NCBI RefSeq assembly: GCF_020880415.1
Contig: NZ_JAJIUJ010000115.1
Span: 1-64,000, forward strand
Reading direction: 5' to 3'
Length of the DNA stretch: 64,000 nt
DNA from: Xanthomonas euvesicatoria pv. euvesicatoria
Lineage (GTDB): Bacteria > Pseudomonadota > Gammaproteobacteria > Xanthomonadales > Xanthomonadaceae
Below the pieces are notes generated by a model. That model saw nothing but the letters and a program-made list of their open reading frames with translations. It was not told the DNA's origin and ran no database searches. Shown here piece after piece: positions 1 through 64,000 of this stretch (within the stretch, counting starts at the first letter, position 1; each line of letters begins with the position of its first letter). Position numbers and translations under genes: made by a program.

Positions 1-1231
1 TGGTCGGCAGCATGCCCGAGGGCAGGCCGCTTTCGCCGTTCCACAGGATCGCAACACCCAGGTCGCGCTCCGGCAGCAGTGCGACCAAGCCGCGATAACC
101 CTGCACCGCGCCGGCATGGAACACCACTTGATGGCCGGCGTAGTCGAACACGCGCCAGCCCAGCGCATAGCTGGCCGCATCCACGCGCTCGTGGCGCCAG
201 CCCGAACGCATTTCGCCCGGCGTGGAGATCAGCGGCGCGTGCAGCGTCGCCAGCAGCGGTGCAGGCAGCACGTCGGTGCGATGGCCGGTGTGCGCGAGCA
301 GCCACTGCGCCATGTCACTGGCGCTGGCGTTGACGCCCGCAGCGGGCGCCAGACGGTAGTAGGTGGGCTTGGGCGTCAGCGAGACCCAGCCATTGCGGCT
401 GCGCACATGCGGACGTGCCCAGTGCGGGCTCGCCTGGATACCGGCCAGCCCCATGCTGGCGTCGTTCATGCCCAGCGGCTTGAAGATGCGACGCTCTACC
501 GATTGCTCGTAGAAGCTGCCCGATGCGGCGAACACCACATCGCCAACCAGGCTGAAGGCGACGTTTTGATACGCGTAGCAATCGCCCGGTGCGCAACGCA
601 GCGGCGCAGCAGCCAGCTTATGGCTGAGCGAGTAGTAATCGACGTTGGATTCGATATCGCGGTCGTAGGCGTTGCGGGTCAGGCCGACGCGATGGCTGAG
701 CACTTCGGCCACGGTGAGTTGACGGGTGGCGGCGTTGTCGCTGAGCTGGAAGCCCGGCACATAGTCGACCACCTTGCTGTCCCAGCGCAGCACGCCATCG
801 TTGACCAGCAGGCCGGCCATGGTGCCGGCGAAGGCTTTGGACAGCGAAGCCAGGCGAAACACCGTGTGGCCATCGACCGGCTGCGGATGATTGACATCGG
901 TGACGCCATAGCCGCGCGCGCTGAGCACCTTGCCGCCCTGCACGATGGCCATCGCCATGCCGGGCACCCGGTTGCCGTAGGTCAGCTGGTCCGCCATCGA
1001 TTCGAATGCCGCCACATCGAAACCGGCAGCAGGTGCCAACACTTGGTTGGCCGGCAGCGAGGTGCGATAGGGCAGCGGTGCGGTGGGCGACTGCGCCACA
1101 GTGGCCGCCTGCAATGCAGTAGCGGTGAGCGCGGGTGTCTGCGCGGTGGAAGAGAGGGCCAGGGGCAACAACGCCCCGAACAGCCCGATAGCCAACGGTC
1201 GGAACCGTCGGCGCGTGCGCATTTCTGTCAT
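1..1231 (-). CDS. Exported serine hydrolase, beta-lactamase family (3' end cut by window edge)
   Basis: About 410 residues are visible, reading in from the ATG at 1231 with no stop before base 1. The N-terminus (RRRFRPLAIGLFGALLPLAL) is a signal peptide, so the protein acts in the periplasm or outside. The class C beta-lactamase / DD-peptidase fold is indicated by a SxxK motif in RLASLSKAF (nucleophile Ser and general-base Lys), a YxN motif in YAYQNVAF, and a late HAG in VVFHAGAVQGY in place of KTG. HxG is common in esterase or peptidase members, so this is probably not a true antibiotic-destroying lactamase. The substrate cannot be told. It is divergent from the transporter gene at 1565. Confidence 0.85.
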   Translation of the reverse strand, partial: MTEMRTRRRFRPLAIGLFGALLPLALSSTAQTPALTATALQAATVAQSPTAPLPYRTSLPANQVLAPAAGFDVAAFESMADQLTYGNRVPGMAMAIVQGGKVLSARGYGVTDVNHPQPVDGHTVFRLASLSKAFAGTMAGLLVNDGVLRWDSKVVDYVPGFQLSDNAATRQLTVAEVLSHRVGLTRNAYDRDIESNVDYYSLSHKLAAAPLRCAPGDCYAYQNVAFSLVGDVVFAASGSFYEQSVERRIFKPLGMNDASMGLAGIQASPHWARPHVRSRNGWVSLTPKPTYYRLAPAAGVNASASDMAQWLLAHTGHRTDVLPAPLLATLHAPLISTPGEMRSGWRHERVDAASYALGWRVFDYAGHQVVFHAGAVQGYRGLVALLPERDLGVAILWNGESGLPSGMLPT

Positions 1232-1564
1232 GGTTGTCCCGCCTGTTCCGCTGCCTCCGGCGATTCTAGCGCCGCGCTTTGCAATAGCACAAACTGCCGG
1301 AAGATGAATGGGCATCGCATTGATCCTATTGATGATTTTAGATTCAGAATTCGAGTATTCCGGTACCGCCGAAGCGTTGCCACGCGCTGGTGCGATACAA
1401 GAAGCAAGCAGCGTGCCGGCGCGGAGGGCACCCGGGCCGCAGGCTCCTGCGACTGGTCGCTGGTGGCGCTGCCTCGCATCGGCTAACTTGCGCGCTTCTT
1501 TCACAGGTGCTGCCTTTGCCATGTTTTTTCTGTCGGGCCCGCCTGCGCGAGCGGCCGTTACCCC
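1232..1564. other. Divergent intergenic region, no gene seen
   Basis: A 333-nt spacer between divergently transcribed genes. It holds the minus-strand promoter listed separately and an AT-rich block around 1318-1365 that probably carries the promoter of the transporter gene, though no clear -35/-10 pair stands out. Reading frames that cross it are shadows of the flanking genes. Confidence 0.6.
1263..1292 (-). promoter_or_regulatory. Sigma70-like promoter of the serine hydrolase
   Basis: On the minus strand, TTGTGC (1287-1292) and TAGAAT (1263-1268) are separated by 18 bp. The -10 box matches the consensus at five of six positions and the expected transcript start leaves a leader of about 25 nt. 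Prediction from sequence only. Confidence 0.5.
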
Positions 1565-2926
1565 ATGACCAGCCCCTCTGCGCCGCGATCTGCGGCTGGC
1601 CGTTTGAGCGCGGCACTGCGTAGCTCGCCACCATTGGCATGGTCGTTTCTTTACTTTTTCTGTCTGCTCAGCGGTTACTACGTGTTGCGCCCGGTGCGCG
1701 AAGCGATGGGCGCCTCGGCCGACGTAGAGGCGCTCTTTCCCACCGGCATGATCGCGTTCTTCGCCGCGCACGGTGTGCCCTTGAAGGACTTCACGCTGCA
1801 GGTGCTGTTTACCTGCACCTTCCTGATCATGGTGCTGCTGCAACCGGTCTACGGCGCTTTGGTCAGCCGCTATCCGCGGCGGGTGTTCCTGCCGGGGGTG
1901 TATGGCTTCTTCATCGCCACCCTGCTGCTGTTCTACGTGCTGTTCGACACCGGCGTGCCGGGCCGTGGCATGGCGTTCTTTTTGTGGGTGACCGTCTTCA
2001 ACCTGTTTGCGGTGGCGGTGTTCTGGAGTTTCATGGCCGATGTCTTCAGCAATGCCCAAGCGCGCAGCTACTACGGCTATATCGGCGCGGCAGGCACGCT
2101 GGGTGCGTTTCTGGGCCCGGTCCTGACGCGCGTACTGGTCGAACGTATCGGCATCGCACATCTGATGTTGGTGTCGGCCGGGTTCCTGGCGGTATGCGTG
2201 CTCTGCGTGCTGCGCTTGCGGCTGTGGGCCGTTGCGCGCGAACAGGAGGGCCAGCTGAGCTCCGGCGAAGTGCCCATGGGCGGCGATGTGCTCGGCGGCC
2301 TCAAGCTGATCGTGCGTGAACCGCTGTTGCGCTGGCTGGCCTTCATGGTGTTGTTCGGCGTGGGCGTGGGGACCTTGCTCTACAACGAACAGGCGGCGCT
2401 GGTGCGGCGGCTTTACACCGATGCAGCGGCGGCCACCGCCTATTACTCCAGCATCGACCTGGCGATCAATGCGCTCGCGCTGGTGCTGCAGCTGCTGGTG
2501 ACGCGCGCGTTGCTGTCGCGCTTTGGTATCGCGCCGGCGTTGTTGATCCCGGGTGTGGCCATCATGCTGGGCTATGCGGCGTTGGCGGCGTCGCCGTTGC
2601 CACTAATGATTGCGATCGTGCAGGTGATTACCCGCTCCAGCGAATTCGCACTGGCCAAGCCCGCGCGCGAAACGCTGTACACACGGGTAAATCGCGAGTG
2701 GCGCTACAAGGCCGGCGCCGCGATCGATACGGTGGTTTATCGCGGTGGCGATCTCACCTTCGTTTGGGTGCACAAGCTGGTCTCTGCGTTCGGCTCCAGC
2801 GCGGTGTTCGGCGTCGGCCTGGTCGTGGCGACCGGCATGACGGTCGGTGCGTTCGGCCTGTTGCGGCAAGCGCGCAAGCTACCCGCCGAGCGCGACGTGG
2901 AGACGGACAAGCGCGTTTCCGACTAA
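1565..2926 (+). CDS. Multi-pass transporter, TLC/NTT (ATP/ADP translocase-like) or MFS type
   Basis: A 453-residue inner-membrane protein with about 12 hydrophobic segments. The beginning, FLYFFCLLSGYYVLRPVREA, and the later FWSFMADVFSNAQARSYYGYIGAAGTLG region resemble bacterial nucleotide-transporter-like (TLC/Npt) proteins, which many genomes annotate simply as MFS transporters. In obligate intracellular bacteria these exchange ATP for ADP. In free-living bacteria the substrate is generally unknown, and I make no substrate claim. It stands alone, with a short spacer before the DUF1304 gene. The ATG at 1565 is the first in frame and gives a short charged tail before helix 1. Confidence 0.7.
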   Translation: MTSPSAPRSAAGRLSAALRSSPPLAWSFLYFFCLLSGYYVLRPVREAMGASADVEALFPTGMIAFFAAHGVPLKDFTLQVLFTCTFLIMVLLQPVYGALVSRYPRRVFLPGVYGFFIATLLLFYVLFDTGVPGRGMAFFLWVTVFNLFAVAVFWSFMADVFSNAQARSYYGYIGAAGTLGAFLGPVLTRVLVERIGIAHLMLVSAGFLAVCVLCVLRLRLWAVAREQEGQLSSGEVPMGGDVLGGLKLIVREPLLRWLAFMVLFGVGVGTLLYNEQAALVRRLYTDAAAATAYYSSIDLAINALALVLQLLVTRALLSRFGIAPALLIPGVAIMLGYAALAASPLPLMIAIVQVITRSSEFALAKPARETLYTRVNREWRYKAGAAIDTVVYRGGDLTFVWVHKLVSAFGSSAVFGVGLVVATGMTVGAFGLLRQARKLPAERDVETDKRVSD

Positions 2927-3105
2927 GCACCGCGACAGCACATGCGCAGATGCAGCTTGGCGCTCGGCATCGACCAGGCAGGGGGCCTGCGTCTCACACT
3001 GGCAGCGCCAGAAGCGCAGGCGCCAGCCCGGTAGTGCAGGTGTGCCGAACAGAACGACCGCAATCGCGGCTATGCTGGCGGCACCATTTTCCGAGGCGGT
3101 CTGCC

Positions 3106-3459
3106 ATGTCCCTGTTCGCCATCATTGCCGGCCTGTGCATCGCACTGCTGCACGTCTACATCCTGGTATTGGAAATGGTGCTGTGGACGCACCCGCTGGG
3201 TTTGAAGACCTTCCGCAATAGCCTCGAAAAGGCGCAGGCCACCCGCGTGCTCGCGGCCAACCAGGGGCTTTACAACGGCTTTCTGGCCGCTGGCCTGTTT
3301 TGGGGCGCACTGGCCGCCCGCGCCGACGTGCTGAGCTTCTTCCTGGTCTGCGTGGTCGTGGCAGGTTGCTACGGCGCCTACAGCGTCAACCGCCGCATCT
3401 TCTTCGTGCAGGCGCTGCCGGCGTTGATCGCCTTGGCGCTGGTGTGGCTGCCGTTCTGA
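3106..3459 (+). CDS. DUF1304 small integral membrane protein
   Basis: A protein of 117 residues with four hydrophobic helices, starting MSLFAIIAGLCIALLHVYI. The conserved features EMVLWTHPLGLKTF and LAANQGLYNGFLAAGLFWG identify the DUF1304 family, whose molecular role is unknown. The frame is open well upstream, but the ATG at 3106 has a purine-rich GAGGCGG about 6 nt before it and gives the usual family length, so the longer version is rejected. Confidence 0.88.
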   Translation: MSLFAIIAGLCIALLHVYILVLEMVLWTHPLGLKTFRNSLEKAQATRVLAANQGLYNGFLAAGLFWGALAARADVLSFFLVCVVVAGCYGAYSVNRRIFFVQALPALIALALVWLPF

Positions 3460-3761
3460 TCCGGTTTCGGTAGTTGTCCGCTGCACGCAGGAGTGGGGCA
3501 CTGCTGCGATGAGCTCCTGCTCATAGCCTTAGCGCCTGACTGCCTCAAGCGCGTGACGTGCGCAACTTGCGCGCGTGTTCGGCCCCTGGCACCCGCTCAT
3601 TCGATGGCCGCCAACTGCGTGGCGTCGCTCACACATGCGTGCTGTCGAAAACTGCAGCTGATCAGGTCTGCAGGCAGCATGCCGGAGACAACACCCATCT
3701 CCACAAACAACAACGGCGGGCCGAAGCCCGCCGTCGTCCATTCTCGCCCAAGCTTGACGCC
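3460..3761. other. Convergent intergenic region with one terminator
   Basis: A 302-nt gap between the ends of the DUF1304 gene and fadE. Apart from the terminator at 3704-3736 I see no gene or conserved motif. Short frames here have no supporting ribosome site. Confidence 0.6.
3704..3736 (-). terminator. Rho-independent terminator of the hydrolase-fadE operon
   Basis: A perfect 9-bp stem, 3713-3721 with 3726-3734, closes a CGAA/TTCG tetraloop. On the minus strand it is followed by TTGTTGTTTG. It lies 28 nt past the fadE stop. Confidence 0.85.
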
Positions 3762-6236
3762 TTACGCGGCTTCGCGCGGCTGTTGCGCCTGCGGCTTGTC
3801 GTAGAAGCTGGCCGCACGCAACTCATGCGGATCGAAGTCGTCCACGGTGATGGTGTCCATCATGATCTCGCGCAGCTCTTCCAGCAGCTTGCGCTCTTCC
3901 AAGCTGATCACGCCTTCGGCCACGGCTTCGTCCAGCTGCGCCGGGAAATCCAGCGCTTCGATGCCCTTGGTCTTGAGCGCCTTCAGGAACTTGCGCTCCA
4001 CCGGCTCGGCCATCACCGCCTTGGTCAGGTAGCTGGCGATACGACCGCCCGGATTGTTGGCGCACGGCGTCAGGAACACGCCCTTGGCCAGACGGTCACG
4101 CGCCTCGTTGGGCGTCATCAACAGCGAAGCAACGCGATGGCCGAGGCGATCGCCAGGCGCTTCGGCGCGACGGCCGAGCGGGAAGATCAACACCCACATC
4201 AACCAGCCCACCGGGCGGATCGGGAAGTTGCGTAGCGCCGCCGACAGCGCGGTTTCGATCTTGTGCACGCTGTCGTGGAAAGCCCAGGCCAGCAGCGGCT
4301 GGTCGCTCGCCGGCGCGCCTTCGTCGTGATAACGCTTGAGGATCGCGCTGGTCATGTAGATATGGCTCAGCACATCGCCCAGGCGACCGGACAGCGACTC
4401 CTTGAACTTCAACTTGCCGCCCAGCATCAGCATCGACACGTCTGCCATCAAGGCCAGATTGGCCGAATAGCGATCCAGCTTGCGGAAGAACCGACGGGTA
4501 TACGCATCGCCCGGCGCCGCACCGATGCGCGCACCGGTCAGACCGAACCAGAACGAGCGCACGGCGTTGGAAATACCGAAGCGGATATGACCGAACAGGC
4601 TCTGGTCGAACTGCTCCAGGCCACGACGGGTATCGGGATCCTGTGCGGCCTGCATCTCCTTCAACACCCACGGATGGCACAGGATGGCGCCCTGGCCGAA
4701 GATCAGCAGGCTGCGGGTCATGATGTTGGCGCCTTCCACGGTCACGCCGATCGGCGCGGCCTGCCAGGCGCGGCCTGCAAAGTTGCGCGGCCCCAGGATG
4801 ATGCCCTTGCCGCCGATCACGTCCATCATGTCGCTGACCACTTCGCGGCCCATGGTGGTGCAGTGGTACTTGGCGATCGCCGACGGCACCGACGGCACGT
4901 CGCCGCGATCCACCGCCGCGGCCGTGGCCTGCGACAGCGCACTGATCGCATAGGCCTTGCCGCCGATCCGGGCCAGCGCTTCTTCCACGCCCTCGAAACG
5001 ACCCACCGACAATCCGAACTGCTTGCGGATACGCGCATACGCACCGGTGACCACCGCCGCGGCCTTGCTACCGCCACTGGCGGTGGAGGGCAGGGTGATC
5101 GAGCGACCGACAGCCAGACACTCGTTGAGCATGTTCCAGCCCTTGCCCACCATCTCCACGCCACCGATCAGCTGGCTCAGCGGGATGAACACTTCTTCGC
5201 CATGGATCGGGCCGTTCTGGAACGGCGAATTCAACGGGAAGTGGCGACGGCCGATTTCCACGCCCGGGGTTTCGCGCGGCAGCAGCGCCAGGGTGATGCC
5301 GATGTCCTTCTTGTCGCCGATCAGGCCATCCGGATCGTAGGCGCGGAACGCCAGGCCGATCAGCGAGGCGACCGGTGCCAGGGTGATATAGCGCTTGTCG
5401 AAGGTCAGCTTGACGCCCAGCACATTGGCGCCATTCCACTCGCCCTTGCAGACGATGCCGTAGTCCGGAATCGAGGTGGCATCGGAGCCGGCGAACGGAC
5501 CGGTCAGGCCGAAGCACGGCACTTCCGCACCGACCGCCAACCGCGGCAGGTAATAGTCCTTCTGTTCCGGGGTGCCGTAGTGCAGCAGCAGCTCACCGGG
5601 GCCGAGCGAGTTGGGCACGCCCACGGTGGAGCTGACCACGCTGGAGATTGAGGACAGCTTCTGGATCACCTTGTGGTGCGCCAGCGCGCTGAAACCCAGG
5701 CCGCCGTACTGCTTGGGAATGATCATGCCGAAGAACTTGTTCTTCTTGATGAAATCCCACAGCTCCGGCGGCAGGTCGGCGTGGACGTGGGTGATTTCCC
5801 AGTCGTTGATCATCTTGCACAACTCTTCCACCGGGCCATCCAGGAAGGCCTGCTCTTCGGCGGTGAGTTGCGGCTTGGGATAGTTCAGCAGCTTCTGCCA
5901 ATCCGGGTCACCGGTGAACAGCTCGCCTTCGAAACCGACCGAGCCGGTCTCCAGTGCAATGCGCTCGGTCTGCGACAGCGGCGGCAGCACCTTGCGGAAG
6001 AAGCCCATCAGCGGCGTGGTCAGCAGCGGCTTGCGCAGGAACGGCAGCAGCACCGGTGCGGACACCAGCACCACCAGCGCGGCGGCCACGAGGGTGGCGG
6101 TGAGATTGGCACCCAGCAGCCAGCACGCCACCAGCACACAGGCGCTGATCGCAACCCACGTGGCAAGGCGCATCCGGTGATAGGCAGCGATACCCGCCGC
6201 CAGGATGACGAGGAGGAACGGTGCAATGATGCTCAT
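3762..6236 (-). CDS. fadE: Long-chain acyl-CoA dehydrogenase, FadE type
   Basis: An 824-residue enzyme for the first oxidation step of fatty-acid beta-oxidation, acyl-CoA to trans-2-enoyl-CoA using FAD. Length and layout match the E. coli FadE subfamily (about 814 residues) rather than the short 380-residue dehydrogenases. Residues 1-75 form two hydrophobic segments (MSIIAPFLLVILAAGIAAYH and a second one), suggesting membrane association. The dehydrogenase core follows, with LTGPFAGSDATSIPDYG and, near residue 480, GGKGIILGPRNF. The FadE-specific C-terminal region ends at REAA. The ATG at 6236 overlaps the stop of the upstream hydrolase (ATGA), indicating translational coupling. The reading frame is open 113 codons further upstream inside the hydrolase gene, but that is shadow coding. 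Confidence 0.95.
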   Translation of the reverse strand: MSIIAPFLLVILAAGIAAYHRMRLATWVAISACVLVACWLLGANLTATLVAAALVVLVSAPVLLPFLRKPLLTTPLMGFFRKVLPPLSQTERIALETGSVGFEGELFTGDPDWQKLLNYPKPQLTAEEQAFLDGPVEELCKMINDWEITHVHADLPPELWDFIKKNKFFGMIIPKQYGGLGFSALAHHKVIQKLSSISSVVSSTVGVPNSLGPGELLLHYGTPEQKDYYLPRLAVGAEVPCFGLTGPFAGSDATSIPDYGIVCKGEWNGANVLGVKLTFDKRYITLAPVASLIGLAFRAYDPDGLIGDKKDIGITLALLPRETPGVEIGRRHFPLNSPFQNGPIHGEEVFIPLSQLIGGVEMVGKGWNMLNECLAVGRSITLPSTASGGSKAAAVVTGAYARIRKQFGLSVGRFEGVEEALARIGGKAYAISALSQATAAAVDRGDVPSVPSAIAKYHCTTMGREVVSDMMDVIGGKGIILGPRNFAGRAWQAAPIGVTVEGANIMTRSLLIFGQGAILCHPWVLKEMQAAQDPDTRRGLEQFDQSLFGHIRFGISNAVRSFWFGLTGARIGAAPGDAYTRRFFRKLDRYSANLALMADVSMLMLGGKLKFKESLSGRLGDVLSHIYMTSAILKRYHDEGAPASDQPLLAWAFHDSVHKIETALSAALRNFPIRPVGWLMWVLIFPLGRRAEAPGDRLGHRVASLLMTPNEARDRLAKGVFLTPCANNPGGRIASYLTKAVMAEPVERKFLKALKTKGIEALDFPAQLDEAVAEGVISLEERKLLEELREIMMDTITVDDFDPHELRAASFYDKPQAQQPREAA

Positions 6237-7156
6237 GGTCTTGCTCCAGTGACATGCTCGGTAGTGTTGGACGCTGCGATGGTGCAAGCCGCCGGCAGTG
6301 CGTCCAGATAATGCAACACGGTGGCGGTAAACGTGGTGTTGTCGTCGCCTGCCAGCATGTGCGTGGCATCGGGCAGATGCACGTGCTGCGCATGCGGCGC
6401 GATGGAGAGGAATTCGGCAATGTTGGCTGGCGTCACAAGATCGCTGCGTCCGCCGCTGATGAGCAGCATCGGGCAACGCACCTGTGCTGCCGCCTCCAGC
6501 AATGCATGCTGCTGGAGCTGGGCGTCCTGACCGGCGAGCTCGTCGACCAGGCGCGGATCCCAGTGCCAATGCCAACGCCCGTCGGCACGCTGCCGCAGCA
6601 ATGCCTGCAGTTGGCCGGGCGTTTTGCGCGGCCGATGCGGCAGGTAGACGGCAATCGCATCGGCGGCCGCATCCAGCGATGCAAAGCCGTCCGGATGCGC
6701 GGTCATGAAGCGCAGGATGCGCTCCACACCCGTGGTGTCCCAGCGTGGCGTGATGTCGACCAGCACGATGGCACGAAACAGGCCGGGCCAGCGCGCTTCG
6801 GCCAGTAGCCCGAACAAGCCCCCCATCGACGCAGCAACCAGCACCGGTGGCTCGGGCTGCTCGCCGGCCAGCACGATCAGATCGTCGGTGAACTGCGTTG
6901 CCGAGTAGGGGTGATCCGCCGCATTGGCGCTGGAATCGCCATGCCCGCGAGCGTCGTACGACAGGGTGCGGTAGCCCCTGTCAGCCAGCGTCGCGGCAGT
7001 GGCTTCCCAGGCATGTCGGGTCTGTCCAAAGCCATGTGCGAACAGTACCGACGGCGCGTGTTCGGCACCCCGCATCGACACCGCGAGCACTGCGTCGCCA
7101 GCGTTGACGCTGGACAGGGACGCAGTGGAGGCGAGGCTAGCGGGTGAGATGACCAT
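6233..7156 (-). CDS. Alpha/beta hydrolase, first gene of the fadE operon
   Basis: A cytoplasmic hydrolase of 307 residues. It has the oxyanion-hole HGFG motif (FAHGFGQTRHAW), a nucleophile elbow AASMGG (Ser within GxSxG-like VAASMGGLFG), an acid region GGRSDLVTP and a catalytic His in DATHMLAG. Its substrate may be an acyl ester or acyl-CoA, inferred only from its coupling to fadE. ATG 7156 is chosen over the TTG at 7198 because a TTGACA/TACCAT promoter puts the transcript start on or next to this ATG. No Shine-Dalgarno sequence precedes it, so translation may be leaderless. An 18-bp operator overlaps the start codon. Confidence 0.88.
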   Translation of the reverse strand: MVISPASLASTASLSSVNAGDAVLAVSMRGAEHAPSVLFAHGFGQTRHAWEATAATLADRGYRTLSYDARGHGDSSANAADHPYSATQFTDDLIVLAGEQPEPPVLVAASMGGLFGLLAEARWPGLFRAIVLVDITPRWDTTGVERILRFMTAHPDGFASLDAAADAIAVYLPHRPRKTPGQLQALLRQRADGRWHWHWDPRLVDELAGQDAQLQQHALLEAAAQVRCPMLLISGGRSDLVTPANIAEFLSIAPHAQHVHLPDATHMLAGDDNTTFTATVLHYLDALPAACTIAASNTTEHVTGARP

Positions 7157-7170
7157 ACTTAATGGTATGG
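7153..7170. promoter_or_regulatory. Operator copy A, probable TetR-family site
   Basis: CCATACTTAATGGTATGG is a palindrome with perfect 6-bp arms (CCATAC / GTATGG) and a 6-bp centre. It covers the -10 box and start codon of the hydrolase gene, so binding there would repress. The regulator is inferred to be the adjacent TetR protein. Confidence 0.65.
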
Positions 7171-7191
7171 ATGCACGATGGCGACTGTCAA
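7162..7191 (-). promoter_or_regulatory. Promoter of the hydrolase-fadE operon
   Basis: On the minus strand TTGACA (7186-7191) and TACCAT (7162-7167) are 18 bp apart. The expected start of transcription is at about 7156, the hydrolase ATG itself. Both promoter boxes are covered by the operator copies listed next. Confidence 0.6.
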
Positions 7192-7206
7192 TACTCAATC
7201 GTATGG
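7189..7206. promoter_or_regulatory. Operator copy B, probable TetR-family site
   Basis: CAATACTCAATCGTATGG repeats copy A with the same 6-6-6 spacing and 14 of 18 identical bases. Its centre is 36 bp from that of copy A and it overlaps the -35 box of the hydrolase promoter. Further half sites GCATAC (7253) and GTATGG (7275) lie just before the tetR start and may serve autoregulation. Confidence 0.6.
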
Positions 7207-7292
7207 ACGGTTAAGCCACTGAATCATGGCGCTGATATGTCAATTTCGTGATGCATACTGCAACTGACACAAGCGTATGGTTAAATCGCGGC

Positions 7293-7901
7293 ATGAACGA
7301 CACCATCGACTCCAGCCTCACCACGCCCCGCGCCAGCTCCGGTCGCGGCAATCGCCTCAGCGCGGACGATTGGGCACAGGCCGCGCTCGACCTGATCGCC
7401 GAACAAGGGGTGGGCGCGGTTGCAGTCGAGCCGCTGGCGCGCCGGCTCGGCGTCACCAAAGGCAGCTTCTACTGGCACTTCCCCTCGCGCGACGCTCTGC
7501 TGCAGGCGGCCCTTGAGCGCTGGGAAATCTTCGAGCAAAAAGAAGTGTTCGGCAGCCTGGAAGACGTGCCCGACCCCAGCGCTCGCCTGCGCGCGTTGTT
7601 TCAGCTGGTTGCCCACGAAGTCAAACCGCACGTCATCTATAGCGAACTGCTCAAGGCACTCGACCACCCGGCCGTGCGCCCGGTCATCGACCGCGTTTCG
7701 CAACGTCGCCTCGATTACCTGATCGCCTCGTTCCGCCAGGCCGGCCTGACCCGCACCGACGCCCAGCACCGCGCTCGCCTGGCCTACGCCGCCTATGTCG
7801 GCTTCCTGCAACTCTCGCTGCAATTGCAACAGCCTAAGCCGGCCCGGGAAGATTTCGAAGCCTACGTCGAGCATGTGATCCAGACGTTGATTCCGGGGTG
7901 A
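7293..7901 (+). CDS. TetR/AcrR-family transcriptional regulator
   Basis: A one-component repressor of 202 residues. The N-terminal helix-turn-helix spans about residues 20-65, with AALDLIAEQGVGAVAVEPLA and the recognition-helix signature LGVTKGSFYWHFPSRDALL. The C-terminal ligand and dimer domain follows. It is divergent from the hydrolase-fadE operon, and palindromes in the shared promoter region suggest that it controls that operon and itself, possibly sensing an acyl-CoA or fatty acid (inference). ATG 7293 is preferred over 7248 because the upstream start would place operator-like half sites inside the coding region and add a non-conserved tail. Confidence 0.9.
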   Translation: MNDTIDSSLTTPRASSGRGNRLSADDWAQAALDLIAEQGVGAVAVEPLARRLGVTKGSFYWHFPSRDALLQAALERWEIFEQKEVFGSLEDVPDPSARLRALFQLVAHEVKPHVIYSELLKALDHPAVRPVIDRVSQRRLDYLIASFRQAGLTRTDAQHRARLAYAAYVGFLQLSLQLQQPKPAREDFEAYVEHVIQTLIPG

Positions 7902-7960
7902 CTGACTATTTGATACGAGGTGAACGGATCTTTCTACTCGAAACTTGGCGCTCGCCAACA

Positions 7961-7990
7961 AAAAAAACGGCCCCTTGGGGCCGTTTTTTC
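7961..7990. terminator. Bidirectional terminator between tetR and the TonB receptor gene
   Basis: CGGCCCC (7968-7974), a 2-nt loop and GGGGCCG (7977-7983) are flanked by seven A on the left and six T on the right, so it works on both strands. It sits between the convergent stops at 7901 and 8016. Confidence 0.92.
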
Positions 7991-8015
7991 ATAACGTACC
8001 TGTTCCAGTTTTAAA

Positions 8016-10916
8016 TCAGAAACGCTGCTGATACTTCATGTACATGAAGCGCCCAATGTCGTAGCCACCGTAATAGGAGTAGCCGGAGTTGGGCTGGCCA
8101 TAAGCGGGTGCCGAATAGTGTTCGAATATGTTGTTCGCACCTACGGCAACCGTCGCGTTCCACGGAAGAGCATAGGCCACTTGTAGATCGTGGAAGGTAT
8201 TTGAACCCAGCTCATTCATGCCAACCGTTGAGCCCTGGAACTCGGGAGCGGTGAAGTCAGGAAGGCTGCAGCGATCTGTTGCGAAGCAACGCTCCTTGGT
8301 ACGCGAGTAGTAACGCGCGCTCCAAGTTACGGACCAGTCGTCCCACTGCCAATTCACGGAGAGATTGGAACGAACGCGGAAGTTACCCCCGTACCCATTC
8401 TGCTGACTTGGTGGATTGGTGCTGTTGTCGGCCTTCAGCTCGTTCTTGGAAACGTAGGTGTTCAGCAGCGATGTGGTGAAGTTGCCCCACTGCGTCTCAA
8501 AACGATAATTAAGGTCGAAGTCGAAGCCTTCAGTTTCAACATAACCCGCATTGCGTAGACCGAACGACAGGCTTGTGATATTGCCCGCTGCGTTACGCGT
8601 GAAGCCTACGCAACGCGACTCGATACCGCGCAGGTAGCAATCGTCTAGAAGGTCGGTCGGCGTGTCGCCAACGATGGTATTTTCGATGCGGATATTCCAC
8701 CAATCCAAAGAGGCGTTGAGGCCGGTGATGAAGCCTGGGCTCCATACGAGGCCAAGCGTCTTGGAGGTCGAGGTTTCCGGAGTCAGCGTAGGAGTCGAGC
8801 CGGATACGAAGGGCACATTCGTCTGTTCGCCAGGTCCCGGTGCGGGAGCGACGCCCGACGCATTAAGTTGACGGAAGCCTGCCGGCACATCAGCCAAGCA
8901 TCTTGCATTGCCAGCCGCCGGGCCGAACGAGGTATCGCAAGGATCGGTGTAATTTTCGAAGCTCTGCGACAGGCCGCCAAACAAGTCTGCGACGGTCGGC
9001 GCGCGGAAGCCTTCTGACCAGGTTCCACGCACCAGTACGGATTCAAACGGCTTCCACTTGAATCCGAATTTGCTGTTTGTCGTGTTGCCGAAAGTGTCGT
9101 AGTCCGAATAACGAGTTGCCAGGGTGACACTTAATTCTTTCGCACCAGGAAGGTCCGCAAGCAATGGGACCTGCAACTCTGCATACACTTCATTGAGATT
9201 GTAGCCGCCGCGCGTCGGGCCGGCAGCTAGATCCGTCGATATACCGGTCTGTGCAAGTGCATCTGGCGAGAAAGAGCCAGTTTCTTCGCGGCGTTCCACA
9301 CCCACTGCTAGGCCGAGATCGCCAGCTGGCAGCGTAGCCAGGATGCCGGAAACGCTTGCAAAGTAGTTCTTGGTCGTGGTTTCGGACAGCGCTTGGCCGG
9401 GCTGATACAGGTAAGCCTGTACGTTGGGGTCATTCAAGCCGTTTGGAGCGTTGTAGCCGAAGGGAACCAACGGATTCCAGGGCGTGCATGCCCCGGGTCC
9501 GAAGCCAAGGGTGATCGGGTTAGCGGCGGTACCGCACTGTGCCACACCCTCAGAATTAATGAACGACGGGCCAGTGGCTTGCCCGACCGCATAGGTATTG
9601 AGATTACCCGTGCTGATCTGCGTGCCCTTATTCTGGTTGTAAAGGAAGCCCGCTTCCCAATCCCAGTACTTCTCGCCGAAATTGAAATTACCGCTAAACT
9701 TGCCCGTGAATCGCGAGGTGGTCAGATTGTTCTGAACTTCGCGCGGAACTTCCCAGCCACGCCGGACATATTGAACAGCCTGCGGTGCTACGCCAGCAGG
9801 TAGTGCGCCGGTCGCCTGATTGCCCAGGGGGTTGAAGACGCTGTCGATGGAGAGACCGCCGCTGCTCAGGTCGAAATTGGCGCTCTGCATGGGATAACCG
9901 GCGTTCTGTGCGAACGACTCCCGGTCGGTGTACAGCACGCTGGTGTCGAACGCAACATTGTCGGTGAAATCGAAGTGTCCGTTGAGGAACGCCGACTTGC
10001 GCTTGATCCCGCTGTAGACAGTAGATTCCAGCGAAGGATTGGAAGTGTCGGTGCCGTTGAGCGCGCGGTAGCTAGAAAAGTCAGCCGGATCTAGCCCAGC
10101 AACGTCGCGGCGCAGGGTGCGAGTCGAGGTACCGCCAGTAGCATTGGTATAGGCAAAACGGCCGAATTCAGTGGTTCCTGAAAGACCGCCAGGACGCGGT
10201 GCTGTCTTTTCGCCAGTCGGGAATCGGGCGCGGCTAAACCAGCGGTTACGTGCCCAAACCGGATCTTCGTTAGTGTATTCGACGCCGGCAGTCAGTGAGC
10301 CGCGATCGCCCCGGAAACCCATCGTGAAGTCGTACACGTCACGCTGGCCGTCACCCTGGCCCCACTGGCCAATGTAGACGTTGGCTTCGGCACCTTCGAA
10401 ATCCTTTCGGGTAATGATATTGATCACGCCTGCAATCGCGTCAGAACCGTAGATTGTGGACGCGCCGTCCTTCAAGACTTCGATGCGCTCAACCATGACA
10501 GCTGGGATCGAGGCAACGTCCTGCAGGCCGCCGTTTGTGATGCCAAGGCGGTGGCCGTCAACCAGGACCAATGTGCGATTCGCCCCCAAGTTGCGCAGAT
10601 CGATGTAGTAACCACCAACGTTTTCGCCAGAGCTTAGCGGCGAGGTGCGGCTAATTGCCGGCGAGCCTGCGGTTGGAATGTTCTGCAGGATGTCAGCAAC
10701 CGATTTGAAGCCCTGCTTCTCTATCTGATCTCTGCTGATCAGCAGCACCGGCTGGGCTGTCTCGCTATCGACTTGGCGGATACGCGAACCCGTCACTTCG
10801 ATCTTGTCGAGGTTGGTGGTGCCGGCTTCCTGGGCGATGGCGGTGCCGGTACCGCCCACACCCACGACGAGCGCGAGGACAACTGCATCGCGCAGCTTGT
10901 TGGACTTGCAATTCAT
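8016..10916 (-). CDS. TonB-dependent outer-membrane receptor
   Basis: A 966-residue active-uptake receptor energised by TonB-ExbBD. The signal peptide (about residues 1-28, ending AIAQ) is followed by a TonB-box-like IEVTGSRI. The plug domain runs to about residue 160, with DILQNIPTAGSP, GANRTLVLVDGHR and IEVLKDGASTIYGSDAIAGVINIITR, and the rest is a 22-strand beta-barrel ending in the aromatic KYQQRF. It belongs to the large Xanthomonas receptor group related to siderophore and oligosaccharide receptors. The ligand cannot be told. ATG 10916 has a GGAGAG ribosome site. The 61-codon upstream extension lacks a signal peptide. Confidence 0.93.
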   Translation of the reverse strand: MNCKSNKLRDAVVLALVVGVGGTGTAIAQEAGTTNLDKIEVTGSRIRQVDSETAQPVLLISRDQIEKQGFKSVADILQNIPTAGSPAISRTSPLSSGENVGGYYIDLRNLGANRTLVLVDGHRLGITNGGLQDVASIPAVMVERIEVLKDGASTIYGSDAIAGVINIITRKDFEGAEANVYIGQWGQGDGQRDVYDFTMGFRGDRGSLTAGVEYTNEDPVWARNRWFSRARFPTGEKTAPRPGGLSGTTEFGRFAYTNATGGTSTRTLRRDVAGLDPADFSSYRALNGTDTSNPSLESTVYSGIKRKSAFLNGHFDFTDNVAFDTSVLYTDRESFAQNAGYPMQSANFDLSSGGLSIDSVFNPLGNQATGALPAGVAPQAVQYVRRGWEVPREVQNNLTTSRFTGKFSGNFNFGEKYWDWEAGFLYNQNKGTQISTGNLNTYAVGQATGPSFINSEGVAQCGTAANPITLGFGPGACTPWNPLVPFGYNAPNGLNDPNVQAYLYQPGQALSETTTKNYFASVSGILATLPAGDLGLAVGVERREETGSFSPDALAQTGISTDLAAGPTRGGYNLNEVYAELQVPLLADLPGAKELSVTLATRYSDYDTFGNTTNSKFGFKWKPFESVLVRGTWSEGFRAPTVADLFGGLSQSFENYTDPCDTSFGPAAGNARCLADVPAGFRQLNASGVAPAPGPGEQTNVPFVSGSTPTLTPETSTSKTLGLVWSPGFITGLNASLDWWNIRIENTIVGDTPTDLLDDCYLRGIESRCVGFTRNAAGNITSLSFGLRNAGYVETEGFDFDLNYRFETQWGNFTTSLLNTYVSKNELKADNSTNPPSQQNGYGGNFRVRSNLSVNWQWDDWSVTWSARYYSRTKERCFATDRCSLPDFTAPEFQGSTVGMNELGSNTFHDLQVAYALPWNATVAVGANNIFEHYSAPAYGQPNSGYSYYGGYDIGRFMYMKYQQRF

Positions 10917-11101
10917 TAGCTCTCTCTCCAAGTGATCTTGGGTACTGCCAAGGGTTGTTTTGCCTGCCGGGGGTTCCGAAAAAAGCGGATCCAAAACGTC
11001 AGGGTGAACCGATGGTATATGCGTTGCGAGAGAAATTAAAGTCCCGTTAACGAAAAAGAAGAAGGCTGTGAAAGTGGTAGCCGGGCGCGTGACCCGCAAC
11101 G

Positions 11102-11134
11102 AAAAACGCCACCGGCTGCGGGCCGATGGCGTTA
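11102..11134 (-). terminator. Terminator of the exported-protein gene
   Basis: Arms AACGCCA (11105-11111) and TGGCGTT (11127-11133), with an inner CGGC/GCCG stem, precede TTTTTCG on the minus strand, 26 nt past the stop at 11160. Confidence 0.75.
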
Positions 11135-11159
11135 TGAGAATTGCTATGGAATCAGTGGG

Positions 11160-12026
11160 TTACAGATCCTGCTCGTATCTGACGTACGGAACCGTACCGT
11201 CGCTGTTGCTCTCGTTACTCGGTGCGAACGGGTTCTTGCCGCGGGAAATGACGTTCTCGGCGCCAACGGTGAGTTGGCCGCTCCAAGGGGTGCGCCACGT
11301 CAGGCCCAGGCCCAGGCCTTCCCACTTTTCGGGCTGGCCGGGGACGTCGACGACGCGACCAATGACATTTGCGCTGAAGGCACCGTAGCCGCCGCCAACG
11401 CTCAAGGTCTTGCTGTCCCACTGGTCGGCAATGGCCGGGGACACGTCGGCCAGCGGGACCAGGCGTGCGCGAGCATACGTGCCGCCGATCGAAACAAAGC
11501 CTTCGCGGCCGATGTTCTTCTGCCCGAAGACGGTTAGGTCGTTTTGCTCGACCCGCGTCAGCGGGGCCTTGCCTGCACCGATCAGCCAGGCGGGCAGGGT
11601 GTCGCGGCCAGTGCCGGCAGTGACGCCCACCCGGCCAGTGCCGCGATTGAAGCCCAGCGTGCCGGACACGCGGCGCGAGGCAGCCGCGCTGTCTTCTTCG
11701 TCATCGCCGATGCCTGCAAGCAGGCAGTGGCTGGCAAGACCGCTGATGTTGGTGCCGCGGCTGCTGTTGCAAAGCAGGCCAAGCGAGTCGCCGGAGCTCA
11801 GGCCAAACGCCGCATCGAGCGAGTTGCGGCCGAAATGCCAGCGTGCACCGGCTTTCTGCTCGCCGGTCGGCTCTAGGTACAGAAACGCTTCCACCTTGCC
11901 GCTGCCCTTGTTCCACACCGGCAGGATCGTGCTTTCGCGCAACTGTTGCGCCGACTGCGCATGCACGCCAGTGGGCGCCGCGAGGGCAACCATCAAAGCT
12001 AGCGGGAGGCGCAGGAGGTATCGCAT
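11160..12026 (-). CDS. Exported protein of unknown function, possibly an outer-membrane barrel
   Basis: I do not recognise this 288-residue protein. It begins with a clear signal peptide (MRYLLRLPLALMVALAAPTG, cleavage probably after VHAQ). The mature part alternates short polar and hydrophobic stretches rich in Gly, such as VGVTAGTGRDTLP and KTLSVGGGYGAFSANVIGRV, which is the pattern of outer-membrane beta-strands. Two Cys residues (LLCNSSRG and SHCLLAG) could form a disulfide. It has its own promoter and terminator, so it is a single-gene unit between the TonB receptor and hslO. Confidence 0.75.
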   Translation of the reverse strand: MRYLLRLPLALMVALAAPTGVHAQSAQQLRESTILPVWNKGSGKVEAFLYLEPTGEQKAGARWHFGRNSLDAAFGLSSGDSLGLLCNSSRGTNISGLASHCLLAGIGDDEEDSAAASRRVSGTLGFNRGTGRVGVTAGTGRDTLPAWLIGAGKAPLTRVEQNDLTVFGQKNIGREGFVSIGGTYARARLVPLADVSPAIADQWDSKTLSVGGGYGAFSANVIGRVVDVPGQPEKWEGLGLGLTWRTPWSGQLTVGAENVISRGKNPFAPSNESNSDGTVPYVRYEQDL

Positions 12027-12080
12027 ACCAGAGGTCAGACCCAGGGGCAGTTGTTAAGTTCCCGAGAGCGGGCAATTAGG

Positions 12081-12109
12081 ATGCTAGGGTGTTTATGATT
12101 ATTTAACAA
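12081..12109 (-). promoter_or_regulatory. Promoter of the exported-protein gene
   Basis: Minus strand TTGTTA (12104-12109), a 17-bp AT-rich spacer and TAGCAT (12081-12086). The leader would be about 48 nt. Confidence 0.6.
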
Positions 12110-12146
12110 GTGGTCGCGTGCCCCCGGAACGCAACCGTCATCCTAT

Positions 12147-13037
12147 CTATTGCAACCTTTCCGGCGCTTCCTGCGAGGGCTGCGCCTCGTTGAAAAGTAC
12201 GTCCAGCGCGGTCAACGGAAAGTGATACTCACGACCGCAGAATTCGCAGCGCACCTCGACTTCGCCAGTGGCCTCGGCGGCCGCACGCGCCTCCTCTTCG
12301 CCCAGCGATTGCAGCATCGAGGCAACCCGCTCGCGCGAACAGGAGCAGCCGAAGCTGAGTGGCTTGCTGCCGAGCAACTGCGGCGCTTCTTCGTGGAACA
12401 GGCGATGCAGCAGGTCCTGGCCGGCGACCGATAGCAGCTCCGGTGCGCCCAGGGTGTCGAACAGGGCCCCGATGCGGGTCCAGCCATCGTTATCGCCTTC
12501 ATCGCCGGGGAGCTTCTGCAGCAGCAGGCCGGCGGCCTGATCCGGGCCAGCGGCCAGCAGCAAGCGCGTCGGCAACTGTTCGGACTGCTGGAAATAGGTT
12601 TCGAAGGCTTCGGCCAGATCCGGTGCCTGCATGCCGACCAGACTCTGGTAGCGCTGCGGCTCGCGCGGGTCCAGGCCGGGGTTCTCGATGGTGATCGCCA
12701 GCAGCGCGGCCTCGCCCAGTTCGCGCAGGTCGGTCGGCGCATCCGCACCCTCGGCCAGCTGCACGATGCCGCGCAAGGTGCCGGCGGCGGTGCATTCGGC
12801 AAACAGGGTGCGCAAGGTGTCGTTGCCACGCAGTTGCACCGACAGGCGCCCGTCGACCTTGGTGTGGCCGGTGAACAGTGCAGCGGCCACCGCAGCTTCG
12901 CCGAGCAGTTGGCGCGCGGCGGGCGGGTAGGCGGCGGCACCCTGGATGTCGTGCCAGGCCTTGGTCAGGCGCACATGGACGCCGCGCACGCCGGCGGCGG
13001 GCAGCAGGAAACGGGAAAGCTGATCGTGATCGGTCAT
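12147..13037 (-). CDS. hslO: Hsp33 redox-regulated chaperonin
   Basis: A 296-residue cytoplasmic holdase that is switched on by oxidation. Its C-terminal zinc switch is intact: Cys231 and Cys233 in FGCSCSRERV, and Cys264 and Cys267 in CEFCGREYHF, the CxC...CxxC set expected for Hsp33. The N-terminal domain (TKAWHDIQ, LLGEAAVAAALF, LSVQLRGND) matches the family. ATG 13037 gives the usual length. The 52 upstream codons in the same frame run into the divergent mtgA region and are rejected. Confidence 0.96.
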   Translation of the reverse strand: MTDHDQLSRFLLPAAGVRGVHVRLTKAWHDIQGAAAYPPAARQLLGEAAVAAALFTGHTKVDGRLSVQLRGNDTLRTLFAECTAAGTLRGIVQLAEGADAPTDLRELGEAALLAITIENPGLDPREPQRYQSLVGMQAPDLAEAFETYFQQSEQLPTRLLLAAGPDQAAGLLLQKLPGDEGDNDGWTRIGALFDTLGAPELLSVAGQDLLHRLFHEEAPQLLGSKPLSFGCSCSRERVASMLQSLGEEEARAAAEATGEVEVRCEFCGREYHFPLTALDVLFNEAQPSQEAPERLQ

Positions 13038-13111
13038 GGAAACATCGGGCGTAAGGGACGCGGGTTGCCGGATAATGCGGCAGGCATCGGGATTGAAGGT
13101 CGTAGCGAACA

Positions 13112-13858
13112 ATGGGGATGGATGCATGGGATGGCAAGCAGGCGGCGCCACCGCGGCGCGCGCGGCGCTGGTTGCGCTGGCTGATGGCGGCACCGCTGCT
13201 GTTCGCAGCGGCGAGCGTGCTGCAGGTGCTGATCTTGCGGGTGGTCGATCCGCCGATCAGCAGCATGATGGTGGGGCGTTACCTGGAAGCCTGGGGCGAG
13301 GGCGACTGGCGTTTTTCGCTGCATCAGCAGTGGCGTGATTACGACAAGATCGCCGCAAGCCTGCCGATTTTGGTGGTGGCTGCGGAGGATCAGCAGTTTC
13401 CGATGCACCACGGTTTTGATTTGCAGGCGATCGAGAAGGCGCGCGATCACAATGCCCGCGGTGGACGCGTGCGCGGCGCCAGCACCATCAGTCAGCAGGT
13501 CGCCAAGAATGTGTTCCTGTGGCAGGGCCGCAGCTGGGTGCGCAAGGGTCTGGAAGCCTGGTACACGGTGTTGATCGAGCTGTTCTGGCCGAAGCAACGC
13601 ATCCTGGAGATGTATCTCAACGTGGCCGAGTTCGGCGACGGGGTGTATGGCGCGCAGGCGGCTGCACAGCAGTTCTGGAGCAAGGATGCGGCAGGCTTGT
13701 CGCCAAGCGAATCGGCACGCCTGGCAGCGGTGTTGCCATCGCCACGGCGCTATGACGCGCGTCGTCCGGGTGCATTCGTGCAGCGGCGTGCGACGTGGAT
13801 CCAGCGGCAGGCGCGCCAGTTGGGCGGCCCTGTCTATCTGCAGGGGCCATCACGGTGA
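13112..13858 (+). CDS. mtgA: Monofunctional biosynthetic peptidoglycan transglycosylase
   Basis: A 248-residue inner-membrane enzyme that polymerises glycan strands from lipid II. One membrane anchor lies at about residues 22-45 ([20 protein letters not shown]). The GT51 domain follows, with the catalytic-Glu motif [16 protein letters not shown], then [17 protein letters not shown] and [17 protein letters not shown]. No transpeptidase domain is present, which defines MtgA as opposed to class A PBPs. It is divergent from hslO and overlaps the next gene by 4 nt (GTGA). Confidence 0.96.
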
Positions 13859-14901
13859 GCACGATCGAGACTGCGCAACTGCCGCCGGCACCCGAACGCC
13901 TGACGGTGCTCATCGCGGCCTTCAATGAAGAAACCAGCATTCCGCTGCTGCATCCGCGCCTGTGCGCGGTGTTGGCGCAGCTGCCCGGACTTCAGACGCA
14001 CGTGCTGTATGTCGACGACGGCAGCACCGATGGCACCTGGGAGGTGTTGCATGCGCTGACCGAAGCGGATGCGCAGGTGAGTGCGGTGCGGTTGTCGCGC
14101 AATTTCGGCAAGGAAGTGGCAATTTCTGCCGGACTGGACCACGTGCTCCCGGGTGCGGTGGTGTTGCTCGATGCCGATGGCCAGGATCCGCCGGAGCTGA
14201 TCCCGGAATTCGTTGCGCTATGGCGTGGCGGCTACGACAACATCTTCGGTACGCGGGTCATTCGCGAGGGCGAGAATTGGCTCAAGCGTAGCGCTGCGCA
14301 CGCGTTTTATCGGGTGATCCGGCGCTTGTCGCGTACCCCGATTCCTGCCGATACCGGCGATTTCCGCTTGCTGTCGCCGCGTGTCGTGCAAGCCTTGCAG
14401 CAGCTGCGCGAGCGCCACCGTTTCATGAAGGGGCTCTTCGGCTGGGTCGGGTTTCGCCAGGTAGCGCTGCCGTATCGGCGTGAGCCGCGTCTGTCTGGGC
14501 ACAGCAAGTTCACGGTATGGCGGCTGTGGAATTTCGCGCTCGATGGCATTACCAGTTTTTCCACGGTGCCGCTGCGCGCGGCAACATATCTGGGCCTGCT
14601 GACCGCGGTGCTGGCGTTCCTGTTCGGCGCGTGGGTCGTCATCAAGGCTGCGCTGATGGGCGACCCAGTGGCCGGGTGGCCGACGCTGATGTCGGTGATC
14701 CTGTTTCTGGGGGGCGTTCAGCTGATTGCCCTGGGCCTGATTGGCGAATACCTGGGCCGCCTGTACGACGAGGCCAAGCAGCGCCCGCTGTATCTGGTCG
14801 ATACCCACCGCGGCGCGGTGGGAGTAGTCTGCGATCATCAGACCAAGCGCGGAGCGGGCCATGCAGACCGTACGACAGCTGTTGGGGACCAAGCAGGTTG
14901 A
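13855..14901 (+). CDS. Family 2 glycosyltransferase, GtrB/ArnC/DPM1-like
   Basis: A protein of 348 residues from the GTG at 13855, whose GTGA overlaps the mtgA stop. The GT-A catalytic domain shows [23 protein letters not shown] (nucleotide-sugar binding) and [14 protein letters not shown]. Two C-terminal membrane helices ([19 protein letters not shown] and [18 protein letters not shown]) precede [17 protein letters not shown], typical of enzymes that load a sugar onto undecaprenyl phosphate. Coupling to mtgA suggests an envelope role. The sugar is unknown. The 3' end overlaps the CBS gene by 41 nt. Confidence 0.9.
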
Positions 14902-15289
14902 GGTATTTGCGGTTGCCGCCGATGCCGCGGTGATCGAGGCGATTCGCCTGATGGCCGAGAAGGCCATCGGCGCGGTCCTGGTGATGGAAGGGACGCGCTT
15001 GGTCGGTATCGTTTCCGAGCGCGATTACGCACGCAAGGTGGTACTGCGCGATCGCGCGTCTTCCACGACCAGCGTCGCCGAGATCATGAGCGCCGAGGTG
15101 GTGACAGTGTCGCCGTCGGACACGGTGGAGCGCTGCATGCAACTCATGACCGACGGACGCTTTCGCCATCTGCCGGTGGTCGAAAACGGCCGCGTGCAAG
15201 GCGTGATTTCGATCGGCGACCTGGTCAAGGCGGTGATCGAAGCGCAGCGGCAGGATATCGACCAGCTGCAGCGTTACATCGCCAGCTGA
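14861..15289 (+). CDS. Two-CBS-domain protein
   Basis: A 142-residue soluble protein made of two CBS motifs, roughly residues 8-65 (AVIEAIRLMAEKAIGAVLVM, VGIVSERDYARKV) and 75-130 (MSAEVVTVSPSDTVERCMQL, RHLPVVENGRVQGVISIGDL). Paired CBS domains bind adenine nucleotides and act as energy sensors. Stand-alone forms like this usually regulate a partner that cannot be named here. It overlaps the glycosyltransferase gene by 41 nt in another frame. Confidence 0.93.
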   Translation: MQTVRQLLGTKQVEVFAVAADAAVIEAIRLMAEKAIGAVLVMEGTRLVGIVSERDYARKVVLRDRASSTTSVAEIMSAEVVTVSPSDTVERCMQLMTDGRFRHLPVVENGRVQGVISIGDLVKAVIEAQRQDIDQLQRYIAS

Positions 15290-15301
15290 CGCGGCGTTGC
15301 C

Positions 15302-17287
15302 TTACTGCGCGTACTTGCCGCCGCAATCGCTGTCCTTGCCAGGGCCTGGTTCGAAGGTCGCAAGCAGGGCCGCCGGCGGTGCGATGCTGCCGAGCGCGAC
15401 CGCGATCGCGCCGCGCACGCCTAGCGCCTTGAAGTCGGGGCGGAAGCTTGGGTCCTTGAAGGTGCCGCCGATCCGCAGCGGCGAGCGCAGGCTGAGGATG
15501 CTGCGATCTTTCGGGCGCGGACGCAGCAGCAGATCGAGCGTTTCGTTCTTGAGGCTGATGTTGCCTTCGCCGACGATGATGGTGTCGGTGCTATCGAAGG
15601 CCAGTGCCCGCGACTGCATCAGCCCGTCCTGCACGCCGAAGTCGCCGAAGATGCAGCGCACGGGGATCTGCCGGTCCTTGGTGAGCAGGTATTTCAGCGA
15701 TTCTGCGATGTCCAGGCCAGCCAGCTCCATGATCAGGTTGCCGACATGGCCGCGGCCCATGCCGACGCCGATGCTGCCATCGGCGCTGCCGAGCATCGCG
15801 GCGATGGAGTTGCCGCGGCCACGCAGATCCAGCTCGCCGCCGATCGCACCCGAGGCCTGCTTGGCGAGCGCGGCATCGGGAAACAGCTGATCCAGACGAA
15901 TGCCGCGAATGCTGGCCTTCAGTTGGGTGGTGATGACTGCATTGCGCGCATCCATGCCGATGGTGGAGCGGATGTCGCCGCCGGCAACGCCGAAGTTCAA
16001 TGGGTCCAACCGCAGCAAGCCGTCTTTCAAAGTCAGCGCGGCATCCATGTCGTCCAGTGGCCAGGACGGCGCGTTGATGCGCTGCGCACGCCAACGGACC
16101 TGGGCATCCATCGCACGTAACTTGGACAAGTCGTAAGGCGTTGCCGGTAGAACGCGATGGCTGGCGGCAAGCTGCGCGGCCTGCCTTTTCTGCTCGGCGT
16201 TTGCCGATTCGTTGGTTCCGGTCTTTGGGGGCGCGCCGACGAACCCGGCCAGATCGTCGAAATCCAGCCGCTTGGACGCCAGGTCTGCGCGCAGGAACGG
16301 GCGCTTGTTGCGCAGGTCGATCTCTGCAGTGCCGGAAAGATCGCTGTCACCGGCAGTGCCGGTGAACTTTTCATAGCGCCAGACATCGCCGTCGCGGCGC
16401 AGGCGGCCGTCCAGCTTGTAAGGCGGCGTGGAGGGCATCGCGACGCCGATCAGCGGGTACAGGTCTTCCATATCCTGCCCGCTGAGCGCCATCTGCAGGT
16501 CGAACACCCGGAACTGAAACGTATTGGTCAAGGTGCCGCGCACGTGCGTCCGCGTGGCGCCGGCGCTGCCGCGCAGATCGATGCGGAAGGGGTGTTCGGT
16601 CTGGCTCAATTCCAGTGGCGAGGCGGTATTGCCCTTGAGCGAGAACGGGTAGCCTTTCCAGCGACCCTTGCCATCGATGCCGATCGGCGCAGCGCGCTGG
16701 TCGCTGCTGGGCGGCGCCAGGCTGTTGATCGCCACATCCACGTCCGAGCGGCTGGCATCGTCGATATATTGCAGCCGCCCGTTGTTCACCAACAGGCGGC
16801 CCAGGCGCGGCATGCTGCCGTCGCCATCGCTCTGGTCGAAGACCCAGTTACCCGGATGGCTGTCGTTGCCGGCTTCCAGCAACAGGGTGGGGTGCTCCAG
16901 CCGGATCTCCGGCAGCCGCAGACTGCCGCGCAGCAATGGCCAGAATTCGACATCGATCTCGGCCGCGTTCATTTCTGCCATCGCGCCGCGCTTGGACCAA
17001 GGCGCATTGCCCAAGCTCAATCGCTCGCCGCGCACCGTGGTGATACGGCCCAGATCGACATCCAGATGGCCCAGATGAAATTCGCGCCCGGTCTTCGCGC
17101 TGACCGCGCGTTCGACCGGCCCGCGTAACCAGTTCCAGTCGAACAGCAGGACGAAGATCGTTATGAGGACAGCAACGATGCCGAGCCCGATCCACCAGCG
17201 GCGACGGCGCGAGACGCGGGCGGGCGAATGAGCGGGAGAGGAGGGCACGTTGTTCACGTGCGCAATGGTTGGCGATGGCTCGTGCAC
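15302..17287 (-). CDS. AsmA-family envelope protein
   Basis: About 661 residues with one N-terminal membrane helix (WWIGLGIVAVLITIFVLLF) and a long periplasmic body with AsmA-like repeats (GREFHLGHLDVDLGR, LSLGNAPWS, GQDMEDLYPLIGVAMPSTPPY and an RDRSILSLRSPLRIGGTFKD-like end). AsmA proteins are chorein-like bridges thought to influence outer-membrane lipid or protein assembly. No ATG is available near the start: GTG 17287, 17257 and 17248 are possible and none has a good ribosome site, so the exact start is unsure. It is convergent with the CBS gene, 12 nt apart. Confidence 0.85.
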   Translation of the reverse strand: MHEPSPTIAHVNNVPSSPAHSPARVSRRRRWWIGLGIVAVLITIFVLLFDWNWLRGPVERAVSAKTGREFHLGHLDVDLGRITTVRGERLSLGNAPWSKRGAMAEMNAAEIDVEFWPLLRGSLRLPEIRLEHPTLLLEAGNDSHPGNWVFDQSDGDGSMPRLGRLLVNNGRLQYIDDASRSDVDVAINSLAPPSSDQRAAPIGIDGKGRWKGYPFSLKGNTASPLELSQTEHPFRIDLRGSAGATRTHVRGTLTNTFQFRVFDLQMALSGQDMEDLYPLIGVAMPSTPPYKLDGRLRRDGDVWRYEKFTGTAGDSDLSGTAEIDLRNKRPFLRADLASKRLDFDDLAGFVGAPPKTGTNESANAEQKRQAAQLAASHRVLPATPYDLSKLRAMDAQVRWRAQRINAPSWPLDDMDAALTLKDGLLRLDPLNFGVAGGDIRSTIGMDARNAVITTQLKASIRGIRLDQLFPDAALAKQASGAIGGELDLRGRGNSIAAMLGSADGSIGVGMGRGHVGNLIMELAGLDIAESLKYLLTKDRQIPVRCIFGDFGVQDGLMQSRALAFDSTDTIIVGEGNISLKNETLDLLLRPRPKDRSILSLRSPLRIGGTFKDPSFRPDFKALGVRGAIAVALGSIAPPAALLATFEPGPGKDSDCGGKYAQ

Positions 17288-17315
17288 GGCGCGCGAACGC
17301 GCTGTCGGTCACAGA

Positions 17316-17960
17316 TCACATCACCTGCGCGGTCACCGCAACGAAGTGGCAAGCGCTACCGGCGAGCACGAACAGGTGCCAGATGGCGTGGAAGTAACGC
17401 TGGGTGTCGCGCTGATAGAAATACGTGCCCAAGGTGTAGAAGAGCCCGCCAGCCAGCAGCCAGCACAGCGACCAGGTGTCGACAGAGCGCAGCAGCGGCT
17501 CAATGGCCACGATGATCAGCCAGCCCATCGCCAGATACAGCACCGTCGAGAGCAATCGAAAGCGACCGGTAAAAAACAGTTTGAAGATCACCCCGGCGGC
17601 GGCGATCGTCCAGATGGCGGCGAATAATCCCCAGCCCCAGGGGCCGCGCAGATTGATCAACGTAAACGGTGTGTAGGTGCCGGCGATCAGCAGATAGATC
17701 GCGCAATGATCGAGCACCTGCAGGCGCGCCTTGGCGCCCGGATGCGGAATGGCATGGAACAGCGTGGAGGCGACGTAGAGCAATACCAGCGTAGCACTGA
17801 ACACGATGGCGGTGGCCAGTTGCCAGCCATCGCCATAGATGGCGGCCAGCGTGATCAGCACCGAACCACCGGCCAGTGCGGCAACCGCACCCAGGCCGTG
17901 CGTGACGGCACTGGCGATTTCGTCGCGCAGGTCGGTCGAGGGGGAGGCGTCTGCGTTCAT
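17316..17960 (-). CDS. Hemolysin III / TrhA (PAQR-fold) membrane protein
   Basis: A 214-residue protein with seven predicted helices. Diagnostic motifs are EIASAVTHGLGAVAAL at the start, YVASTLFHAIPHPGAKARLQVLDHCAIYLLIAGTYTP in the middle and RYFHAIWHLFVLAGSACHF near the end. The Ser and His residues of these motifs are the presumed zinc ligands of the PAQR superfamily, which includes proposed ceramidase-like hydrolases. Bacterial members help keep membrane lipid fluidity. ATG 17960 is used in place of the upstream TTG. The AsmA gene starts 28 nt downstream on the same strand, so the two may be co-transcribed. Confidence 0.92.
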   Translation of the reverse strand: MNADASPSTDLRDEIASAVTHGLGAVAALAGGSVLITLAAIYGDGWQLATAIVFSATLVLLYVASTLFHAIPHPGAKARLQVLDHCAIYLLIAGTYTPFTLINLRGPWGWGLFAAIWTIAAAGVIFKLFFTGRFRLLSTVLYLAMGWLIIVAIEPLLRSVDTWSLCWLLAGGLFYTLGTYFYQRDTQRYFHAIWHLFVLAGSACHFVAVTAQVM

Positions 17961-18035
17961 GCCAAAAAGGTACCGCAATTGCGAGCAATTCGCATCGCCA
18001 GCGGTACCGCACGCTTGCCGCAGGTCATGTGCAGG

Positions 18036-19640
18036 TCAATCGATTGCCTTGACATGCGCATGTTCGCGGGTGGCCGAAAAGCGCACATCCGGTGCGCGTT
18101 CCTGTGCCAGCTGCAGATTCACGCGAGTCGGTGCCAGGTACACCAGCTGGCCGGCCGCGTCGATGCCCAGGTTGCCGGCATTTTTTTCGCGAAATTCTTC
18201 CAGCTTCTTGGCATTGTCGCAGTGCACCCAGCGTGCAGTGGTGACGCTCACCGGCTCGAAGATCGCATCCACGCCGTATTCGTCCTTGAGCCGGTACGCG
18301 ACCACGTCGAACTGCAATACACCGACCGCCCCCAGGATCAGGTCGTTGCTCATCAACGGGCGGAAGAATTGCGTGGCGCCCTCTTCGGACAGCTGCGCCA
18401 GGCCCTTCTGCAATTGCTTGAGCTTGAGCGGATCGCGCAGGCGCGCGCGGCGGAACAGTTCCGGCGCGAAGTTGGGAATGCCGGTGAACGACAGCGATTC
18501 GCCTTCGGTAAAGGTATCGCCGATGGAAATGGTGCCGTGGTTATGGATGCCGATGACATCGCCCGGCCACGCTTCTGCGGCGATCTCGCGATCGGACGCC
18601 ATGAAGGTCAGTGCATTGGCCAATTTGACGTCCTTGCCGCTGCGCACATGCAGCGTCTTCATGCCGGCAGTGAACTTGCCAGAGCACACGCGCATGAAGG
18701 CCACGCGGTCGCGATGCTGCGGATCCATGTTGGCCTGAATCTTGAACACGAAGCCGCTCAATTTGGCTTCGGTCGGCTCCACGCGGCGGCCGGTGGTCTC
18801 GCGCGCCTGCGGCGGCGGTGCGTGTTCGACGAAGAAATCCAGCAACGGTTGCACACCGAAATTGTTGACGCCCGAACCGAAGAACACCGGGGTCTGCTGG
18901 CCGGCGCGGTACGCGTCAAGATCGAACGGGTTGCTGGCACCTTGCACCAGTTCCAGCTCCTCGCGCAGCTCGGCCAGCATCTGCTCGCCGATCTTTTCGA
19001 CCAGGCCGGGCGCCTCCAGCGAGGGGAAGATGGTGGAATCCTGACGGGTGAAATTGCGCCCCTGTTCGTACAGATGCACTTCGCCGGAAATCAGGTGCAC
19101 CACGCCCTTGAGGCGCTGGCCCATGCCGATCGGCCAGGTGACCGGCGCGCACTGGATGCCGAGCACGGTTTCCACTTCATCCAGCAAATCGATCGGGTTC
19201 TTGCCCTCGCGATCGAGCTTGTTGATGAAGGTCATGATGGGCGTGTCGCGCAGCCGGCAGACTTCCATCAGTTTGATGGTGCGTTCTTCCACGCCCTTGG
19301 CCACGTCGATGACCATCAGCGCCGAGTCCACCGCGGTGAGCACGCGGTAGGTATCCTCGCCGAAGTCGGCGTGGCCGGGCGTGTCGAGCAGGTTGACGAT
19401 CTTGCCCTCGTACGGGAACTGCATCACCGAGGAGGTCACCGAGATGCCGCGCTCTTTTTCCAGCGCCATCCAGTCCGAGGTGGCATGGCGTGCGGCCTTG
19501 CGGCCCTTCACCGAGCCGGCCATCTGGATCGCGCCGCCGAACAGCAACAGCTTTTCGGTCAGCGTGGTCTTGCCGGCATCTGGATGGGAAATGATGGCGA
19601 AGGTGCGCCGGCGCGCGGCTTCGTTGGAGACTTCGGACAT
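18036..19640 (-). CDS. prfC: Peptide chain release factor 3
   Basis: A 534-residue GTPase that removes RF1/RF2 from ribosomes after termination. G1 motif SHPDAGKTT at residues 18-26, G2 region [12 protein letters not shown]3 DTPGHADFG and G4 NKLD (FINKLDREG) are all present, followed by RF3 domains II and III ([39 protein letters not shown]). Length equals the family norm. ATG 19640 is chosen because [20 protein letters not shown] is the conserved start. The 25 preceding codons are not conserved-looking. Confidence 0.97.
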
Positions 19641-19778
19641 GGGCGGGGCGCGCGCCCGGTCGGACGCCTGCGGAAACTGAGGAAGCCGACGATTATAGCG
19701 GCTTCGCTGCGGCACGCTTTTGCGGCAGGGGTTGGGCTCGGCGATTTGGGCGGCGGACGTCGGTCGAGCCTGCGCCGG

Positions 19779-20672
19779 TCAGGGCGCCGGCGAGGGAAAC
19801 CGCAGCTCGCCCTGCGGGCCGAGCATGCGGAACGGCAACGAGAGCAACTGCATGCCGGCATTGTGCTGGATTGCAAAATGCAGATGCGGCGCGGTGCTGA
19901 AGCCGGTATTGCCTGAGGCACCAAGCCGTTCGCCGGTGCGCACCGCCTGGCCAGGTCGCACCGCCACGCCGTCGGGCGCCAAGTGGGCGTACAGGGCCAT
20001 GCTGCCGTCGGCATGCAGGACGCGCACCAGGTTGCCGCCGCCAGCGGCGGGGTCGCTTGGGGTGCTGTCGAGGACATCGCGCTGCACTTCCATGACCACG
20101 CCCTCGCGCGCTGCCAGCACCGGCGTGCCCTGCGGCATGGCGAAGTCCACCGCATACCAGTTGGGCGGATCGGCGTGGCTGAACTGCCCGCCAAAGCCCT
20201 GCGCCACCTGCACCGGCACGTTGTGGAATGGCAATTGATAGCGCACAGGCTGCGGGGCGGCCCTCGGATCGCCCGGCACCACCTCAAGCGTGAGGCCGAA
20301 ACCGCCCAGGGTGCGCTGATTGCTGGCTGGATACAGCCGGGTCACGAGGCGGCGCTCGTGGGCGGCCAACTCGAGCGTCAGCGGTAATTGCGGCACGGCG
20401 CGGTAATCCTCGCTGGGCGGTGCGCTCAGGCGCAGTTGCGCAGGCCCGGCCAGTGGATTGGTGACCCAGGCCAGATACACCGGTGCCTGCCATTCCAGTT
20501 GCAGCGAGGCGCCAGTGCCTGTGGCTGTCGTCGCGGGTTGTGCGCCAGGTGCCTGGGGCGAGTGCTTTGCAGCGCCGGGCCAGTGCCAAGGCTGTTGTGC
20601 GTGTGCCGCAGGTACCCAGGCCGGCAGCAGGACGCATGCCGCGATCAGGGCGGGCAGGGCAGTACGAGACAC
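19779..20672 (-). CDS. Exported M23-family peptidase (LytM domain)
   Basis: A protein of 297 residues if the GTG at 20672 is the start, which gives a clean signal peptide (SRTALPALIAACVLLPAWVP, cleaved after AHA). The C-terminal LytM domain has FSHADPPNWYAVDFAMPQGT (metal-binding His and Asp), LYAHLAPDG and SAPHLHFAIQ (HxH), the zinc ligands of glycyl-glycine or D-Ala-Dpr endopeptidases. The N-terminal half is an immunoglobulin-like region. It probably trims peptidoglycan. An ATG at 20765 would bury the signal peptide, so it is less likely. It is divergent from the methionine operon. Confidence 0.82.
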   Translation of the reverse strand: MSRTALPALIAACVLLPAWVPAAHAQQPWHWPGAAKHSPQAPGAQPATTATGTGASLQLEWQAPVYLAWVTNPLAGPAQLRLSAPPSEDYRAVPQLPLTLELAAHERRLVTRLYPASNQRTLGGFGLTLEVVPGDPRAAPQPVRYQLPFHNVPVQVAQGFGGQFSHADPPNWYAVDFAMPQGTPVLAAREGVVMEVQRDVLDSTPSDPAAGGGNLVRVLHADGSMALYAHLAPDGVAVRPGQAVRTGERLGASGNTGFSTAPHLHFAIQHNAGMQLLSLPFRMLGPQGELRFPSPAP

Positions 20673-20741
20673 GTGGTAGGGCACGCCATCGACTCGAGCA
20701 AGGGGGCGCAAGTATGCGGCCCAGCATCGACCCGAGTGGTA

Positions 20742-20769
20742 ACGGATGAAAATATATCTTTCCATCCGT
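20742..20769. promoter_or_regulatory. Inverted repeat in the M23/met divergent promoter region
   Basis: ACGGATG (20742-20748) and CATCCGT (20763-20769) form perfect 7-bp arms around 14 nt of A/T-rich sequence. It lies 32 nt before the riboswitch, where the met promoter must be. It may be an operator or overlap the promoter itself. Confidence 0.45.
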
Positions 20770-20800
20770 ATGAAGAGATTGACATCGCAAAATTCCGGTG

Positions 20801-20930
20801 GCATCTTAGCCTCACCATCGAGACCGGCGGAGGGACAGGCCCTTTGATGCCGGGGCAGCCAGCGGAGCGCGCAAGCGTCCGCGTTTGGTGCCAAATCCTG
20901 CGGGGACCTCCGCGTCCGCCGAAAGATGGT
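20801..20930 (+). promoter_or_regulatory. SAM-I (S-box) riboswitch of the met operon
   Basis: The aptamer is recognisable by its conserved core. The P1 strand CATCTT (20802-20807) pairs with AAGATG (20923-20928). Between them are GGAGGGACAGGCCC (20829-20842), GATGCCGGGGCAGCC (20846-20860), a P3 hairpin around GCGGAGCGCGCAAGCGTCCGC and the J4/P4 element GGTGCCAAATCC (20887-20898). These match the S-box consensus (GAGGGACNGGCCC...GATG..CC.GGCA.CC...GGTGCNAA.TCC). SAM binding would shut off the operon when methionine is plentiful. No U-rich intrinsic terminator follows, so control is more likely at translation initiation or by Rho (inference). Confidence 0.92.
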
Positions 20931-21001
20931 TCGAATCGTGCCTTGCGCACGTCGAACGCGAGCTCCGCGAAGCTCGATGGCCGATCCACCTGGATACCGC
21001 C

Positions 21002-22033
21002 ATGAGCCTCGTGAACACAGCATCGCCGTCTACCAACGATTTCGTTGACACCCCCGCCAGCAGCGACGACGGCATCACTGCCGTGCGCGGCGAACGCGTC
21101 ATCGCCCTGCCGATGCGCCATGCCGGCATGCGCGAGCTGCGGCTTCGCTATGAACTGATCGGCGCGGCCAATGCGCCGGTGGTGTTCGTGGCCGGCGGGA
21201 TTTCCGCGCACCGCCATCTGGCCGCCAGCGACCTGTTCCCCGAAAAGGGCTGGGTGGATGGGCTGGTCGGCGATGGCCGCGCACTGGATCCTGCCGCGCG
21301 TCGCCTGCTGGCATTCGACTTTCTCGGTGCCGACGGCAACCTGGACGCGCCGATCGATACCGCCGATCAGGCCGATGCGATTGCCGCCTTGCTGGACGCG
21401 CTGGGCATCGGACGCTTGCATGGCTTTGTCGGCTATTCCTACGGTGCGCTGGTGGGATTGCAATTTGCAATTCGCCATGCGGCCCGTGTCGGCACCCTGG
21501 TCGCGGTGAGCGGCGCGCACCGCGCGCATCCGTATGCGGCGGCCTGGCGTGCCCTGCAGCGCCGCGCGGTAGCGCTGGGCCAGCTGCAGTGCGCGGAGCA
21601 GCATGGCCTGGCGCTGGCGCGTCAGTTCGCCATGCTCAGCTACCGCACGCCGGAAGAATTCAGCGAGCGCTTCGATGCGCCGCCGGAGGTCATCAACGGC
21701 CGCGTGCGTGTGGCCGCCGAGGACTATCTGGACGCCGCCGGTGCGCAGTACGTGGCGCGCACGCCGGTGAACGCGTATCTGCGCCTGTCCGAATCGATCG
21801 ACCTGCATCGCATCGACCCCGCGCAAGTGCGCGTGCCCACCGTGGTGGTGGCGGTGGAGGGCGACCGCCTGGTGCCGCTGGCCGACATGGTCAGCCTGGT
21901 CGAAGGCCTCGGCCCGCGCGGCAGCCTGCGCGTGTTGCGCTCGCCGTATGGGCACGACGCCTTCCTGAAAGAAATCGATCGCATCGACGCAATCCTCACT
22001 ACCGCCCTTCGCAGCACCGGAGAAACCGCATGA
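21002..22033 (+). CDS. MetX-like homoserine O-acyltransferase
   Basis: A 343-residue alpha/beta hydrolase-fold acyltransferase, first gene of a SAM-riboswitch operon, expected to acylate homoserine (acetyl or succinyl group) for methionine synthesis. The triad is visible: nucleophile Ser146 in GYSYGALVG, Asp288 in VEGDRLVP and His318 in PYGHDAFLKE. The YGHDAFL ending is typical of MetX. The elbow GYSYGA differs from the common GGSMGG, and the protein is shorter than most MetX proteins (about 370-400 residues), so acyl-donor preference should not be assumed. ATG 21002 is used. The frame is open upstream but runs through the riboswitch. Confidence 0.82.
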   Translation: MSLVNTASPSTNDFVDTPASSDDGITAVRGERVIALPMRHAGMRELRLRYELIGAANAPVVFVAGGISAHRHLAASDLFPEKGWVDGLVGDGRALDPAARRLLAFDFLGADGNLDAPIDTADQADAIAALLDALGIGRLHGFVGYSYGALVGLQFAIRHAARVGTLVAVSGAHRAHPYAAAWRALQRRAVALGQLQCAEQHGLALARQFAMLSYRTPEEFSERFDAPPEVINGRVRVAAEDYLDAAGAQYVARTPVNAYLRLSESIDLHRIDPAQVRVPTVVVAVEGDRLVPLADMVSLVEGLGPRGSLRVLRSPYGHDAFLKEIDRIDAILTTALRSTGETA

Positions 22034-23247
22034 GCTTTCGTGACCCCACCGACGCCCCCTGTACTGCTGCCACCGCCGCCGTGCGTGCCGGTATCGATCG
22101 CGACACCGCCTACGGGGCAGTGACCCCGCCGATCGTGCTGTCGTCGAATTTCTCGTTCGATGGTTTCGGCAACAAGCGCCAGTACGACTACACCCGCAGC
22201 GGCAATCCGACCCGCGACCTGTTAGGCGAAGCGCTGGCCGAATTGGAAGGCGGCGCGGGCGGCGTGATCACCTCCACCGGCATGGGCGCGATCAATCTGG
22301 TGCTCAACGCGGTGCTGCAACCCGGCGATACGCTGGTGGTGCCGCACGATGCGTACGGCGGCAGCTGGCGCCTGTTCAATGCATTGGCCAAGAAAGGCCA
22401 CTTCGCGCTGATCACCGCGGATCTGACCGATCCGCGTTCGCTGGCCGACGCATTGGCGCAGTCGCCCAAGCTGGTGCTGATCGAAACCCCGTCCAATCCG
22501 CTGCTGCGCATCACCGATCTGCGCTTTGTCATCGAAGCTGCAAGGAAGGTCGGCGCATTGACGGTGGTGGACAACACCTTCCTGTCTCCGGCGCTGCAGA
22601 AGCCGCTGGATTTCGGTGCCGATCTGGTTCTGCACTCCACCACCAAGTACATCAACGGCCATAGCGATGTGGTGGGCGGTGCGGTGGTGGCACGCGATGC
22701 CCAACTGCATCAGCAACTGGTGTGGTGGGCCAATGCGTTGGGCCTGACCGGCTCGCCGTTCGATGCCTTCCTTACCTTGCGCGGTCTGCGCACGCTGGAT
22801 GCCCGGCTGCGCGTGCATCAGGAAAACGCCGATGCGATCGCTGCATTGCTGGACGGGCATGCGGCGGTGAATCGGGTGTATTTCCCGGGGCTGGCCTCGC
22901 ATCCGGGCCATGCACTGGCCGCGCGTCAGCAGAAGGGCTTCGGGGCGATGATGAGTTTCGAACTGGAAGGCGGCGAAGCGGCCGTGCGTGCGTTCGTCGA
23001 TGGCTTGCGTTACTTCACCCTGGCCGAATCGTTGGGCGGAGTGGAAAGCCTGATCGCGCATCCGGCCTCGATGACGCATGCGGCAATGACCGCCGAAGCG
23101 CGTGCGGCAGCCGGTATTTCCGATGGCTTGCTGCGCTTGTCGATCGGGATCGAATCGGCCGACGATCTGCTGATCGATCTGCGCGCCGGCCTGGCCCGTG
23201 CCGAAGCGACCCTGACCGCCGCCAGCCGCAAACAGGTCGACGCGTGA
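22030..23247 (+). CDS. metB: Cystathionine gamma-synthase / Cys-Met PLP enzyme
   Basis: A 405-residue PLP enzyme of trans-sulfuration, second gene of the operon, overlapping metX by ATGA. The Schiff-base lysine is Lys206 in HSTTKYINGHSDVVGG. The conserved substrate and cofactor parts YDYTRSGNPTRDLLGEALAEL, STGMGAINLVLNAVLQPGD, VDNTFLSPALQKPL and SLGGVESLIAHPASMTHA fit the MetB/MetC/MetZ family. Given the neighbours, it joins the acyl-homoserine made upstream to cysteine. O-acylhomoserine sulfhydrylase activity cannot be excluded from sequence. Confidence 0.92.
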   Translation: MSFRDPTDAPCTAATAAVRAGIDRDTAYGAVTPPIVLSSNFSFDGFGNKRQYDYTRSGNPTRDLLGEALAELEGGAGGVITSTGMGAINLVLNAVLQPGDTLVVPHDAYGGSWRLFNALAKKGHFALITADLTDPRSLADALAQSPKLVLIETPSNPLLRITDLRFVIEAARKVGALTVVDNTFLSPALQKPLDFGADLVLHSTTKYINGHSDVVGGAVVARDAQLHQQLVWWANALGLTGSPFDAFLTLRGLRTLDARLRVHQENADAIAALLDGHAAVNRVYFPGLASHPGHALAARQQKGFGAMMSFELEGGEAAVRAFVDGLRYFTLAESLGGVESLIAHPASMTHAAMTAEARAAAGISDGLLRLSIGIESADDLLIDLRAGLARAEATLTAASRKQVDA

Positions 23248-24332
23248 GCAATGTCCTGCCCGTTTCGCGCCGCGCTCCGGTCGCTGCAGTGACGCCCACA
23301 CCGCGCCTAGCCTTGCTGGGGACCGGCACCGTGGGGCGCGCGTTCGTGACGCGCTACACCGCGCTGCAGCAGCGCCAACTGCGCTTGCCGCGCTTCGATT
23401 GGCTGGCCAATTCGCGTGTTGCGCAGGATTGTGGCGTCAGCGCCGAGCAGGCCCTGCAGCACGCCAATGCGGCGCCGCGCTGGCAAACGCTCTTGCAGCC
23501 CTGGGCGGAAACCACCGCACTGCGTGCCGGCGATGTACTGGTGGATGCGACTGCCAGCGATGTCGTGGCCGATTGGCATGTCGAATGGTTGCAGCGCGGT
23601 GTGCATGTGGTCACCGCCAACAAACTGGGCCAGGGCACCGCGTTGTCGCGTGCGCAGGCGCTGCATGCGGCCCGCCATGCCAGCGGCGCGTATTACGGCG
23701 ACAGCGCCACTGTGGGCGCCGGGCTACCGGTGTTGAGCAGCGTGCGCGCCTTGGTCGCCGGTGGGGATCGCATTCATTCGATCGAAGGCGTGTTGTCCGG
23801 ATCGTTGGCGTGGCTGTTTCATCGCTACGACGGCAGTGGCGCGTTTTCCGCCTGCGTGCGCGAAGCGATGGCGGCTGGTTATACCGAGCCGGATCCACGC
23901 ATCGATCTCTCTGGCGAGGATGTGCGGCGCAAGCTGCTGATCCTGGCGCGTGCCGCGGGGTGGCAACTGGAGGCCGAGCAGGTGCATGTGGAATCGCTGG
24001 TGCCTGCCGTCATTGCCAAGGCGCCGCTTGCTGAACTGGATGCGCAGTTGGGCGCGCTGGATGCGGTGGTGGGCGCGCGGTGGCAACAGGCGCGTGCGGC
24101 AGGGCGTTGCCTGCGCTTTGTCGGCCGTGTGGACGCGCATGGTGCAAGCGTGGGATTGCGTGAGCTGGCGCTGGACCACCCCCTGGCCGGCGGTGCCGGG
24201 ACCGACAACCGCGTGGCGATCAGCAGTGACCGCTATCGCGCGCAGCCGCTGCTGATCCAGGGCCCGGGCGCGGGCGCCGAGGTGACTGCAGCGGCGTTGC
24301 TGGATGACGTGTTGCGGATCGTGGCCGGCTGA
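23244..24332 (+). CDS. Homoserine dehydrogenase, short form without ACT domain
   Basis: A 362-residue NAD(P)-dependent enzyme turning aspartate semialdehyde into homoserine. It starts at GTG 23244, overlapping the metB stop (GTGA). The Rossmann motif LALLGTGTVGRAF, TANKLGQG and the family signature AAGYTEPDPRIDLSGEDVRR, whose invariant Lys230 follows, are all present. The protein ends where ACT-containing forms (about 430 residues) would begin their regulatory domain, so threonine feedback through ACT is absent. Placed third behind a SAM riboswitch, it appears dedicated to the methionine branch. Confidence 0.92.
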   Translation: MSNVLPVSRRAPVAAVTPTPRLALLGTGTVGRAFVTRYTALQQRQLRLPRFDWLANSRVAQDCGVSAEQALQHANAAPRWQTLLQPWAETTALRAGDVLVDATASDVVADWHVEWLQRGVHVVTANKLGQGTALSRAQALHAARHASGAYYGDSATVGAGLPVLSSVRALVAGGDRIHSIEGVLSGSLAWLFHRYDGSGAFSACVREAMAAGYTEPDPRIDLSGEDVRRKLLILARAAGWQLEAEQVHVESLVPAVIAKAPLAELDAQLGALDAVVGARWQQARAAGRCLRFVGRVDAHGASVGLRELALDHPLAGGAGTDNRVAISSDRYRAQPLLIQGPGAGAEVTAAALLDDVLRIVAG

Positions 24333-24437
24333 TGGCGCGACCGAGCTGACGCCGGTGCGTTGCCGTGCGCCTTGCGGCACTGGAGTGTGCGATCTGCCCA
24401 TCGGTGCTGGCTGCAGCCGGTTTCGACCGGCCGCGGT

Positions 24438-24468
24438 GAAGATAAGAGGGCGACCGACCGTTGCCCTC
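24438..24468 (-). terminator. Likely terminator of the exported hydrolase gene
   Basis: On the minus strand GAGGGC (24463-24468) and GCCCTC (24446-24451) form a 6-bp stem followed by TTATCTTC. It lies 16 nt past the stop at 24485. The tail is modest, so confidence is moderate. Confidence 0.5.
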
Positions 24469-24484
24469 CCATAGATCCACAGCA

Positions 24485-25480
24485 TTACGGCGCGATCGCC
24501 TTCAACAGCGCAGCATTGAAGCTGGCCGGGTCCTGCACCTGTGGCGAATGGCCCAGATCGGCGAACTCGATCAGTTTCGCATTCGGAATCGCGGCTGCCG
24601 CGCGCTTGCCCAGCTTGGTGTAATCGCCCACGCGTGCCTTGACCTCGGGCGGTGCGGTGTCCTTGCCGATGGCGGTGCGGTCCTTGAGGCCGATGAACAG
24701 CGTGGTCGGCACCGCAAGTTTGGGCAGCTCGTAGACCACCGGTTGGTTGAAGACCATGTCGTAGGTCAACGCCTGATTCCACGCCACGGCCTGCTTGCCC
24801 TTGCCCAGCGACATACCGGCCTGCATGCGCGCCCAGCGTTCGAATGCCGGCTTCCATTGACCGGCGTAGTACACGTCCATCTGGTACTTCTTGATCCGTT
24901 CGAAGCTGGTCTTCAGCTCGTTGTCGTACCACGCATCCACGCTGCGCCAGGGGACGCCTTCGGCCTTCCAGTCTTCCAGCCCGATGGGGTCCACCAGCGC
25001 CAGATGCTCGGTGGATTGCGGGTACATCAGCGCATAGCGAATGGCCAGCATGCCGCCCATCGAATGGCCGACCACCACCGCACGTTCGATGCCGAGCGTC
25101 TTCAACAACGCATGCGTATTGTCTGCCAGTTGCGCGAACGAAAACTGATAGGCGGCCGGCTTGCTGGACTTGCAGAAACCGATCTGGTCTGGCGCGATGA
25201 CGCGGTAGCCGGCCTTGCTTAGCGCGGCGATGCTGTCTTCCCAGGTGGCGGCGCAGAAGTTCTTGCCATGCAACAGGACCGCAGTGTGGCCATTGGGTGT
25301 GCCGGTTGGCGCAACATCCAGATAGGCCATTTCCAGCGGCTGCTGTTGCGAGGTGAATGCATAAGTCTTGACTGGATGTGGGTAGTCGAAGCCTTCCAGC
25401 CGCGCGCCATAACTGGCTTCCTGCGCCAGGAGCGGACTACTGGCCAGGGCGAGCATGAGGGTGCAAACACGCTTTCGCAT
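24485..25480 (-). CDS. Exported alpha/beta hydrolase
   Basis: A protein of 331 residues with a signal peptide (MRKRVCTLMLALASSPLLAQ), so periplasmic. The fold is shown by AVLLHGKNFCAATWEDSI (oxyanion HG), the nucleophile elbow VVGHSMGGMLAIRYAL, the acid region IGLKDRTAIG and the His in FADLGHSPQVQDP. It resembles proline iminopeptidase-like or haloalkane-dehalogenase-like hydrolases often found next to amino-acid genes, but the substrate is not inferable. ATG 25480 is the start. The 56 codons above it are not signal-like. Confidence 0.9.
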   Translation of the reverse strand: MRKRVCTLMLALASSPLLAQEASYGARLEGFDYPHPVKTYAFTSQQQPLEMAYLDVAPTGTPNGHTAVLLHGKNFCAATWEDSIAALSKAGYRVIAPDQIGFCKSSKPAAYQFSFAQLADNTHALLKTLGIERAVVVGHSMGGMLAIRYALMYPQSTEHLALVDPIGLEDWKAEGVPWRSVDAWYDNELKTSFERIKKYQMDVYYAGQWKPAFERWARMQAGMSLGKGKQAVAWNQALTYDMVFNQPVVYELPKLAVPTTLFIGLKDRTAIGKDTAPPEVKARVGDYTKLGKRAAAAIPNAKLIEFADLGHSPQVQDPASFNAALLKAIAP

Positions 25481-25828
25481 CGTGATCTCCATCCAAATCC
25501 AGGCCCTGACGGTACAGCGGCGAATGTGGTGGGAACGTACAGCCGGGTGACGGTTGTCGGGCGCTGCAGGCGCGTTGCTGACGATGACTGGCGACCCGGC
25601 TCCGATGCGTGCGCCGATCTCTATTGCCCTCATCCGCGCTTCGCGCACCTTCTCCCGCGTGCGGGAGCGGGGCAGCGCGTTCCCCGCGGCTGGTGCGTCC
25701 CCTCATCTGCATTTCGCGCATCTTCTTCCTGCGTGCACGAGAACGGCAGTGCAAGGGCATGCATCCGTGGAGCGGGTTTTTTCGTCGCTGCGCGCGCTGG
25801 GTTGAGCAGCACTCCGCCTACGATTGGC
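25481..25828. other. Intergenic region with degenerate repeats
   Basis: A 348-nt gap between the exported hydrolase and sdaA genes, both on the minus strand. Besides the two repeat copies at 25626-25748 I see no gene. Promoter elements of the hydrolase gene must lie near 25490-25560, but no clear pair stands out. Confidence 0.55.
25626..25748. repeat. Two degenerate copies of a REP-like intergenic repeat
   Basis: Copy 1 (25626-25674) and copy 2 (25698-25748) share CCTCATC(C/T)GC, TTCGCGCA, CTTCT and GCGTGC in the same order, about 72 bp apart. Copy 1 carries a perfect hairpin, CTCCCGC (25652-25658), GT, GCGGGAG (25661-25667). Copy 2 has lost the symmetry. The composition resembles dispersed CCTCATCCG...TTCTCCCGC palindromes typical of Xanthomonas intergenic DNA. 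Confidence 0.7.
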
Positions 25829-27211
25829 TCAGCATTCGATGACGTTCACCGCCAGCCCGCCGCGGCTGGTTTCCTTGTACTTGTCCTGCATGTCGCGGCC
25901 GGTGTCGCGCATAGTCTTGATGACCTTGTCCAGCGAGACCTTGTGCTTGCCGTCGCCACGCATGGCCATGCGGCTGGCGTTGATGGCCTTCACCGCGCCC
26001 ATGGCGTTGCGTTCGATGCACGGAATCTGCACCAGCCCGCCGATCGGATCGCAGGTCAGGCCCAGGTTGTGTTCCATGCCGATTTCCGCAGCGTTTTCGA
26101 TCTGCCCGGGGTTGCCGCCGAGTGCGGCAACCAGGCCGCCGGCGGCCATCGAGCAGGCCACGCCCACTTCGCCCTGGCAGCCGACTTCGGCACCGGAAAT
26201 CGAGGCGTTTTCTTTGTAGAGAATGCCGATGGCCGCTGCGGTGAGCAGGAAATCGAAGATGCGTTGTTCGGATGCGCCTGCGCAGAAGCGGTCGAAATAA
26301 TGCAGCACCGCCGGAATGATGCCGGCCGCGCCGTTGGTCGGCGCGGTGACCACGCGGCCGCCGGCGGCGTTTTCTTCGTTGACGGCCAGTGCGTACAGGT
26401 TGACCCAATCCAGCGTGGTCAACGGGTCGCGCATGGCCGCCTCCGGCTTGGAGGACAGTTCGCGGTACAGCGCTGGTGCGCGGCGGGAGACATTCAGGCC
26501 GCCCGGTAGCGTGCCTTCTTCGCGGATGCCGCGCTTCACGCAGGACTGCATTGCATTCCACAGTTCGCGCAGGCCCGCACGGATCTCCTCTTCGCTGCGC
26601 CAGCTCTTTTCGTTCTCGAACATCAGCGCGGCAATGCTCAGGCCGCTGCGCGCGCACTGCGCCAGCAGTTCGTCGCCGCTGAGGAACGGGTAGGGCAGCG
26701 GCGTTTCGTCGGCCACGATGCGGTCGTCTGCGGCGTCATCCTGATTGACCACGAAGCCGCCGCCGACCGAATAGTAATCGCGTGTGGCGATGACGGCTTC
26801 ATCGGCATCGTAGGCGGTAAAGCGCATGCCGTTGGTGTGGTACGGCAGCTTCTGCCGCTTGTTCATCGGCAGGTCGCGCTTTTCGTCGAAGACGATGGCG
26901 TGCTGGCCCATCAAGGTGATGCGCTTGCTGGTACGAATGCGCTCCAGCGTGGCGGGGATGATGTCCGGGTCGATCAGGTTGGGGCGGTGGCCCTCCAGCC
27001 CGAGCAGCACCGCCTTGTCGGTGCCATGGCCGCGGCCGGTCAGGGCGAGCGAGCCGAAGACTTCGGCGCGGATGCGCACCACGTCCTGCAGGCGCCCGGC
27101 ATCGAGCAGCCAGCGATGCACGAAGCGCTCGGCGGCGCGCATCGGCCCCACGGTGTGGGAGGAACTCGGGCCGATACCGATCTTGAACAGGTCGAACGTG
27201 CTGACAGCCAT
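25829..27211 (-). CDS. sdaA: L-serine ammonia-lyase, iron-sulfur type
   Basis: A 460-residue single-chain L-serine dehydratase that deaminates serine to pyruvate and ammonia using an oxygen-labile [4Fe-4S] cluster. The N-terminal beta domain begins [20 protein letters not shown], the hallmark [11 protein letters not shown]. The alpha domain holds the cluster cysteines in [31 protein letters not shown] and [14 protein letters not shown]. Length matches E. coli SdaA (454). ATG 27211 sets the start at the conserved N-terminus. The frame stays open upstream into the glutaredoxin-like gene on the other strand, which is shadow. Confidence 0.96.
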
Positions 27212-27298
27212 GCGTGCCGGAGAGGTGAGCGTAAAGGCGGCTATTCTAGTCGTTCGGCGCTTGCGGCACGGCTGCAGCGCAGCATGAGAGCCCGGCCG

Positions 27299-27538
27299 AT
27301 GCCCCTGACCCTGTACCAGCGCGACGATTGCCACCTGTGCGACCAGGCCTTGGAAGTGCTGGCGCAGGCGCGTGCAGGCGATTTCGACAGCGCGTTCATC
27401 GACGACGACGCGGCGCTTGAGGTCGTTTACGGCGCGCGCGTGCCGGTGCTGCGCGATGCGCGTGGACGCGAGCTGGATTGGCCGTTCGATCGCGTGCGCT
27501 TGCGTGCATGGCTGGACGACGACGTCGCCGAGCGGTAG
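27299..27538 (+). CDS. Glutaredoxin-like protein (DUF836 / YfcG-type thioredoxin fold)
   Basis: A 79-residue thioredoxin-fold protein: [20 protein letters not shown] starts the first strand and carries the redox pair CHLC (residues 11-14). The cis-Pro turn follows in [10 protein letters not shown], and it ends with a short helix ([11 protein letters not shown]). DUF836 glutaredoxin-like proteins lack known substrates. An ATG five codons earlier (27284) is possible. 27299 is favoured by the AGAG ribosome-like sequence in front. It is divergent from sdaA, whose ATG lies 87 nt away, and the iron-sulfur link is only suggestive. Confidence 0.85.
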
Positions 27539-27613
27539 GAGCGGCACGACAACGCGCCGGCTCCGCAATCTATTGCAGCCGGTGAGCACCGGCTCGCTGT
27601 TCCACGCCATGTG

Positions 27614-27653
27614 GGCACAAAAAAGCGGCGGACCCGACGAGTAGTCCGCCGCT
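27614..27653 (-). terminator. Rho-independent terminator of the YceI-cytochrome operon
   Basis: AGCGGCGGAC (27624-27633) pairs perfectly with GTCCGCCGCT (27644-27653). On the minus strand the stem is followed by TTTTTTG. It lies 31 nt past the last YceI stop. Confidence 0.92.
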
Positions 27654-27684
27654 CAGTGGCTGCGTCCGGTTGCAGCCTGTGGCG

Positions 27685-28254
27685 TTACTTCGCCTTCAAC
27701 ACGACCTTGGTGCTGATCGCGGTTTCGTTGGGAATGGTCTTGGTGTCGGCCCAGTCGCCGCCGCCCACGCCAAAGTCCAGCCGCTTGACGACGGCCTTGC
27801 CGGACAGCACCGGCTGCGCGCCGGGCGTCCAGGTAAAGGTCAGCGTCACCGGCTTGCTGACACCGCGCAGTTCCAAGGTGCCATCGGCAGCGTACTGGTT
27901 GCCGCCCAGGGCGCGGAACTTGTCGGCGCGGTAGCGCGCAGTGGCGAACTTGGCGACATTGAAGAAATCCGGACCCTGCAGGGTGGAATCGCGATCGTTG
28001 TTGCCGCTGACCGCGCTGGCCAGTGGGATGCGCACGTCGAGCTTGGCCCCGGCAAGGTTGGCCGGATCGAAACTCAGCGTGGTGTCGAAGCCGGGGAACT
28101 TGCCGGTGAACACTTCACCGTCGTACTTGCTGGCAAATACCAGGCTGGAGCCGGGCGCCTGCACGTAATCGGCGGCCAGCACCGGCGCGGCGGCGAACGT
28201 GGCCACCAGCGAGGCCGCGACCAGCATCGGAGAGACAAACAACTTGGACGACAT
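27685..28254 (-). CDS. YceI-family periplasmic lipid-binding protein (copy 1)
   Basis: A 189-residue secreted protein with signal peptide MSSKLFVSPMLVAASLVATF (cleaved after VLA-AD). The YceI lipocalin-like barrel binds polyprenoid or quinone-type lipids in homologues. Family features are FDTTLSFDPANLAGAKLDVR, FNVAKFATARYRADKF and VTLTFTW. It is the last gene of a three-gene operon with cytochrome b561 and a second YceI, 9 nt after the cytochrome stop. Pairing with b561 suggests a quinone-related role (inference). Confidence 0.93.
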   Translation of the reverse strand: MSSKLFVSPMLVAASLVATFAAAPVLAADYVQAPGSSLVFASKYDGEVFTGKFPGFDTTLSFDPANLAGAKLDVRIPLASAVSGNNDRDSTLQGPDFFNVAKFATARYRADKFRALGGNQYAADGTLELRGVSKPVTLTFTWTPGAQPVLSGKAVVKRLDFGVGGGDWADTKTIPNETAISTKVVLKAK

Positions 28255-28263
28255 GGGAAATCC

Positions 28264-28827
28264 TTATGGTTTGGGAGCCAGCCAGCCACGCGGCAACATC
28301 CGCGCCAGGGTGGCGTCGCGCTGGAACAGGTGGTGGTAAAACGCAGCGCCGGCATGCGCCAATACCACGGCAATCAGCAACCAGAAACCCCATTCGTGGA
28401 CGAAGTGCGCAATGGCGCGCAATTGTTCGTCCGGGGGGCTGAGCTTGGGCACATTGAACAGGCCGAACCAGCGAAACGGCCGCAGGCCGCTGGTGGAGTC
28501 GTACAACCAGCCCGACAGCGGCATGGCGAAGATCATGGCGTACAGCAGCCAGTGGGTGAACCCGGCGATGCGCTCCTGCCAGCGCGGCGTACCGGCCACC
28601 GGCGGCGGTGCGCCGGCGTAGATGCGCCACCCAAGCCGCACGATCACCAAGGCCAGGACAGTCAGCCCCACCGATTTGTGCGCCGTGTACACCCAGAAGT
28701 ATTTCGGGGTCTTGGGCAGCTCGCCCATGGTCAGGCCGACGATGCCCAGCACCAGGATCAGCAGTGCGATCAACCAGTGCAGGGTCTGGCTCACACCGCC
28801 CCAGCGCTCGAGGTTCTTCGTGCTCAT
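28264..28827 (-). CDS. Cytochrome b561, diheme membrane protein
   Basis: A 187-residue inner-membrane protein with four helices and the axial heme histidines expected of bacterial b561: QTLHWLIALLILVLGI near the start, YTAHKSVGLTVLALVIVRLGW, FTHWLLYAMIFAMPLSGWLYD, and AHFVHEWGFWLLIAVVLAHAG with AAFYHHLF. It passes electrons between quinol and another acceptor. Its start codon overlaps the stop of the upstream YceI gene (ATGA), so the three genes are a coupled operon. Confidence 0.94.
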   Translation of the reverse strand: MSTKNLERWGGVSQTLHWLIALLILVLGIVGLTMGELPKTPKYFWVYTAHKSVGLTVLALVIVRLGWRIYAGAPPPVAGTPRWQERIAGFTHWLLYAMIFAMPLSGWLYDSTSGLRPFRWFGLFNVPKLSPPDEQLRAIAHFVHEWGFWLLIAVVLAHAGAAFYHHLFQRDATLARMLPRGWLAPKP

Positions 28828-29486
28828 GTGCCCGATTCCTGGGTGGCGGCGGCGTCCGCAGGCGTGGGTGCGGCTTGCGGCTCGTGGGTCTCGTCGTCGG
28901 CGCGCCCTTCGCGCACGGCTTCGGCTTCGATGCGCAACTCCACGCTGTCGCCGATCATCGATTTCCAGGCATCAATCCCGAACTCGGAACGGCTCAGCGT
29001 GGCGGTGGCGGAGAAACCGGCCGTACGGCGGAACGGCGGGAGCGGATGGCGCTTGAGCGCGTTGAGGGTGACGTCCAGGGTAACCGGGCGGGTGACCCCG
29101 TGCAGGGTCAGGTTACCGCTGACCTTGGCGTGGTTTTCGCCGCTGGCCTCGACGTGCGTGGAGACGAAATGCGCGTCGGGAAAGCGCTCGGCGTCGAGTA
29201 GGTTGCGTGCCAGGGTGGCCTGGTTCCACTTGGCATCGCCCAGGTCTGCGCGGTGCAGCGGCACGGTGACATCCAGCCGGGCGGCGGCCCAGTCGTCCGG
29301 GTCGAAGACCAAGGTGCCGCTACTTCCGGAAACGGTGCCCAATGCCTTGGAAAAGCCGGCATGTTCCACCGCGAACAACACCCGGGTATGCACCGGATCC
29401 AGCGCATACCGCACAGGCGCAGCGGTGGCGGCGAGGCTGGTTGCAACCAGGGCAGAGGACACCAATAGGCGGGCGAGGATTGTCAT
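28824..29486 (-). CDS. YceI-family periplasmic protein (copy 2)
   Basis: A 220-residue secreted protein (signal peptide MTILARLLVSSALVATSLAA) with the YceI barrel: VRYALDPVHTRVLFAVEHAG, SGTLVFDPDDWAAARLDVTV, LDAERFPDAHFVSTHVEA and VTLDVTLN. The last 25 residues are Ala/Thr/Glu-rich and probably disordered, which copy 1 lacks. It is the first gene of the operon and overlaps the cytochrome gene by 4 nt. Two diverged YceI proteins flanking one b561 suggests they hand different lipids or act at different steps. Confidence 0.93.
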   Translation of the reverse strand: MTILARLLVSSALVATSLAATAAPVRYALDPVHTRVLFAVEHAGFSKALGTVSGSSGTLVFDPDDWAAARLDVTVPLHRADLGDAKWNQATLARNLLDAERFPDAHFVSTHVEASGENHAKVSGNLTLHGVTRPVTLDVTLNALKRHPLPPFRRTAGFSATATLSRSEFGIDAWKSMIGDSVELRIEAEAVREGRADDETHEPQAAPTPADAAATQESGT

Positions 29487-29529
29487 GGGCGGATTCTAGA
29501 CATATCCCGGCAACGCGCGCTCGGCTTGC

Positions 29530-29552
29530 GCTCGCAACGATCCGTTGCGAGC
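29530..29552. promoter_or_regulatory. Perfect palindrome before hybrid kinase 1
   Basis: GCTCGCAACG (29530-29539), three bases, then its exact complement (29543-29552). It lies 30 nt before the start codon and no U-run follows, so it is not a terminator. It falls inside a weak promoter-like TTGCGC-N17-GAGCAT (29526-29554), which would make it an operator. A 5'-UTR hairpin is the alternative. Confidence 0.5.
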
Positions 29553-29582
29553 ATGCCGGCTGGACGAGGAAAGGATTCCCCC

Positions 29583-32500
29583 ATGCGTGTACTCATCGTG
29601 GTGCTGGCCGTGCTGTTGGCGATCTGGCCGTGCGCGGCAAAGATTCCGGAAGTGCCACGCTTTCGGATCGTGGGACCCAGCGAAGGATTGCCTTCGACGA
29701 TGGTGGTTGCCATCAGCCAGGATCGCGCCGGCTATCTATGGCTTGGAACGCTCGACGGTCTGGTGCGGTACGACGGCGCGGGCTTCAGGACCTGGCGGCA
29801 CGATCCGGCCGACCCCGGGTCGTTGCCCTGCAACGCGGTGCAGGCATTGCATATCGATGCGCTGGACCGGGTCTGGGTGGGCTGCGGCAAGACGCTGAGC
29901 GTGCTGGATGCCGGCCGCAGGCGCTTTGTTCACTATCGCGCTGCAGACTATCCATTGCTGAAGGACGGCGAGATCTTCAGCATCGCCGCATTCGATGGCG
30001 GCATCTGGGCCGGCACCACCACCGGTGCGCTGGTGCGCATCGGTGCCGACGGAGGAATGTCGTCGGTGAACCTGGGCGGGATCGAAGGCGCGCTGGATCA
30101 CGCCATGGTCATGAACCTGGCGGTGGACAACCAGCACCGCCTGTGGATCGGCACCAGCAATGGCCTGGCCTATTACGACGGCACGCAACTGCACCGCCAA
30201 TACGTCGCGGACGAGCCAAACCGGGAAGCGGCCATCTTCGGTTTGCAGTGGGCCGGGGACCGTTTGTGGCTGGGAAGCGAATCGGGATTGCACGTGCTGC
30301 GCGCCGACGGTCGCTGGCAGCCGCTTGCCTGGTCAACGATGTTCGGCAACGGTAATGAGTTCTGGGGCGCAGTCGCGACGCCGGATGGCGAATTCTGGCT
30401 GGGCAGCGGACGTGGTCTTTGGCGCACGCGCGGAGAGCGTCCACCGGTGCCCGCCCTGAGCGGGGAGGGGCCGCTGTCGCGTCGTAACGTGATCGGCTTG
30501 ATGGGGGCGGCCGATGGCGGCCTATGGGTGCCCATGCATGGCACCGGGCTTGGGTATCTGCCAGCCGACTGGAAACGCAGTGCCGTGCTCAAGCCCGCGG
30601 TGCCGATGGGCGATGCGATCTATTGCAACCTGGCGCCTGCCAAGCGCTCAGGGGGCTTATGGCAGGTCGATGCGCAGGGGCGTCTGTTGCGCGTGGATCC
30701 GAGCACCGGCGATTCGTTCCAGACAGGCCTGCAGTCGCCGCAGCTCAAAGGGATGGAGTTGGTGTCGGCATTGGAAGATCGCCTGCAACGGGTGTGGCTG
30801 GGGAATTTGACCTTTGGCCTTTCGCGGATGGACCTGCGTACCGGTGACTTCGTGCACTGGCCGTCCGATGGGCCCGAGCCGTCGTCGGCGTTGTCGGCGC
30901 CGGAATGGATCATGGAGCATGGCGACACCGTCTGGATGGCCTTCATCGACATGGTGCAGCAGCGCGATCTACGCACCGGCAAGGTCTTGCAGCGGATGAC
31001 CCAACAAGGCCTGCATGGCCTACGCGCGATCGACATCCAACAACTGGACCAGGGCCCCGACGGACGCGTCTGGGTGGCCGGCGAGGGCGGCATGTTCGCA
31101 TGGGACGACGCGACAAGCCGCTTCGTGCCGGTGGCAGGGCTTGAGGGGACGCCGATCCAGGCATTCGCCAGCCAGTCTGCGGACACACTTTGGGTATATC
31201 GCGCCTCCGGTGCAGAGCAGTGGCAAAAGCGCGCCGCCGGCTGGAAGCGCGTGCGTCAGGTAGGCGAAGCGGATGGACTGAGCGGGTTCGATGCCTCTGC
31301 CATGCAGATCGACCCGCGTGGCCGGGTCTGGATTTCCAGTCTGCGCGGGCTTTGGCGGATCGATCCCTCAGTGCATCCGGCGCGGGTCCGCAATATCGGC
31401 ACGCGCGATGGCCTCACCAGTCAGGAGTTCATCCAGCATTGCCTGTTGACCTCGGGCGACACCTTGATCGGGGCAACCAGCGATGGCTCTACCGTGCTGC
31501 TGGATACCGCAATGCCGGACGTTGCACCGTTCGTGCCGGCACTGCAATTGGAACACGTCAGCGTGCTGCGCAATGGCGCACGCATCGCCTTGCCGATGGA
31601 CCGCCCGTTCCAGCTGGGCCCGGAGGACCGCCAGCTGCAGATCGTCAGCCGCCTGCTGTCTTACAGCGACCCGCTGTCCAATCGGTATCGCAGCTTCCTG
31701 AAAGGCTTCGATACGGACTGGCAGACCATAGGCAACACCGGCATCCGCGAATTCGCCAGCCTGCCTGCCGGCAACTACGCGCTTGCGCTGCAGGGCATCG
31801 ACCCGCTGGGCAATCGCTCGCAGGTACGTTCGCTGCAGTTTTCGGTCAGGCCGCCCTGGTGGCGTAGCGAGATCGGGATTGCGGCGATTGGGTTTTCCGG
31901 ATTGCTGTTGAGCGCCTTGCTGGCCGCCGCATATCGGCGACGTATTCGCATGCGCGCGCAATGGCAGCTGGCGCAACACAAGCGCGAGTTGGCCGAGCAG
32001 GCATCGCTGGCCAAGACGCGCTTTCTGGCAACGTTGGGTCACGAGGTGCGCACGCCGATGACCGGTGTGCTGGGCATGAGCGAGTTGCTGCTGCAGACCC
32101 CATTGGATGGCCGTCAGCAAGGCTATGCAAGCGCGATCCAGCTGGCCGGCAAGCACCTGCTGCGTCTGGTCAACGATGCACTGGATCTGGCCCGGATCGA
32201 AGCGGGCAAATTGCCGCTGGATTACCGCGATTTCGATCTGCGCCAGTTGGTCGGCCAGGTGGTGGAACTAGTGCGCCCGAGTGCCGAGCAGAAGCAGCTG
32301 GCCTTCCAGTGCGAGCTCGACGAGGCATTGCCACCGGCATTGCATGGCGATGCCAGTCGCGTGCAGCAGATCCTGCTGAATCTGCTGTTCAATGCGGTCA
32401 AGTTCACCGAGCGCGGTAGCGTGCACCTGCGCCTTACCACGTTGCCGCAGTACACCCGGCAGGGTCTGCGCGTGGAAGTGCGCGACACCGGGCCGGGCAT

Positions 32501-33158
32501 GAGCGCCGAGCAGCGCGGACGGCTGTTCCAGCGGTTTGAACAGGCCGAAGGCGCGCTCACGCTGGCACGGCACGGCGGCAGTGGGCTGGGGCTGGCGATC
32601 TGCCGCGAACTTGCCGCGGCGATGGGCGGCGCGGTGACGGTCACCAGTGAATTGGGGCAGGGCGCGTGTTTTGTGGTCGAGCTGCCGTTGCACTGGGTGT
32701 CCACCTTGCCTGCGGTCACGCTGCCTGCAGTGCGCGCTCCGTCGCTGCGTGAGCAAGCGCCGTTGCAGCTGCTGCTGGTCGAGGACGATGCGACCGTGGC
32801 GCAGGTGATCGTGGGCCTGCTGCAGACGCGTGGGCATCACGTCACGCATGTGCTGCATGGTCTTGCCGCGCTGGCAGAGGTGAGCACGCGCAGTTTCGAT
32901 GCGGGATTGTGCGATCTGGATCTTCCCGGCCTCGATGGTGCGGCGCTGGTGGCGCAGTTGCGCGCGCGCGGTGTGCGCTTCCCGATCGTGGCCGTGACCG
33001 CACGTGCCGACACGGATGCCGAACCGCAGGCGATGGCCGCCGGCTGCAATGGCTTTCTGCGCAAACCGGTCACGGGCGATTTGCTGGCGCAGGCCTTGGC
33101 GCGGGTGCTTGCCGATGTCGATGATGGCCAGCGCGATCGCGAGGCCGGCGACGCGTAG
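29583..33158 (+). CDS. Hybrid sensor histidine kinase 1 (propeller, Y_Y_Y, HisKA, HATPase, receiver)
   Basis: A 1191-residue membrane hybrid kinase. The signal peptide MRVLIVVLAVLLAIWPCAAK is followed by periplasmic Reg_prop repeats (GYLWLGTLDGLVRYDG, DRVWVGCGK, HRLWIGTSNGLAYYDG and more) over about residues 30-690. A Y_Y_Y domain then leads to a membrane helix (IGIAAIGFSGLLLSALLAAAY). In the cytoplasm are HisKA with phospho-acceptor His820 (ATLGHEVRTPMTGVLGMSEL), HATPase (DTGPGMSAEQRGRLFQRFEQ, GGSGLGLAIC) and a receiver with Asp1111 (CDLDLPGLDG). No DNA-binding domain or HPt is present. It is preceded by AGGAAAGG at a good distance. First and one of the more diverged of four tandem paralogues. 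Confidence 0.95.
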   Translation: MRVLIVVLAVLLAIWPCAAKIPEVPRFRIVGPSEGLPSTMVVAISQDRAGYLWLGTLDGLVRYDGAGFRTWRHDPADPGSLPCNAVQALHIDALDRVWVGCGKTLSVLDAGRRRFVHYRAADYPLLKDGEIFSIAAFDGGIWAGTTTGALVRIGADGGMSSVNLGGIEGALDHAMVMNLAVDNQHRLWIGTSNGLAYYDGTQLHRQYVADEPNREAAIFGLQWAGDRLWLGSESGLHVLRADGRWQPLAWSTMFGNGNEFWGAVATPDGEFWLGSGRGLWRTRGERPPVPALSGEGPLSRRNVIGLMGAADGGLWVPMHGTGLGYLPADWKRSAVLKPAVPMGDAIYCNLAPAKRSGGLWQVDAQGRLLRVDPSTGDSFQTGLQSPQLKGMELVSALEDRLQRVWLGNLTFGLSRMDLRTGDFVHWPSDGPEPSSALSAPEWIMEHGDTVWMAFIDMVQQRDLRTGKVLQRMTQQGLHGLRAIDIQQLDQGPDGRVWVAGEGGMFAWDDATSRFVPVAGLEGTPIQAFASQSADTLWVYRASGAEQWQKRAAGWKRVRQVGEADGLSGFDASAMQIDPRGRVWISSLRGLWRIDPSVHPARVRNIGTRDGLTSQEFIQHCLLTSGDTLIGATSDGSTVLLDTAMPDVAPFVPALQLEHVSVLRNGARIALPMDRPFQLGPEDRQLQIVSRLLSYSDPLSNRYRSFLKGFDTDWQTIGNTGIREFASLPAGNYALALQGIDPLGNRSQVRSLQFSVRPPWWRSEIGIAAIGFSGLLLSALLAAAYRRRIRMRAQWQLAQHKRELAEQASLAKTRFLATLGHEVRTPMTGVLGMSELLLQTPLDGRQQGYASAIQLAGKHLLRLVNDALDLARIEAGKLPLDYRDFDLRQLVGQVVELVRPSAEQKQLAFQCELDEALPPALHGDASRVQQILLNLLFNAVKFTERGSVHLRLTTLPQYTRQGLRVEVRDTGPGMSAEQRGRLFQRFEQAEGALTLARHGGSGLGLAICRELAAAMGGAVTVTSELGQGACFVVELPLHWVSTLPAVTLPAVRAPSLREQAPLQLLLVEDDATVAQVIVGLLQTRGHHVTHVLHGLAALAEVSTRSFDAGLCDLDLPGLDGAALVAQLRARGVRFPIVAVTARADTDAEPQAMAAGCNGFLRKPVTGDLLAQALARVLADVDDGQRDREAGDA

Positions 33159-33453
33159 GTCCAGGTGCAAGCCAGGCGAGGACGCGACAGCAGCCTCGCG
33201 CCGGCGCTGTCTTGGTTCCATGGCAGACAGCAAACCGGCAGTGCGTTCGCCACGACCAGTGCCATGCGCAGCAGATACCTGCTGCACTGGCCGGCCAAGC
33301 ATTTGGTCGCATGCCGGGTCAGTCGCAGCGGGCAGCAGAACGGCAACTCGGCCAGGGAGCGAGCCAGTTCCTGGGACCAAGAACTGCGGCGTAGCGGGTA
33401 AAGTGCAGTCCCAACAAGGAACGCCGGGCGCACACGCGGCGATGGGGACACGG
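33159..33453 (+). other. Spacer between hybrid kinases 1 and 2
   Basis: A 295-nt gap with no terminator or conserved gene. No clear copy of the TTGCC-N17-CACTAT promoter found before kinases 3 and 4 is visible here. Confidence 0.5.
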
Positions 33454-36400
33454 ATGACGATGAAGAACGTGCTGATGTCGGTGCTGGCCGTGCTCTTGCT
33501 GCTGAGCGGGCTGGATGCGGCGGCGGTGAATCAGATCGAGACCCCGCGCATGCGCCGCTTCGGTAGTGCCGAAGGCCTGCCTTCGCGCATGGTGCTGGCC
33601 TTGGCCCAGGATCGGCAAGGCTATGTCTGGGCGGCGACCAGCGATGGCCTTGCGCGCTATGACGGCATCGGTTTGCAGGTATGGCAGCACGATCCGCATG
33701 TCGCCAGTTCGATTCCGGGCAACGAAGTGGAAACGCTGTTGGTCGATGATCGCGACCGGATATGGGTTGGCATCAACGGCTCGCCACCGAGCATGCTGGA
33801 TGCGGCGCGCTCGGCGTTTACGACATTTCCCGACGTTGGCAGCGCATGCGATGGGCAGGTCTGGGCACTGGCCCAGGCACAAGATGCGATCTGGGTAGGA
33901 ACCAGCAGCGCCGGGCTGTGCCGGCGCGAAGAAAATGGTCGGGTGACGGCGTTCCGTGCCACACCGTATGCGGCGGACGGACTGCCCAGCAACACCATCA
34001 TGAGCCTGCTGACCGATGCGCGCGGCCGGCTATGGATCGGCACCGACAGCGGGTTGGTGATGCGCGACGGCGAGCGCTTCGTGCGCATCGCGCCAGACCG
34101 ACTGAGCACGACGGTTTTCAAGCTCAGCAAGGATGCCGACGGTACGGTGTGGGTCGGGACCAGCAATGGCTTGTACAGGGTGACGCCTGCTGGTGCGCTG
34201 GAACGCGCGCCCTGGAGCGGGGCCGATGCCCTGCGTGCCGCGACCGTGGTACACGATGTGCACGGTGGCTACTGGATTGGTGCAGCCGACGGATTTTTCC
34301 GGGTGGCGCCGGGAGAAACCGCGCTGCGCCTGATGGAAGGCGATCGCGGCAGCGGCTTCCTCACCGCACATAGCGGCGTGCTCGATGTGATGCAGGACCG
34401 GCAGGGCGGGCTATGGCTCGGACTGATTTCGCAGGGCGTGGCGTATTTGCCGCCGGACTGGCGGCGGTTCTCCACCATTTTCCAGACCCAGGGCAAGCCG
34501 CTGGAGAGCCTGTATCTGGTCAACGCTGTGGCCGATGGCGACAGCTTTCTGGTGACGACCGGCGAAGGCGTCTACCGGCTCGGCAATGACGGTGAGCTGG
34601 TGCCGGTCCTGCATAGCGACGCATTGGGCGGCGGCACCGTGCAGTCGGTGCTGCCGGCCGGCGGCGGCAGTTTGTGGATCGCGCTGCGCGATGGCGTGAC
34701 GCGCTATACCCCGGAGACCGGCCAGCAGCAGAAGCTCGCAATGCAGATCGGTGTTTCCGCAACGCATCGGGTGGAACTGATGACACCCGGCATCGATGGC
34801 GAATTCTGGGTTTCGATCGTGGAAGGTGGCGTACAGCGACGTGCCGCGGATGGACGGCTGCTGGCCACGTTCCGCTTCGGCACCGATCTCAGTGAAGTCG
34901 GCGGCATGGTGCAGCAACTGACGGTGCGGCCGGATGGCACCGCCTGGGTCGCAGCCGGGGATGGTGTGTGGGTCTGGCAGGGCGAACGCTTTCGCGCAGT
35001 GATCGAGGACGCCAATCATGAAGTCTATGCGCTGGCCTTCGTGTCGCCGCGCGAGTTCTGGGTTGGGCGTTCCGGTGCGCTGGAACGTTACGGCTGGGAC
35101 GGGCGGCAGGCGCGCCTGCTGGAGCGGGTCGGGCACGAACACGGCCTGCCTCCTACCGAGATACGCGGCCTGGCGCTGGGCGGCGACGACACGGTCTGGG
35201 CCACCACCTCGCGGGGCCTGTACGCCTACAGGCGCGGCCAGCCGCAGGTCCGCCGGTTCGGTCCACGCGACGGCCTGCCAGATAGCGAGTTTTCGATGCG
35301 TCCGCCGGCGATTGGTCCCAACGGCCAGGTGCTGGCGCTGACGACCAGCGGCATCGTGTTGTTCGATCCGTCGCGGCCATTTGCGCCTGCGCCGCTGGCC
35401 CGCCTGGTGATCGAATCGGTGCAGGTGCGGCGCAACGATGCCGAGCGCCCGCAGACGGTTGCCCACAACGCGCCGGTGATCCTGCAGGCGCGCGATCGCG
35501 ATCTGCGCATCAGCGCACGGCTGTTGTCGTTTGTCGATCCGGCCTCCGCGCATTACCGCTACCGTGTCAATGGCTACGACGAACGCTGGGTGGAGCAGGG
35601 TGCCAGCGGCGAGCGCGTGATCTCGCGATTGCCGCCTGGCGACTACCGCATCGAGGTCCAGGCGCGTGCCGGCGATGGCGATTGGGTCGCTGCGCCGGTG
35701 TTGCAACTGGAGGTGCGGCCGCCGTGGTGGTTGAGCACGGCCGCGCAGTTGGCGGCGGCAGCGCTCTGCATGCTGCTGCTGTACTTAAGTGTTTGGGCCT
35801 GGCGAAAGCGCGTGCGGCGGCAGCAGGAGTGGGTGCTGACACAGCAGCGGCAACAGCTGGCCGAGCAGGCATCGATCGCCAAATCGCATTTCCTGGCGAC
35901 GCTTGGCCACGAAGTGCGTACACCCATGACCGGCGTGCTGGGCATGAGCGAGTTGCTGCTGGCCACGCCGCTGAATGCCAAGCAGCGCGGGTATGTCGAT
36001 GCGATCTGCAAGGCCGGCACGCATCTGCTGCGCTTGGTCAACGATGCACTGGATCTGGCACGCATCGAGGCCGGCAAGCTGGAGTTGGTACAGCAGCCCT
36101 TCGATCCCGCGCAGCTCACCCAGGAACTGGCCGATTTCATGCATCCCATCGCTGACGCGCGCGGCCTGCGCTTGGAGTACCGCAATCAGCTTCCCCCGCA
36201 TGTGGTGGTCGTGGGCGATGCAACGCGGGTGCGTCAGATCCTGATCAACCTGCTGGGCAATGCGATCAAGTTTGCCGAACGCGGCGAGGTGTCGCTCACC
36301 GTCAGCCAGCACGGCGATGCCCTGCGCTTCAAGGTGCGCGATACGGGTCCTGGCATCGGGTCGGAACAGCAGAAGCGACTGTTCCAGCGCTTCGAACAAG

Positions 36401-36987
36401 GCGAGGGCGCGCGCACCAGTTCGCGCTACGGCGGCAGCGGGCTTGGGCTGGCGATCTGCCAGGAACTCACCGTGGCGATGAAGGGCCGAATCCGCGTGCG
36501 CAGCCGGCTTGGCGTCGGCACCCAGTTCACCGTGGATCTGCCCTTGCCGATCGACCGCTCCGGCACACGTATCGCCACCGGCCAGGTGCAGGTGCCTGCA
36601 GGCGAGCCGCTGCGCATCCTGCTGGTGGAAGACGACCCGACCGTGGCGGAGGTGATCAGCGGCTTGTTGACCAATCGAGGTCACCGCGTGGTGCATGCCG
36701 CGCATGGGCTGGCTGCATTGTCGGAAACGGTGGATGGCAGGTTCGACATCGCGCTGCTGGATCTGGATCTCCCCGGGCTGGACGGCTTTGCCCTGGCATC
36801 GCAGCTGCGCCAGCTTGGCCATCGCTTCCCGCTGCTGGCAGTCACGGCACGCGCTGACAGCGCCGCGCAGACCCAGGCCAAGGCCGCAGGTTTCGACGGA
36901 TTCCTGCGCAAACCGGTCACTGCCGATCTGCTGGTGGAAGCGATTACGGCTGCGCGCGCAGCCGCCGGCATGCAGGCCGCGACCTAG
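33454..36987 (+). CDS. Hybrid sensor histidine kinase 2
   Basis: A 1177-residue paralogue of kinase 1 with the same layout: signal peptide (MTMKNVLMSVLAVLLLLSGL), propeller repeats (GYVWAATSDGLARYDG, GRLWIGTDSGLVMRDG, GTVWVGTSNGLYRV, GGLWLGLISQGVAYLP), Y_Y_Y region (PASAHYRYRVNGYDERWVEQ), membrane helix (LAAAALCMLLLYLSVWAW), HisKA His819 (ATLGHEVRTPMTG), HATPase (DTGPGIGSEQQKRLFQRFEQ) and receiver Asp1103 (LDLDLPGLDGF). ATG 33454 is chosen because a GGGGA ribosome site lies 5 nt before it. ATG 33460 and 33442 are alternatives. The frame is open into kinase 1, which is shadow. Confidence 0.94.
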   Translation: MTMKNVLMSVLAVLLLLSGLDAAAVNQIETPRMRRFGSAEGLPSRMVLALAQDRQGYVWAATSDGLARYDGIGLQVWQHDPHVASSIPGNEVETLLVDDRDRIWVGINGSPPSMLDAARSAFTTFPDVGSACDGQVWALAQAQDAIWVGTSSAGLCRREENGRVTAFRATPYAADGLPSNTIMSLLTDARGRLWIGTDSGLVMRDGERFVRIAPDRLSTTVFKLSKDADGTVWVGTSNGLYRVTPAGALERAPWSGADALRAATVVHDVHGGYWIGAADGFFRVAPGETALRLMEGDRGSGFLTAHSGVLDVMQDRQGGLWLGLISQGVAYLPPDWRRFSTIFQTQGKPLESLYLVNAVADGDSFLVTTGEGVYRLGNDGELVPVLHSDALGGGTVQSVLPAGGGSLWIALRDGVTRYTPETGQQQKLAMQIGVSATHRVELMTPGIDGEFWVSIVEGGVQRRAADGRLLATFRFGTDLSEVGGMVQQLTVRPDGTAWVAAGDGVWVWQGERFRAVIEDANHEVYALAFVSPREFWVGRSGALERYGWDGRQARLLERVGHEHGLPPTEIRGLALGGDDTVWATTSRGLYAYRRGQPQVRRFGPRDGLPDSEFSMRPPAIGPNGQVLALTTSGIVLFDPSRPFAPAPLARLVIESVQVRRNDAERPQTVAHNAPVILQARDRDLRISARLLSFVDPASAHYRYRVNGYDERWVEQGASGERVISRLPPGDYRIEVQARAGDGDWVAAPVLQLEVRPPWWLSTAAQLAAAALCMLLLYLSVWAWRKRVRRQQEWVLTQQRQQLAEQASIAKSHFLATLGHEVRTPMTGVLGMSELLLATPLNAKQRGYVDAICKAGTHLLRLVNDALDLARIEAGKLELVQQPFDPAQLTQELADFMHPIADARGLRLEYRNQLPPHVVVVGDATRVRQILINLLGNAIKFAERGEVSLTVSQHGDALRFKVRDTGPGIGSEQQKRLFQRFEQGEGARTSSRYGGSGLGLAICQELTVAMKGRIRVRSRLGVGTQFTVDLPLPIDRSGTRIATGQVQVPAGEPLRILLVEDDPTVAEVISGLLTNRGHRVVHAAHGLAALSETVDGRFDIALLDLDLPGLDGFALASQLRQLGHRFPLLAVTARADSAAQTQAKAAGFDGFLRKPVTADLLVEAITAARAAAGMQAAT

Positions 36988-37106
36988 CGTGGGTGCACGG
37001 CCCCGATGCGTTGACGATGCCGGTGCTCATCGGGCATCGCATCGCGTAAAGACGGCCGTACGATGCCTGCCTGCTGTAACGATCACCGTTGGCGCGCTTC
37101 TGTGTG

Positions 37107-37135
37107 TTGCCAGCATCAGGCAAGGTCCGCACTAT
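37107..37135 (+). promoter_or_regulatory. Promoter of hybrid kinase 3
   Basis: TTGCCA (37107-37112), a 17-bp spacer and CACTAT (37130-37135). The 12 bases CCGCACTATGCG recur exactly before kinase 4 in the same promoter position. Confidence 0.55.
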
Positions 37136-37158
37136 GCGTGCAAAGGACACGCGAGCGC

Positions 37159-40100
37159 ATGCTGCTACCACCACAACACCCCAGTCGTCGCATGCCGCTG
37201 AAAGCCTTGATGACGCGGGCTTTATTACTGCTTTGCCTGGCCGTCGTGTCAGGCTGGCCGAGTCTTACGCTGGCCGGCGTGCCGGTACTGCCGCAGCCGC
37301 GGCAGCTGACCGTGGCCGACGGGCTGCCATCCAACGTGGTGTACGGCTTCGATGAGGATGCCAATGGATATTTGTGGCTGGCCAGCAGCGATGGGTTAGC
37401 GCGTTACGACGGGCGAAACTTCCGTATCTGGCGCATCGAAGACGGTTTGCGCGACAACCAGATCTGGGCGGTTCACGTCGACAAGCGCAACCGGGTCTGG
37501 ATCGGGACCGGCATGGCAGGCCTTGCGATGCTGGACCCCGCACGCCATCAATTCACTTTCTATGATGGTGCGCGCTATCCGGAACTTCGCGGCGCTGCGA
37601 TCTGGAACATCAAGTCTACCGACGACGGCAGCATATGGTTCGGCACTGAAATGAGTGGGCTATACCGGCTGCGGCCGGATGGTTCGCTGGAGCATTTCGC
37701 ACATCGTGTCGACGATCCGCGCAGCTTGCCCGACAACGCGATCTATCGGCTTGATGTCGATACCCGCGGCACACTTTGGATCGGTACCGCCGATGGTGCT
37801 GCGCATTGGACGGGTAATGACTTCGAGCGGCAGGCATTTCCGGATGGCACCGCACAGATCATCACCCGGCTAACTGCCGATGCCGATGGCAGCATCTGGA
37901 TCGGGACCAGCGACGACAAGCTGTTTCGGCGCGATCCAAGTGGTCATCTCAGTCCGCACCGTTGGCAGGCACCTGCAGAATATCCGGTATTGGGCGTGTT
38001 GTTGCGCGACCAGGACGGCAGCTATTGGCTGGACACCCTGGCCGGCCTAGGCCATACGACTGGTGCGGAGGTGCGCAATGTCCCCCTGTACAGTCTGTCT
38101 GCGCACGGGCGTATCCGTCCCAACTGGGAATCGGCATATCAGGATCGCGAGGGCGGTGTATGGTTTGCCAGCCCCAACGGCGGGCTCTGGCATCTCCCCT
38201 CGAACTGGCATCGTTTCGCGGTAGTTTTCAACTACATGGACGACGGTGGCCAAGGTGGCAACCTGGCGATCCAGGGCACTGCAAAATCGCGCGATGGTCG
38301 GATGTGGTTGGTGGGCACCTCGGGCGTGCTCGAACGCGTAGATCCTGCCACCGGCAAAATCGAGCGTGTATTGCCCACCCTGGGGTCTGCCAGCTGGTCC
38401 AATAGCGTGCTGGAGGATCGCAAGGGTAACGTCTGGGTCGGGCAGTTTGCCGAGCTGGTGCGCTTTGATCCCGCTACTGGCCAGGTGCAGCACTGGAAGG
38501 CTGCAGCAAGCGGCTCGGACGCGGCTGCACAGGACGCGACACTGGACGCTTCCTTGGAAGCGCTGCAGCAGACCGCCGATGGTCACATCTGGGTCCATGC
38601 CACGCTTGGGCTACAAGAGCGGGACGAACAAGGTCGCTTGCTGCGCACCATGTTGCGCGGGACCCACGGCCTTGCAGCAGATCTGGTGGTTTACGACCTG
38701 CAGGCTGGGCCGGACGGAGCGCTCTGGCTGGCCAGTAATCGTGGTCTGCAGCGCTGGAACGCGTCGGTTGCGCGCTTCGAGCGCATTGCCGGCGCACCCG
38801 ACGAACCTATCTTCACTTTTCGCTTCAGCGACAACCAGATCGCCTGGTTTGCCGGGCTAGGGAAGCTCCGCCGCTATTTGTGGAAGAACGGCACCCTGCA
38901 ACATCTAGATACAGTGGGCCCCGAGCAGAACTTCCCTGCGCTTGCGCCACAGGGACTGGTGATCGACCACGACGGTGTTGCCTGGATGTCCAGTATGCGT
39001 GGCCTGATTCGCGTTGACCCGGCCACGCGGGGCGTGCGCGTGTTCGGGGTTCATGACGGCCTGCCCAATCCGCAATTCGTTGCGCGTTCTTTGGTGCAAT
39101 CGTCAAAGGGCATGATCGTCGGCGCGACGCCGGATGGGCTGGTGATCTTCGATCCTGCCGAACTCAAGCCGAATGATCATCGGGTGCCGTTGGTGATCGA
39201 ACGTGTGGGTCTACGTCGCGGCGAGAGCGGGCTGGATCTGAGTCATGTCACGCCTTTGGTCATGCAGGACGGCGACCGCGACTTGCATATCGTCGCCCGC
39301 CTGCTCAGCTTCGCCGACTCCGAATCCAATAGCTACCGCTTCCGCCTGAGCGGCTACGACCCGGACTGGATCGATGTCGGGCCCAGTGGCGAGCGCCTGT
39401 TTTCGCGTCTGCCTTCAGGCCGTTACACGCTGGAAGTGCAGGGGCGCACTGCAGACGGGATCTGGTCGGCGAGCCAGACCTTGCGTTTTCAGGTGTTGCC
39501 GCCATGGTGGCTGTCGCCGTGGGGCTTGAGCCTGCTGGCCCTGCTGACCGTGTGCGTGATTGCTGCAGCTATCTTGTTGTACCGCCGTCGGTTGCGTCGC
39601 TTGAATGCCTGGCAGCTTGCGGTGCACAAACAGGAAGTGGCCGAGCAGGCGTCCCTGGCCAAGACGCGTTTTTTGGCGACCCTGGGCCACGAAGTGCGTA
39701 CGCCGATGACGGGCGTCTTGGGCATGAGTGAGCTGCTGCTCAAGACTTCGCTGGATCTCAAACAGCGCAGTTACACCGAGTCGATCCGCCGCGCAGGCGC
39801 GCATTTGTTGCGGCTGGTCAACGATGCGCTGGATCTTGCGCGCATCGAATCCGGGCGGCTGGAGCTGGATGTGGAGCCGTTTTCGGTGCGTCAGCTGGTG
39901 GCCGAAGTGGAGGCGTTGATGGCGCCGCTGGCGCAGGAGCGTGGCCTGCGCTTCAGCCTGGAGATCGGGCTGCTCGGCGATATCACTGCCAGTGGCGATT
40001 GCACCCGCATCCGGCAGATCCTGCTCAACCTGCTCAATAACGCGATCAAATTCACCGAGCGCGGCGTGGTCGGGTTGAAGTTGACCACGCTCGGTTCCTA

Positions 40101-40761
40101 TCAAGGCCTGCGCTTTGAAGTGGCCGACACGGGGCCGGGCATCAACGCCGAACAGAAGGCGCGGCTGTTCCAGCGCTTCGAGCAGGGCGATGGTGCCAGA
40201 ACCACCTCGCGCTACGGCGGCAGTGGTCTGGGCTTGGCGATCTGCCAGGAGCTGGCAATCGCCATGGGCGGGCAGATCGAGGTGATCAGCCGACTCGGTG
40301 CGGGGACGCGCTTCGTGGTGGATCTGCCGCTGCGCTGGGTGGCTTCCAACGCCGCGCTCGGTGGCGAGACCGCGCATGCCGAGACGGCTGTCGAGCCGCA
40401 GCGCATCCTGCTGGTGGAAGACGACCCGACCATCGCCGAGGTCATCGTCGGCCTGCTGCAAGCGCAAGGGCATTCGGTCGTGCATGCCCCGCATGGCCTG
40501 GCGGCGCTGACCGAAGCGGCCGACAACACGTTCGATCTGGCATTGCTGGATCTGGACCTGCCCGGGCTGGATGGTTTTGCGCTGGCGCGGCAGTTGCGCG
40601 TCTTCGGCTACGACATGCCGTTGATCGCCGTGACTGCACGCGCCGACGAGGTCGCCGAACCAAGCGCGCAGGAAGCCGGCTTCGACAGCTTCCTACGCAA
40701 GCCGCTCACTGGCGACATGCTGGCCGCCACCATTGCCGAAGCGTTACGCAGCAAGCGCTGA
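37159..40761 (+). CDS. Hybrid sensor histidine kinase 3
   Basis: A 1200-residue paralogue. Signal-anchor region MTRALLLLCLAVVSGWPSLT, propeller repeats (GYLWLASSDGLARYDG, NRVWIGTGMAGLAML, GSIWFGTEMSGLYRL, GTLWIGTADGAAHW), Y_Y_Y (SNSYRFRLSGYDPDWIDVG), membrane helix (LSLLALLTVCVIAAAILLY), HisKA His844, HATPase (DTGPGINAEQKARLFQRFEQ) and receiver Asp1131 (LDLDLPGLDGFALARQ). ATG 37159 has AAAGGA upstream and sits 24 nt past the -10 box. ATG 37192 would give a shorter signal peptide and is possible. Its output half is almost identical to kinase 4 while the sensor half is clearly different. Confidence 0.94.
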   Translation: MLLPPQHPSRRMPLKALMTRALLLLCLAVVSGWPSLTLAGVPVLPQPRQLTVADGLPSNVVYGFDEDANGYLWLASSDGLARYDGRNFRIWRIEDGLRDNQIWAVHVDKRNRVWIGTGMAGLAMLDPARHQFTFYDGARYPELRGAAIWNIKSTDDGSIWFGTEMSGLYRLRPDGSLEHFAHRVDDPRSLPDNAIYRLDVDTRGTLWIGTADGAAHWTGNDFERQAFPDGTAQIITRLTADADGSIWIGTSDDKLFRRDPSGHLSPHRWQAPAEYPVLGVLLRDQDGSYWLDTLAGLGHTTGAEVRNVPLYSLSAHGRIRPNWESAYQDREGGVWFASPNGGLWHLPSNWHRFAVVFNYMDDGGQGGNLAIQGTAKSRDGRMWLVGTSGVLERVDPATGKIERVLPTLGSASWSNSVLEDRKGNVWVGQFAELVRFDPATGQVQHWKAAASGSDAAAQDATLDASLEALQQTADGHIWVHATLGLQERDEQGRLLRTMLRGTHGLAADLVVYDLQAGPDGALWLASNRGLQRWNASVARFERIAGAPDEPIFTFRFSDNQIAWFAGLGKLRRYLWKNGTLQHLDTVGPEQNFPALAPQGLVIDHDGVAWMSSMRGLIRVDPATRGVRVFGVHDGLPNPQFVARSLVQSSKGMIVGATPDGLVIFDPAELKPNDHRVPLVIERVGLRRGESGLDLSHVTPLVMQDGDRDLHIVARLLSFADSESNSYRFRLSGYDPDWIDVGPSGERLFSRLPSGRYTLEVQGRTADGIWSASQTLRFQVLPPWWLSPWGLSLLALLTVCVIAAAILLYRRRLRRLNAWQLAVHKQEVAEQASLAKTRFLATLGHEVRTPMTGVLGMSELLLKTSLDLKQRSYTESIRRAGAHLLRLVNDALDLARIESGRLELDVEPFSVRQLVAEVEALMAPLAQERGLRFSLEIGLLGDITASGDCTRIRQILLNLLNNAIKFTERGVVGLKLTTLGSYQGLRFEVADTGPGINAEQKARLFQRFEQGDGARTTSRYGGSGLGLAICQELAIAMGGQIEVISRLGAGTRFVVDLPLRWVASNAALGGETAHAETAVEPQRILLVEDDPTIAEVIVGLLQAQGHSVVHAPHGLAALTEAADNTFDLALLDLDLPGLDGFALARQLRVFGYDMPLIAVTARADEVAEPSAQEAGFDSFLRKPLTGDMLAATIAEALRSKR

Positions 40762-41113
40762 CAAGCGCTGCGGATGCTCTGTCACCGGAGCAGGCATCCA
40801 AGTATCACGCGGCGTGTTCGTCCGCTCTTGGGCCGCTCGAACAGCGATGCGGGTCGCGATGGTCTGGCCAGGCGGAAGGGCGCTGCAGGTGCCCTGCCAC
40901 CCGGGGCGCGGCAAGCGGTTGCGTCGCAAGCAAGTGTCGGCGGAAAGAATTGTCGGGCCCGCTTTTCGCAAGCCCTGCAACGTGCAACGGACTGACCAAT
41001 GACGCTGCCGCGGGCGCCTTGCAGCCTGAGCGCGTGCGCACAACGGGCAGAGCGCGCTTGCCCGCACCGCGCGTGGCCCGCACTATGCGCCGACTTGTCG
41101 TGAAGTTGATCCG
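40762..41113 (+). other. Spacer between hybrid kinases 3 and 4
   Basis: A 352-nt gap. It carries the kinase 4 promoter at 41058-41086. The rest shows no gene, terminator or repeat that I can support. Confidence 0.5.
41058..41086 (+). promoter_or_regulatory. Promoter of hybrid kinase 4
   Basis: TTGCCC (41058-41063), a 17-bp spacer and CACTAT (41081-41086), matching the kinase 3 promoter in boxes and spacing. The leader would be about 21 nt. Confidence 0.55.
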
Positions 41114-44100
41114 GTGCGCTTTCTATCCTGCTTGCCCCATCGGCTGCTCGCTGTGCTCTGGGTATGCCTGTGTCTGGCAGTGTTTCCGGTGCAGGCGCGG
41201 ACGCCCGCAACACCGGTGCCCATCCAGCTGACGATCGCCGACGGGCTGCCGTCGGACACGATCAATCAGTTGGCCGAGGACAGACAGGGATATCTGTGGC
41301 TTGCCAGCGATGACGGCCTGGCCAGATTCGATGGCCGCAACTACCGGATCTGGCGGATGGAAGATGGCCTGACCAGCAACGTGGTCTGGACCATCTGTGT
41401 CGATGCCAACGATCGGGTGTGGATGGGCTTCGAGGACGGCGGCGTCGGCTATCTGGAAGCGAACACGCGCACGTTCAAACGACTGGAAGATCCGCAATTC
41501 CCCGAACTGCGCGACGCCACCCTGTGGTCGTTGGCACAAACGCCGGACGGGGATATCTGGATCGGCACCGCCAAGCAGGGCCTCTATCGTTATCGCCCCG
41601 ACGGGCGCATGCAGCACTTTTCTGCCAAGGCGGGCGATGCCGCTAGCTTGCCGTCCGACAATATCGTTGGTCTGGAAGTCGCGCCCGACGGCGGCCTGTG
41701 GATCGGCACCTGGGGCGGGCTTGTGCACTGGGATGGTCGGCGCCTGGAGCGCGTGCCGCTTCCGGGCCCGTCCCAGTCGGTCAACCGAATGTACAAGGAG
41801 CCCGACGGCAAGGTGCTCTGGGTTGCCGATTTCGACGGCAACCCCGTCCAGTTCAACACGGTCGGGCGGCCCATGGCCCGCCGCTGGCAAAGCGGTGAGG
41901 ACACCGCGCAGGTCCGGGGCGTCCTGCTCCGTGACCGGCTCGGGCGCTACTGGCTGGATACCGCCACCGGCCTGGGCATGAGTTCCAGCGACGGTGGCGT
42001 CGAACGCGTGCCGGTCTACAGTTTTTCAGCGCACGGTCTGGTCAACCGGAACTGGATCACCGCCTACCAGGACCGCGAAGGAGGTCTGTGGTTCGCCAGC
42101 CTGGAGGGCGGGTTGTGGCACCTGCCTCCGCGCTGGGACACCTTCGCGTTGTTTTCGCATCGCGCAGATGTTCCGCAATCGCTCGCCAATCCCTCGGTCG
42201 TTGCCACAGCGCCTTCGGTCACCGGCGGCATCTGGCTGGTCGGCACGCGTGGAACGCTTGAGCATTTCGATCCCGTCACCGGCCGCGTGGAGCCACGCCT
42301 GGCCCCGGTCGATCCGGAACGCATTCCCGATACGGTCATCGAAAGCAGGCAGGGAATGGTCTGGATCGGCGTGCAGGAACGGCTGGTTCGGTACAACCCG
42401 AAGACGGGCGAGGCCAGGCGTTGGCCACTGCTCGGGCACCAGGATTCCGCAGCCGATCTCGAAGATGTCGGCAGGCCTGGCAGGATGGCCGAAGATGCAC
42501 AGGGGCGCATCTGGGTGGCGCTGCTGACGCACGGGGTGCAGCTGTGGAGCAGCGAGGGCCAGCTGCTCAGGACGCTCGACTACGGAAGCCACGGGCTGAA
42601 GGCGCTGACGGTCCTGGACATGCGGATCGGGCCGGATGGGCAGATCTGGCTGAGCAACAATGCCGGGCTGTGGCGATGGGATCCGCTTGCCGACCAGTTC
42701 GTTCCGGTACGCGGCGCGCCGTCCCTGCCAACCTATGTGTTTCGCCAGGGAGATGGCGGCATCGTCTGGATCGGATTGGCCGGACAATTGCGGCGCTATC
42801 TCTGGGACGGCAAGCAGCTTACGCATCTGGATACGCTGGGAAAGGACCAGGAATTTCCGATGGTCTCGCCGACCGGCCTGGTGATCGATGCCGGTGGCGT
42901 GGCCTGGGTCTCCAGTCATCGTGGGCTGATCCGGGTCGACCCCGGCAGCAAGCTGGTGCGCGTGTACGACGTGCACGACGGACTTCCCAGTTCGCCCATG
43001 CAGGTGGCCACGCTGGTGCAGGCAAGCACGGGGCAGATCCTGGGCGGCACATCCGATGGCATCGTGGTGTTCGATCCGGCCACGATGCGTCCGAATCTGC
43101 GCCGACCGCAGCTGTTGATCGAACGTGTCAGCCTGCGACGCGGCGAGCGCGAACTGGATGTCACCGGCAAGGCGCCGCTGCAGGTGCAGGACGGCGATCG
43201 CGACCTGCATATCGTGGCGCGGATGCCCACGTTCACCAATCCCGAATCCACCAGTTACCGCTTCCGCCTCAGTGGCTACGATCCGGACTGGGTCGACGTG
43301 GGCTCCACCGGCGAACGCCTGTTTTCGCGCCTGCCTTCCGGGCATTACACGCTGGAAGTGCAGGGGCGCACGGCAGATGGCATCTGGTCGGCCAGCCAGA
43401 TCGTCCGTTTCCAGGTATTGCCGCCGTGGTGGCTGTCACCGTGGGGTCTGGGCCTGTTGGCGGTGCTGAGCGTGTGCGTGATCGCCGCGGCCATCTTGTT
43501 GTATCGCCGTCGGCTGCGGCGCCTGAATGCCTGGCAGCTGGCCGTGCACAAACAGGAGCTGGCCGAACAGGCGTCCTTGGCCAAGACCCGGTTTCTGGCG
43601 ACGCTGGGCCATGAAGTGCGCACGCCGATGACGGGTGTGTTGGGCATGAGCGAATTGCTGCTCAAGACCACGCAGGACGCCACGCAGCGCAGCTACACCG
43701 AGTCGATCCGTCGTGCGGGTGCGCATCTGTTGCGGCTGGTCAACGATGCGCTGGATCTGGCGCGCATCGAATCGGGCCGGCTTGAACTGGATTTCCAGCC
43801 ATTTTCGGTGCGTCAGCTCGTGGCCGAAGTCGAAGCGCTGATGGCGCCATTGGCGCAAGAGCGCGGGTTGCGCTTCAGCCTGGAGATCGGGCTGCTGGGC
43901 GACATCACCGCCAGCGGTGATTCCACCCGTATCCGGCAGATCCTGCTCAACCTGCTCAATAACGCGATCAAATTCACCGAGCGCGGCGTGGTCGCGCTGA
44001 AGCTGACCACGCTCGGTTCCTATCAAGGCCTGCGCTTCGAGGTTGCCGACACGGGCCCGGGCATCAATGCCGAACAGAAGGCGCGATTGTTCCAGCGCTT

Positions 44101-44698
44101 CGAGCAGGGCGACGGTGCCAAGACCACCTCACGTTATGGCGGCAGTGGCCTGGGCCTGGCCATCTGTCAGGAGCTGGCGATGGCGATGGGTGGGCATATC
44201 GAGGTGATCAGCCGGCTCGGCGCCGGGACGCGCTTTGTGGTGGATCTGCCGCTGCGCTGGGTGGCGTCGGATGCAACGCTGGACGGCGAGGTGGCACATG
44301 CCGCCAGCCCCATCGAGCCGCAGCGCATCCTGCTGGTGGAAGACGACCCGACCATCGCCGAGGTCATCATCGGCCTGCTGCGCGCGCAGGGGCACTCGGT
44401 GGTGCATGCGCCGCATGGGCTGGCGGCGTTGACCGAAGCGGCCGACAACACGTTCGATCTGGCATTGCTGGATCTGGACCTGCCCGGGCTGGATGGTTTT
44501 GCGTTGGCGCGGCAGTTGCGCGTCTTCGGCTACGAGATGCCGTTGATCGCGGTGACCGCACGCTCCGATGAAGCCGCCGAACCGAACGCGCAGGAAGCGG
44601 GTTTCGACCGTTTCCTGCGCAAGCCGCTCACCGGCGAGATGTTGGCCAATACCATCGCCGAAGCGTTGCGGCATGCCCGCGCGCGCGATGGGGCGTAG
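41114..44698 (+). CDS. Hybrid sensor histidine kinase 4
   Basis: A 1194-residue paralogue starting at GTG 41114 (RFLSCLPHRLLAVLWVCLCL signal sequence, cleaved after VQA). Propeller repeats include GYLWLASDDGLARFDG, DRVWMGFEDGGVGYLE, GDIWIGTAKQGLYRYR and GGLWIGTWGGLVHWDG. Y_Y_Y (STSYRFRLSGYDPDWVDVG), a membrane helix, HisKA His833 (ATLGHEVRTPMTG), HATPase and receiver Asp1120 follow. No DNA-binding or HPt domain is present. The last 480 codons are very close to kinase 3 at DNA level, including long identical runs in the HATPase and receiver parts. The gene ends 34 nt from the convergent efflux gene. Confidence 0.95.
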   Translation: MRFLSCLPHRLLAVLWVCLCLAVFPVQARTPATPVPIQLTIADGLPSDTINQLAEDRQGYLWLASDDGLARFDGRNYRIWRMEDGLTSNVVWTICVDANDRVWMGFEDGGVGYLEANTRTFKRLEDPQFPELRDATLWSLAQTPDGDIWIGTAKQGLYRYRPDGRMQHFSAKAGDAASLPSDNIVGLEVAPDGGLWIGTWGGLVHWDGRRLERVPLPGPSQSVNRMYKEPDGKVLWVADFDGNPVQFNTVGRPMARRWQSGEDTAQVRGVLLRDRLGRYWLDTATGLGMSSSDGGVERVPVYSFSAHGLVNRNWITAYQDREGGLWFASLEGGLWHLPPRWDTFALFSHRADVPQSLANPSVVATAPSVTGGIWLVGTRGTLEHFDPVTGRVEPRLAPVDPERIPDTVIESRQGMVWIGVQERLVRYNPKTGEARRWPLLGHQDSAADLEDVGRPGRMAEDAQGRIWVALLTHGVQLWSSEGQLLRTLDYGSHGLKALTVLDMRIGPDGQIWLSNNAGLWRWDPLADQFVPVRGAPSLPTYVFRQGDGGIVWIGLAGQLRRYLWDGKQLTHLDTLGKDQEFPMVSPTGLVIDAGGVAWVSSHRGLIRVDPGSKLVRVYDVHDGLPSSPMQVATLVQASTGQILGGTSDGIVVFDPATMRPNLRRPQLLIERVSLRRGERELDVTGKAPLQVQDGDRDLHIVARMPTFTNPESTSYRFRLSGYDPDWVDVGSTGERLFSRLPSGHYTLEVQGRTADGIWSASQIVRFQVLPPWWLSPWGLGLLAVLSVCVIAAAILLYRRRLRRLNAWQLAVHKQELAEQASLAKTRFLATLGHEVRTPMTGVLGMSELLLKTTQDATQRSYTESIRRAGAHLLRLVNDALDLARIESGRLELDFQPFSVRQLVAEVEALMAPLAQERGLRFSLEIGLLGDITASGDSTRIRQILLNLLNNAIKFTERGVVALKLTTLGSYQGLRFEVADTGPGINAEQKARLFQRFEQGDGAKTTSRYGGSGLGLAICQELAMAMGGHIEVISRLGAGTRFVVDLPLRWVASDATLDGEVAHAASPIEPQRILLVEDDPTIAEVIIGLLRAQGHSVVHAPHGLAALTEAADNTFDLALLDLDLPGLDGFALARQLRVFGYEMPLIAVTARSDEAAEPNAQEAGFDRFLRKPLTGEMLANTIAEALRHARARDGA

Positions 44699-44732
44699 CC
44701 GCGGCGGAAGTGACAGTGCGCCAGTGCGGCAC

Positions 44733-46181
44733 CTACTCGGCAACCGCTTCCACTTCCTTGGGGTGGGGGCGCGTCTCGGCCAGCTGCCAGAAGATCAACG
44801 TCGACGACAAGGTGATGCCGCCCACACACAGGAAGGTGGCATGCAAGGCGGCGGTAGCGCCATGCGTATCGCCCAGATGGGTATTGAATGCCGCCAACAG
44901 GCTGCCCGCTGCCGCAGCGCCGAAACCGGTGGCCAGCATCATCACCATCGACAGCAGACTGTTGCCGGGGCTGGCCTGGTCGCGGTCCAGATCGCGCAGG
45001 GTCACGGTGTTCATGACCGTAAATTGCAGTGAGTTCACCGCGCCGAAGCAGGCCAGTTGCACCAGGCGCAGCCACAGCGGCTGGCCGATATCGATGAGCG
45101 CAAAGCTGGCCATGGCCACGCCGACCAACACGGTGTTGAGCATCAGTACGCGCCGGTAGCCGAAGCGCCCCACCAGCTTGACCGCCGCGCGTTTGGCGGC
45201 CATGCCGGCCAGTGCCACCGGCACCATCATCAGCCCGGCATTCATCGGGCTCATGCCCAGGCCCACCTGCAACAGCAACGGGATCAAGAATGGCATCGAG
45301 CCGCTGCCCACGCGCGCGAACAAGTTGCCCAAAATGCCGATGCGGTAGCTCGCCACCTTGAACAGCGCCAGCGGAAACAGCGCGTTGGCGGTGTTGCCCG
45401 CATGCAGCCAGTAGCCGGCCAGTGCAGCCAGTCCGCCGATGGCCAGCAACATCACGAACGCATGGCGCAGGCCGAGTTCCGAGATGCCATCCAGCGCCAG
45501 CGACAAGGCCACCATGCCGAACGCCAGCATCAGGTAGCCGACCAAATCGAAGCGCCTGCGTGCATCGCCATAATGGTCGGGCATGATCTTCAGCGCGGCA
45601 ATAAACCCGAGCACCCCGATCGGCAGGTTGATCAGGAACACCCAGTGCCACGAGGCGACTTCGACCAGCCAGCCGCCCAGGGTCGGGCCGATCAGCGGGC
45701 CGATCAGGGCGGGAATGGCGATAAAGCTCATCGCGCGCAGGAAGTCTGCGCGTGCCACCGTCTTGAGCACCGCCAGCCGCCCGACCGGCAGCAGCATCGC
45801 GCCGCCGATGCCTTGCACCACGCGTGCGGCCACCAATTGCGGCAGGTGCTGGGCTGCCGCGCACAGCAGCGAGCCCAAGGTGAACACGATGATCGCGGCG
45901 AGGAAGGTGCGCCGCGTACCGAAGCGGTCCGCGATCCAGCCCGAGGCAGGGATGAACATCGCCACTGCCAGCGCATAACTGAAGACCACTGACTGCATCT
46001 GCAGCGGGCTTTCGCGCAGGCTGCGCGCCATCGACGGCAACGCCGTGTTGACGATGGTCGCATCCAGCATCTGCATGAAGATGGCCAGCGACACCAGCCA
46101 CAGCAGCGGCTTGATGGTGGCGTAGGCGCGCAAGGTGGGGACGGGCTGAGACATGGGGGCTTGGCCGGGGGAACGCTGCAT
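44733..46181 (-). CDS. MFS drug/proton antiporter, DHA2 (EmrB/QacA) family
   Basis: A 482-residue inner-membrane exporter with about 14 helices. DHA2 signatures are FMQMLDATIVNTALPSMARS in helix 1, WIADRFGTRRTFLAAI (motif A) in the 2-3 loop, and RVVQGIGGAMLLPVGRLAVL with IPALIGPLIGPTLGGWLVE (motif C). Typical substrates are hydrophobic toxic compounds. No MFP partner (EmrA) is adjacent, so it probably works alone. ATG 46181 has GGGAG 7 nt upstream. The GTG at 46202 lacks one. It is convergent with hybrid kinase 4. Confidence 0.93.
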   Translation of the reverse strand: MQRSPGQAPMSQPVPTLRAYATIKPLLWLVSLAIFMQMLDATIVNTALPSMARSLRESPLQMQSVVFSYALAVAMFIPASGWIADRFGTRRTFLAAIIVFTLGSLLCAAAQHLPQLVAARVVQGIGGAMLLPVGRLAVLKTVARADFLRAMSFIAIPALIGPLIGPTLGGWLVEVASWHWVFLINLPIGVLGFIAALKIMPDHYGDARRRFDLVGYLMLAFGMVALSLALDGISELGLRHAFVMLLAIGGLAALAGYWLHAGNTANALFPLALFKVASYRIGILGNLFARVGSGSMPFLIPLLLQVGLGMSPMNAGLMMVPVALAGMAAKRAAVKLVGRFGYRRVLMLNTVLVGVAMASFALIDIGQPLWLRLVQLACFGAVNSLQFTVMNTVTLRDLDRDQASPGNSLLSMVMMLATGFGAAAAGSLLAAFNTHLGDTHGATAALHATFLCVGGITLSSTLIFWQLAETRPHPKEVEAVAE

Positions 46182-46516
46182 TATCGTCTCCCTGCTGTGC
46201 ACGGCACGGAACGCTGTGTGCGACGCCCGGGAATGCCTGCGTTGGCAGCCTGCGCCGCGTGCACGCGTAAGGCCGACGCTGCACGCTCAGGCAGATCGCG
46301 TCATCGCATTGGCGGCTTGGGTGCAGGAGTGAATCGCGCGACGCGTTTGATGACACAACGCGTCCGGCACCGATATATCTGGCGGCGGAGTGAATGCGCA
46401 GAGCCAGTGGGTCGGTTCAGTTGCGAAATAGGTGACTCGGCAGTGCCTACATGCACGCGGGAACTGGCACTGGCACGGGCCGGGTCCGTGCGACCCGGCC
46501 CGCTCGCCGCGGCGGC
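46182..46516. other. Intergenic region between hemE and the efflux gene
   Basis: A 335-nt gap holding the strong hairpin at 46476-46502 and otherwise no gene. Promoter elements for the efflux gene are expected near 46190-46260, but no clear pair is seen. Confidence 0.5.
46476..46502 (-). terminator. Strong hairpin after hemE, possible terminator
   Basis: CGGGCCGGGTC (46476-46486) pairs perfectly with its complement at 46492-46502 around a 5-nt loop. No U-run follows on either strand, so it may stall or protect the transcript end more than terminate alone. Confidence 0.5.
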
Positions 46517-47581
46517 TTAGCGCTTGCTCAGGCTCTGCACCGCTTCCACCAGCACACCCACGTGCTCGGGATTCATATCCGGCGACATGCCATGGCCGAG
46601 GTTGAAGACGTGCCCTTCGCGCGAGCCGCCATTGCCTTGGGCGTAGCTGTCCAGGGTCTTGGCGACTTCGCTACGGATCGCGTCGGGCGAGCCGTACAGC
46701 GTGGCCGGGTCGAGATTGCCCTGCAGGGCAACGCGGCCGCCCGCCCGTTGAGCGGCGTCAGCCAGCGAGATGGTCCAGTCCACGCCCACGGCTTCGGCGC
46801 CGCTGGCGGCCAGATCCGCCACGTAGGCGCCGTTGCCCTTGCCGAACAGCACCAGCGGGGTGCGCTCGGCCCCGGTGCCGCGCTCCAGTTCACGCGCGAT
46901 GCGGGTCAGGTAGGGCAGCGAGAATTCGCGGTACATCGCCGGCGAAAGCACGCCGCCCCAGGTGTCGAACACCTGCAGCGCCTGCGCGCCTGCCGCGCGC
47001 TGGGCGGCCAGGTAGGCGATCACCGCGTCGGTGACGGTGCCGAGCAGGTGATGCAGAAGCTCCGGCGCGTTGAAGGCCATGGCCTTGATGCGTGCGTATT
47101 CCTTGCTGCCACCGCCTTCGATCATGTAGCAGGCCAGCGTCCACGGGCTGCCGGAGAAACCGATCAAGGGCACCGAACCATCCAGTTCGCGGCGGATCAC
47201 CCGCACCGCATCCATCACGTAGCGCAGCTCGGTTTCCATGTCCGGCACGCCCAGGCGGTGGATTGCGGCGGCATCGCGCACCGGGTGGCGGAACTTGGGG
47301 CCTTCGCCTTCGACAAAGTACAGCTCCAGGCCCATCGCATCGGGGATGGTGAGGATGTCGGAGAACAGGATTGCCGCATCCAGCGGGAAGCGCTGCAGCG
47401 GCTGCAGGGTCACTTCGCAGGCGATGTCCGGATTCTTGGCCATGCCCAGGAAACTGCCGGCACGCGCGCGGGTGGCGCGGTACTCCGGCAAATAGCGGCC
47501 GGCCTGGCGCATCAACCACACAGGGGTGCGGTCCACGGGCTGACGGTTGAGCGCGCGCAGCAGACGATCGTTCTTGAGCAT
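46517..47581 (-). CDS. hemE: Uroporphyrinogen decarboxylase
   Basis: A 354-residue cytoplasmic enzyme that removes four carboxyls from uroporphyrinogen III to give coproporphyrinogen III in heme synthesis. The signatures [16 protein letters not shown] (substrate-binding Arg residues), [15 protein letters not shown] with the catalytic Asp region, and [20 protein letters not shown] are present, and it ends with [15 protein letters not shown]. Length equals E. coli HemE (354). It lies 14 nt after a small WGR-like gene, probably in one transcript. Confidence 0.97.
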
Positions 47582-47595
47582 GGGAAAGTATGTCC

Positions 47596-47850
47596 TCAGC
47601 GCGGCGCGTCGTCGGCGCCGCCGGTGATGAGTTGGAAACCGCGTTTGAGTTGGGTGTCGCGCGCCTTGTCGAAGGCGCGGTCCGCTTCATCCTGTTGCAG
47701 GTACTGGTCGCGTCGCAGTTGCGTGCGTCCGCCGATCTCGCCGGTTTCGCGCAGCAATTCCCAGCCACCGAACAGATCCGGTTGCAGGGTCAGCTGGACG
47801 TAGCGGAGCGGCGCGTTACCGCCGGGATCGTGTTGTAGAAGGATGCGCAT
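47596..47850 (-). CDS. Small WGR-domain-like protein
   Basis: An 84-residue basic protein. The order [26 protein letters not shown], then [17 protein letters not shown], then KRGFQLI matches the WGR fold (W-x-L-x-R-x-G-x-x-G-x-...-A-x-x-F-x-K-x-x-x-K-G-Y), a putative nucleic-acid-binding module also found in PARP. Stand-alone bacterial versions have no established function. It precedes hemE by 14 nt on the same strand. The link to heme synthesis is positional only. Confidence 0.72.
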
Positions 47851-48001
47851 GCGGCCGATTGTAGCCGGGCGCTGCTGAAGGCTGAGAGCAGTGGCGCGTC
47901 CGGGTGTGCTGGTTGCGCCGGGAGCGTCGTTGGGCGTCCACGCTTGCCGGTGCGCTCCTGCGCGAGGTTCCGACCGCCGTGCAGACGGCGGCAGGCAGTG
48001 C

Positions 48002-48067
48002 GTAGGAGCGCACCTGGGCGCGATAGGGATTGTCGGGAAGGCCCCATCGCGCCGGGGACGCTCCTAC
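48002..48067. repeat. REP-like palindromic element
   Basis: GTAGGAGCG at 48002-48010 and CGCTCCTAC at 48059-48067 are exact inverted copies. Inside, GGCGCGAT (48017-48024) faces ATCGCGCC near 48047-48054, giving a cruciform-like element. This GTAGGAGCG...CGCTCCTAC form is a common dispersed repeat in Xanthomonadaceae. A scrambled relative may lie at 47915-47970. The element separates aroB from the upstream end of the WGR-hemE unit and may stabilise the aroB mRNA. Confidence 0.75.
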
Positions 48068-48140
48068 CAAGAGTGAGTCGTGGCGATCGACGGCAGCTGG
48101 GTGCGGGCGTCCAGCGTTCCGTGCCTTCGGCCGGCTGGCC

Positions 48141-49253
48141 TTATCCCGCCAGTATCTCCAGCACCGCTGCCTCTTCCACATCCGGCACGATCTCGGCCTT
48201 GCCGATGCCGCGCCACAACACCAGGCGCAGGCGGCCGGCGATGTTTTTCTTGTCCAGGCGCATGCGTGCGAGCAGGGCCTGAGGGGTCAGGCCGGGCGGG
48301 ATCTCGGTGGGCAGATCGAAGTCGTGCAGCAGCGTGCGCAAGGCCTCGGTGTCCTGGGCATCGCTCATGCCCAGCGCGGCCGACAGGCGCGCCGCCAGCA
48401 CCATGCCCACTGCGACGGCCTCGCCATGGTTGAGGTTGTCGTTGCCGGGCGCGCCGTAGCCTTGCTCGGTTTCGATGGCGTGACCGAAGGTGTGGCCCAG
48501 GTTGAGCAGGGCGCGCTCGCCTTTTTCCAGCGGGTCGCGCGCCACGATCTCGGCCTTGTGCTCGCAGCTGCGGGCGATGGCCTGCGCCAGCGCCGCTGCA
48601 TCGCCATCGAGCAGGGCGCGGCGCTCGGCGTGCAGCCACTGGAAGAACAGCGGGTCGCGGATGGCGCCGTACTTGATCACCTCGGCCAGGCCGGCGCGCA
48701 GTTCGCGCGGCGGTAGCGTGCGCAAGGTGTCGGTGTCGGCGATCACCGCACGCGGCGGATGGAAGGCGCCGACCAGGTTCTTGCCCTGCGGGATGTCCAC
48801 TGCGGTCTTGCCGCCGACCGATGAATCCACCATCGCCAGCAGGCTGGTGGGCAGCTGCACGCAGTCCACGCCGCGCATCCAGCACGCTGCCGCAAAGCCG
48901 GCCAGGTCGCCGACCACGCCGCCGCCCAGCGCGAACACGCAGGCGTCGCGGGTGGCGCCGAGTTCGGCCAGCGCGGTGATTGCAGAGCCAAAGGTCTCCA
49001 AGGTTTTGGAGGCTTCGCCGGCGGCAATGACCAACTCGCCGACCTGCAGGTCCGGCCGCGCGTTCAACAAGGCGGTGCGTACGCCGGCCGCGTAATGCGG
49101 AGCCACCTGCGAGTCGCTGAGCAGCAGCGCGTGGCGGCCACGCACATGGCCGGCCAGGCGCGCGCCGTCGGCCAGCAGACCCGGGGCGATGGTGATGGTG
49201 TAAGGCTGCACACCGTCGAGATCGACGCTGCGCGAGGAACGGGGAAGTGTCAT
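48141..49253 (-). CDS. aroB: 3-dehydroquinate synthase
   Basis: A 370-residue NAD-dependent, metal-dependent enzyme, the second step of the shikimate pathway (DAHP to 3-dehydroquinate). Key parts: [20 protein letters not shown] (NAD binding), [32 protein letters not shown] (metal Glu), [14 protein letters not shown] and [14 protein letters not shown] (metal His residues). It overlaps aroK by 4 nt (ATGA), the widespread aroKB arrangement. The frame continues upstream into aroK and is shadow there. Confidence 0.97.
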
Positions 49254-49792
49254 GCGGGGGTACTCGACATGCGCCATTGCGCGGCCAGGCGCAGCACCAG
49301 CTGCGCGGTGGCCTCGGCGGGGGAAAGATGATCGGTTTCCAGGCTGAGATCGGCGACCTGGCGGTAGAGCGGCGTGCGGTGCGCGGCCATCGCATGCAGC
49401 ACCTGCTCGCGGTCGGCGCGTTGCAGCAGCGGGCGATTGCGATCGCGCGCCAGTCGCGTCAGTTGGGCCGGCACGCTGACATGCAGGTACACCACGAAGC
49501 CACGCGCGCAGATGCGCTCGCGGTTGCGCGGATCCAGCACGGCGCCGCCGCCGGTGGAAATCAGTTTGTTGTCCTGTTCCAGCAGCGCCTGCAGGATCTG
49601 GGCCTCGTACTGCCGAAACCTGGCTTCGCCATGCTGCTCGAAGATGGCCGGGATGCTGCTGCCCACCTGGTCGACGATGGCCTGGTCCACATCGACGAAT
49701 TCCAGCCCGAAGCGCTCGGCCAGGCGACGGCCGATGCAGCTTTTTCCGGCGCCCATCGGGCCGACCATCACGAGATTGGGTGCGGGGTTCAT
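49250..49792 (-). CDS. aroK: Shikimate kinase
   Basis: A 180-residue ATP-dependent kinase making shikimate 3-phosphate. P-loop GPMGAGKS at residues 11-18, shikimate-binding DVDQ ([10 protein letters not shown]), FRQYEAQIL and the lid-facing [13 protein letters not shown] are present. ATG 49792 gives the standard length. ATG 49810 would add six residues. It is divergent from pdxH, with 167 nt between the starts. Confidence 0.97.
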
Positions 49793-49959
49793 GCGCAGGG
49801 ATCGTAGCATTCACGCCATCGGGCCGGGCCGATGGCACGGCGCAATTGCCGTCTCCAACCACGCCAACCCGCGTCGTTTCGGCGATTGGATCGCGGTGCA
49901 TAGGCGAAGCGCGGGCGATGCGCCCACAATAGGCGTCCATCTGGCTGCCACGCACCGTC

Positions 49960-50559
49960 ATGACCGATCTGTACGCAGAAGCTCTTGCCACCTTCGCCGC
50001 GCTGTATGCCGAGGCGCAGAACAGCGCCGAACCCGAAGCCAGCGCGATGACCGTGGCCACCGCCAACGTGGATGGCCGGCCGAGCGCGCGCACCGTGTTG
50101 CTCAAGGCCTTCGACGCGCGCGGGTTCGTGTTCTACACCCATCTGGACAGCGCAAAGGGCCGCGACCTGCAGACCCACCCGCAGGCGGCGCTGCTGTTCC
50201 TATGGCGCAGCCTGCGCGAAGCCGGCATCCAGGTGCGCATCGAAGGCGGCGTGCAGCTGGTGAGCGCGGACGAATCCGATGCGTACTTCGCCTCGCGCCC
50301 GCGCATGAGCCAGATCGGCGCGTGGGCCTCGCGGCAGTCGCAGACGCTGGGTTCGCGCGAAGAGTTCGATGCGGCCATTGCCAAGGTCGAAGCGACGTTC
50401 GAAGGGCGCGAGGTGCCGCGCCCGGATGGTTGGGGCGGGTTCCGGGTGGTGCCGCAGGCGTTCGAGTTTTGGTACGGCGCCAAGTTCCGCCTGCACGAGC
50501 GCTGGCGCTACGAGGCCGACGCGGCCAGCCATTGGAGCAAGCGGATGCTGTATCCGTGA
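49960..50559 (+). CDS. pdxH: Pyridoxamine 5'-phosphate oxidase
   Basis: A 199-residue FMN enzyme converting PNP or PMP to PLP. Family parts: [33 protein letters not shown] (FMN and substrate binding), [31 protein letters not shown] and the C-terminal signature [20 protein letters not shown] followed by [10 protein letters not shown]. Length is near the E. coli enzyme (218). PLP is required by MetB in this window, though no regulatory link is visible. Confidence 0.97.
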
Positions 50560-50738
50560 GGCAGCCGCCCGGCAGGGGGCGACAAGCCAGCTGAACGGGC
50601 GGTTTGCTCGCCTGCCGCGCGCCTGACCAGCTGACTTCCGGCCCTTTCTGCCGGTCACGGGCAGTCTGTAGTATGTCCGGTCGCTGCAGGACATTCGCTG
50701 CATCACCACCACGGCATGACCAAAGGACAGGACATCGT

Positions 50739-51155
50739 ATGACGCAGTACACCACCGTCGAATTGCACGGCCTGCTGGCCGAGCGCTACCGTGGCCAGCC
50801 AATCCAGGTCGAACTGATCGACGGCCTGGAGCCGGCCATCAATCTCACCCTGGCCGACCACGGCGACATGCAGATCCAGGTTGCCGCTTCCGGCTCGCAG
50901 GTTTTTGTGTCCACGCTGCTGGCCCATGCCGAGCACGTCAACGACCGCGCCGCCTTCAACGACGCCTGCCTGCGCCTGAATCCGCTCAACCCCTTGTCCA
51001 ACCTGGGCCTGGTCCAGGTCGACGGCAAGGACCGTTACGTGGTGTTTGGCGAACTGTCGGCCTCCTCAACGCTCGACCAGATCGACGAAGAAATCCAGAC
51101 CCTGGCGGCCAATACGTTGGATGCCGCCGAATCTCTCAAGCCGTTCTTTTCCTAA
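50739..51155 (+). CDS. YjfI-like DUF2170 protein
   Basis: A 138-residue acidic soluble protein, first gene of a seven-gene operon. The whole chain matches the DUF2170/YjfI family (VELIDGLEPAINLTLADHGDMQIQVA, LNPLNPLSNLGLV and the Leu/Ile-rich DEEIQTLAANTLDAAESLKP end). No enzyme motif is seen. ATG 50739 has AGGAC about 8 nt upstream. The longer open frame from 50604 is rejected. A weak promoter-like pair, TTTCTG (50645) and TAGTAT (50669) with 18-bp spacing, is the best candidate for the operon. Confidence 0.85.
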   Translation: MTQYTTVELHGLLAERYRGQPIQVELIDGLEPAINLTLADHGDMQIQVAASGSQVFVSTLLAHAEHVNDRAAFNDACLRLNPLNPLSNLGLVQVDGKDRYVVFGELSASSTLDQIDEEIQTLAANTLDAAESLKPFFS

Positions 51156-51167
51156 AGGCGTGTTGTC

Positions 51168-51941
51168 ATGAGTATCTTTTCCAAGCTGATCACGCTGCTG
51201 CGTGGTACCGCACACGAAACCGGCCAGAAGGCCGTCGACGCCAATGCGCTGCGCATCCTGGATCAGGAAATGCGCGATGCCGGCGCCCAGCTCACGCGCT
51301 CGCGCGAAGAGCTCACCAAGCTGATGGCGCAGAGCAAGCTGGCCCAGCAGAAGATCGACGCACGCGCCGGCAAGATGGCCGAATACACGCGCTACATCGA
51401 AGGCGCGCTGGCCAAGAACGATGAAGCGCTGGCACACGATGTGGCGGTCAAGCTGGCCGCCCTGGAAAGCGAGGATGCCGGCGACAAGGCCTCCAAGACC
51501 GCGCTGGACCAGTCGGTGGTGACGCTCAAGGCCACCATCCAGAAGACCGAGAACCAGCTGCGCGGCATGCGCCAGCAGATCGATACGGTCAAGGCCACCG
51601 ACGCGGTGCAGAAGGCGCAGGCCGCCATTGCCGCGCGCCACTCCGGCGCCAGCAGCAAGATGGGCTCGGCGCTGGAATCGCTGGAGCGCATCAAGGCGCG
51701 CCAGGCCGAAACCTCGGCGCGCATCGAATCGGCCGAAGAACTCGAAGCGTCCACCGGCGATGGCGATCTCAATCGGCGCCTGGCGGCGGCCGGCCTGATG
51801 GAAGGCGAATCCAACGCCGCTGCGGTGCTGGCACGCTTCAAGAAGCCGGCCGCGCAGCTGGGTCACGAGAACGCCGGCGGCACCGCGCCGCTGATTGGCC
51901 AGGTGCGCGACGTGCAGCAGGTTCCGCGCAGCGACAGCTGA
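51168..51941 (+). CDS. PspA/IM30-family membrane-stress protein (YjfJ-like)
   Basis: A 257-residue, mostly coiled-coil protein: MSIFSKLITLLRGTAHETGQ (membrane-binding amphipathic helix) is followed by long heptad-rich helices such as LRILDQEMRDAGAQLTRSRE, ALDQSVVTLKATIQKTENQL and IKARQAETSARIESAEELE. PspA/IM30 proteins are ESCRT-III-like scaffolds that repair inner membranes. No PspF, PspB or PspC homologue is adjacent, so control differs from the classic Psp system. It lies 12 nt after the DUF2170 gene. Confidence 0.9.
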   Translation: MSIFSKLITLLRGTAHETGQKAVDANALRILDQEMRDAGAQLTRSREELTKLMAQSKLAQQKIDARAGKMAEYTRYIEGALAKNDEALAHDVAVKLAALESEDAGDKASKTALDQSVVTLKATIQKTENQLRGMRQQIDTVKATDAVQKAQAAIAARHSGASSKMGSALESLERIKARQAETSARIESAEELEASTGDGDLNRRLAAAGLMEGESNAAAVLARFKKPAAQLGHENAGGTAPLIGQVRDVQQVPRSDS

Positions 51942-51966
51942 TCCATCGCACGGCACAGGATGCGCC

Positions 51967-53049
51967 ATGATCATCGTTGGACGGCTGTTGCGGGTCCTGC
52001 GGCGCCACGTGCGCCGCGTCAGCTGGGGCATGGTGGCGCTGGCACTGCTGGCGCACATGGGGCTGAGCTGGTTGCTGCTGCTGTGGGCCGGCGAGCACAA
52101 GCTCGTCGGCCTGGACGCATTTCCGTACTACTACATGACCACTGCCACCACCATCGGCTACGGCGACCTGTCGCCGGGTTCGGTGGCCGGGCGCTATATC
52201 GCCGCGTTCGTGTTGATGCCGGGCGCGGTGGCGTTGTTCGCCACGGTGCTGGCCAAGACCAGCGGCGTGCTCATCACTTTCTGGAGGCGCCACCACATGG
52301 GCAAGATGGCCTATGCAGACCTGCGCGGGCACACCATTCTGATCGGCTGGCAGGGCGCGGCCTCCACGCGCCTGCTGGAATTGCTGCTGTCCGACACCGC
52401 CACCGATGACGAAGGCGTGGTGCTGATCGCCGAGGGCGTGGCGGAAAACCCGATGCCCGACCACATGCGCTTCATCGCCGCCGAGTCGTACACGCACACC
52501 GAGGTGTACCTGCGTGCCGGCATTGCCGGCGCGGCGCGGGTGATCGTCAACCCGCCCTCCGACGACCAGACCCTGGCGGCGGTGTTCGCGTTGATGGCGC
52601 ATGCGCCGGCCGCGCATGTCGTGGCGCACTTCGATTCGGCCAGCGCGGCGCGATTGGTCAACTGCCATTACCCGGCCATCGAGTGCACGCGGCCGATGAC
52701 CGCCGAGATCCTGGCACGTGCGGCGCAGGATCCGGGCAGTGCGGCGCTCACCGCCGAGCTGCTGTCGGTGGACGATGGTCCCACCCAGTTCAGTCTTGTT
52801 GTGCCTGCGAATGTGCAACCGCTGGATTACAGCCGGCTTGCGGCCGATTTCGGCCAGCGTGGCGCGTTGCTGCTGGGCCTGCGCGCGCCCGACGGCGCGT
52901 TGCGCTTGAACCCGCCAGCACGCACCGCTGTCGCCGCCGGTGCCATGCTGTATTACCTGGCCGAGCAGCGCGTGCCGGCGCACGCCATCGCGTGGCCGGC
53001 CATGCGCAGCGAGGCGTCCCCCATTTCTACATCGCCACAAGGTGTCTGA
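51967..53049 (+). CDS. Potassium-channel-like protein with RCK/TrkA-N-type domain
   Basis: A 360-residue protein. Two membrane helices (VSWGMVALALLAHMGLSWLL and AGRYIAAFVLMPGAVALFAT) frame a pore loop with the K+ selectivity filter TIGYGD (residues 62-67). The cytoplasmic part begins LRGHTILIGWQGAASTRLLE, a Rossmann-like RCK fold, and continues with ARVIVNPPSDDQTLAAVFAL. The usual GxGxxG of RCK is changed to GWQGAAS. It is embedded between PspA-like and DUF2491 genes, so it probably responds to membrane damage (inference). Confidence 0.88.
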   Translation: MIIVGRLLRVLRRHVRRVSWGMVALALLAHMGLSWLLLLWAGEHKLVGLDAFPYYYMTTATTIGYGDLSPGSVAGRYIAAFVLMPGAVALFATVLAKTSGVLITFWRRHHMGKMAYADLRGHTILIGWQGAASTRLLELLLSDTATDDEGVVLIAEGVAENPMPDHMRFIAAESYTHTEVYLRAGIAGAARVIVNPPSDDQTLAAVFALMAHAPAAHVVAHFDSASAARLVNCHYPAIECTRPMTAEILARAAQDPGSAALTAELLSVDDGPTQFSLVVPANVQPLDYSRLAADFGQRGALLLGLRAPDGALRLNPPARTAVAAGAMLYYLAEQRVPAHAIAWPAMRSEASPISTSPQGV

Positions 53050-53051
53050 CG

Positions 53052-53723
53052 ATGAGTTTTTTCAACAAGTTGTTCGGTCAACCGCAACCGCCGCCGCTGC
53101 CCACTTCCGGAAGTGGCGCGATCGGTCACGCGCTGCCCCTGGGGCTGCGTGTCGGTGGTCAGGTGGAGATCGACACCACCCTGTACCGCATGGCGCCGGA
53201 GGCCATGACCGCCGAGTTGCCGGGCGGGCACCAGGGCATTCCCTGCTACGGTCACGTCAATCTGGGCGATGGCTATGCGCTGCATCGCTTCTACCTGGAC
53301 GACGATGCGTTCCTGCAGGTCACCACCGTGGGGGGCGATCTGGAAGCGATGAAGGCCTTCGTGTATTGCGAAACGGTGAACCCGCCCAGCAAGCAGGCGT
53401 TTCAGGAGTTCGTCATGCAGCATCCGCACCTGGGCGCGGCGCAGATCGAGTACGCCGGCAAACAGTGGCAGCGCGCAACGCAATCCACCGATGACGCGTC
53501 ACGGATTCCGCCGATCGCCTACGACGAAGTGCTGTACCGCTACCAGCCGCCGCGCCGCGATGGCGATCTGACCCATTACGCCATGCTCTACAGCCGCGAT
53601 GTGCCGGAGCTGCAGCGCGAAGAATTCCTGCTGGTGACCGGCGAAGATTCCGGCCCCAACGAATTCTGCGTCACCTATGCGGTCGGTATCGATGTCACCG
53701 TTGCCGATCTGGATATCACCTGA
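53052..53723 (+). CDS. YjfK-like DUF2491 protein
   Basis: A 223-residue protein following the channel gene after 2 nt. It begins MSFFNKLFGQPQPPPLPTSG, a basic/Pro-rich tail, then the DUF2491 body (LPLGLRVGGQVEIDTTLYRM, GYALHRFYLDDDAFLQVTTVGG, YDEVLYRYQPPRRDGDLTHYAML). No signal peptide or membrane helix and no catalytic motif are seen. The family nearly always occurs with YjfI, PspA and DUF350 proteins, so it is likely a structural or regulatory part of that system. Confidence 0.87.
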   Translation: MSFFNKLFGQPQPPPLPTSGSGAIGHALPLGLRVGGQVEIDTTLYRMAPEAMTAELPGGHQGIPCYGHVNLGDGYALHRFYLDDDAFLQVTTVGGDLEAMKAFVYCETVNPPSKQAFQEFVMQHPHLGAAQIEYAGKQWQRATQSTDDASRIPPIAYDEVLYRYQPPRRDGDLTHYAMLYSRDVPELQREEFLLVTGEDSGPNEFCVTYAVGIDVTVADLDIT

Positions 53724-53760
53724 GCGCGCCCGCGCGTCTTCCACCCACCTTGGTCCTGTC

Positions 53761-54165
53761 ATGAATCCGATCAATCTGCAGAGTTTTCTCGCGTTTCTTT
53801 CCTATTTCGGTACCGGCCTGGGTGTGCTGATCGTCTCGGTGGTGCTGGTGACCCTGGTCACCCCGCATAAGGATTTCACCTTGCTGCGGCAGGGCAATGT
53901 GGCAGCGGCCACCGCGCTGGCCGGCAACCTGATCGGCGTGGCGCTGCCGCTGCATTCGGCCATCACCCATTCGGTGAGCCTGATCGACGCCCTGATCTGG
54001 GGCCTGGTGGCCTGCGGCATCCAGGTGGTGGCCTACCTGCTGGCCAATCTGGTGGCTGGGCGCATCTCGCGGCAGATCACCGACAACATCACCGCCGCCG
54101 GTATCTTTTCGGCCGGCGTGTCGATCGCGGTGGGGCTGATCAATGCCGCCGCGATCACGCCGTAA
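53761..54165 (+). CDS. YjfL-like DUF350 membrane protein
   Basis: A 134-residue inner-membrane protein with four helices (LSYFGTGLGVLIVSVVLVTL; AAATALAGNLIGVALPLHSA; LIDALIWGLVACGIQVVAYL; AAGIFSAGVSIAVGLINAAA). DUF350 units are often found in tandem or beside PspA and ATP-grasp genes. Transport function is unproven. ATG 53761 is used because it directly starts the first helix and follows the previous stop by 37 nt. Confidence 0.9.
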   Translation: MNPINLQSFLAFLSYFGTGLGVLIVSVVLVTLVTPHKDFTLLRQGNVAAATALAGNLIGVALPLHSAITHSVSLIDALIWGLVACGIQVVAYLLANLVAGRISRQITDNITAAGIFSAGVSIAVGLINAAAITP

Positions 54166-54177
54166 CGGAGCGCGGGC

Positions 54178-54750
54178 ATGAAGCGATCACGCAATCTCAA
54201 ACTCACCCTGATGGCTGCGCTGCCGGCCGCCTTCGTCACCGGCTGCGGCTCGGAGCCGGAGACCGGTGTGGTGCTGCAATCGGCGTCGGACTGTTACCAG
54301 ATCAAGCAGGAACAGTCCGATATCCAGCAATGCCTCAAGGCCTACGACGAGGCGGTGGCCAAGCATCAGCAGGCCGCGCCGCGCTTCACCACGCGCTACG
54401 AGTGCGATGAACAGTTCGGCAGCTGCACGGCGATCACCAATCCGCAGGGGCAGCAGAGCTGGATCCCGCCGATGGGCGGTTTTTTGCTGGGTTATGCGCT
54501 GGGCAACATGAGCGGCGGCGGTTACCGCTATGGCGGCTCGATTCCGCTGTACCGCGATTACCGCAGCGGCGGTTACTACAAGCCCAATGGCGATCTGGCC
54601 AGCAACCGCATTGGCACGGTGCGTGGGCGCAGCGGCGCCATCGACATGCCCACGCGCGCCATCACCGTGTCGCGTTCGGGCTTCGGTTCCAGCGCGGCGG
54701 CGCGCAGTTCGTTCGGCAGCGGCGGGCGCAGCTCGGGCTTCGGCGGCTGA
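54178..54750 (+). CDS. DUF1190 lipoprotein (YjfM/YgiB-like)
   Basis: A 190-residue lipoprotein: signal MKRSRNLKLTLMAALPAAFV followed by a lipobox TGC, with Cys23 as the lipidated residue. Three more Cys residues (DCYQIK, QCLKAYDEA, YECDEQFGSC) are typical of DUF1190. The last 80 residues are Gly/Ser/Arg/Tyr-rich and low-complexity (SGGGYRYGGS..., SSAAARSSFGSGGRSSGFGG). It precedes the ATP-grasp gene by 1 nt, the gene order seen for ygiB-ygiC and yjfM-yjfC in E. coli. Confidence 0.88.
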   Translation: MKRSRNLKLTLMAALPAAFVTGCGSEPETGVVLQSASDCYQIKQEQSDIQQCLKAYDEAVAKHQQAAPRFTTRYECDEQFGSCTAITNPQGQQSWIPPMGGFLLGYALGNMSGGGYRYGGSIPLYRDYRSGGYYKPNGDLASNRIGTVRGRSGAIDMPTRAITVSRSGFGSSAAARSSFGSGGRSSGFGG

Positions 54751-54751
54751 C

Positions 54752-55918
54752 ATGCAACGCATCCTGATCCCCGAACGCGCGGACTGGCGCACGCAGGCCG
54801 AATCGCTGGGCTTCCACTTCCACACCATCGACGGCGAACCGTATTGGGACGAAAGCGCCTACTACGCGTTTTCGCTGCGTCAGATCGAAGACGACATCGA
54901 AGCGCCCACGCAAGAGTTGCACGACATGGCGATGCAGCTGGTGGACGAGGTGGTGGGCTCGGAAGCGCTGATGACCCAGCTGGCCATTCCGCCGTTCTAC
55001 TGGGACTGGATCGCCAACTCCTGGAAAGGGCGCGACCCGCATCTGTATGGCCGCATGGACCTGGCGTATTCGGGCGATGGCCCGGCCAAGCTGTACGAAC
55101 TCAATTACGACACGCCAACATCGCTTTACGAATCGGCCTACTTCCAGTGGTTGTGGCTGGAACAGCAGATCGCCAGCGGTGCGCTGCCCAAGGGAACCGA
55201 TCAGTACAACCTGATCCAGGACCTGCTGTGCGAAACCCTAGGCGCGCTGGCCGTGGATGGCGCGATCGGTGCGCAGATGCATTTTGCGGCGGTGCGCGAT
55301 TCGCTGGAGGATCGCGCCACCGTGCGTTACCTGCGCGACTGTGCGCATCAGGTGGGCATCAGCACCGAGGAAGTGGCCATCGAAGACATCGGCCTGAGTG
55401 CCGAGGGCTGGTTCACCGACGAACAGGACCGGGTGATCCACACGCTGTTCAAGCTGTATCCGCTGGAATTCATGATGGAAGAACGCTTCGGGCCGGCATT
55501 GATCGCCGACCGGGTGCGCCTGATCGAGCCGGCATGGAAATCGGTGTTGAGCAACAAGGGCATCCTGCCGCTGCTGTGGGACCGCCATCAGGGTCATCCG
55601 AATCTGCTGCCTGCCCGCTTTGCGCAGGCCGGTGAGGCACCAACCGCAGGCTGGGTGCGCAAGCCGCTGCTGTCGCGCGAGGGCGCCAACATCGCGCTGG
55701 TGACGGCGCAAGGCGAGGCCGCGCACACCGATGGCCCGTACGTGGACGGCCCGGCGATTCTGCAGGCGCATCACCCGCTGCCGGTGTTCGACGGGCGCCA
55801 TGCGTTGGTGGGCAGCTGGGTTGTGGCGGATCGTCCTGCCGGACTGGGCATGCGCGACGACGCTGGCCCGATCACCCGCGACACCTCGCGCTTCGTGCCG
55901 CACGTCATCACCGATTGA
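54752..55918 (+). CDS. Glutathionylspermidine-synthase-like ATP-grasp ligase (YjfC/YgiC)
   Basis: A 388-residue ATP-grasp enzyme, last gene of the operon. Conserved parts: YWDESAYYAFSLRQIEDDIE, GRMDLAYSGDGPAKLYELNYDTPTSLYE (substrate pocket), LSNKGILPLLWDRHQGHPNLLPA (ATP-grasp core) and VRKPLLSREGANI with VDGPAILQAHHPLPVFDGRH. The family shares the synthetase half of E. coli Gss but lacks its amidase, and YgiC homologues do not make glutathionylspermidine. It probably forms a peptide-type bond on an unknown amine or protein, perhaps the DUF1190 lipoprotein (inference). Confidence 0.92.
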   Translation: MQRILIPERADWRTQAESLGFHFHTIDGEPYWDESAYYAFSLRQIEDDIEAPTQELHDMAMQLVDEVVGSEALMTQLAIPPFYWDWIANSWKGRDPHLYGRMDLAYSGDGPAKLYELNYDTPTSLYESAYFQWLWLEQQIASGALPKGTDQYNLIQDLLCETLGALAVDGAIGAQMHFAAVRDSLEDRATVRYLRDCAHQVGISTEEVAIEDIGLSAEGWFTDEQDRVIHTLFKLYPLEFMMEERFGPALIADRVRLIEPAWKSVLSNKGILPLLWDRHQGHPNLLPARFAQAGEAPTAGWVRKPLLSREGANIALVTAQGEAAHTDGPYVDGPAILQAHHPLPVFDGRHALVGSWVVADRPAGLGMRDDAGPITRDTSRFVPHVITD

Positions 55919-56482
55919 TGTGTATCGGCGGGTGCATCGCCAGTGCGAAGTAGCGGTGCCGCTAATTGGAGCAGGCCGTCCTTTGCGGCACACCTGCAGA
56001 CGGGTGTGGGGAGCCATGCCCAGGGGGGCGGCGGCGACAACGCCACCGCGCCGGCTCCGCCGGTCGCGCATGACAGATGCGCCAGCGCCGCGCAAGGCCT
56101 CAGGCGCATGCAAGGCGACGCATCTTTTCCACATCCCCTGTGGATGGAAGTTGCACAAGGCTGTGGACAAGTGCGCGCAGGCCCCGGCCTGCAACGCTGT
56201 CAAGATGGGTGGCGAAAAAATGACCAGCGGTTCGAGGGGGACTTTTTTCGTGTGTGGGTCCATGCGATCCCGGCAGGATCGGCAAAGTGGTCGGCGCTGG
56301 TAACGCTGTGGTCTCGGGCCGGCATCGAGCGACCCTCTCGATGTGGTGAACCTGGAGATCACGTCGGTCTTTGCGACCCGCCAAGCCTTGGGGCTCATTC
56401 GCGTGCTGCCATCGACCGGCCACGTTGCCTCGGCAATGTGGTATGGCGTCACGTCGATGCCGCGTAGTCGCCGCGGACGCCA
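55919..56482. other. 564-nt intergenic region without a supported gene
   Basis: It lies between the ends of the stress operon and the convergent MFS gene. It contains three DnaA-box-like 9-mers at 56125-56170 and an A/T-rich inverted repeat, CGAAAAAA (56213) with TTTTTTCG (56243). Open frames across it are rich in Arg/Ala/Pro and lack ribosome sites, so none is called. Confidence 0.55.
56125..56170. other. Cluster of three DnaA-box-like 9-mers
   Basis: TTTTCCACA (56125-56133, fits TTWTNCACA), TGTGGATGG (56139-56147, reverse orientation, two mismatches) and TGTGGACAA (56162-56170, reverse, one mismatch). The first two also form a TCCACA...TGTGGA hairpin. This may be a DnaA-binding or titration site, or chance. 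Confidence 0.3.
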
Positions 56483-57856
56483 TCACACCCGCCGCGCCAC
56501 AAGAAAACTCGCCACCGCCAGCAACCACGCCAACGCGAACACGCTCAGGTAGGCGGCGCGCGTGGCCGACGTCAGCAGCGCGGCGAACACTGCGCCCGCC
56601 AGCGCCAGCATGGCCGCCACCGCGATGGCTTCGCTCAGTTGCAAGGCAGAGCTGTTGGCGCCTTGCTGGGCCGGTGGCGACAGCGATAGCATCACCGCCG
56701 ACAGGCTGGGATACAGCAGGCCCATGCCCAGGCCGGTCAGCGCCCAGCCGGCAATTGCCAACGGCACAGGAATCGGCGGCCACACCGCACCCGCGCTGAT
56801 CGCAATGCCCAGCGTCATCAACAGCGCGCCGCTCTTGAGCAGGCGAGGGCGCGACCAACCGGCGCGGCTGTGGCCCTGGTACCACGAACCGCCAAACCAG
56901 CCCAACGCACCCACGCTCAGTGCCACGCCGGCCAGCAGCGGCGAAAGTCCGCGTTCGCGCGACAGCAGCAGCGGCAAAAAGGCTTCAAAGCCGAAGAAGG
57001 CGGCCGCCGCAATGCCACGCAGCGCGATCACGCTCGGCAAGCCGCGCGCAAGCCGCAACGTACCAGCCGGCAGCAGGCGCCAGGCGCAATACGCGGTGAG
57101 CAACACGGCCGGCAGCATTGCGCCCGGCGCCAGCATGCCGTGCAGTTGCCCGCCCAGATACACGCCAAGCACGCCCATCGCCGCTCCGATAGCCCACCCC
57201 ATCGAGGCGGTTGGCGCGTCGGACCGGTCGCGTGTCCAGGCCTGTCCGCGCAGCGCCGGCCACAGCAGTAATCCAGCCGGAATCGCCAACAGCGGCACCG
57301 ACAAAAATACCCAGCGCCAGCCCAGGTGCTGCACGATCAATCCGCTGATGCCCGGCCCGATCAACGAGGGCACCACCCACCCGGCCGAAAACGCGGCAAA
57401 CACGCGTGGGCGCAAGACCTCCGGGTACAGCCGCCCCACGATGACGTATAGGGCCACCGAATAGGCGCCGGCCCCCAGCCCCTGCAGCAAGCGCCCGGCG
57501 ATCAATATCGGCATGCTCGGTGCCAGGCCGGCGACCAGCAGGCCGACCACAAAGCACAACAGGCCGGCAGCCAATGCACCGCCAGGACCGGCCCGGTCGC
57601 TCCAGCGTCCGGCCGCCGTCATCCCGATCACGCTGGTGGCCAGCGCGCCGCCGAACGCCAATGCATACAGCGGCAGCCCGTTCAACTCGCGCGCCACCGT
57701 CGGCATGGCGGCGGCAACCGCCAGCGACTCGAACGCGTTGAGCGACACCAGTGCCACCATGCCCAGCGTCGCCGCGCGGTAAGGCGCGGCCAGGATGGAG
57801 GTGGGCTGCGTTTGGATGGACAGCACTGCGGCAGTGATCGGTCTTTCGGTAGGCAT
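56483..57856 (-). CDS. MFS efflux transporter in a predicted SoxR regulon
   Basis: A 457-residue inner-membrane transporter of about 14 hydrophobic segments. Typical MFS parts: LNAFESLAVAAAMPTVAREL in helix 1, AAGRWSDRAGPGGALAAG (motif A loop), GRLLQGLGAGAYSVALYVIV and GPGISGLIVQHLGWRWVFL. It is divergent from soxR, and its promoter has the 19-bp spacer with an embedded SoxR-type palindrome, so it should be induced by redox-cycling compounds and may export them. The substrate is unknown. Confidence 0.9.
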   Translation of the reverse strand: MPTERPITAAVLSIQTQPTSILAAPYRAATLGMVALVSLNAFESLAVAAAMPTVARELNGLPLYALAFGGALATSVIGMTAAGRWSDRAGPGGALAAGLLCFVVGLLVAGLAPSMPILIAGRLLQGLGAGAYSVALYVIVGRLYPEVLRPRVFAAFSAGWVVPSLIGPGISGLIVQHLGWRWVFLSVPLLAIPAGLLLWPALRGQAWTRDRSDAPTASMGWAIGAAMGVLGVYLGGQLHGMLAPGAMLPAVLLTAYCAWRLLPAGTLRLARGLPSVIALRGIAAAAFFGFEAFLPLLLSRERGLSPLLAGVALSVGALGWFGGSWYQGHSRAGWSRPRLLKSGALLMTLGIAISAGAVWPPIPVPLAIAGWALTGLGMGLLYPSLSAVMLSLSPPAQQGANSSALQLSEAIAVAAMLALAGAVFAALLTSATRAAYLSVFALAWLLAVASFLVARRV

Positions 57857-57920
57857 CGAAGATCCAGGAAGGAAACGTGTATCGAGCCTTCAACGCTACT
57901 TGCACCGGTGAAGGCCGCGC

Positions 57921-57951
57921 AGCATCCTGCCTCAACCTAAGTTGAGGTCAA
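57921..57951 (-). promoter_or_regulatory. SoxR-type promoter with SoxR box for the MFS gene
   Basis: On the minus strand TTGACC (57946-57951) and GATGCT (57921-57926) are separated by 19 bp, the overlong spacer typical of SoxR/MerR-activated promoters. The spacer contains the palindrome CCTCAACCTAAGTTGAGG (57930-57947), which has the CCTCAA..TTGAGG arms of known SoxR boxes. The leader to the MFS ATG is about 58 nt. Confidence 0.85.
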
Positions 57952-57955
57952 GGCA

Positions 57956-58402
57956 ATGCAACGTGAGTTGTCCGTGGGCGAGGTCGCCAAGCGCAGTGGT
58001 GTTGCGGTGTCGGCGCTGCACTTCTACGAGCGCAAAGGCTTGATCAGCAGCCTGCGCACCGCCGGCAACCAGCGTCGTTATGCGCGCGATGTGCTGCGGC
58101 GTATCGCGGTGATCCGCGTGGCCCAGCGGCTCGGTGTGCCGTTGCAGCAGGTGCACGATGCCTTCTCGGTACTGCCGGACCAACGCACACCGACGCGTGC
58201 GGAGTGGGCGCGCATGTCGGCGCGTTGGCGGAGCCAGCTGGACGCGCGCATCAATGAACTGCAGGCCTTGCGCGACCAGCTCACCGACTGCATCGGCTGC
58301 GGCTGCCTGTTGCTGCGCCGCTGCCGCCTGAGCAATCCGGACGATGCCATGGGCCACAGTGGTGAGGGGGCGTTGCGATTGGGTGGCCTGATGGCGGAGT
58401 AA
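57956..58402 (+). CDS. soxR: Redox-sensing MerR-family activator SoxR
   Basis: A 148-residue [2Fe-2S] transcription factor. The N-terminal winged HTH has VGEVAKRSGVAVSALHFYER and GNQRRYARDVLRRIAVI, then a dimer helix. The cluster cysteines are Cys112, Cys115, Cys117 and Cys123 (CIGCGCLLLRRC), exactly the SoxR CxxCxCx5C set. No soxS gene is in the window, and outside enteric bacteria SoxR usually acts directly on efflux or redox genes, here most likely the divergent MFS gene. Its start lies only 8 nt from the SoxR box, so autoregulation is likely. Confidence 0.96.
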   Translation: MQRELSVGEVAKRSGVAVSALHFYERKGLISSLRTAGNQRRYARDVLRRIAVIRVAQRLGVPLQQVHDAFSVLPDQRTPTRAEWARMSARWRSQLDARINELQALRDQLTDCIGCGCLLLRRCRLSNPDDAMGHSGEGALRLGGLMAE

Positions 58403-58417
58403 GTCGGCCTGGCCAGC

Positions 58418-58437
58418 CGGCCCGTCGCACCGGGCCG
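58418..58437 (+). terminator. Hairpin after soxR, weak terminator candidate
   Basis: CGGCCCG (58418-58424), a 6-nt loop and CGGGCCG (58431-58437) lie 16 nt past the soxR stop. No T-run follows. Confidence 0.35.
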
Positions 58438-58618
58438 AGCGGGGAGGGCCGGCGTCGCGCGGGCGCTCTGCGCGTGAGGTGCGTGACTGGGCCTCCGCCA
58501 GAGCAGCCATCGGCGGCCACCTCCCAAACCTCAGGCAGCCGCAACCGGGACCAATGGCATTCCCGCGCGCGGCAAACTGCGCCGTAGGATGGGAATTCCC
58601 TCCGCCGCAGGATTTCGC

Positions 58619-60628
58619 ATGTCCCCCACCGTGCGCCGATCACTCACCGTTGCATTGTCGCTGGCCTGCGTCGCTGCGCCGGCGCTTGCGGCTGCCGCGC
58701 CAGCCAACGCCGCTCCCGCTGCCACGCCTGCGCCGGCAAGCGAGTTCGATCCGCTGGCCCTGTTCGCGCCCCTGCAATTGCCCGACGCTCCGAATAGCTA
58801 CCGCAACGGCAGCGGCGTACCTGGCCCGGCGTTCTGGCAGAACCGCGCCGATTACGATCTCAACGCAAGCATCGACCCGGCAACGCATTCCCTCAGCGGC
58901 GAGGCCGCCATCACCTACACCAACCACAGCCCCGACACGCTGGACGTGCTGTGGCTGCAACTGGACCAGAACATCTACCGCGCCGACGCGCGCGCTGCCG
59001 CCAGCCGGCCGCTCAAGCGCAAGCAGTTCACCGATGGCATGCAGATCGCCAGCGTCGAGATCGATCAAGGCGGGCGCCGCCAGCCGGCGCGCTTCATCGT
59101 CGACGACACCCGCATGCGGGTGGATCTGCCGCAACCGCTGGCCGGGCAGGGCAAGGCGCTCACCGTGCACATCCGTTACCGCTACACGATTCCCGGCACC
59201 TGGGGCGGGCGCACGGCGGTCAGTGCCAGCAAGCAAGGCGAGATCTACGAGATTGCGCAGTGGTATCCGCGCATGGCGGTGTACGACGATCTGCGTGGCT
59301 GGGACACGCAACCGTATCTGGGATCGGAGTTCTACCTGGAGTACGGCAATTTCGACTATGCCGTGACCGTGCCGGAGGGCTTTCTGGTCGCCGGCTCCGG
59401 TGCGCTGACCAATCCGCAGGACGTACTCAGCCGCACCGAACAGCAACGCCTGGAACACGCCCGCAGCAGCGACCGCACCGTGTTGATCCGCACGCCTGCC
59501 GAGGTAATCGCAGGTACGGCCAAGCCGGCGGGCAAGGGCACGCAAACCTGGCGCTTCCACATGGATCACACCCGCGACGTCGCATTTGCCGCATCGCCGG
59601 CGTTCGTCTGGGATGCGGCGCGCATCAATTTGCCGGGCGGCAAGCACGCGCTTGCGATGTCGGTGTACCCGCTGGAAGGCGTGGGCGCAGACAAGTGGAA
59701 CCGCTCTACCGAATACGTCAAAGGCGCCATCGAGCATTTTTCGCAGTGGTATCCGTATCCGTGGCCGGCAGCGATCAACCTGGGCGGCTATGGGGCCGGC
59801 ATGGAATATCCGGGCATCGTCTTCGATGGTTTCGAAGACGGCGGCAAGGACCTGTTCTGGATCACCGCACACGAAATCGGCCACACCTGGTTCCCGATGA
59901 TCGTCGGCTCCAACGAGCGCCGGCATGCGTTCATGGATGAAGGTTTCAATACCTTCATCGACGTGTATGCATCGGATGCGTTCAACAAGGGTGAATACGC
60001 GCCCAAGCGCGATTCGGAATATGCGCCCAAAGGTGGCAACCCGGTCGACGAAATCCTGCCGTTACTGGCCGACACCCACGCGCCGACGTTGATGGACAAC
60101 GCAGATTCCAACAGCGAGACCTATCGCCATCCGCTGACCTACTTCAAGGGTGCTCTCGGCCTGGTGCTGTTGCGCGAGCAGATCCTGGGACCGGCGCGTT
60201 TCGATCCTGCATTTCGCAAATACATCGCCACCTGGGCTTACAAGCATCCCACGCCCTCGGACTTCTTCCGGCTGATGGAAAGCGAAAGCGGTGAGGACCT
60301 GTCCTGGTGGTGGCGCGGCTGGTATCTCAACAATTGGCAGCTGGACATGGGCATCGCCGACGCGCATTACGTCGACCACGACCCGGCCAAGGGAGTGCAA
60401 GTCACATTGCGCAGCCGGCAGAAGTTGGTGATGCCGGCGACCCTGCGTGCGGACCTGGCCGATGGCAGCCACCTGGACCGACGCATTCCGGTGGAAACAT
60501 GGCTGCAGACCACTACCCCCACAGTCACCGTGCCGACCACCCAGAGGGTGCTGCACGTCACCTTGGACCCGGACCATGTGCTGCCAGATGCCGACCGCAG
60601 CGACGCGCGTGTGGACATCACCGGCTGA
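58619..60628 (+). CDS. Exported M1-family zinc metallopeptidase
   Basis: A 669-residue aminopeptidase-like enzyme with a signal peptide (SPTVRRSLTVALSLACVAAP, cleavage near ALA-AA) and an Ala/Pro-rich linker to residue 45. The zinc site is complete: HExxH at residues 418-422 (AHEIGHTWFP) and Glu441 (MDEGFNTFID), i.e. HExxHx18E. The substrate-exopeptidase motif appears as GAGMEYPG instead of GAMEN, so specificity may differ from classic aminopeptidase N. The C-terminal region ends with a small beta-domain. ATG 58619 has AGGA 8 nt upstream; the ATG ten codons earlier does not. Confidence 0.93.
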   Translation: MSPTVRRSLTVALSLACVAAPALAAAAPANAAPAATPAPASEFDPLALFAPLQLPDAPNSYRNGSGVPGPAFWQNRADYDLNASIDPATHSLSGEAAITYTNHSPDTLDVLWLQLDQNIYRADARAAASRPLKRKQFTDGMQIASVEIDQGGRRQPARFIVDDTRMRVDLPQPLAGQGKALTVHIRYRYTIPGTWGGRTAVSASKQGEIYEIAQWYPRMAVYDDLRGWDTQPYLGSEFYLEYGNFDYAVTVPEGFLVAGSGALTNPQDVLSRTEQQRLEHARSSDRTVLIRTPAEVIAGTAKPAGKGTQTWRFHMDHTRDVAFAASPAFVWDAARINLPGGKHALAMSVYPLEGVGADKWNRSTEYVKGAIEHFSQWYPYPWPAAINLGGYGAGMEYPGIVFDGFEDGGKDLFWITAHEIGHTWFPMIVGSNERRHAFMDEGFNTFIDVYASDAFNKGEYAPKRDSEYAPKGGNPVDEILPLLADTHAPTLMDNADSNSETYRHPLTYFKGALGLVLLREQILGPARFDPAFRKYIATWAYKHPTPSDFFRLMESESGEDLSWWWRGWYLNNWQLDMGIADAHYVDHDPAKGVQVTLRSRQKLVMPATLRADLADGSHLDRRIPVETWLQTTTPTVTVPTTQRVLHVTLDPDHVLPDADRSDARVDITG

Positions 60629-61056
60629 GCATTGCGCGAGCGGGGTGCCGACGTGGCCGCAGCGCGGTCGCGTCGGTGGCTGCGTGCGGCAACCGCCGAC
60701 GAAAACGGAAACAAGCGCCTGCGTTGATCACCGGGCGAGCGCAGCAGTTGCCCGGCATCGATCGGCAGCAGAGGCCGTGGCTCCTGTGCGATGAGGATGG
60801 GTTCGCCCGACGACAAATTAGTGCGTTCGTTGTCTGCCCGGACGCGGCGCAATCGATTGCGAAGCGTGCACCGTCTCCTTCGCGCGCAATGCGTGTCGCT
60901 GCACTGACACACAGGCGACGTGCAATCGGCAGGCGCATGCAGTGCGTTGCCGCGTCCTGTGCAGCGCCGACTTTTACATGCGCAATCCAGACGCGCGGCA
61001 CTGGTCGTGAACCCAGGTTTGCGCAATCGCCGTATTCGACTCCATTGCGACACGTT

Positions 61057-61101
61057 CATTATGCAAATTTCACCGTTCGACCCGACGGTTTTTGCGTAAT
61101 G
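61057..61101. repeat. Long imperfect inverted repeat
   Basis: CATTATGCAAA (61057-61067) pairs with TTTGCGTAATG (61091-61101) with one G-T wobble. Inside, ACCGT and ACGGT form a second stem. Nothing like a T-run follows, so it is more likely regulatory or structural than a terminator. Confidence 0.5.
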
Positions 61102-61104
61102 CCG

Positions 61105-61118
61105 TGATAACGCTTACA
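61105..61118. promoter_or_regulatory. LacI-family-like operator candidate
   Basis: TGATAACGCTTACA matches the LacI/GalR consensus TGnAAnCGnTTnCA at nine of ten defined positions. Sugar-uptake TonB receptors in Xanthomonas are often under LacI-type control, but no regulator gene is in view. Confidence 0.35.
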
Positions 61119-61657
61119 GCCCCGCCAGTATTGAAAACCGCATGCGGACTCAAGCGACTGCGGTATCGGCTGTAACAGTGCACAGCCATCACTATGCTGC
61201 AACGCACGGTGACAAGCCCTTTATGCGCTGACTAGGCTGCGCGGCATGTTAGCGCTATCACTGGCTGACACGTCGTGCAAAGAACCTGCAACAAACGCAA
61301 CAATGGCGTGGCAACGCCGTTGCTGCGGCGGGTAGACGTACATGCACATCGCAGGTCGACGGTCGAAGGGGCGATCGGCAGCCTGCGTGCTAGGGGACAG
61401 ATCGAGGGCAACTGAAACAACGTCAAGAGGTGGTTGCGTGGTGCGTGTGGCGCGGTGCAAGGAGGGAGATGCCATCAGGACATGTCCGATCCAGGCGCCG
61501 GCTGCGCCCACACGACAAATGCATGGCGTTGGATTGGTGGCTCCAGCAGTTGCAGCAGCGTTGGCCACGGCCTGTCGGGCAGTGGCCGCGATTCCGCCGT
61601 ATCGCATGCCGCGATACCGGCCGTTGGCGGTTGGACTCCACTCCCGAGGACACATCG

Positions 61658-64000
61658 ATGCGTCGTACGTTGAACAGCTTCAAGTCGAAGGCCATGTTCA
61701 CCTTCGTTGGTGGCCTGTTGGTCATCAATCCCGCTTTTGCGCAGGATGTCGCTCCGCCGCCTGCACCGGCGCCGCAATCCAGCAGTGATTCCGCCACCAC
61801 CCTGGATGCCGTCAACGTGACCGGTATCCGCAACAGTCTCAACCAATCGATGGGCATCAAGCGCGATGCCGCCGGCGTGGTGGATGCGATCAGCGCCGAA
61901 GACATCGGCAAGTTTCCGGACACCAACCTGGCCGAATCGCTCCAGCGCATCACTGGCATTTCCATCGAGCGCCGTGATGGCGAGGGCGCGCAGGTCACCG
62001 CACGCGGCTTCGGCCCGCAGTTCAACACCGTCACCCTCAACGGCCGCCTGATCCCCGGTGCCGATGCGTTCGGTGCGCCCGGCCAGACGCCGATCGGCGG
62101 CGTGGATGTCGGCACGCGCGCGTTCAACTTCGCCCAGCTCGCCTCCGAAGCCATTACCGGCATCGAGGTGTTCAAGACCAGCCGCGCAACGGCGCCCAGC
62201 GGCGGTATCGGTGCGACGATCAATATCCAGACCGACAAGCCGTTCAATCACGATGGCGTGGTGGCCAACGCCGGTGCCAAGATGGTGTCCGACCGCTCCG
62301 AGCCCTTCGGCGATTCGCTCACCCCGGAAGTGTCGGGCATCTTCAGCTATACCAACCCGGACAAGACCTTCGGTATCGGCCTGAGCGCCAGCTACCAGAA
62401 GCGCCATGGCGGTTCGGTCCAAGCCACCGAAAACACCTGGAACATCCAGCGTTGGACCGGTACCGACCCGGCACTGCGCCCGGACGCGGTGGTGACCAAT
62501 GCCCCGGCGATCGGCCAGTTGTATGGCATGCCCAACGATCTGCGCTACGCATTCGCCGATTTCCAGCGCGAACGCATGAACGGCCAGGCGGTGATGCAGT
62601 TCGCACCGACCGACAGCCTGACCCTGACCCTGGATTACACCTACTCGGCCAACGAAATTCGCGAAGAGCGCGGCGAGCAGGGCATCTGGCTGCAGCGCGC
62701 CAACAGCTTTACCGATCTGACCTTCGATACCGGCCAGGCCGTGGCCACGCCGGTCTATCTGCGCGATGTGCCTAATGGCGCGAAGGACTTCGGCATGGAA
62801 CAACAGCGCAACGAGCAGAAGTACACGCTCGGCTCGCTGGGCTTCAATGCCGACTGGCAAGTGAGCGACCGCTTCCAGTTGAGCTTCGATGCGCATAACT
62901 CCAAGACGCAAAGCTTGCCCAACGACCCGACCACGGGCGGCAGCGCGACCTACTTCAGTTTCGCCGGCACCAACAACTGCACCAATGGGCCGTACTGCGG
63001 CGGCCAATGGGGGCAGGAATTGTGGTTCAACAATTCCTTGCCGATCGGCGCACGCACCTGGTATCCCACTGCGGCCGATTCGCTGGCAAACACCAATGGC
63101 GTGGTCAATCCCGCATTCACGCCCGCCGAGCTCGGCTCGCAGGTGCTGCGCATTTTCTATCAGAAGCAGGTGACCGAAACCAAGGAAGGACGCCTGGACG
63201 GCAAGTTCGACTTCGACGACGGGCGCTTCCAGTTTGGCGTGAGTTCGACCAACACCACCATGCAACGCCGGGTCAGCGAGACCAACTCGCCGCTGGGCGA
63301 TTGGGGCGTGGCCAATGCAGGCAACGAGCCGGGCATGGTCGCATTGCTGCAACCGGTGAGCATCACCGGCATGTTCAAGGACTTCAATCCCAGCGGCGCG
63401 GCGTCCAGTGCGTGGCGTGGCGATGCCGACCAGCTGGCGCTGTGGGGCGGAAGCCAGTACGGCGCAACCACGCGCTACAACCCGCAATACACCGCAGACA
63501 ACCGGGTGGAAGAAAAGACCCGTGCGGCCTACGTGCAGTTGGAAATTGCCGGTGCCATCGCCGGGATGACCACCAATACGCGGCTGGGTCTGCGCTACGA
63601 GCGCACCGACGTGGAGTCCACCTCGCAGGTGGCCACGCCCACCGCGCTGCTGTGGCTGTCCAACAACGACTTCCAGTTGATCCGGTCTACCGACCAGCAG
63701 CCTTTCAGCGAGAAGACCAGCTACAACTACGTCCTCCCCAACATGGACTTCAGCATCGATTTCACCGATTCGCTGAAAGGCCGTGCCTCGTTCGGCCAGA
63801 CCATCGCGCGCGCACCGTACAACAATCTCATCGCCGGACCCACGCCCAACACGCCCAACGGCTCGATCCTGATCAACCCGTCCAACCGCGCCGGCGGCGA
63901 CTCGCAGACGCCCACGCTCGATCCGTTGGAATCGGACAACCTCGATCTGGCATTGGAGTGGTATTTCGCCGACGCCAGCTATGTGTCGGCGACGTTCTGG
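61658..64000 (+). CDS. TonB-dependent receptor of the TonB-Xanth-Caul type (3' end cut by window edge)
   Basis: The visible 781 residues start at ATG 61658 (AGGA upstream) with a signal peptide (RRTLNSFKSKAMFTFVGGLL, cleaved after PAFA). A Pro/Ala linker leads to the TonB-box region LDAVNVTGIR and the plug (AISAEDIGKFPDTNLAESLQ, ERRDGEGAQVTARGFGPQFN, FKTSRATAPSGGIGATINI). Barrel strands follow until the edge. Sequences such as IGKFPDTNLAESLQRI are typical of the TIGR01782-type receptors abundant in Xanthomonas and Caulobacter, many of which import plant oligosaccharides. The ligand is unknown. Confidence 0.93.
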   Translation, partial: MRRTLNSFKSKAMFTFVGGLLVINPAFAQDVAPPPAPAPQSSSDSATTLDAVNVTGIRNSLNQSMGIKRDAAGVVDAISAEDIGKFPDTNLAESLQRITGISIERRDGEGAQVTARGFGPQFNTVTLNGRLIPGADAFGAPGQTPIGGVDVGTRAFNFAQLASEAITGIEVFKTSRATAPSGGIGATINIQTDKPFNHDGVVANAGAKMVSDRSEPFGDSLTPEVSGIFSYTNPDKTFGIGLSASYQKRHGGSVQATENTWNIQRWTGTDPALRPDAVVTNAPAIGQLYGMPNDLRYAFADFQRERMNGQAVMQFAPTDSLTLTLDYTYSANEIREERGEQGIWLQRANSFTDLTFDTGQAVATPVYLRDVPNGAKDFGMEQQRNEQKYTLGSLGFNADWQVSDRFQLSFDAHNSKTQSLPNDPTTGGSATYFSFAGTNNCTNGPYCGGQWGQELWFNNSLPIGARTWYPTAADSLANTNGVVNPAFTPAELGSQVLRIFYQKQVTETKEGRLDGKFDFDDGRFQFGVSSTNTTMQRRVSETNSPLGDWGVANAGNEPGMVALLQPVSITGMFKDFNPSGAASSAWRGDADQLALWGGSQYGATTRYNPQYTADNRVEEKTRAAYVQLEIAGAIAGMTTNTRLGLRYERTDVESTSQVATPTALLWLSNNDFQLIRSTDQQPFSEKTSYNYVLPNMDFSIDFTDSLKGRASFGQTIARAPYNNLIAGPTPNTPNGSILINPSNRAGGDSQTPTLDPLESDNLDLALEWYFADASYVSATFW

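What the first reader, a model, noticed from the sequence alone, without database searches (positions are those of the whole stretch)
29583..44698. Tandem array of four hybrid histidine kinases with a shared domain plan
Four consecutive genes of about 3.5-3.6 kb encode proteins with the same domain order: signal peptide, beta-propeller repeats, Y_Y_Y, one helix, HisKA, HATPase, receiver. Each has its phospho-His and receiver Asp. The sensors differ strongly, so the array may read four related ligands and feed one pathway. All four lack HPt and DNA-binding domains, which sets them apart from the Bacteroides-type one-gene hybrids and means a partner elsewhere must complete the phosphorelay.
Basis: partly seen in the sequence, partly recalled or inferred. 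Interest (0 to 1): 0.72.

Follow-up and report, generated by a model that had tools for sequence, protein, structure and literature searches.

The report
Receptor kinase array with exchangeable sensors
Four neighbouring receptor genes in a Xanthomonas genome share one signalling half but carry very different outer sensing halves, and comparison with related species indicates that the sensing halves have been exchanged by recombination several times while the signalling half stayed the same.

Summary
Four tandem hybrid histidine kinases (HK1-HK4) share propeller/Y_Y_Y/HisKA/HATPase/REC architecture and intact phospho-His and Asp, with no HPt or HTH match. The window is from Xanthomonas. The locus is old: YceI-b561-YceI / kinase(s) / hemE is shared across the family, with one kinase in Pseudoxanthomonas and Silanimonas, two in 9 of 10 Stenotrophomonas loci, and mostly two to four in Xanthomonas. 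Slot 1 carries one of two sensor types (about 45% identical), never both, in 35 of 35 genomes. Sensor type needs 1 change on the sensor tree but 5 on the transmitter tree and 5 on the upstream-flank tree (AU p 2.5e-5 and 0.008). Slots 3 and 4 behave alike, C/C' and D/D' sensors sharing one transmitter type. Breakpoints fall around Y_Y_Y/TM. Three other hybrid kinases of the genus show no such split. Best reading: a recombining receptor array with exchangeable input and homogenised output, probably one phosphorelay. A REC-HPt protein is the only free HPt found. Partner and ligand are inferred, not shown.

The parts
29583..33158 (+). HK1 (slot 1), hybrid histidine kinase, sensor type A1, transmitter type tA
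33454..36987 (+). HK2 (slot 2), hybrid histidine kinase, sensor type B, transmitter tB
37192..40761 (+). HK3 (slot 3), hybrid histidine kinase, sensor type C, transmitter tCD
41114..44698 (+). HK4 (slot 4), hybrid histidine kinase, sensor type D, transmitter tCD
31659..31847 (+). Y_Y_Y domain of HK1
35530..35712 (+). Y_Y_Y domain of HK2
39310..39498 (+). Y_Y_Y domain of HK3
43232..43417 (+). Y_Y_Y domain of HK4; the sensor/transmitter exchange border lies around here and the transmembrane helix
32010..32207 (+). HisKA of HK1
35878..36075 (+). HisKA of HK2
39658..39855 (+). HisKA of HK3
43580..43777 (+). HisKA of HK4
32772..33098 (+). receiver (REC) of HK1
36616..36945 (+). receiver (REC) of HK2
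40405..40734 (+). receiver (REC) of HK3
44327..44656 (+). receiver (REC) of HK4
39265..40761 (+). HK3 half of the homogenised HK3/HK4 tract (approximate start)
   Evidence: 55% nucleotide identity before and 86% after the change-point
43187..44698 (+). HK4 half of the homogenised HK3/HK4 tract (change-point at HK4 residue about 692)
27685..29486 (-). YceI / cytochrome b561 / YceI genes, divergent from HK1; conserved neighbours of the kinase locus
25829..27610 (-). L-serine dehydratase gene, flank conserved in most family loci
44733..46202 (-). MFS transporter, downstream flank in Xanthomonas and Stenotrophomonas loci
46517..47581 (-). hemE (uroporphyrinogen decarboxylase), conserved downstream flank

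Best explanation
This is an ancient single-copy propeller-type hybrid kinase of the Lysobacterales that was duplicated in tandem at its home locus in Xanthomonadaceae and became a recombining receptor array in Xanthomonas. Recombination with one border around Y_Y_Y/TM repeatedly replaces the periplasmic sensor of a slot by an alternative, anciently diverged sensor type (A1/A2, C/C', D/D'), while the cytoplasmic HisKA-HATPase-REC part stays with the species and, in slots 3 and 4, is homogenised between paralogues. Each sensor, probably two seven-bladed propellers plus Y_Y_Y as in glycan-sensing BT4663, would bind its ligand in the periplasm and switch an almost interchangeable transmitter. His-to-Asp transfer inside the hybrid would feed a shared partner in trans; the best candidate is the REC-HPt protein, the only free HPt carrier found in the genome. 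Shown: architecture, catalytic residues, conserved locus, sensor/transmitter recombination, homogenised transmitters, purifying selection. Inferred: that sensor types are alleles rather than lost paralogues, ligand class, shared output, REC-HPt as partner.
For: Architecture and residues: (His 130 of 130, Asp 130 of 130). Same locus family-wide. Slot 1 has exactly one A-type sensor in 35 of 35 genomes, 23 A1-like (77-100% identity to the window's) and 12 A2-like (44-48%). Slot-1 sensor tree 1 change, transmitter tree 5 changes, all 5 forced by starred branches, AU p 2.5e-5, lnL 382 worse (31 labelled genes). The upstream YceI-side flank independently needs 5 changes (4 forced), AU p 0.0077. Close species pairs: sensors 45-47% and transmitters 89-98% identical in 5 of 5 chosen pairs. 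The unalignable block lies inside the gene in the three A1/A2 species pairs compared. Slots 3/4: four sensor clades need 11 changes on the transmitter tree (minimum 3); AU p 2e-7, 2e-9, 2e-7 and 2e-54 for C, C', D' and D. In 17 chosen pairs change-points fall at HK4 residues 688-805, around Y_Y_Y (707-768) and TM. Synonymous sites change with the break, so constraint on the kinase alone cannot explain it. In X. floridensis HK3/HK4, nucleotide identity is 55% before residue 557, 70% from there to 714 and 98% after. Three other hybrid kinases of the genus show no split: sensor/transmitter correlation 0.87-0.91, largest ratio 2.1 among pairs with transmitter distance over 0.05, against correlation 0.38 for slot 1. 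dN/dS is at most 0.41 in all windows of types A1, B and D. Sensor fold: BT4663, TM up to 0.77. One free HPt carrier among 11 HPt matches.
Against: No phosphotransfer, ligand or phenotype data. Transmitters tA, tB and tCD are only 57-63% identical to each other and no sensor was seen across these three classes, so three outputs rather than one remain possible. REC-HPt co-occurrence outside the genus is imperfect: both 7, array only 4, REC-HPt only 1, neither 14, of 26 (Fisher p 0.003, not corrected for relatedness, detection near threshold). No HPt was found beside the homologues; other receiver genes lie 5.5-6.8 kb from the kinase in 7 of 38 stretches scanned (L105, L113, L122, L123, L125, L187, L190) and were not followed up. 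Many members are broken in some genomes, so not every slot is needed everywhere; some breaks may be assembly errors (G027 also has broken control genes). Sensor-type labels were set after the first trees, so AU p-values are conditional on that. The D' sensor clade has only 82% support.
Confidence: 0.66

Rival explanations
1. Ancient tandem paralogues with differential loss. The ancestor carried A1 and A2 (and C/C', D/D') side by side; each lineage kept one, and gene conversion made the surviving transmitters follow the species. No sensor ever moved between species.
For: Within each slot-1 type, sensor distances track transmitter distances (Mantel r 0.81 for A1, 0.88 for A2), so both types look old in every clade. 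Copy number varies and remnants of lost members are visible.
Against: 0 of 35 genomes hold both A1 and A2, and none of the Xanthomonas genomes tabulated (some only in part, where contigs break) holds both C and C' or both D and D'. In the three pairs compared the unalignable block is internal to the gene, with the first 90-100 codons, upstream flank and transmitter all aligning. This would need about five independent reciprocal losses, each leaving a spliced gene.
Confidence: 0.25
2. Ordinary tandem duplication with relaxed constraint on sensors and strong purifying selection on kinase domains, without recombination.
For: Kinase domains are generally more conserved than sensors; HK1, HK2 and HK3/4 transmitters are 57-63% identical.
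Against: Synonymous and third-position identity jumps at the same border, tree incongruence is strong, and the upstream flank agrees with the transmitter, not the sensor.
Confidence: 0.05
3. Four parallel kinases with separate outputs, or receivers acting as phosphate sinks or inhibitors, so the array is not one pathway.
For: Three distinct transmitter classes never exchange sensors across classes in the table. No HPt was found next to the homologues scanned, and receiver genes lie no nearer than 5.5 kb. Xanthomonas is known to use non-cognate pairings: in PMC7036368 HpaS co-opts the orphan regulator VemR (title and start of abstract seen in the listing).
Against: The receiver Asp is conserved in 130 of 130 and the second acidic residue is D or E in 129 of 130, which favours working phosphotransfer. 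HK3 and HK4 transmitters are kept nearly identical.
Confidence: 0.3

Closest known systems
Bacteroides hybrid two-component systems (HTCS) such as BT4663 and BT3049
   Same: Periplasmic double propeller plus Y_Y_Y sensor (Foldseek TM up to 0.77 by query length to 4a2l/4a2m; hmmsearch E 7e-98 for 4a2l and 1e-99 for 3v9f) followed by HisKA-HATPase-REC. The propeller sensors of four HTCS bind linear oligosaccharides (PMC3243724, passages read).
   Different: No C-terminal DNA-binding domain; tandem array with exchangeable sensors; no glycan-degrading enzyme among the 30 window proteins scanned (not every ORF was scanned). The third HTCS sensor structure, BT4673, superposes poorly (TM 0.43-0.44).
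ComC/ComD pherotypes of Streptococcus (and, from memory, AgrC groups of Staphylococcus)
   Same: A histidine kinase whose sensor exists as alternative alleles of which a genome normally carries one; trans-species polymorphism is discussed, judged unlikely for S. pneumoniae but supported between S. mitis and S. pseudopneumoniae (PMC5629823, passages read).
   Different: ComD answers a secreted peptide that varies with it. Here the sensor is a 700-residue propeller, no neighbouring signal gene was identified (small ORFs were not searched), several slots vary, and variation within a species could not be tested.
GacS multikinase network of Pseudomonas
   Same: Several hybrid kinases with related transmitter and receiver domains that may feed one output; receiver swaps work when domains share ancestry (PMC8175716, abstract read).
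   Different: Those chimaeras are engineered and exchange receivers; here sensors are exchanged in nature and the kinases form a tandem array.
Reg_prop/Y_Y_Y proteins GdpX2 and GdpX3 of X. oryzae
   Same: Same sensor domains in the same genus (PMC6637768, passages read).
   Different: They are listed among c-di-GMP (GGDEF/EAL/HD-GYP) proteins, not kinases.

Membership tests
Hybrid histidine kinase (HisKA-HATPase-REC) | Pfam HisKA, HATPase_c and Response_reg over cut-off in one protein | tested here: met
   4 of 4 proteins
Hybrid histidine kinase (HisKA-HATPase-REC) | phospho-accepting His and receiver Asp present | tested here: met
   130 of 130 full-length members
Hybrid histidine kinase (HisKA-HATPase-REC) | autophosphorylation and transfer to REC | not testable with these tools
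   needs biochemistry
Bacteroides-type HTCS | double-propeller plus Y_Y_Y periplasmic sensor | tested here: met
   (structure modelled for HK4 only)
Bacteroides-type HTCS | C-terminal DNA-binding domain in the same polypeptide | tested here: not met
   none in 4 of 4; proteins end after REC
Unorthodox (HK-REC-HPt) kinase | C-terminal HPt domain | tested here: not met
   at E<=1; none of the 11 HPt matches of the genome lies in the array
Receptor-kinase allele polymorphism of the ComD/AgrC kind | alternative, mutually exclusive sensor alleles on a common transmitter | tested here: met
   across species
Receptor-kinase allele polymorphism of the ComD/AgrC kind | alternative alleles segregating within one species | not testable with these tools
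   one genome per species is held
Receptor-kinase allele polymorphism of the ComD/AgrC kind | linked gene for the cognate signal | not tested
   nearest neighbours with Pfam hits are YceI, b561, SDH, MFS and hemE; small ORFs were not examined

The most novel reading that the evidence does not exclude
The slots carry balanced, trans-species sensor alleles. A1/A2, C/C' and D/D' are older than the Xanthomonas species that bear them, are mutually exclusive at each slot, and assort between slots (all four A-by-C and all four A-by-D combinations occur). This would make the array a combinatorial recognition locus, comparable to pherotype or self-recognition loci, kept diverse by selection for rare or niche-specific sensor combinations.
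Probability: 0.35. Interest if true: 0.82.

Novelty: new variant of a known kind. Interest (0 to 1): 0.62.

Why it matters
Sensor swapping between histidine kinases is usually inferred across deep time or engineered (my general knowledge). Here is a natural series in one genus: same locus, same transmitter, alternative sensors of some 600-700 residues with five inferred changes in slot 1, mapped borders around Y_Y_Y/TM and a clean slot-2 control. It gives natural chimaeras for asking how a propeller sensor couples to a kinase, which ligands distinguish A1 from A2, and whether selection keeps alternative receptors in a bacterial genus. It also makes the output question concrete: one free HPt carrier, three transmitter classes.

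Tried and rejected
Neighbour-gene approach to the partner: 38 stretches with homologues (two of them, L107 and L167, from one genome; 9 order-level) were scanned by tblastn with receiver and REC-HPt queries. No HPt was found beside the kinase; receiver genes lie 5.5-6.8 kb away in 7 of 38 and were not followed up. The one apparent REC-HPt extension (L188) ran through a stop into a stretch opposite another gene and was rejected. Ortholog co-occurrence as partner evidence is weak. Positive selection inside sensors: dN/dS never exceeds 0.41 in types A1 (9 sequences), B (8) and D (7), so an arms-race reading within a type is not supported. Naming by NCBIfam gave kinase matches that were all below cut-off among the 25 shown per protein. 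Broken members were not used as strong evidence of decay: G027 also has control kinases in pieces, so its breaks may be assembly errors.

Literature: ten searches listed no paper that, by title and start of abstract, describes this array or natural sensor exchange in it; most subscription papers are not held. In one search passages were read that turned out irrelevant (propeller as flagellum). PMC11678079 (passage) mentions one propeller protein unique to one X. oryzae strain; whether it belongs here was not tested. In PMC8895600 the words recombination and pherotype do not occur in the main text.

Rows dropped. Trees used only open frames covering at least about 1090 residues of the query at 400 bits or more (130 rows); broken or contig-cut members were left out, as were named loci that duplicate G genomes (among them L093, L098, L103, L107) and L125. 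One search labelled 31 of 35 genomes: cissicola, populi and bromi were left out as contig-cut or not in one frame, and maliensis (A2-like) stood unlabelled. One search used 37 frames; maliensis was left out. The control used 30 of 35, 30 of 35 and 28 of 32 genomes with a match (loci are capped at 30). In the control from L192 the first 140 or so residues of the query frame are matched in only about 7 of the 35 genomes; the first 160 were left out, and I did not test whether they are coding.
Full report
What is there. The four genes are real and match the coordinates given. HK1 to HK4 (29583-33158, 33454-36987, 37192-40761, 41114-44698, all +) encode proteins of 1,191, 1,177, 1,189 and 1,194 residues from the likely starts, with signal peptide, Reg_prop repeats, Y_Y_Y, a membrane helix, HisKA, HATPase_c and a C-terminal receiver (helix modelled in HK4). 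No HPt and no DNA-binding family is listed at E<=1. The catalytic His and receiver Asp are intact here and in 130 of 130 full-length relatives. Neighbours are ordinary: L-serine dehydratase, YceI, cytochrome b561 and YceI on the other strand upstream; an MFS transporter and hemE downstream.

Where it lives. Named best matches are Xanthomonas (X. cissicola, X. axonopodis and X. phaseoli at 96% for HK4). Relatives at E<=1e-100 occur in 35 of 35 Xanthomonas genomes, 2 of 2 same-family and 9 of 24 same-order genomes. The locus is a positional orthologue. Of 27 named family loci examined, YceI-b561-YceI lies upstream in 24 and the other 3 do not reach that far; hemE lies downstream in 26 and the other one ends before it. 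L-serine dehydratase is found upstream in most that reach; L114 lacks it and L107 has only a fragment. The MFS gene is seen in Xanthomonas and Stenotrophomonas loci but not in the Pseudoxanthomonas, Silanimonas and Lysobacter loci. At order level YceI/b561 is near the kinase in 4 of 9 loci (L184, L186, L188, L191) and hemE in 4 of 9 (L186, L187, L188, L190); L183, L185 and L189 have neither. One kinase stands there in Pseudoxanthomonas and Silanimonas, two in 9 of 10 Stenotrophomonas loci (L106 shows four), and mostly two to four in Xanthomonas. So this is an in-place tandem expansion, not scattered insertions.

The new observation. In the window HK3 and HK4 are 46.5% identical in the sensor but 92.5% in the transmitter. 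Third-position identity rises from 0.30-0.48 over the propeller part to 0.62-0.85 from residue 730 on, so recombination, not only constraint on the kinase, made the transmitters alike. Across the genus the same picture appears at slot 1. Every one of 35 genomes has exactly one slot-1 sensor: 23 like the window's (A1, 77-100% identity) and 12 of a different type (A2, 44-48%); none has both. Yet transmitters of A1 and A2 genes are about as similar to each other (mean distance 0.188) as within types (0.172, 0.148), while sensors are 0.66 apart. In five close species pairs chosen for the purpose sensors are 45-47% and transmitters 89-98% identical.

Tree tests. On 31 labelled slot-1 genes the sensor tree needs one change of type. 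The transmitter tree needs five, all forced by well-supported branches, and holding A2 together costs 382 log units (AU p 2.5e-5). A tree of the DNA upstream of HK1 (YceI side), wholly outside the kinase, also needs five changes, four of them forced (AU p 0.0077). For slots 3 and 4, four sensor clades (C, C', D, D') are each one side of a branch on the sensor tree (D' with only 82% support), but need 6, 3, 6 and 5 changes on the transmitter tree (4, 2, 6 and 4 forced). Each is rejected as a clade there (AU p 2e-7, 2e-9, 2e-54, 2e-7). In X. floridensis the HK3 and HK4 transmitters are 98% identical in nucleotides under sensors that are not, a recent conversion. The labels were chosen after the first trees, so p-values are conditional on that.

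Where the border is. In 17 chosen pairs, change-points of slot-1 exchanges lie at HK4 residues 760-791, of the pairs involving C or C' at 688-720, and of D/D' exchanges at 797-805. Y_Y_Y spans 707-768 and the transmembrane helix starts near 776. The unalignable slot-1 block (about 1.4-1.7 kb) is internal to the gene in the three A1/A2 pairs compared; the first 90-100 codons still align. The exchanged unit is therefore most of the propeller sensor.

Controls. Slot 2 (B) shows no second type and its sensor distances track its transmitter distances (Mantel r 0.90, 15 genes). Three other hybrid kinases of the genus, 30, 30 and 28 sequences, show sensor/transmitter correlations of 0.91, 0.87 and 0.89 and no pair with a ratio above 2.1 where the transmitter distance exceeds 0.05 (one control without the first 160 residues of its frame); all slot-1 genes together give 0.38. 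All 40-codon windows of types A1, B and D have dN/dS of 0.41 or less, so the sensors are working parts under constraint, not drifting remains.

Pattern of types. Within A1 and within A2, sensor distances follow transmitter distances (Mantel r 0.81, 0.88; C 0.90, D' 0.96), but less well in D (0.49) and C' (0.48, p 0.08, six rows). Both slot-1 types are thus old in each clade, which looks like trans-species polymorphism, very old exchange, or old paralogues with loss, rather than recent random transfer. Types assort between slots. In one search's table, broken members included, I count A1 with C 10, A1 with C' 5, A2 with C 5, A2 with C' 4; A1 with D 11, A1 with D' 8, A2 with D 6, A2 with D' 3; C with D' once (LMG 31884) and C' with D' never. 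Where sensor and transmitter lie in one frame, A sensors sit on tA, B on tB, C/C'/D/D' on tCD, without exception.

How it probably works. The AlphaFold2 sensor model (pLDDT 88.9, 39-sequence alignment) matches BT4663, named in its entry as the heparin/heparan-sulphate sensor (TM up to 0.77), and BT3049 (0.73); BT4673 superposes poorly. Propeller sensors of four Bacteroides HTCS bind oligosaccharides (PMC3243724). A periplasmic glycan or glycan-like ligand is the default guess. With the receiver as last domain, output must leave in trans. The genome has 11 HPt matches: three in frames of CheA size, four in one 2,428-residue frame, three in other hybrid kinases, and one in a 240-residue REC-HPt protein at C17:125589-126311 (the CheA reading is by size and recall). 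That REC-HPt protein is in 34 of 35 Xanthomonas genomes (the miss is 81% complete) and in 8 of 26 others; outside the genus it co-occurs with the array only loosely. It is a candidate, not a demonstrated partner. Receiver genes 5.5-6.8 kb away in 7 of 38 homologous stretches are unexamined alternatives. The divergent YceI-b561-YceI genes are among the most constant neighbours and the first place to look for a regulated target; that too is inference.

Verdict. Sensor/transmitter recombination on a conserved or homogenised transmitter is the robust finding; the shared phosphorelay is plausible; ligands are unknown. It is a new variant of known kinds (propeller hybrid kinases; allele-polymorphic receptor kinases such as ComD, PMC5629823). 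I found no description in print in ten searches, within the limits of that library.

Noticed in passing
L152 (G022) and L164 (G032): The slot-1 gene (A1 on tA) lies apart from the rest of the array in these two genomes (about 1.7-1.9 Mb away by contig coordinates), in one open frame: a rearrangement split the array.
   Followed up: no
window 44737-46167 against L137: Window and X. cissicola are 98.5-99.2% identical across the array, but identity falls to 89.9% in the MFS gene just downstream, suggesting a recombination border at the 3' end of the array.
   Followed up: no
HK4 residues 231-310 and 391-430 (window about 41804-42043 and 42284-42403): Fastest-evolving patches of the D sensor (dN/dS 0.32-0.41); the first holds a low-confidence loop of the model (260-262), the second lies a little before another (443-446); possible ligand-facing loops.
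   Followed up: partly
L137, L171, L145, L149, L155, L143, L173, L163, L139, L147: Broken or remnant array members occur in several genomes (HK3 in cissicola and axonopodis, HK2 in populi, arboricola NL_P126 and others). Some could be assembly errors.
   Followed up: partly
L106 3157-9830 (Stenotrophomonas sp. Ste86): Two extra, highly diverged array members (31-35% to HK3) between the usual two, giving four kinases outside Xanthomonas.
   Followed up: no
L105, L113, L122, L123, L125, L187, L190: A receiver-domain hit lies 5.5-6.8 kb from the kinase (in L105, L122 and L123 with a second kinase hit nearby), four of the seven in Pseudoxanthomonas; relation to the array unknown.
   Followed up: no
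own genome C79, C19, C70, C58: Seven further Y_Y_Y proteins in frames of 1,006-1,111 residues outside the array; outputs not determined.
   Followed up: no
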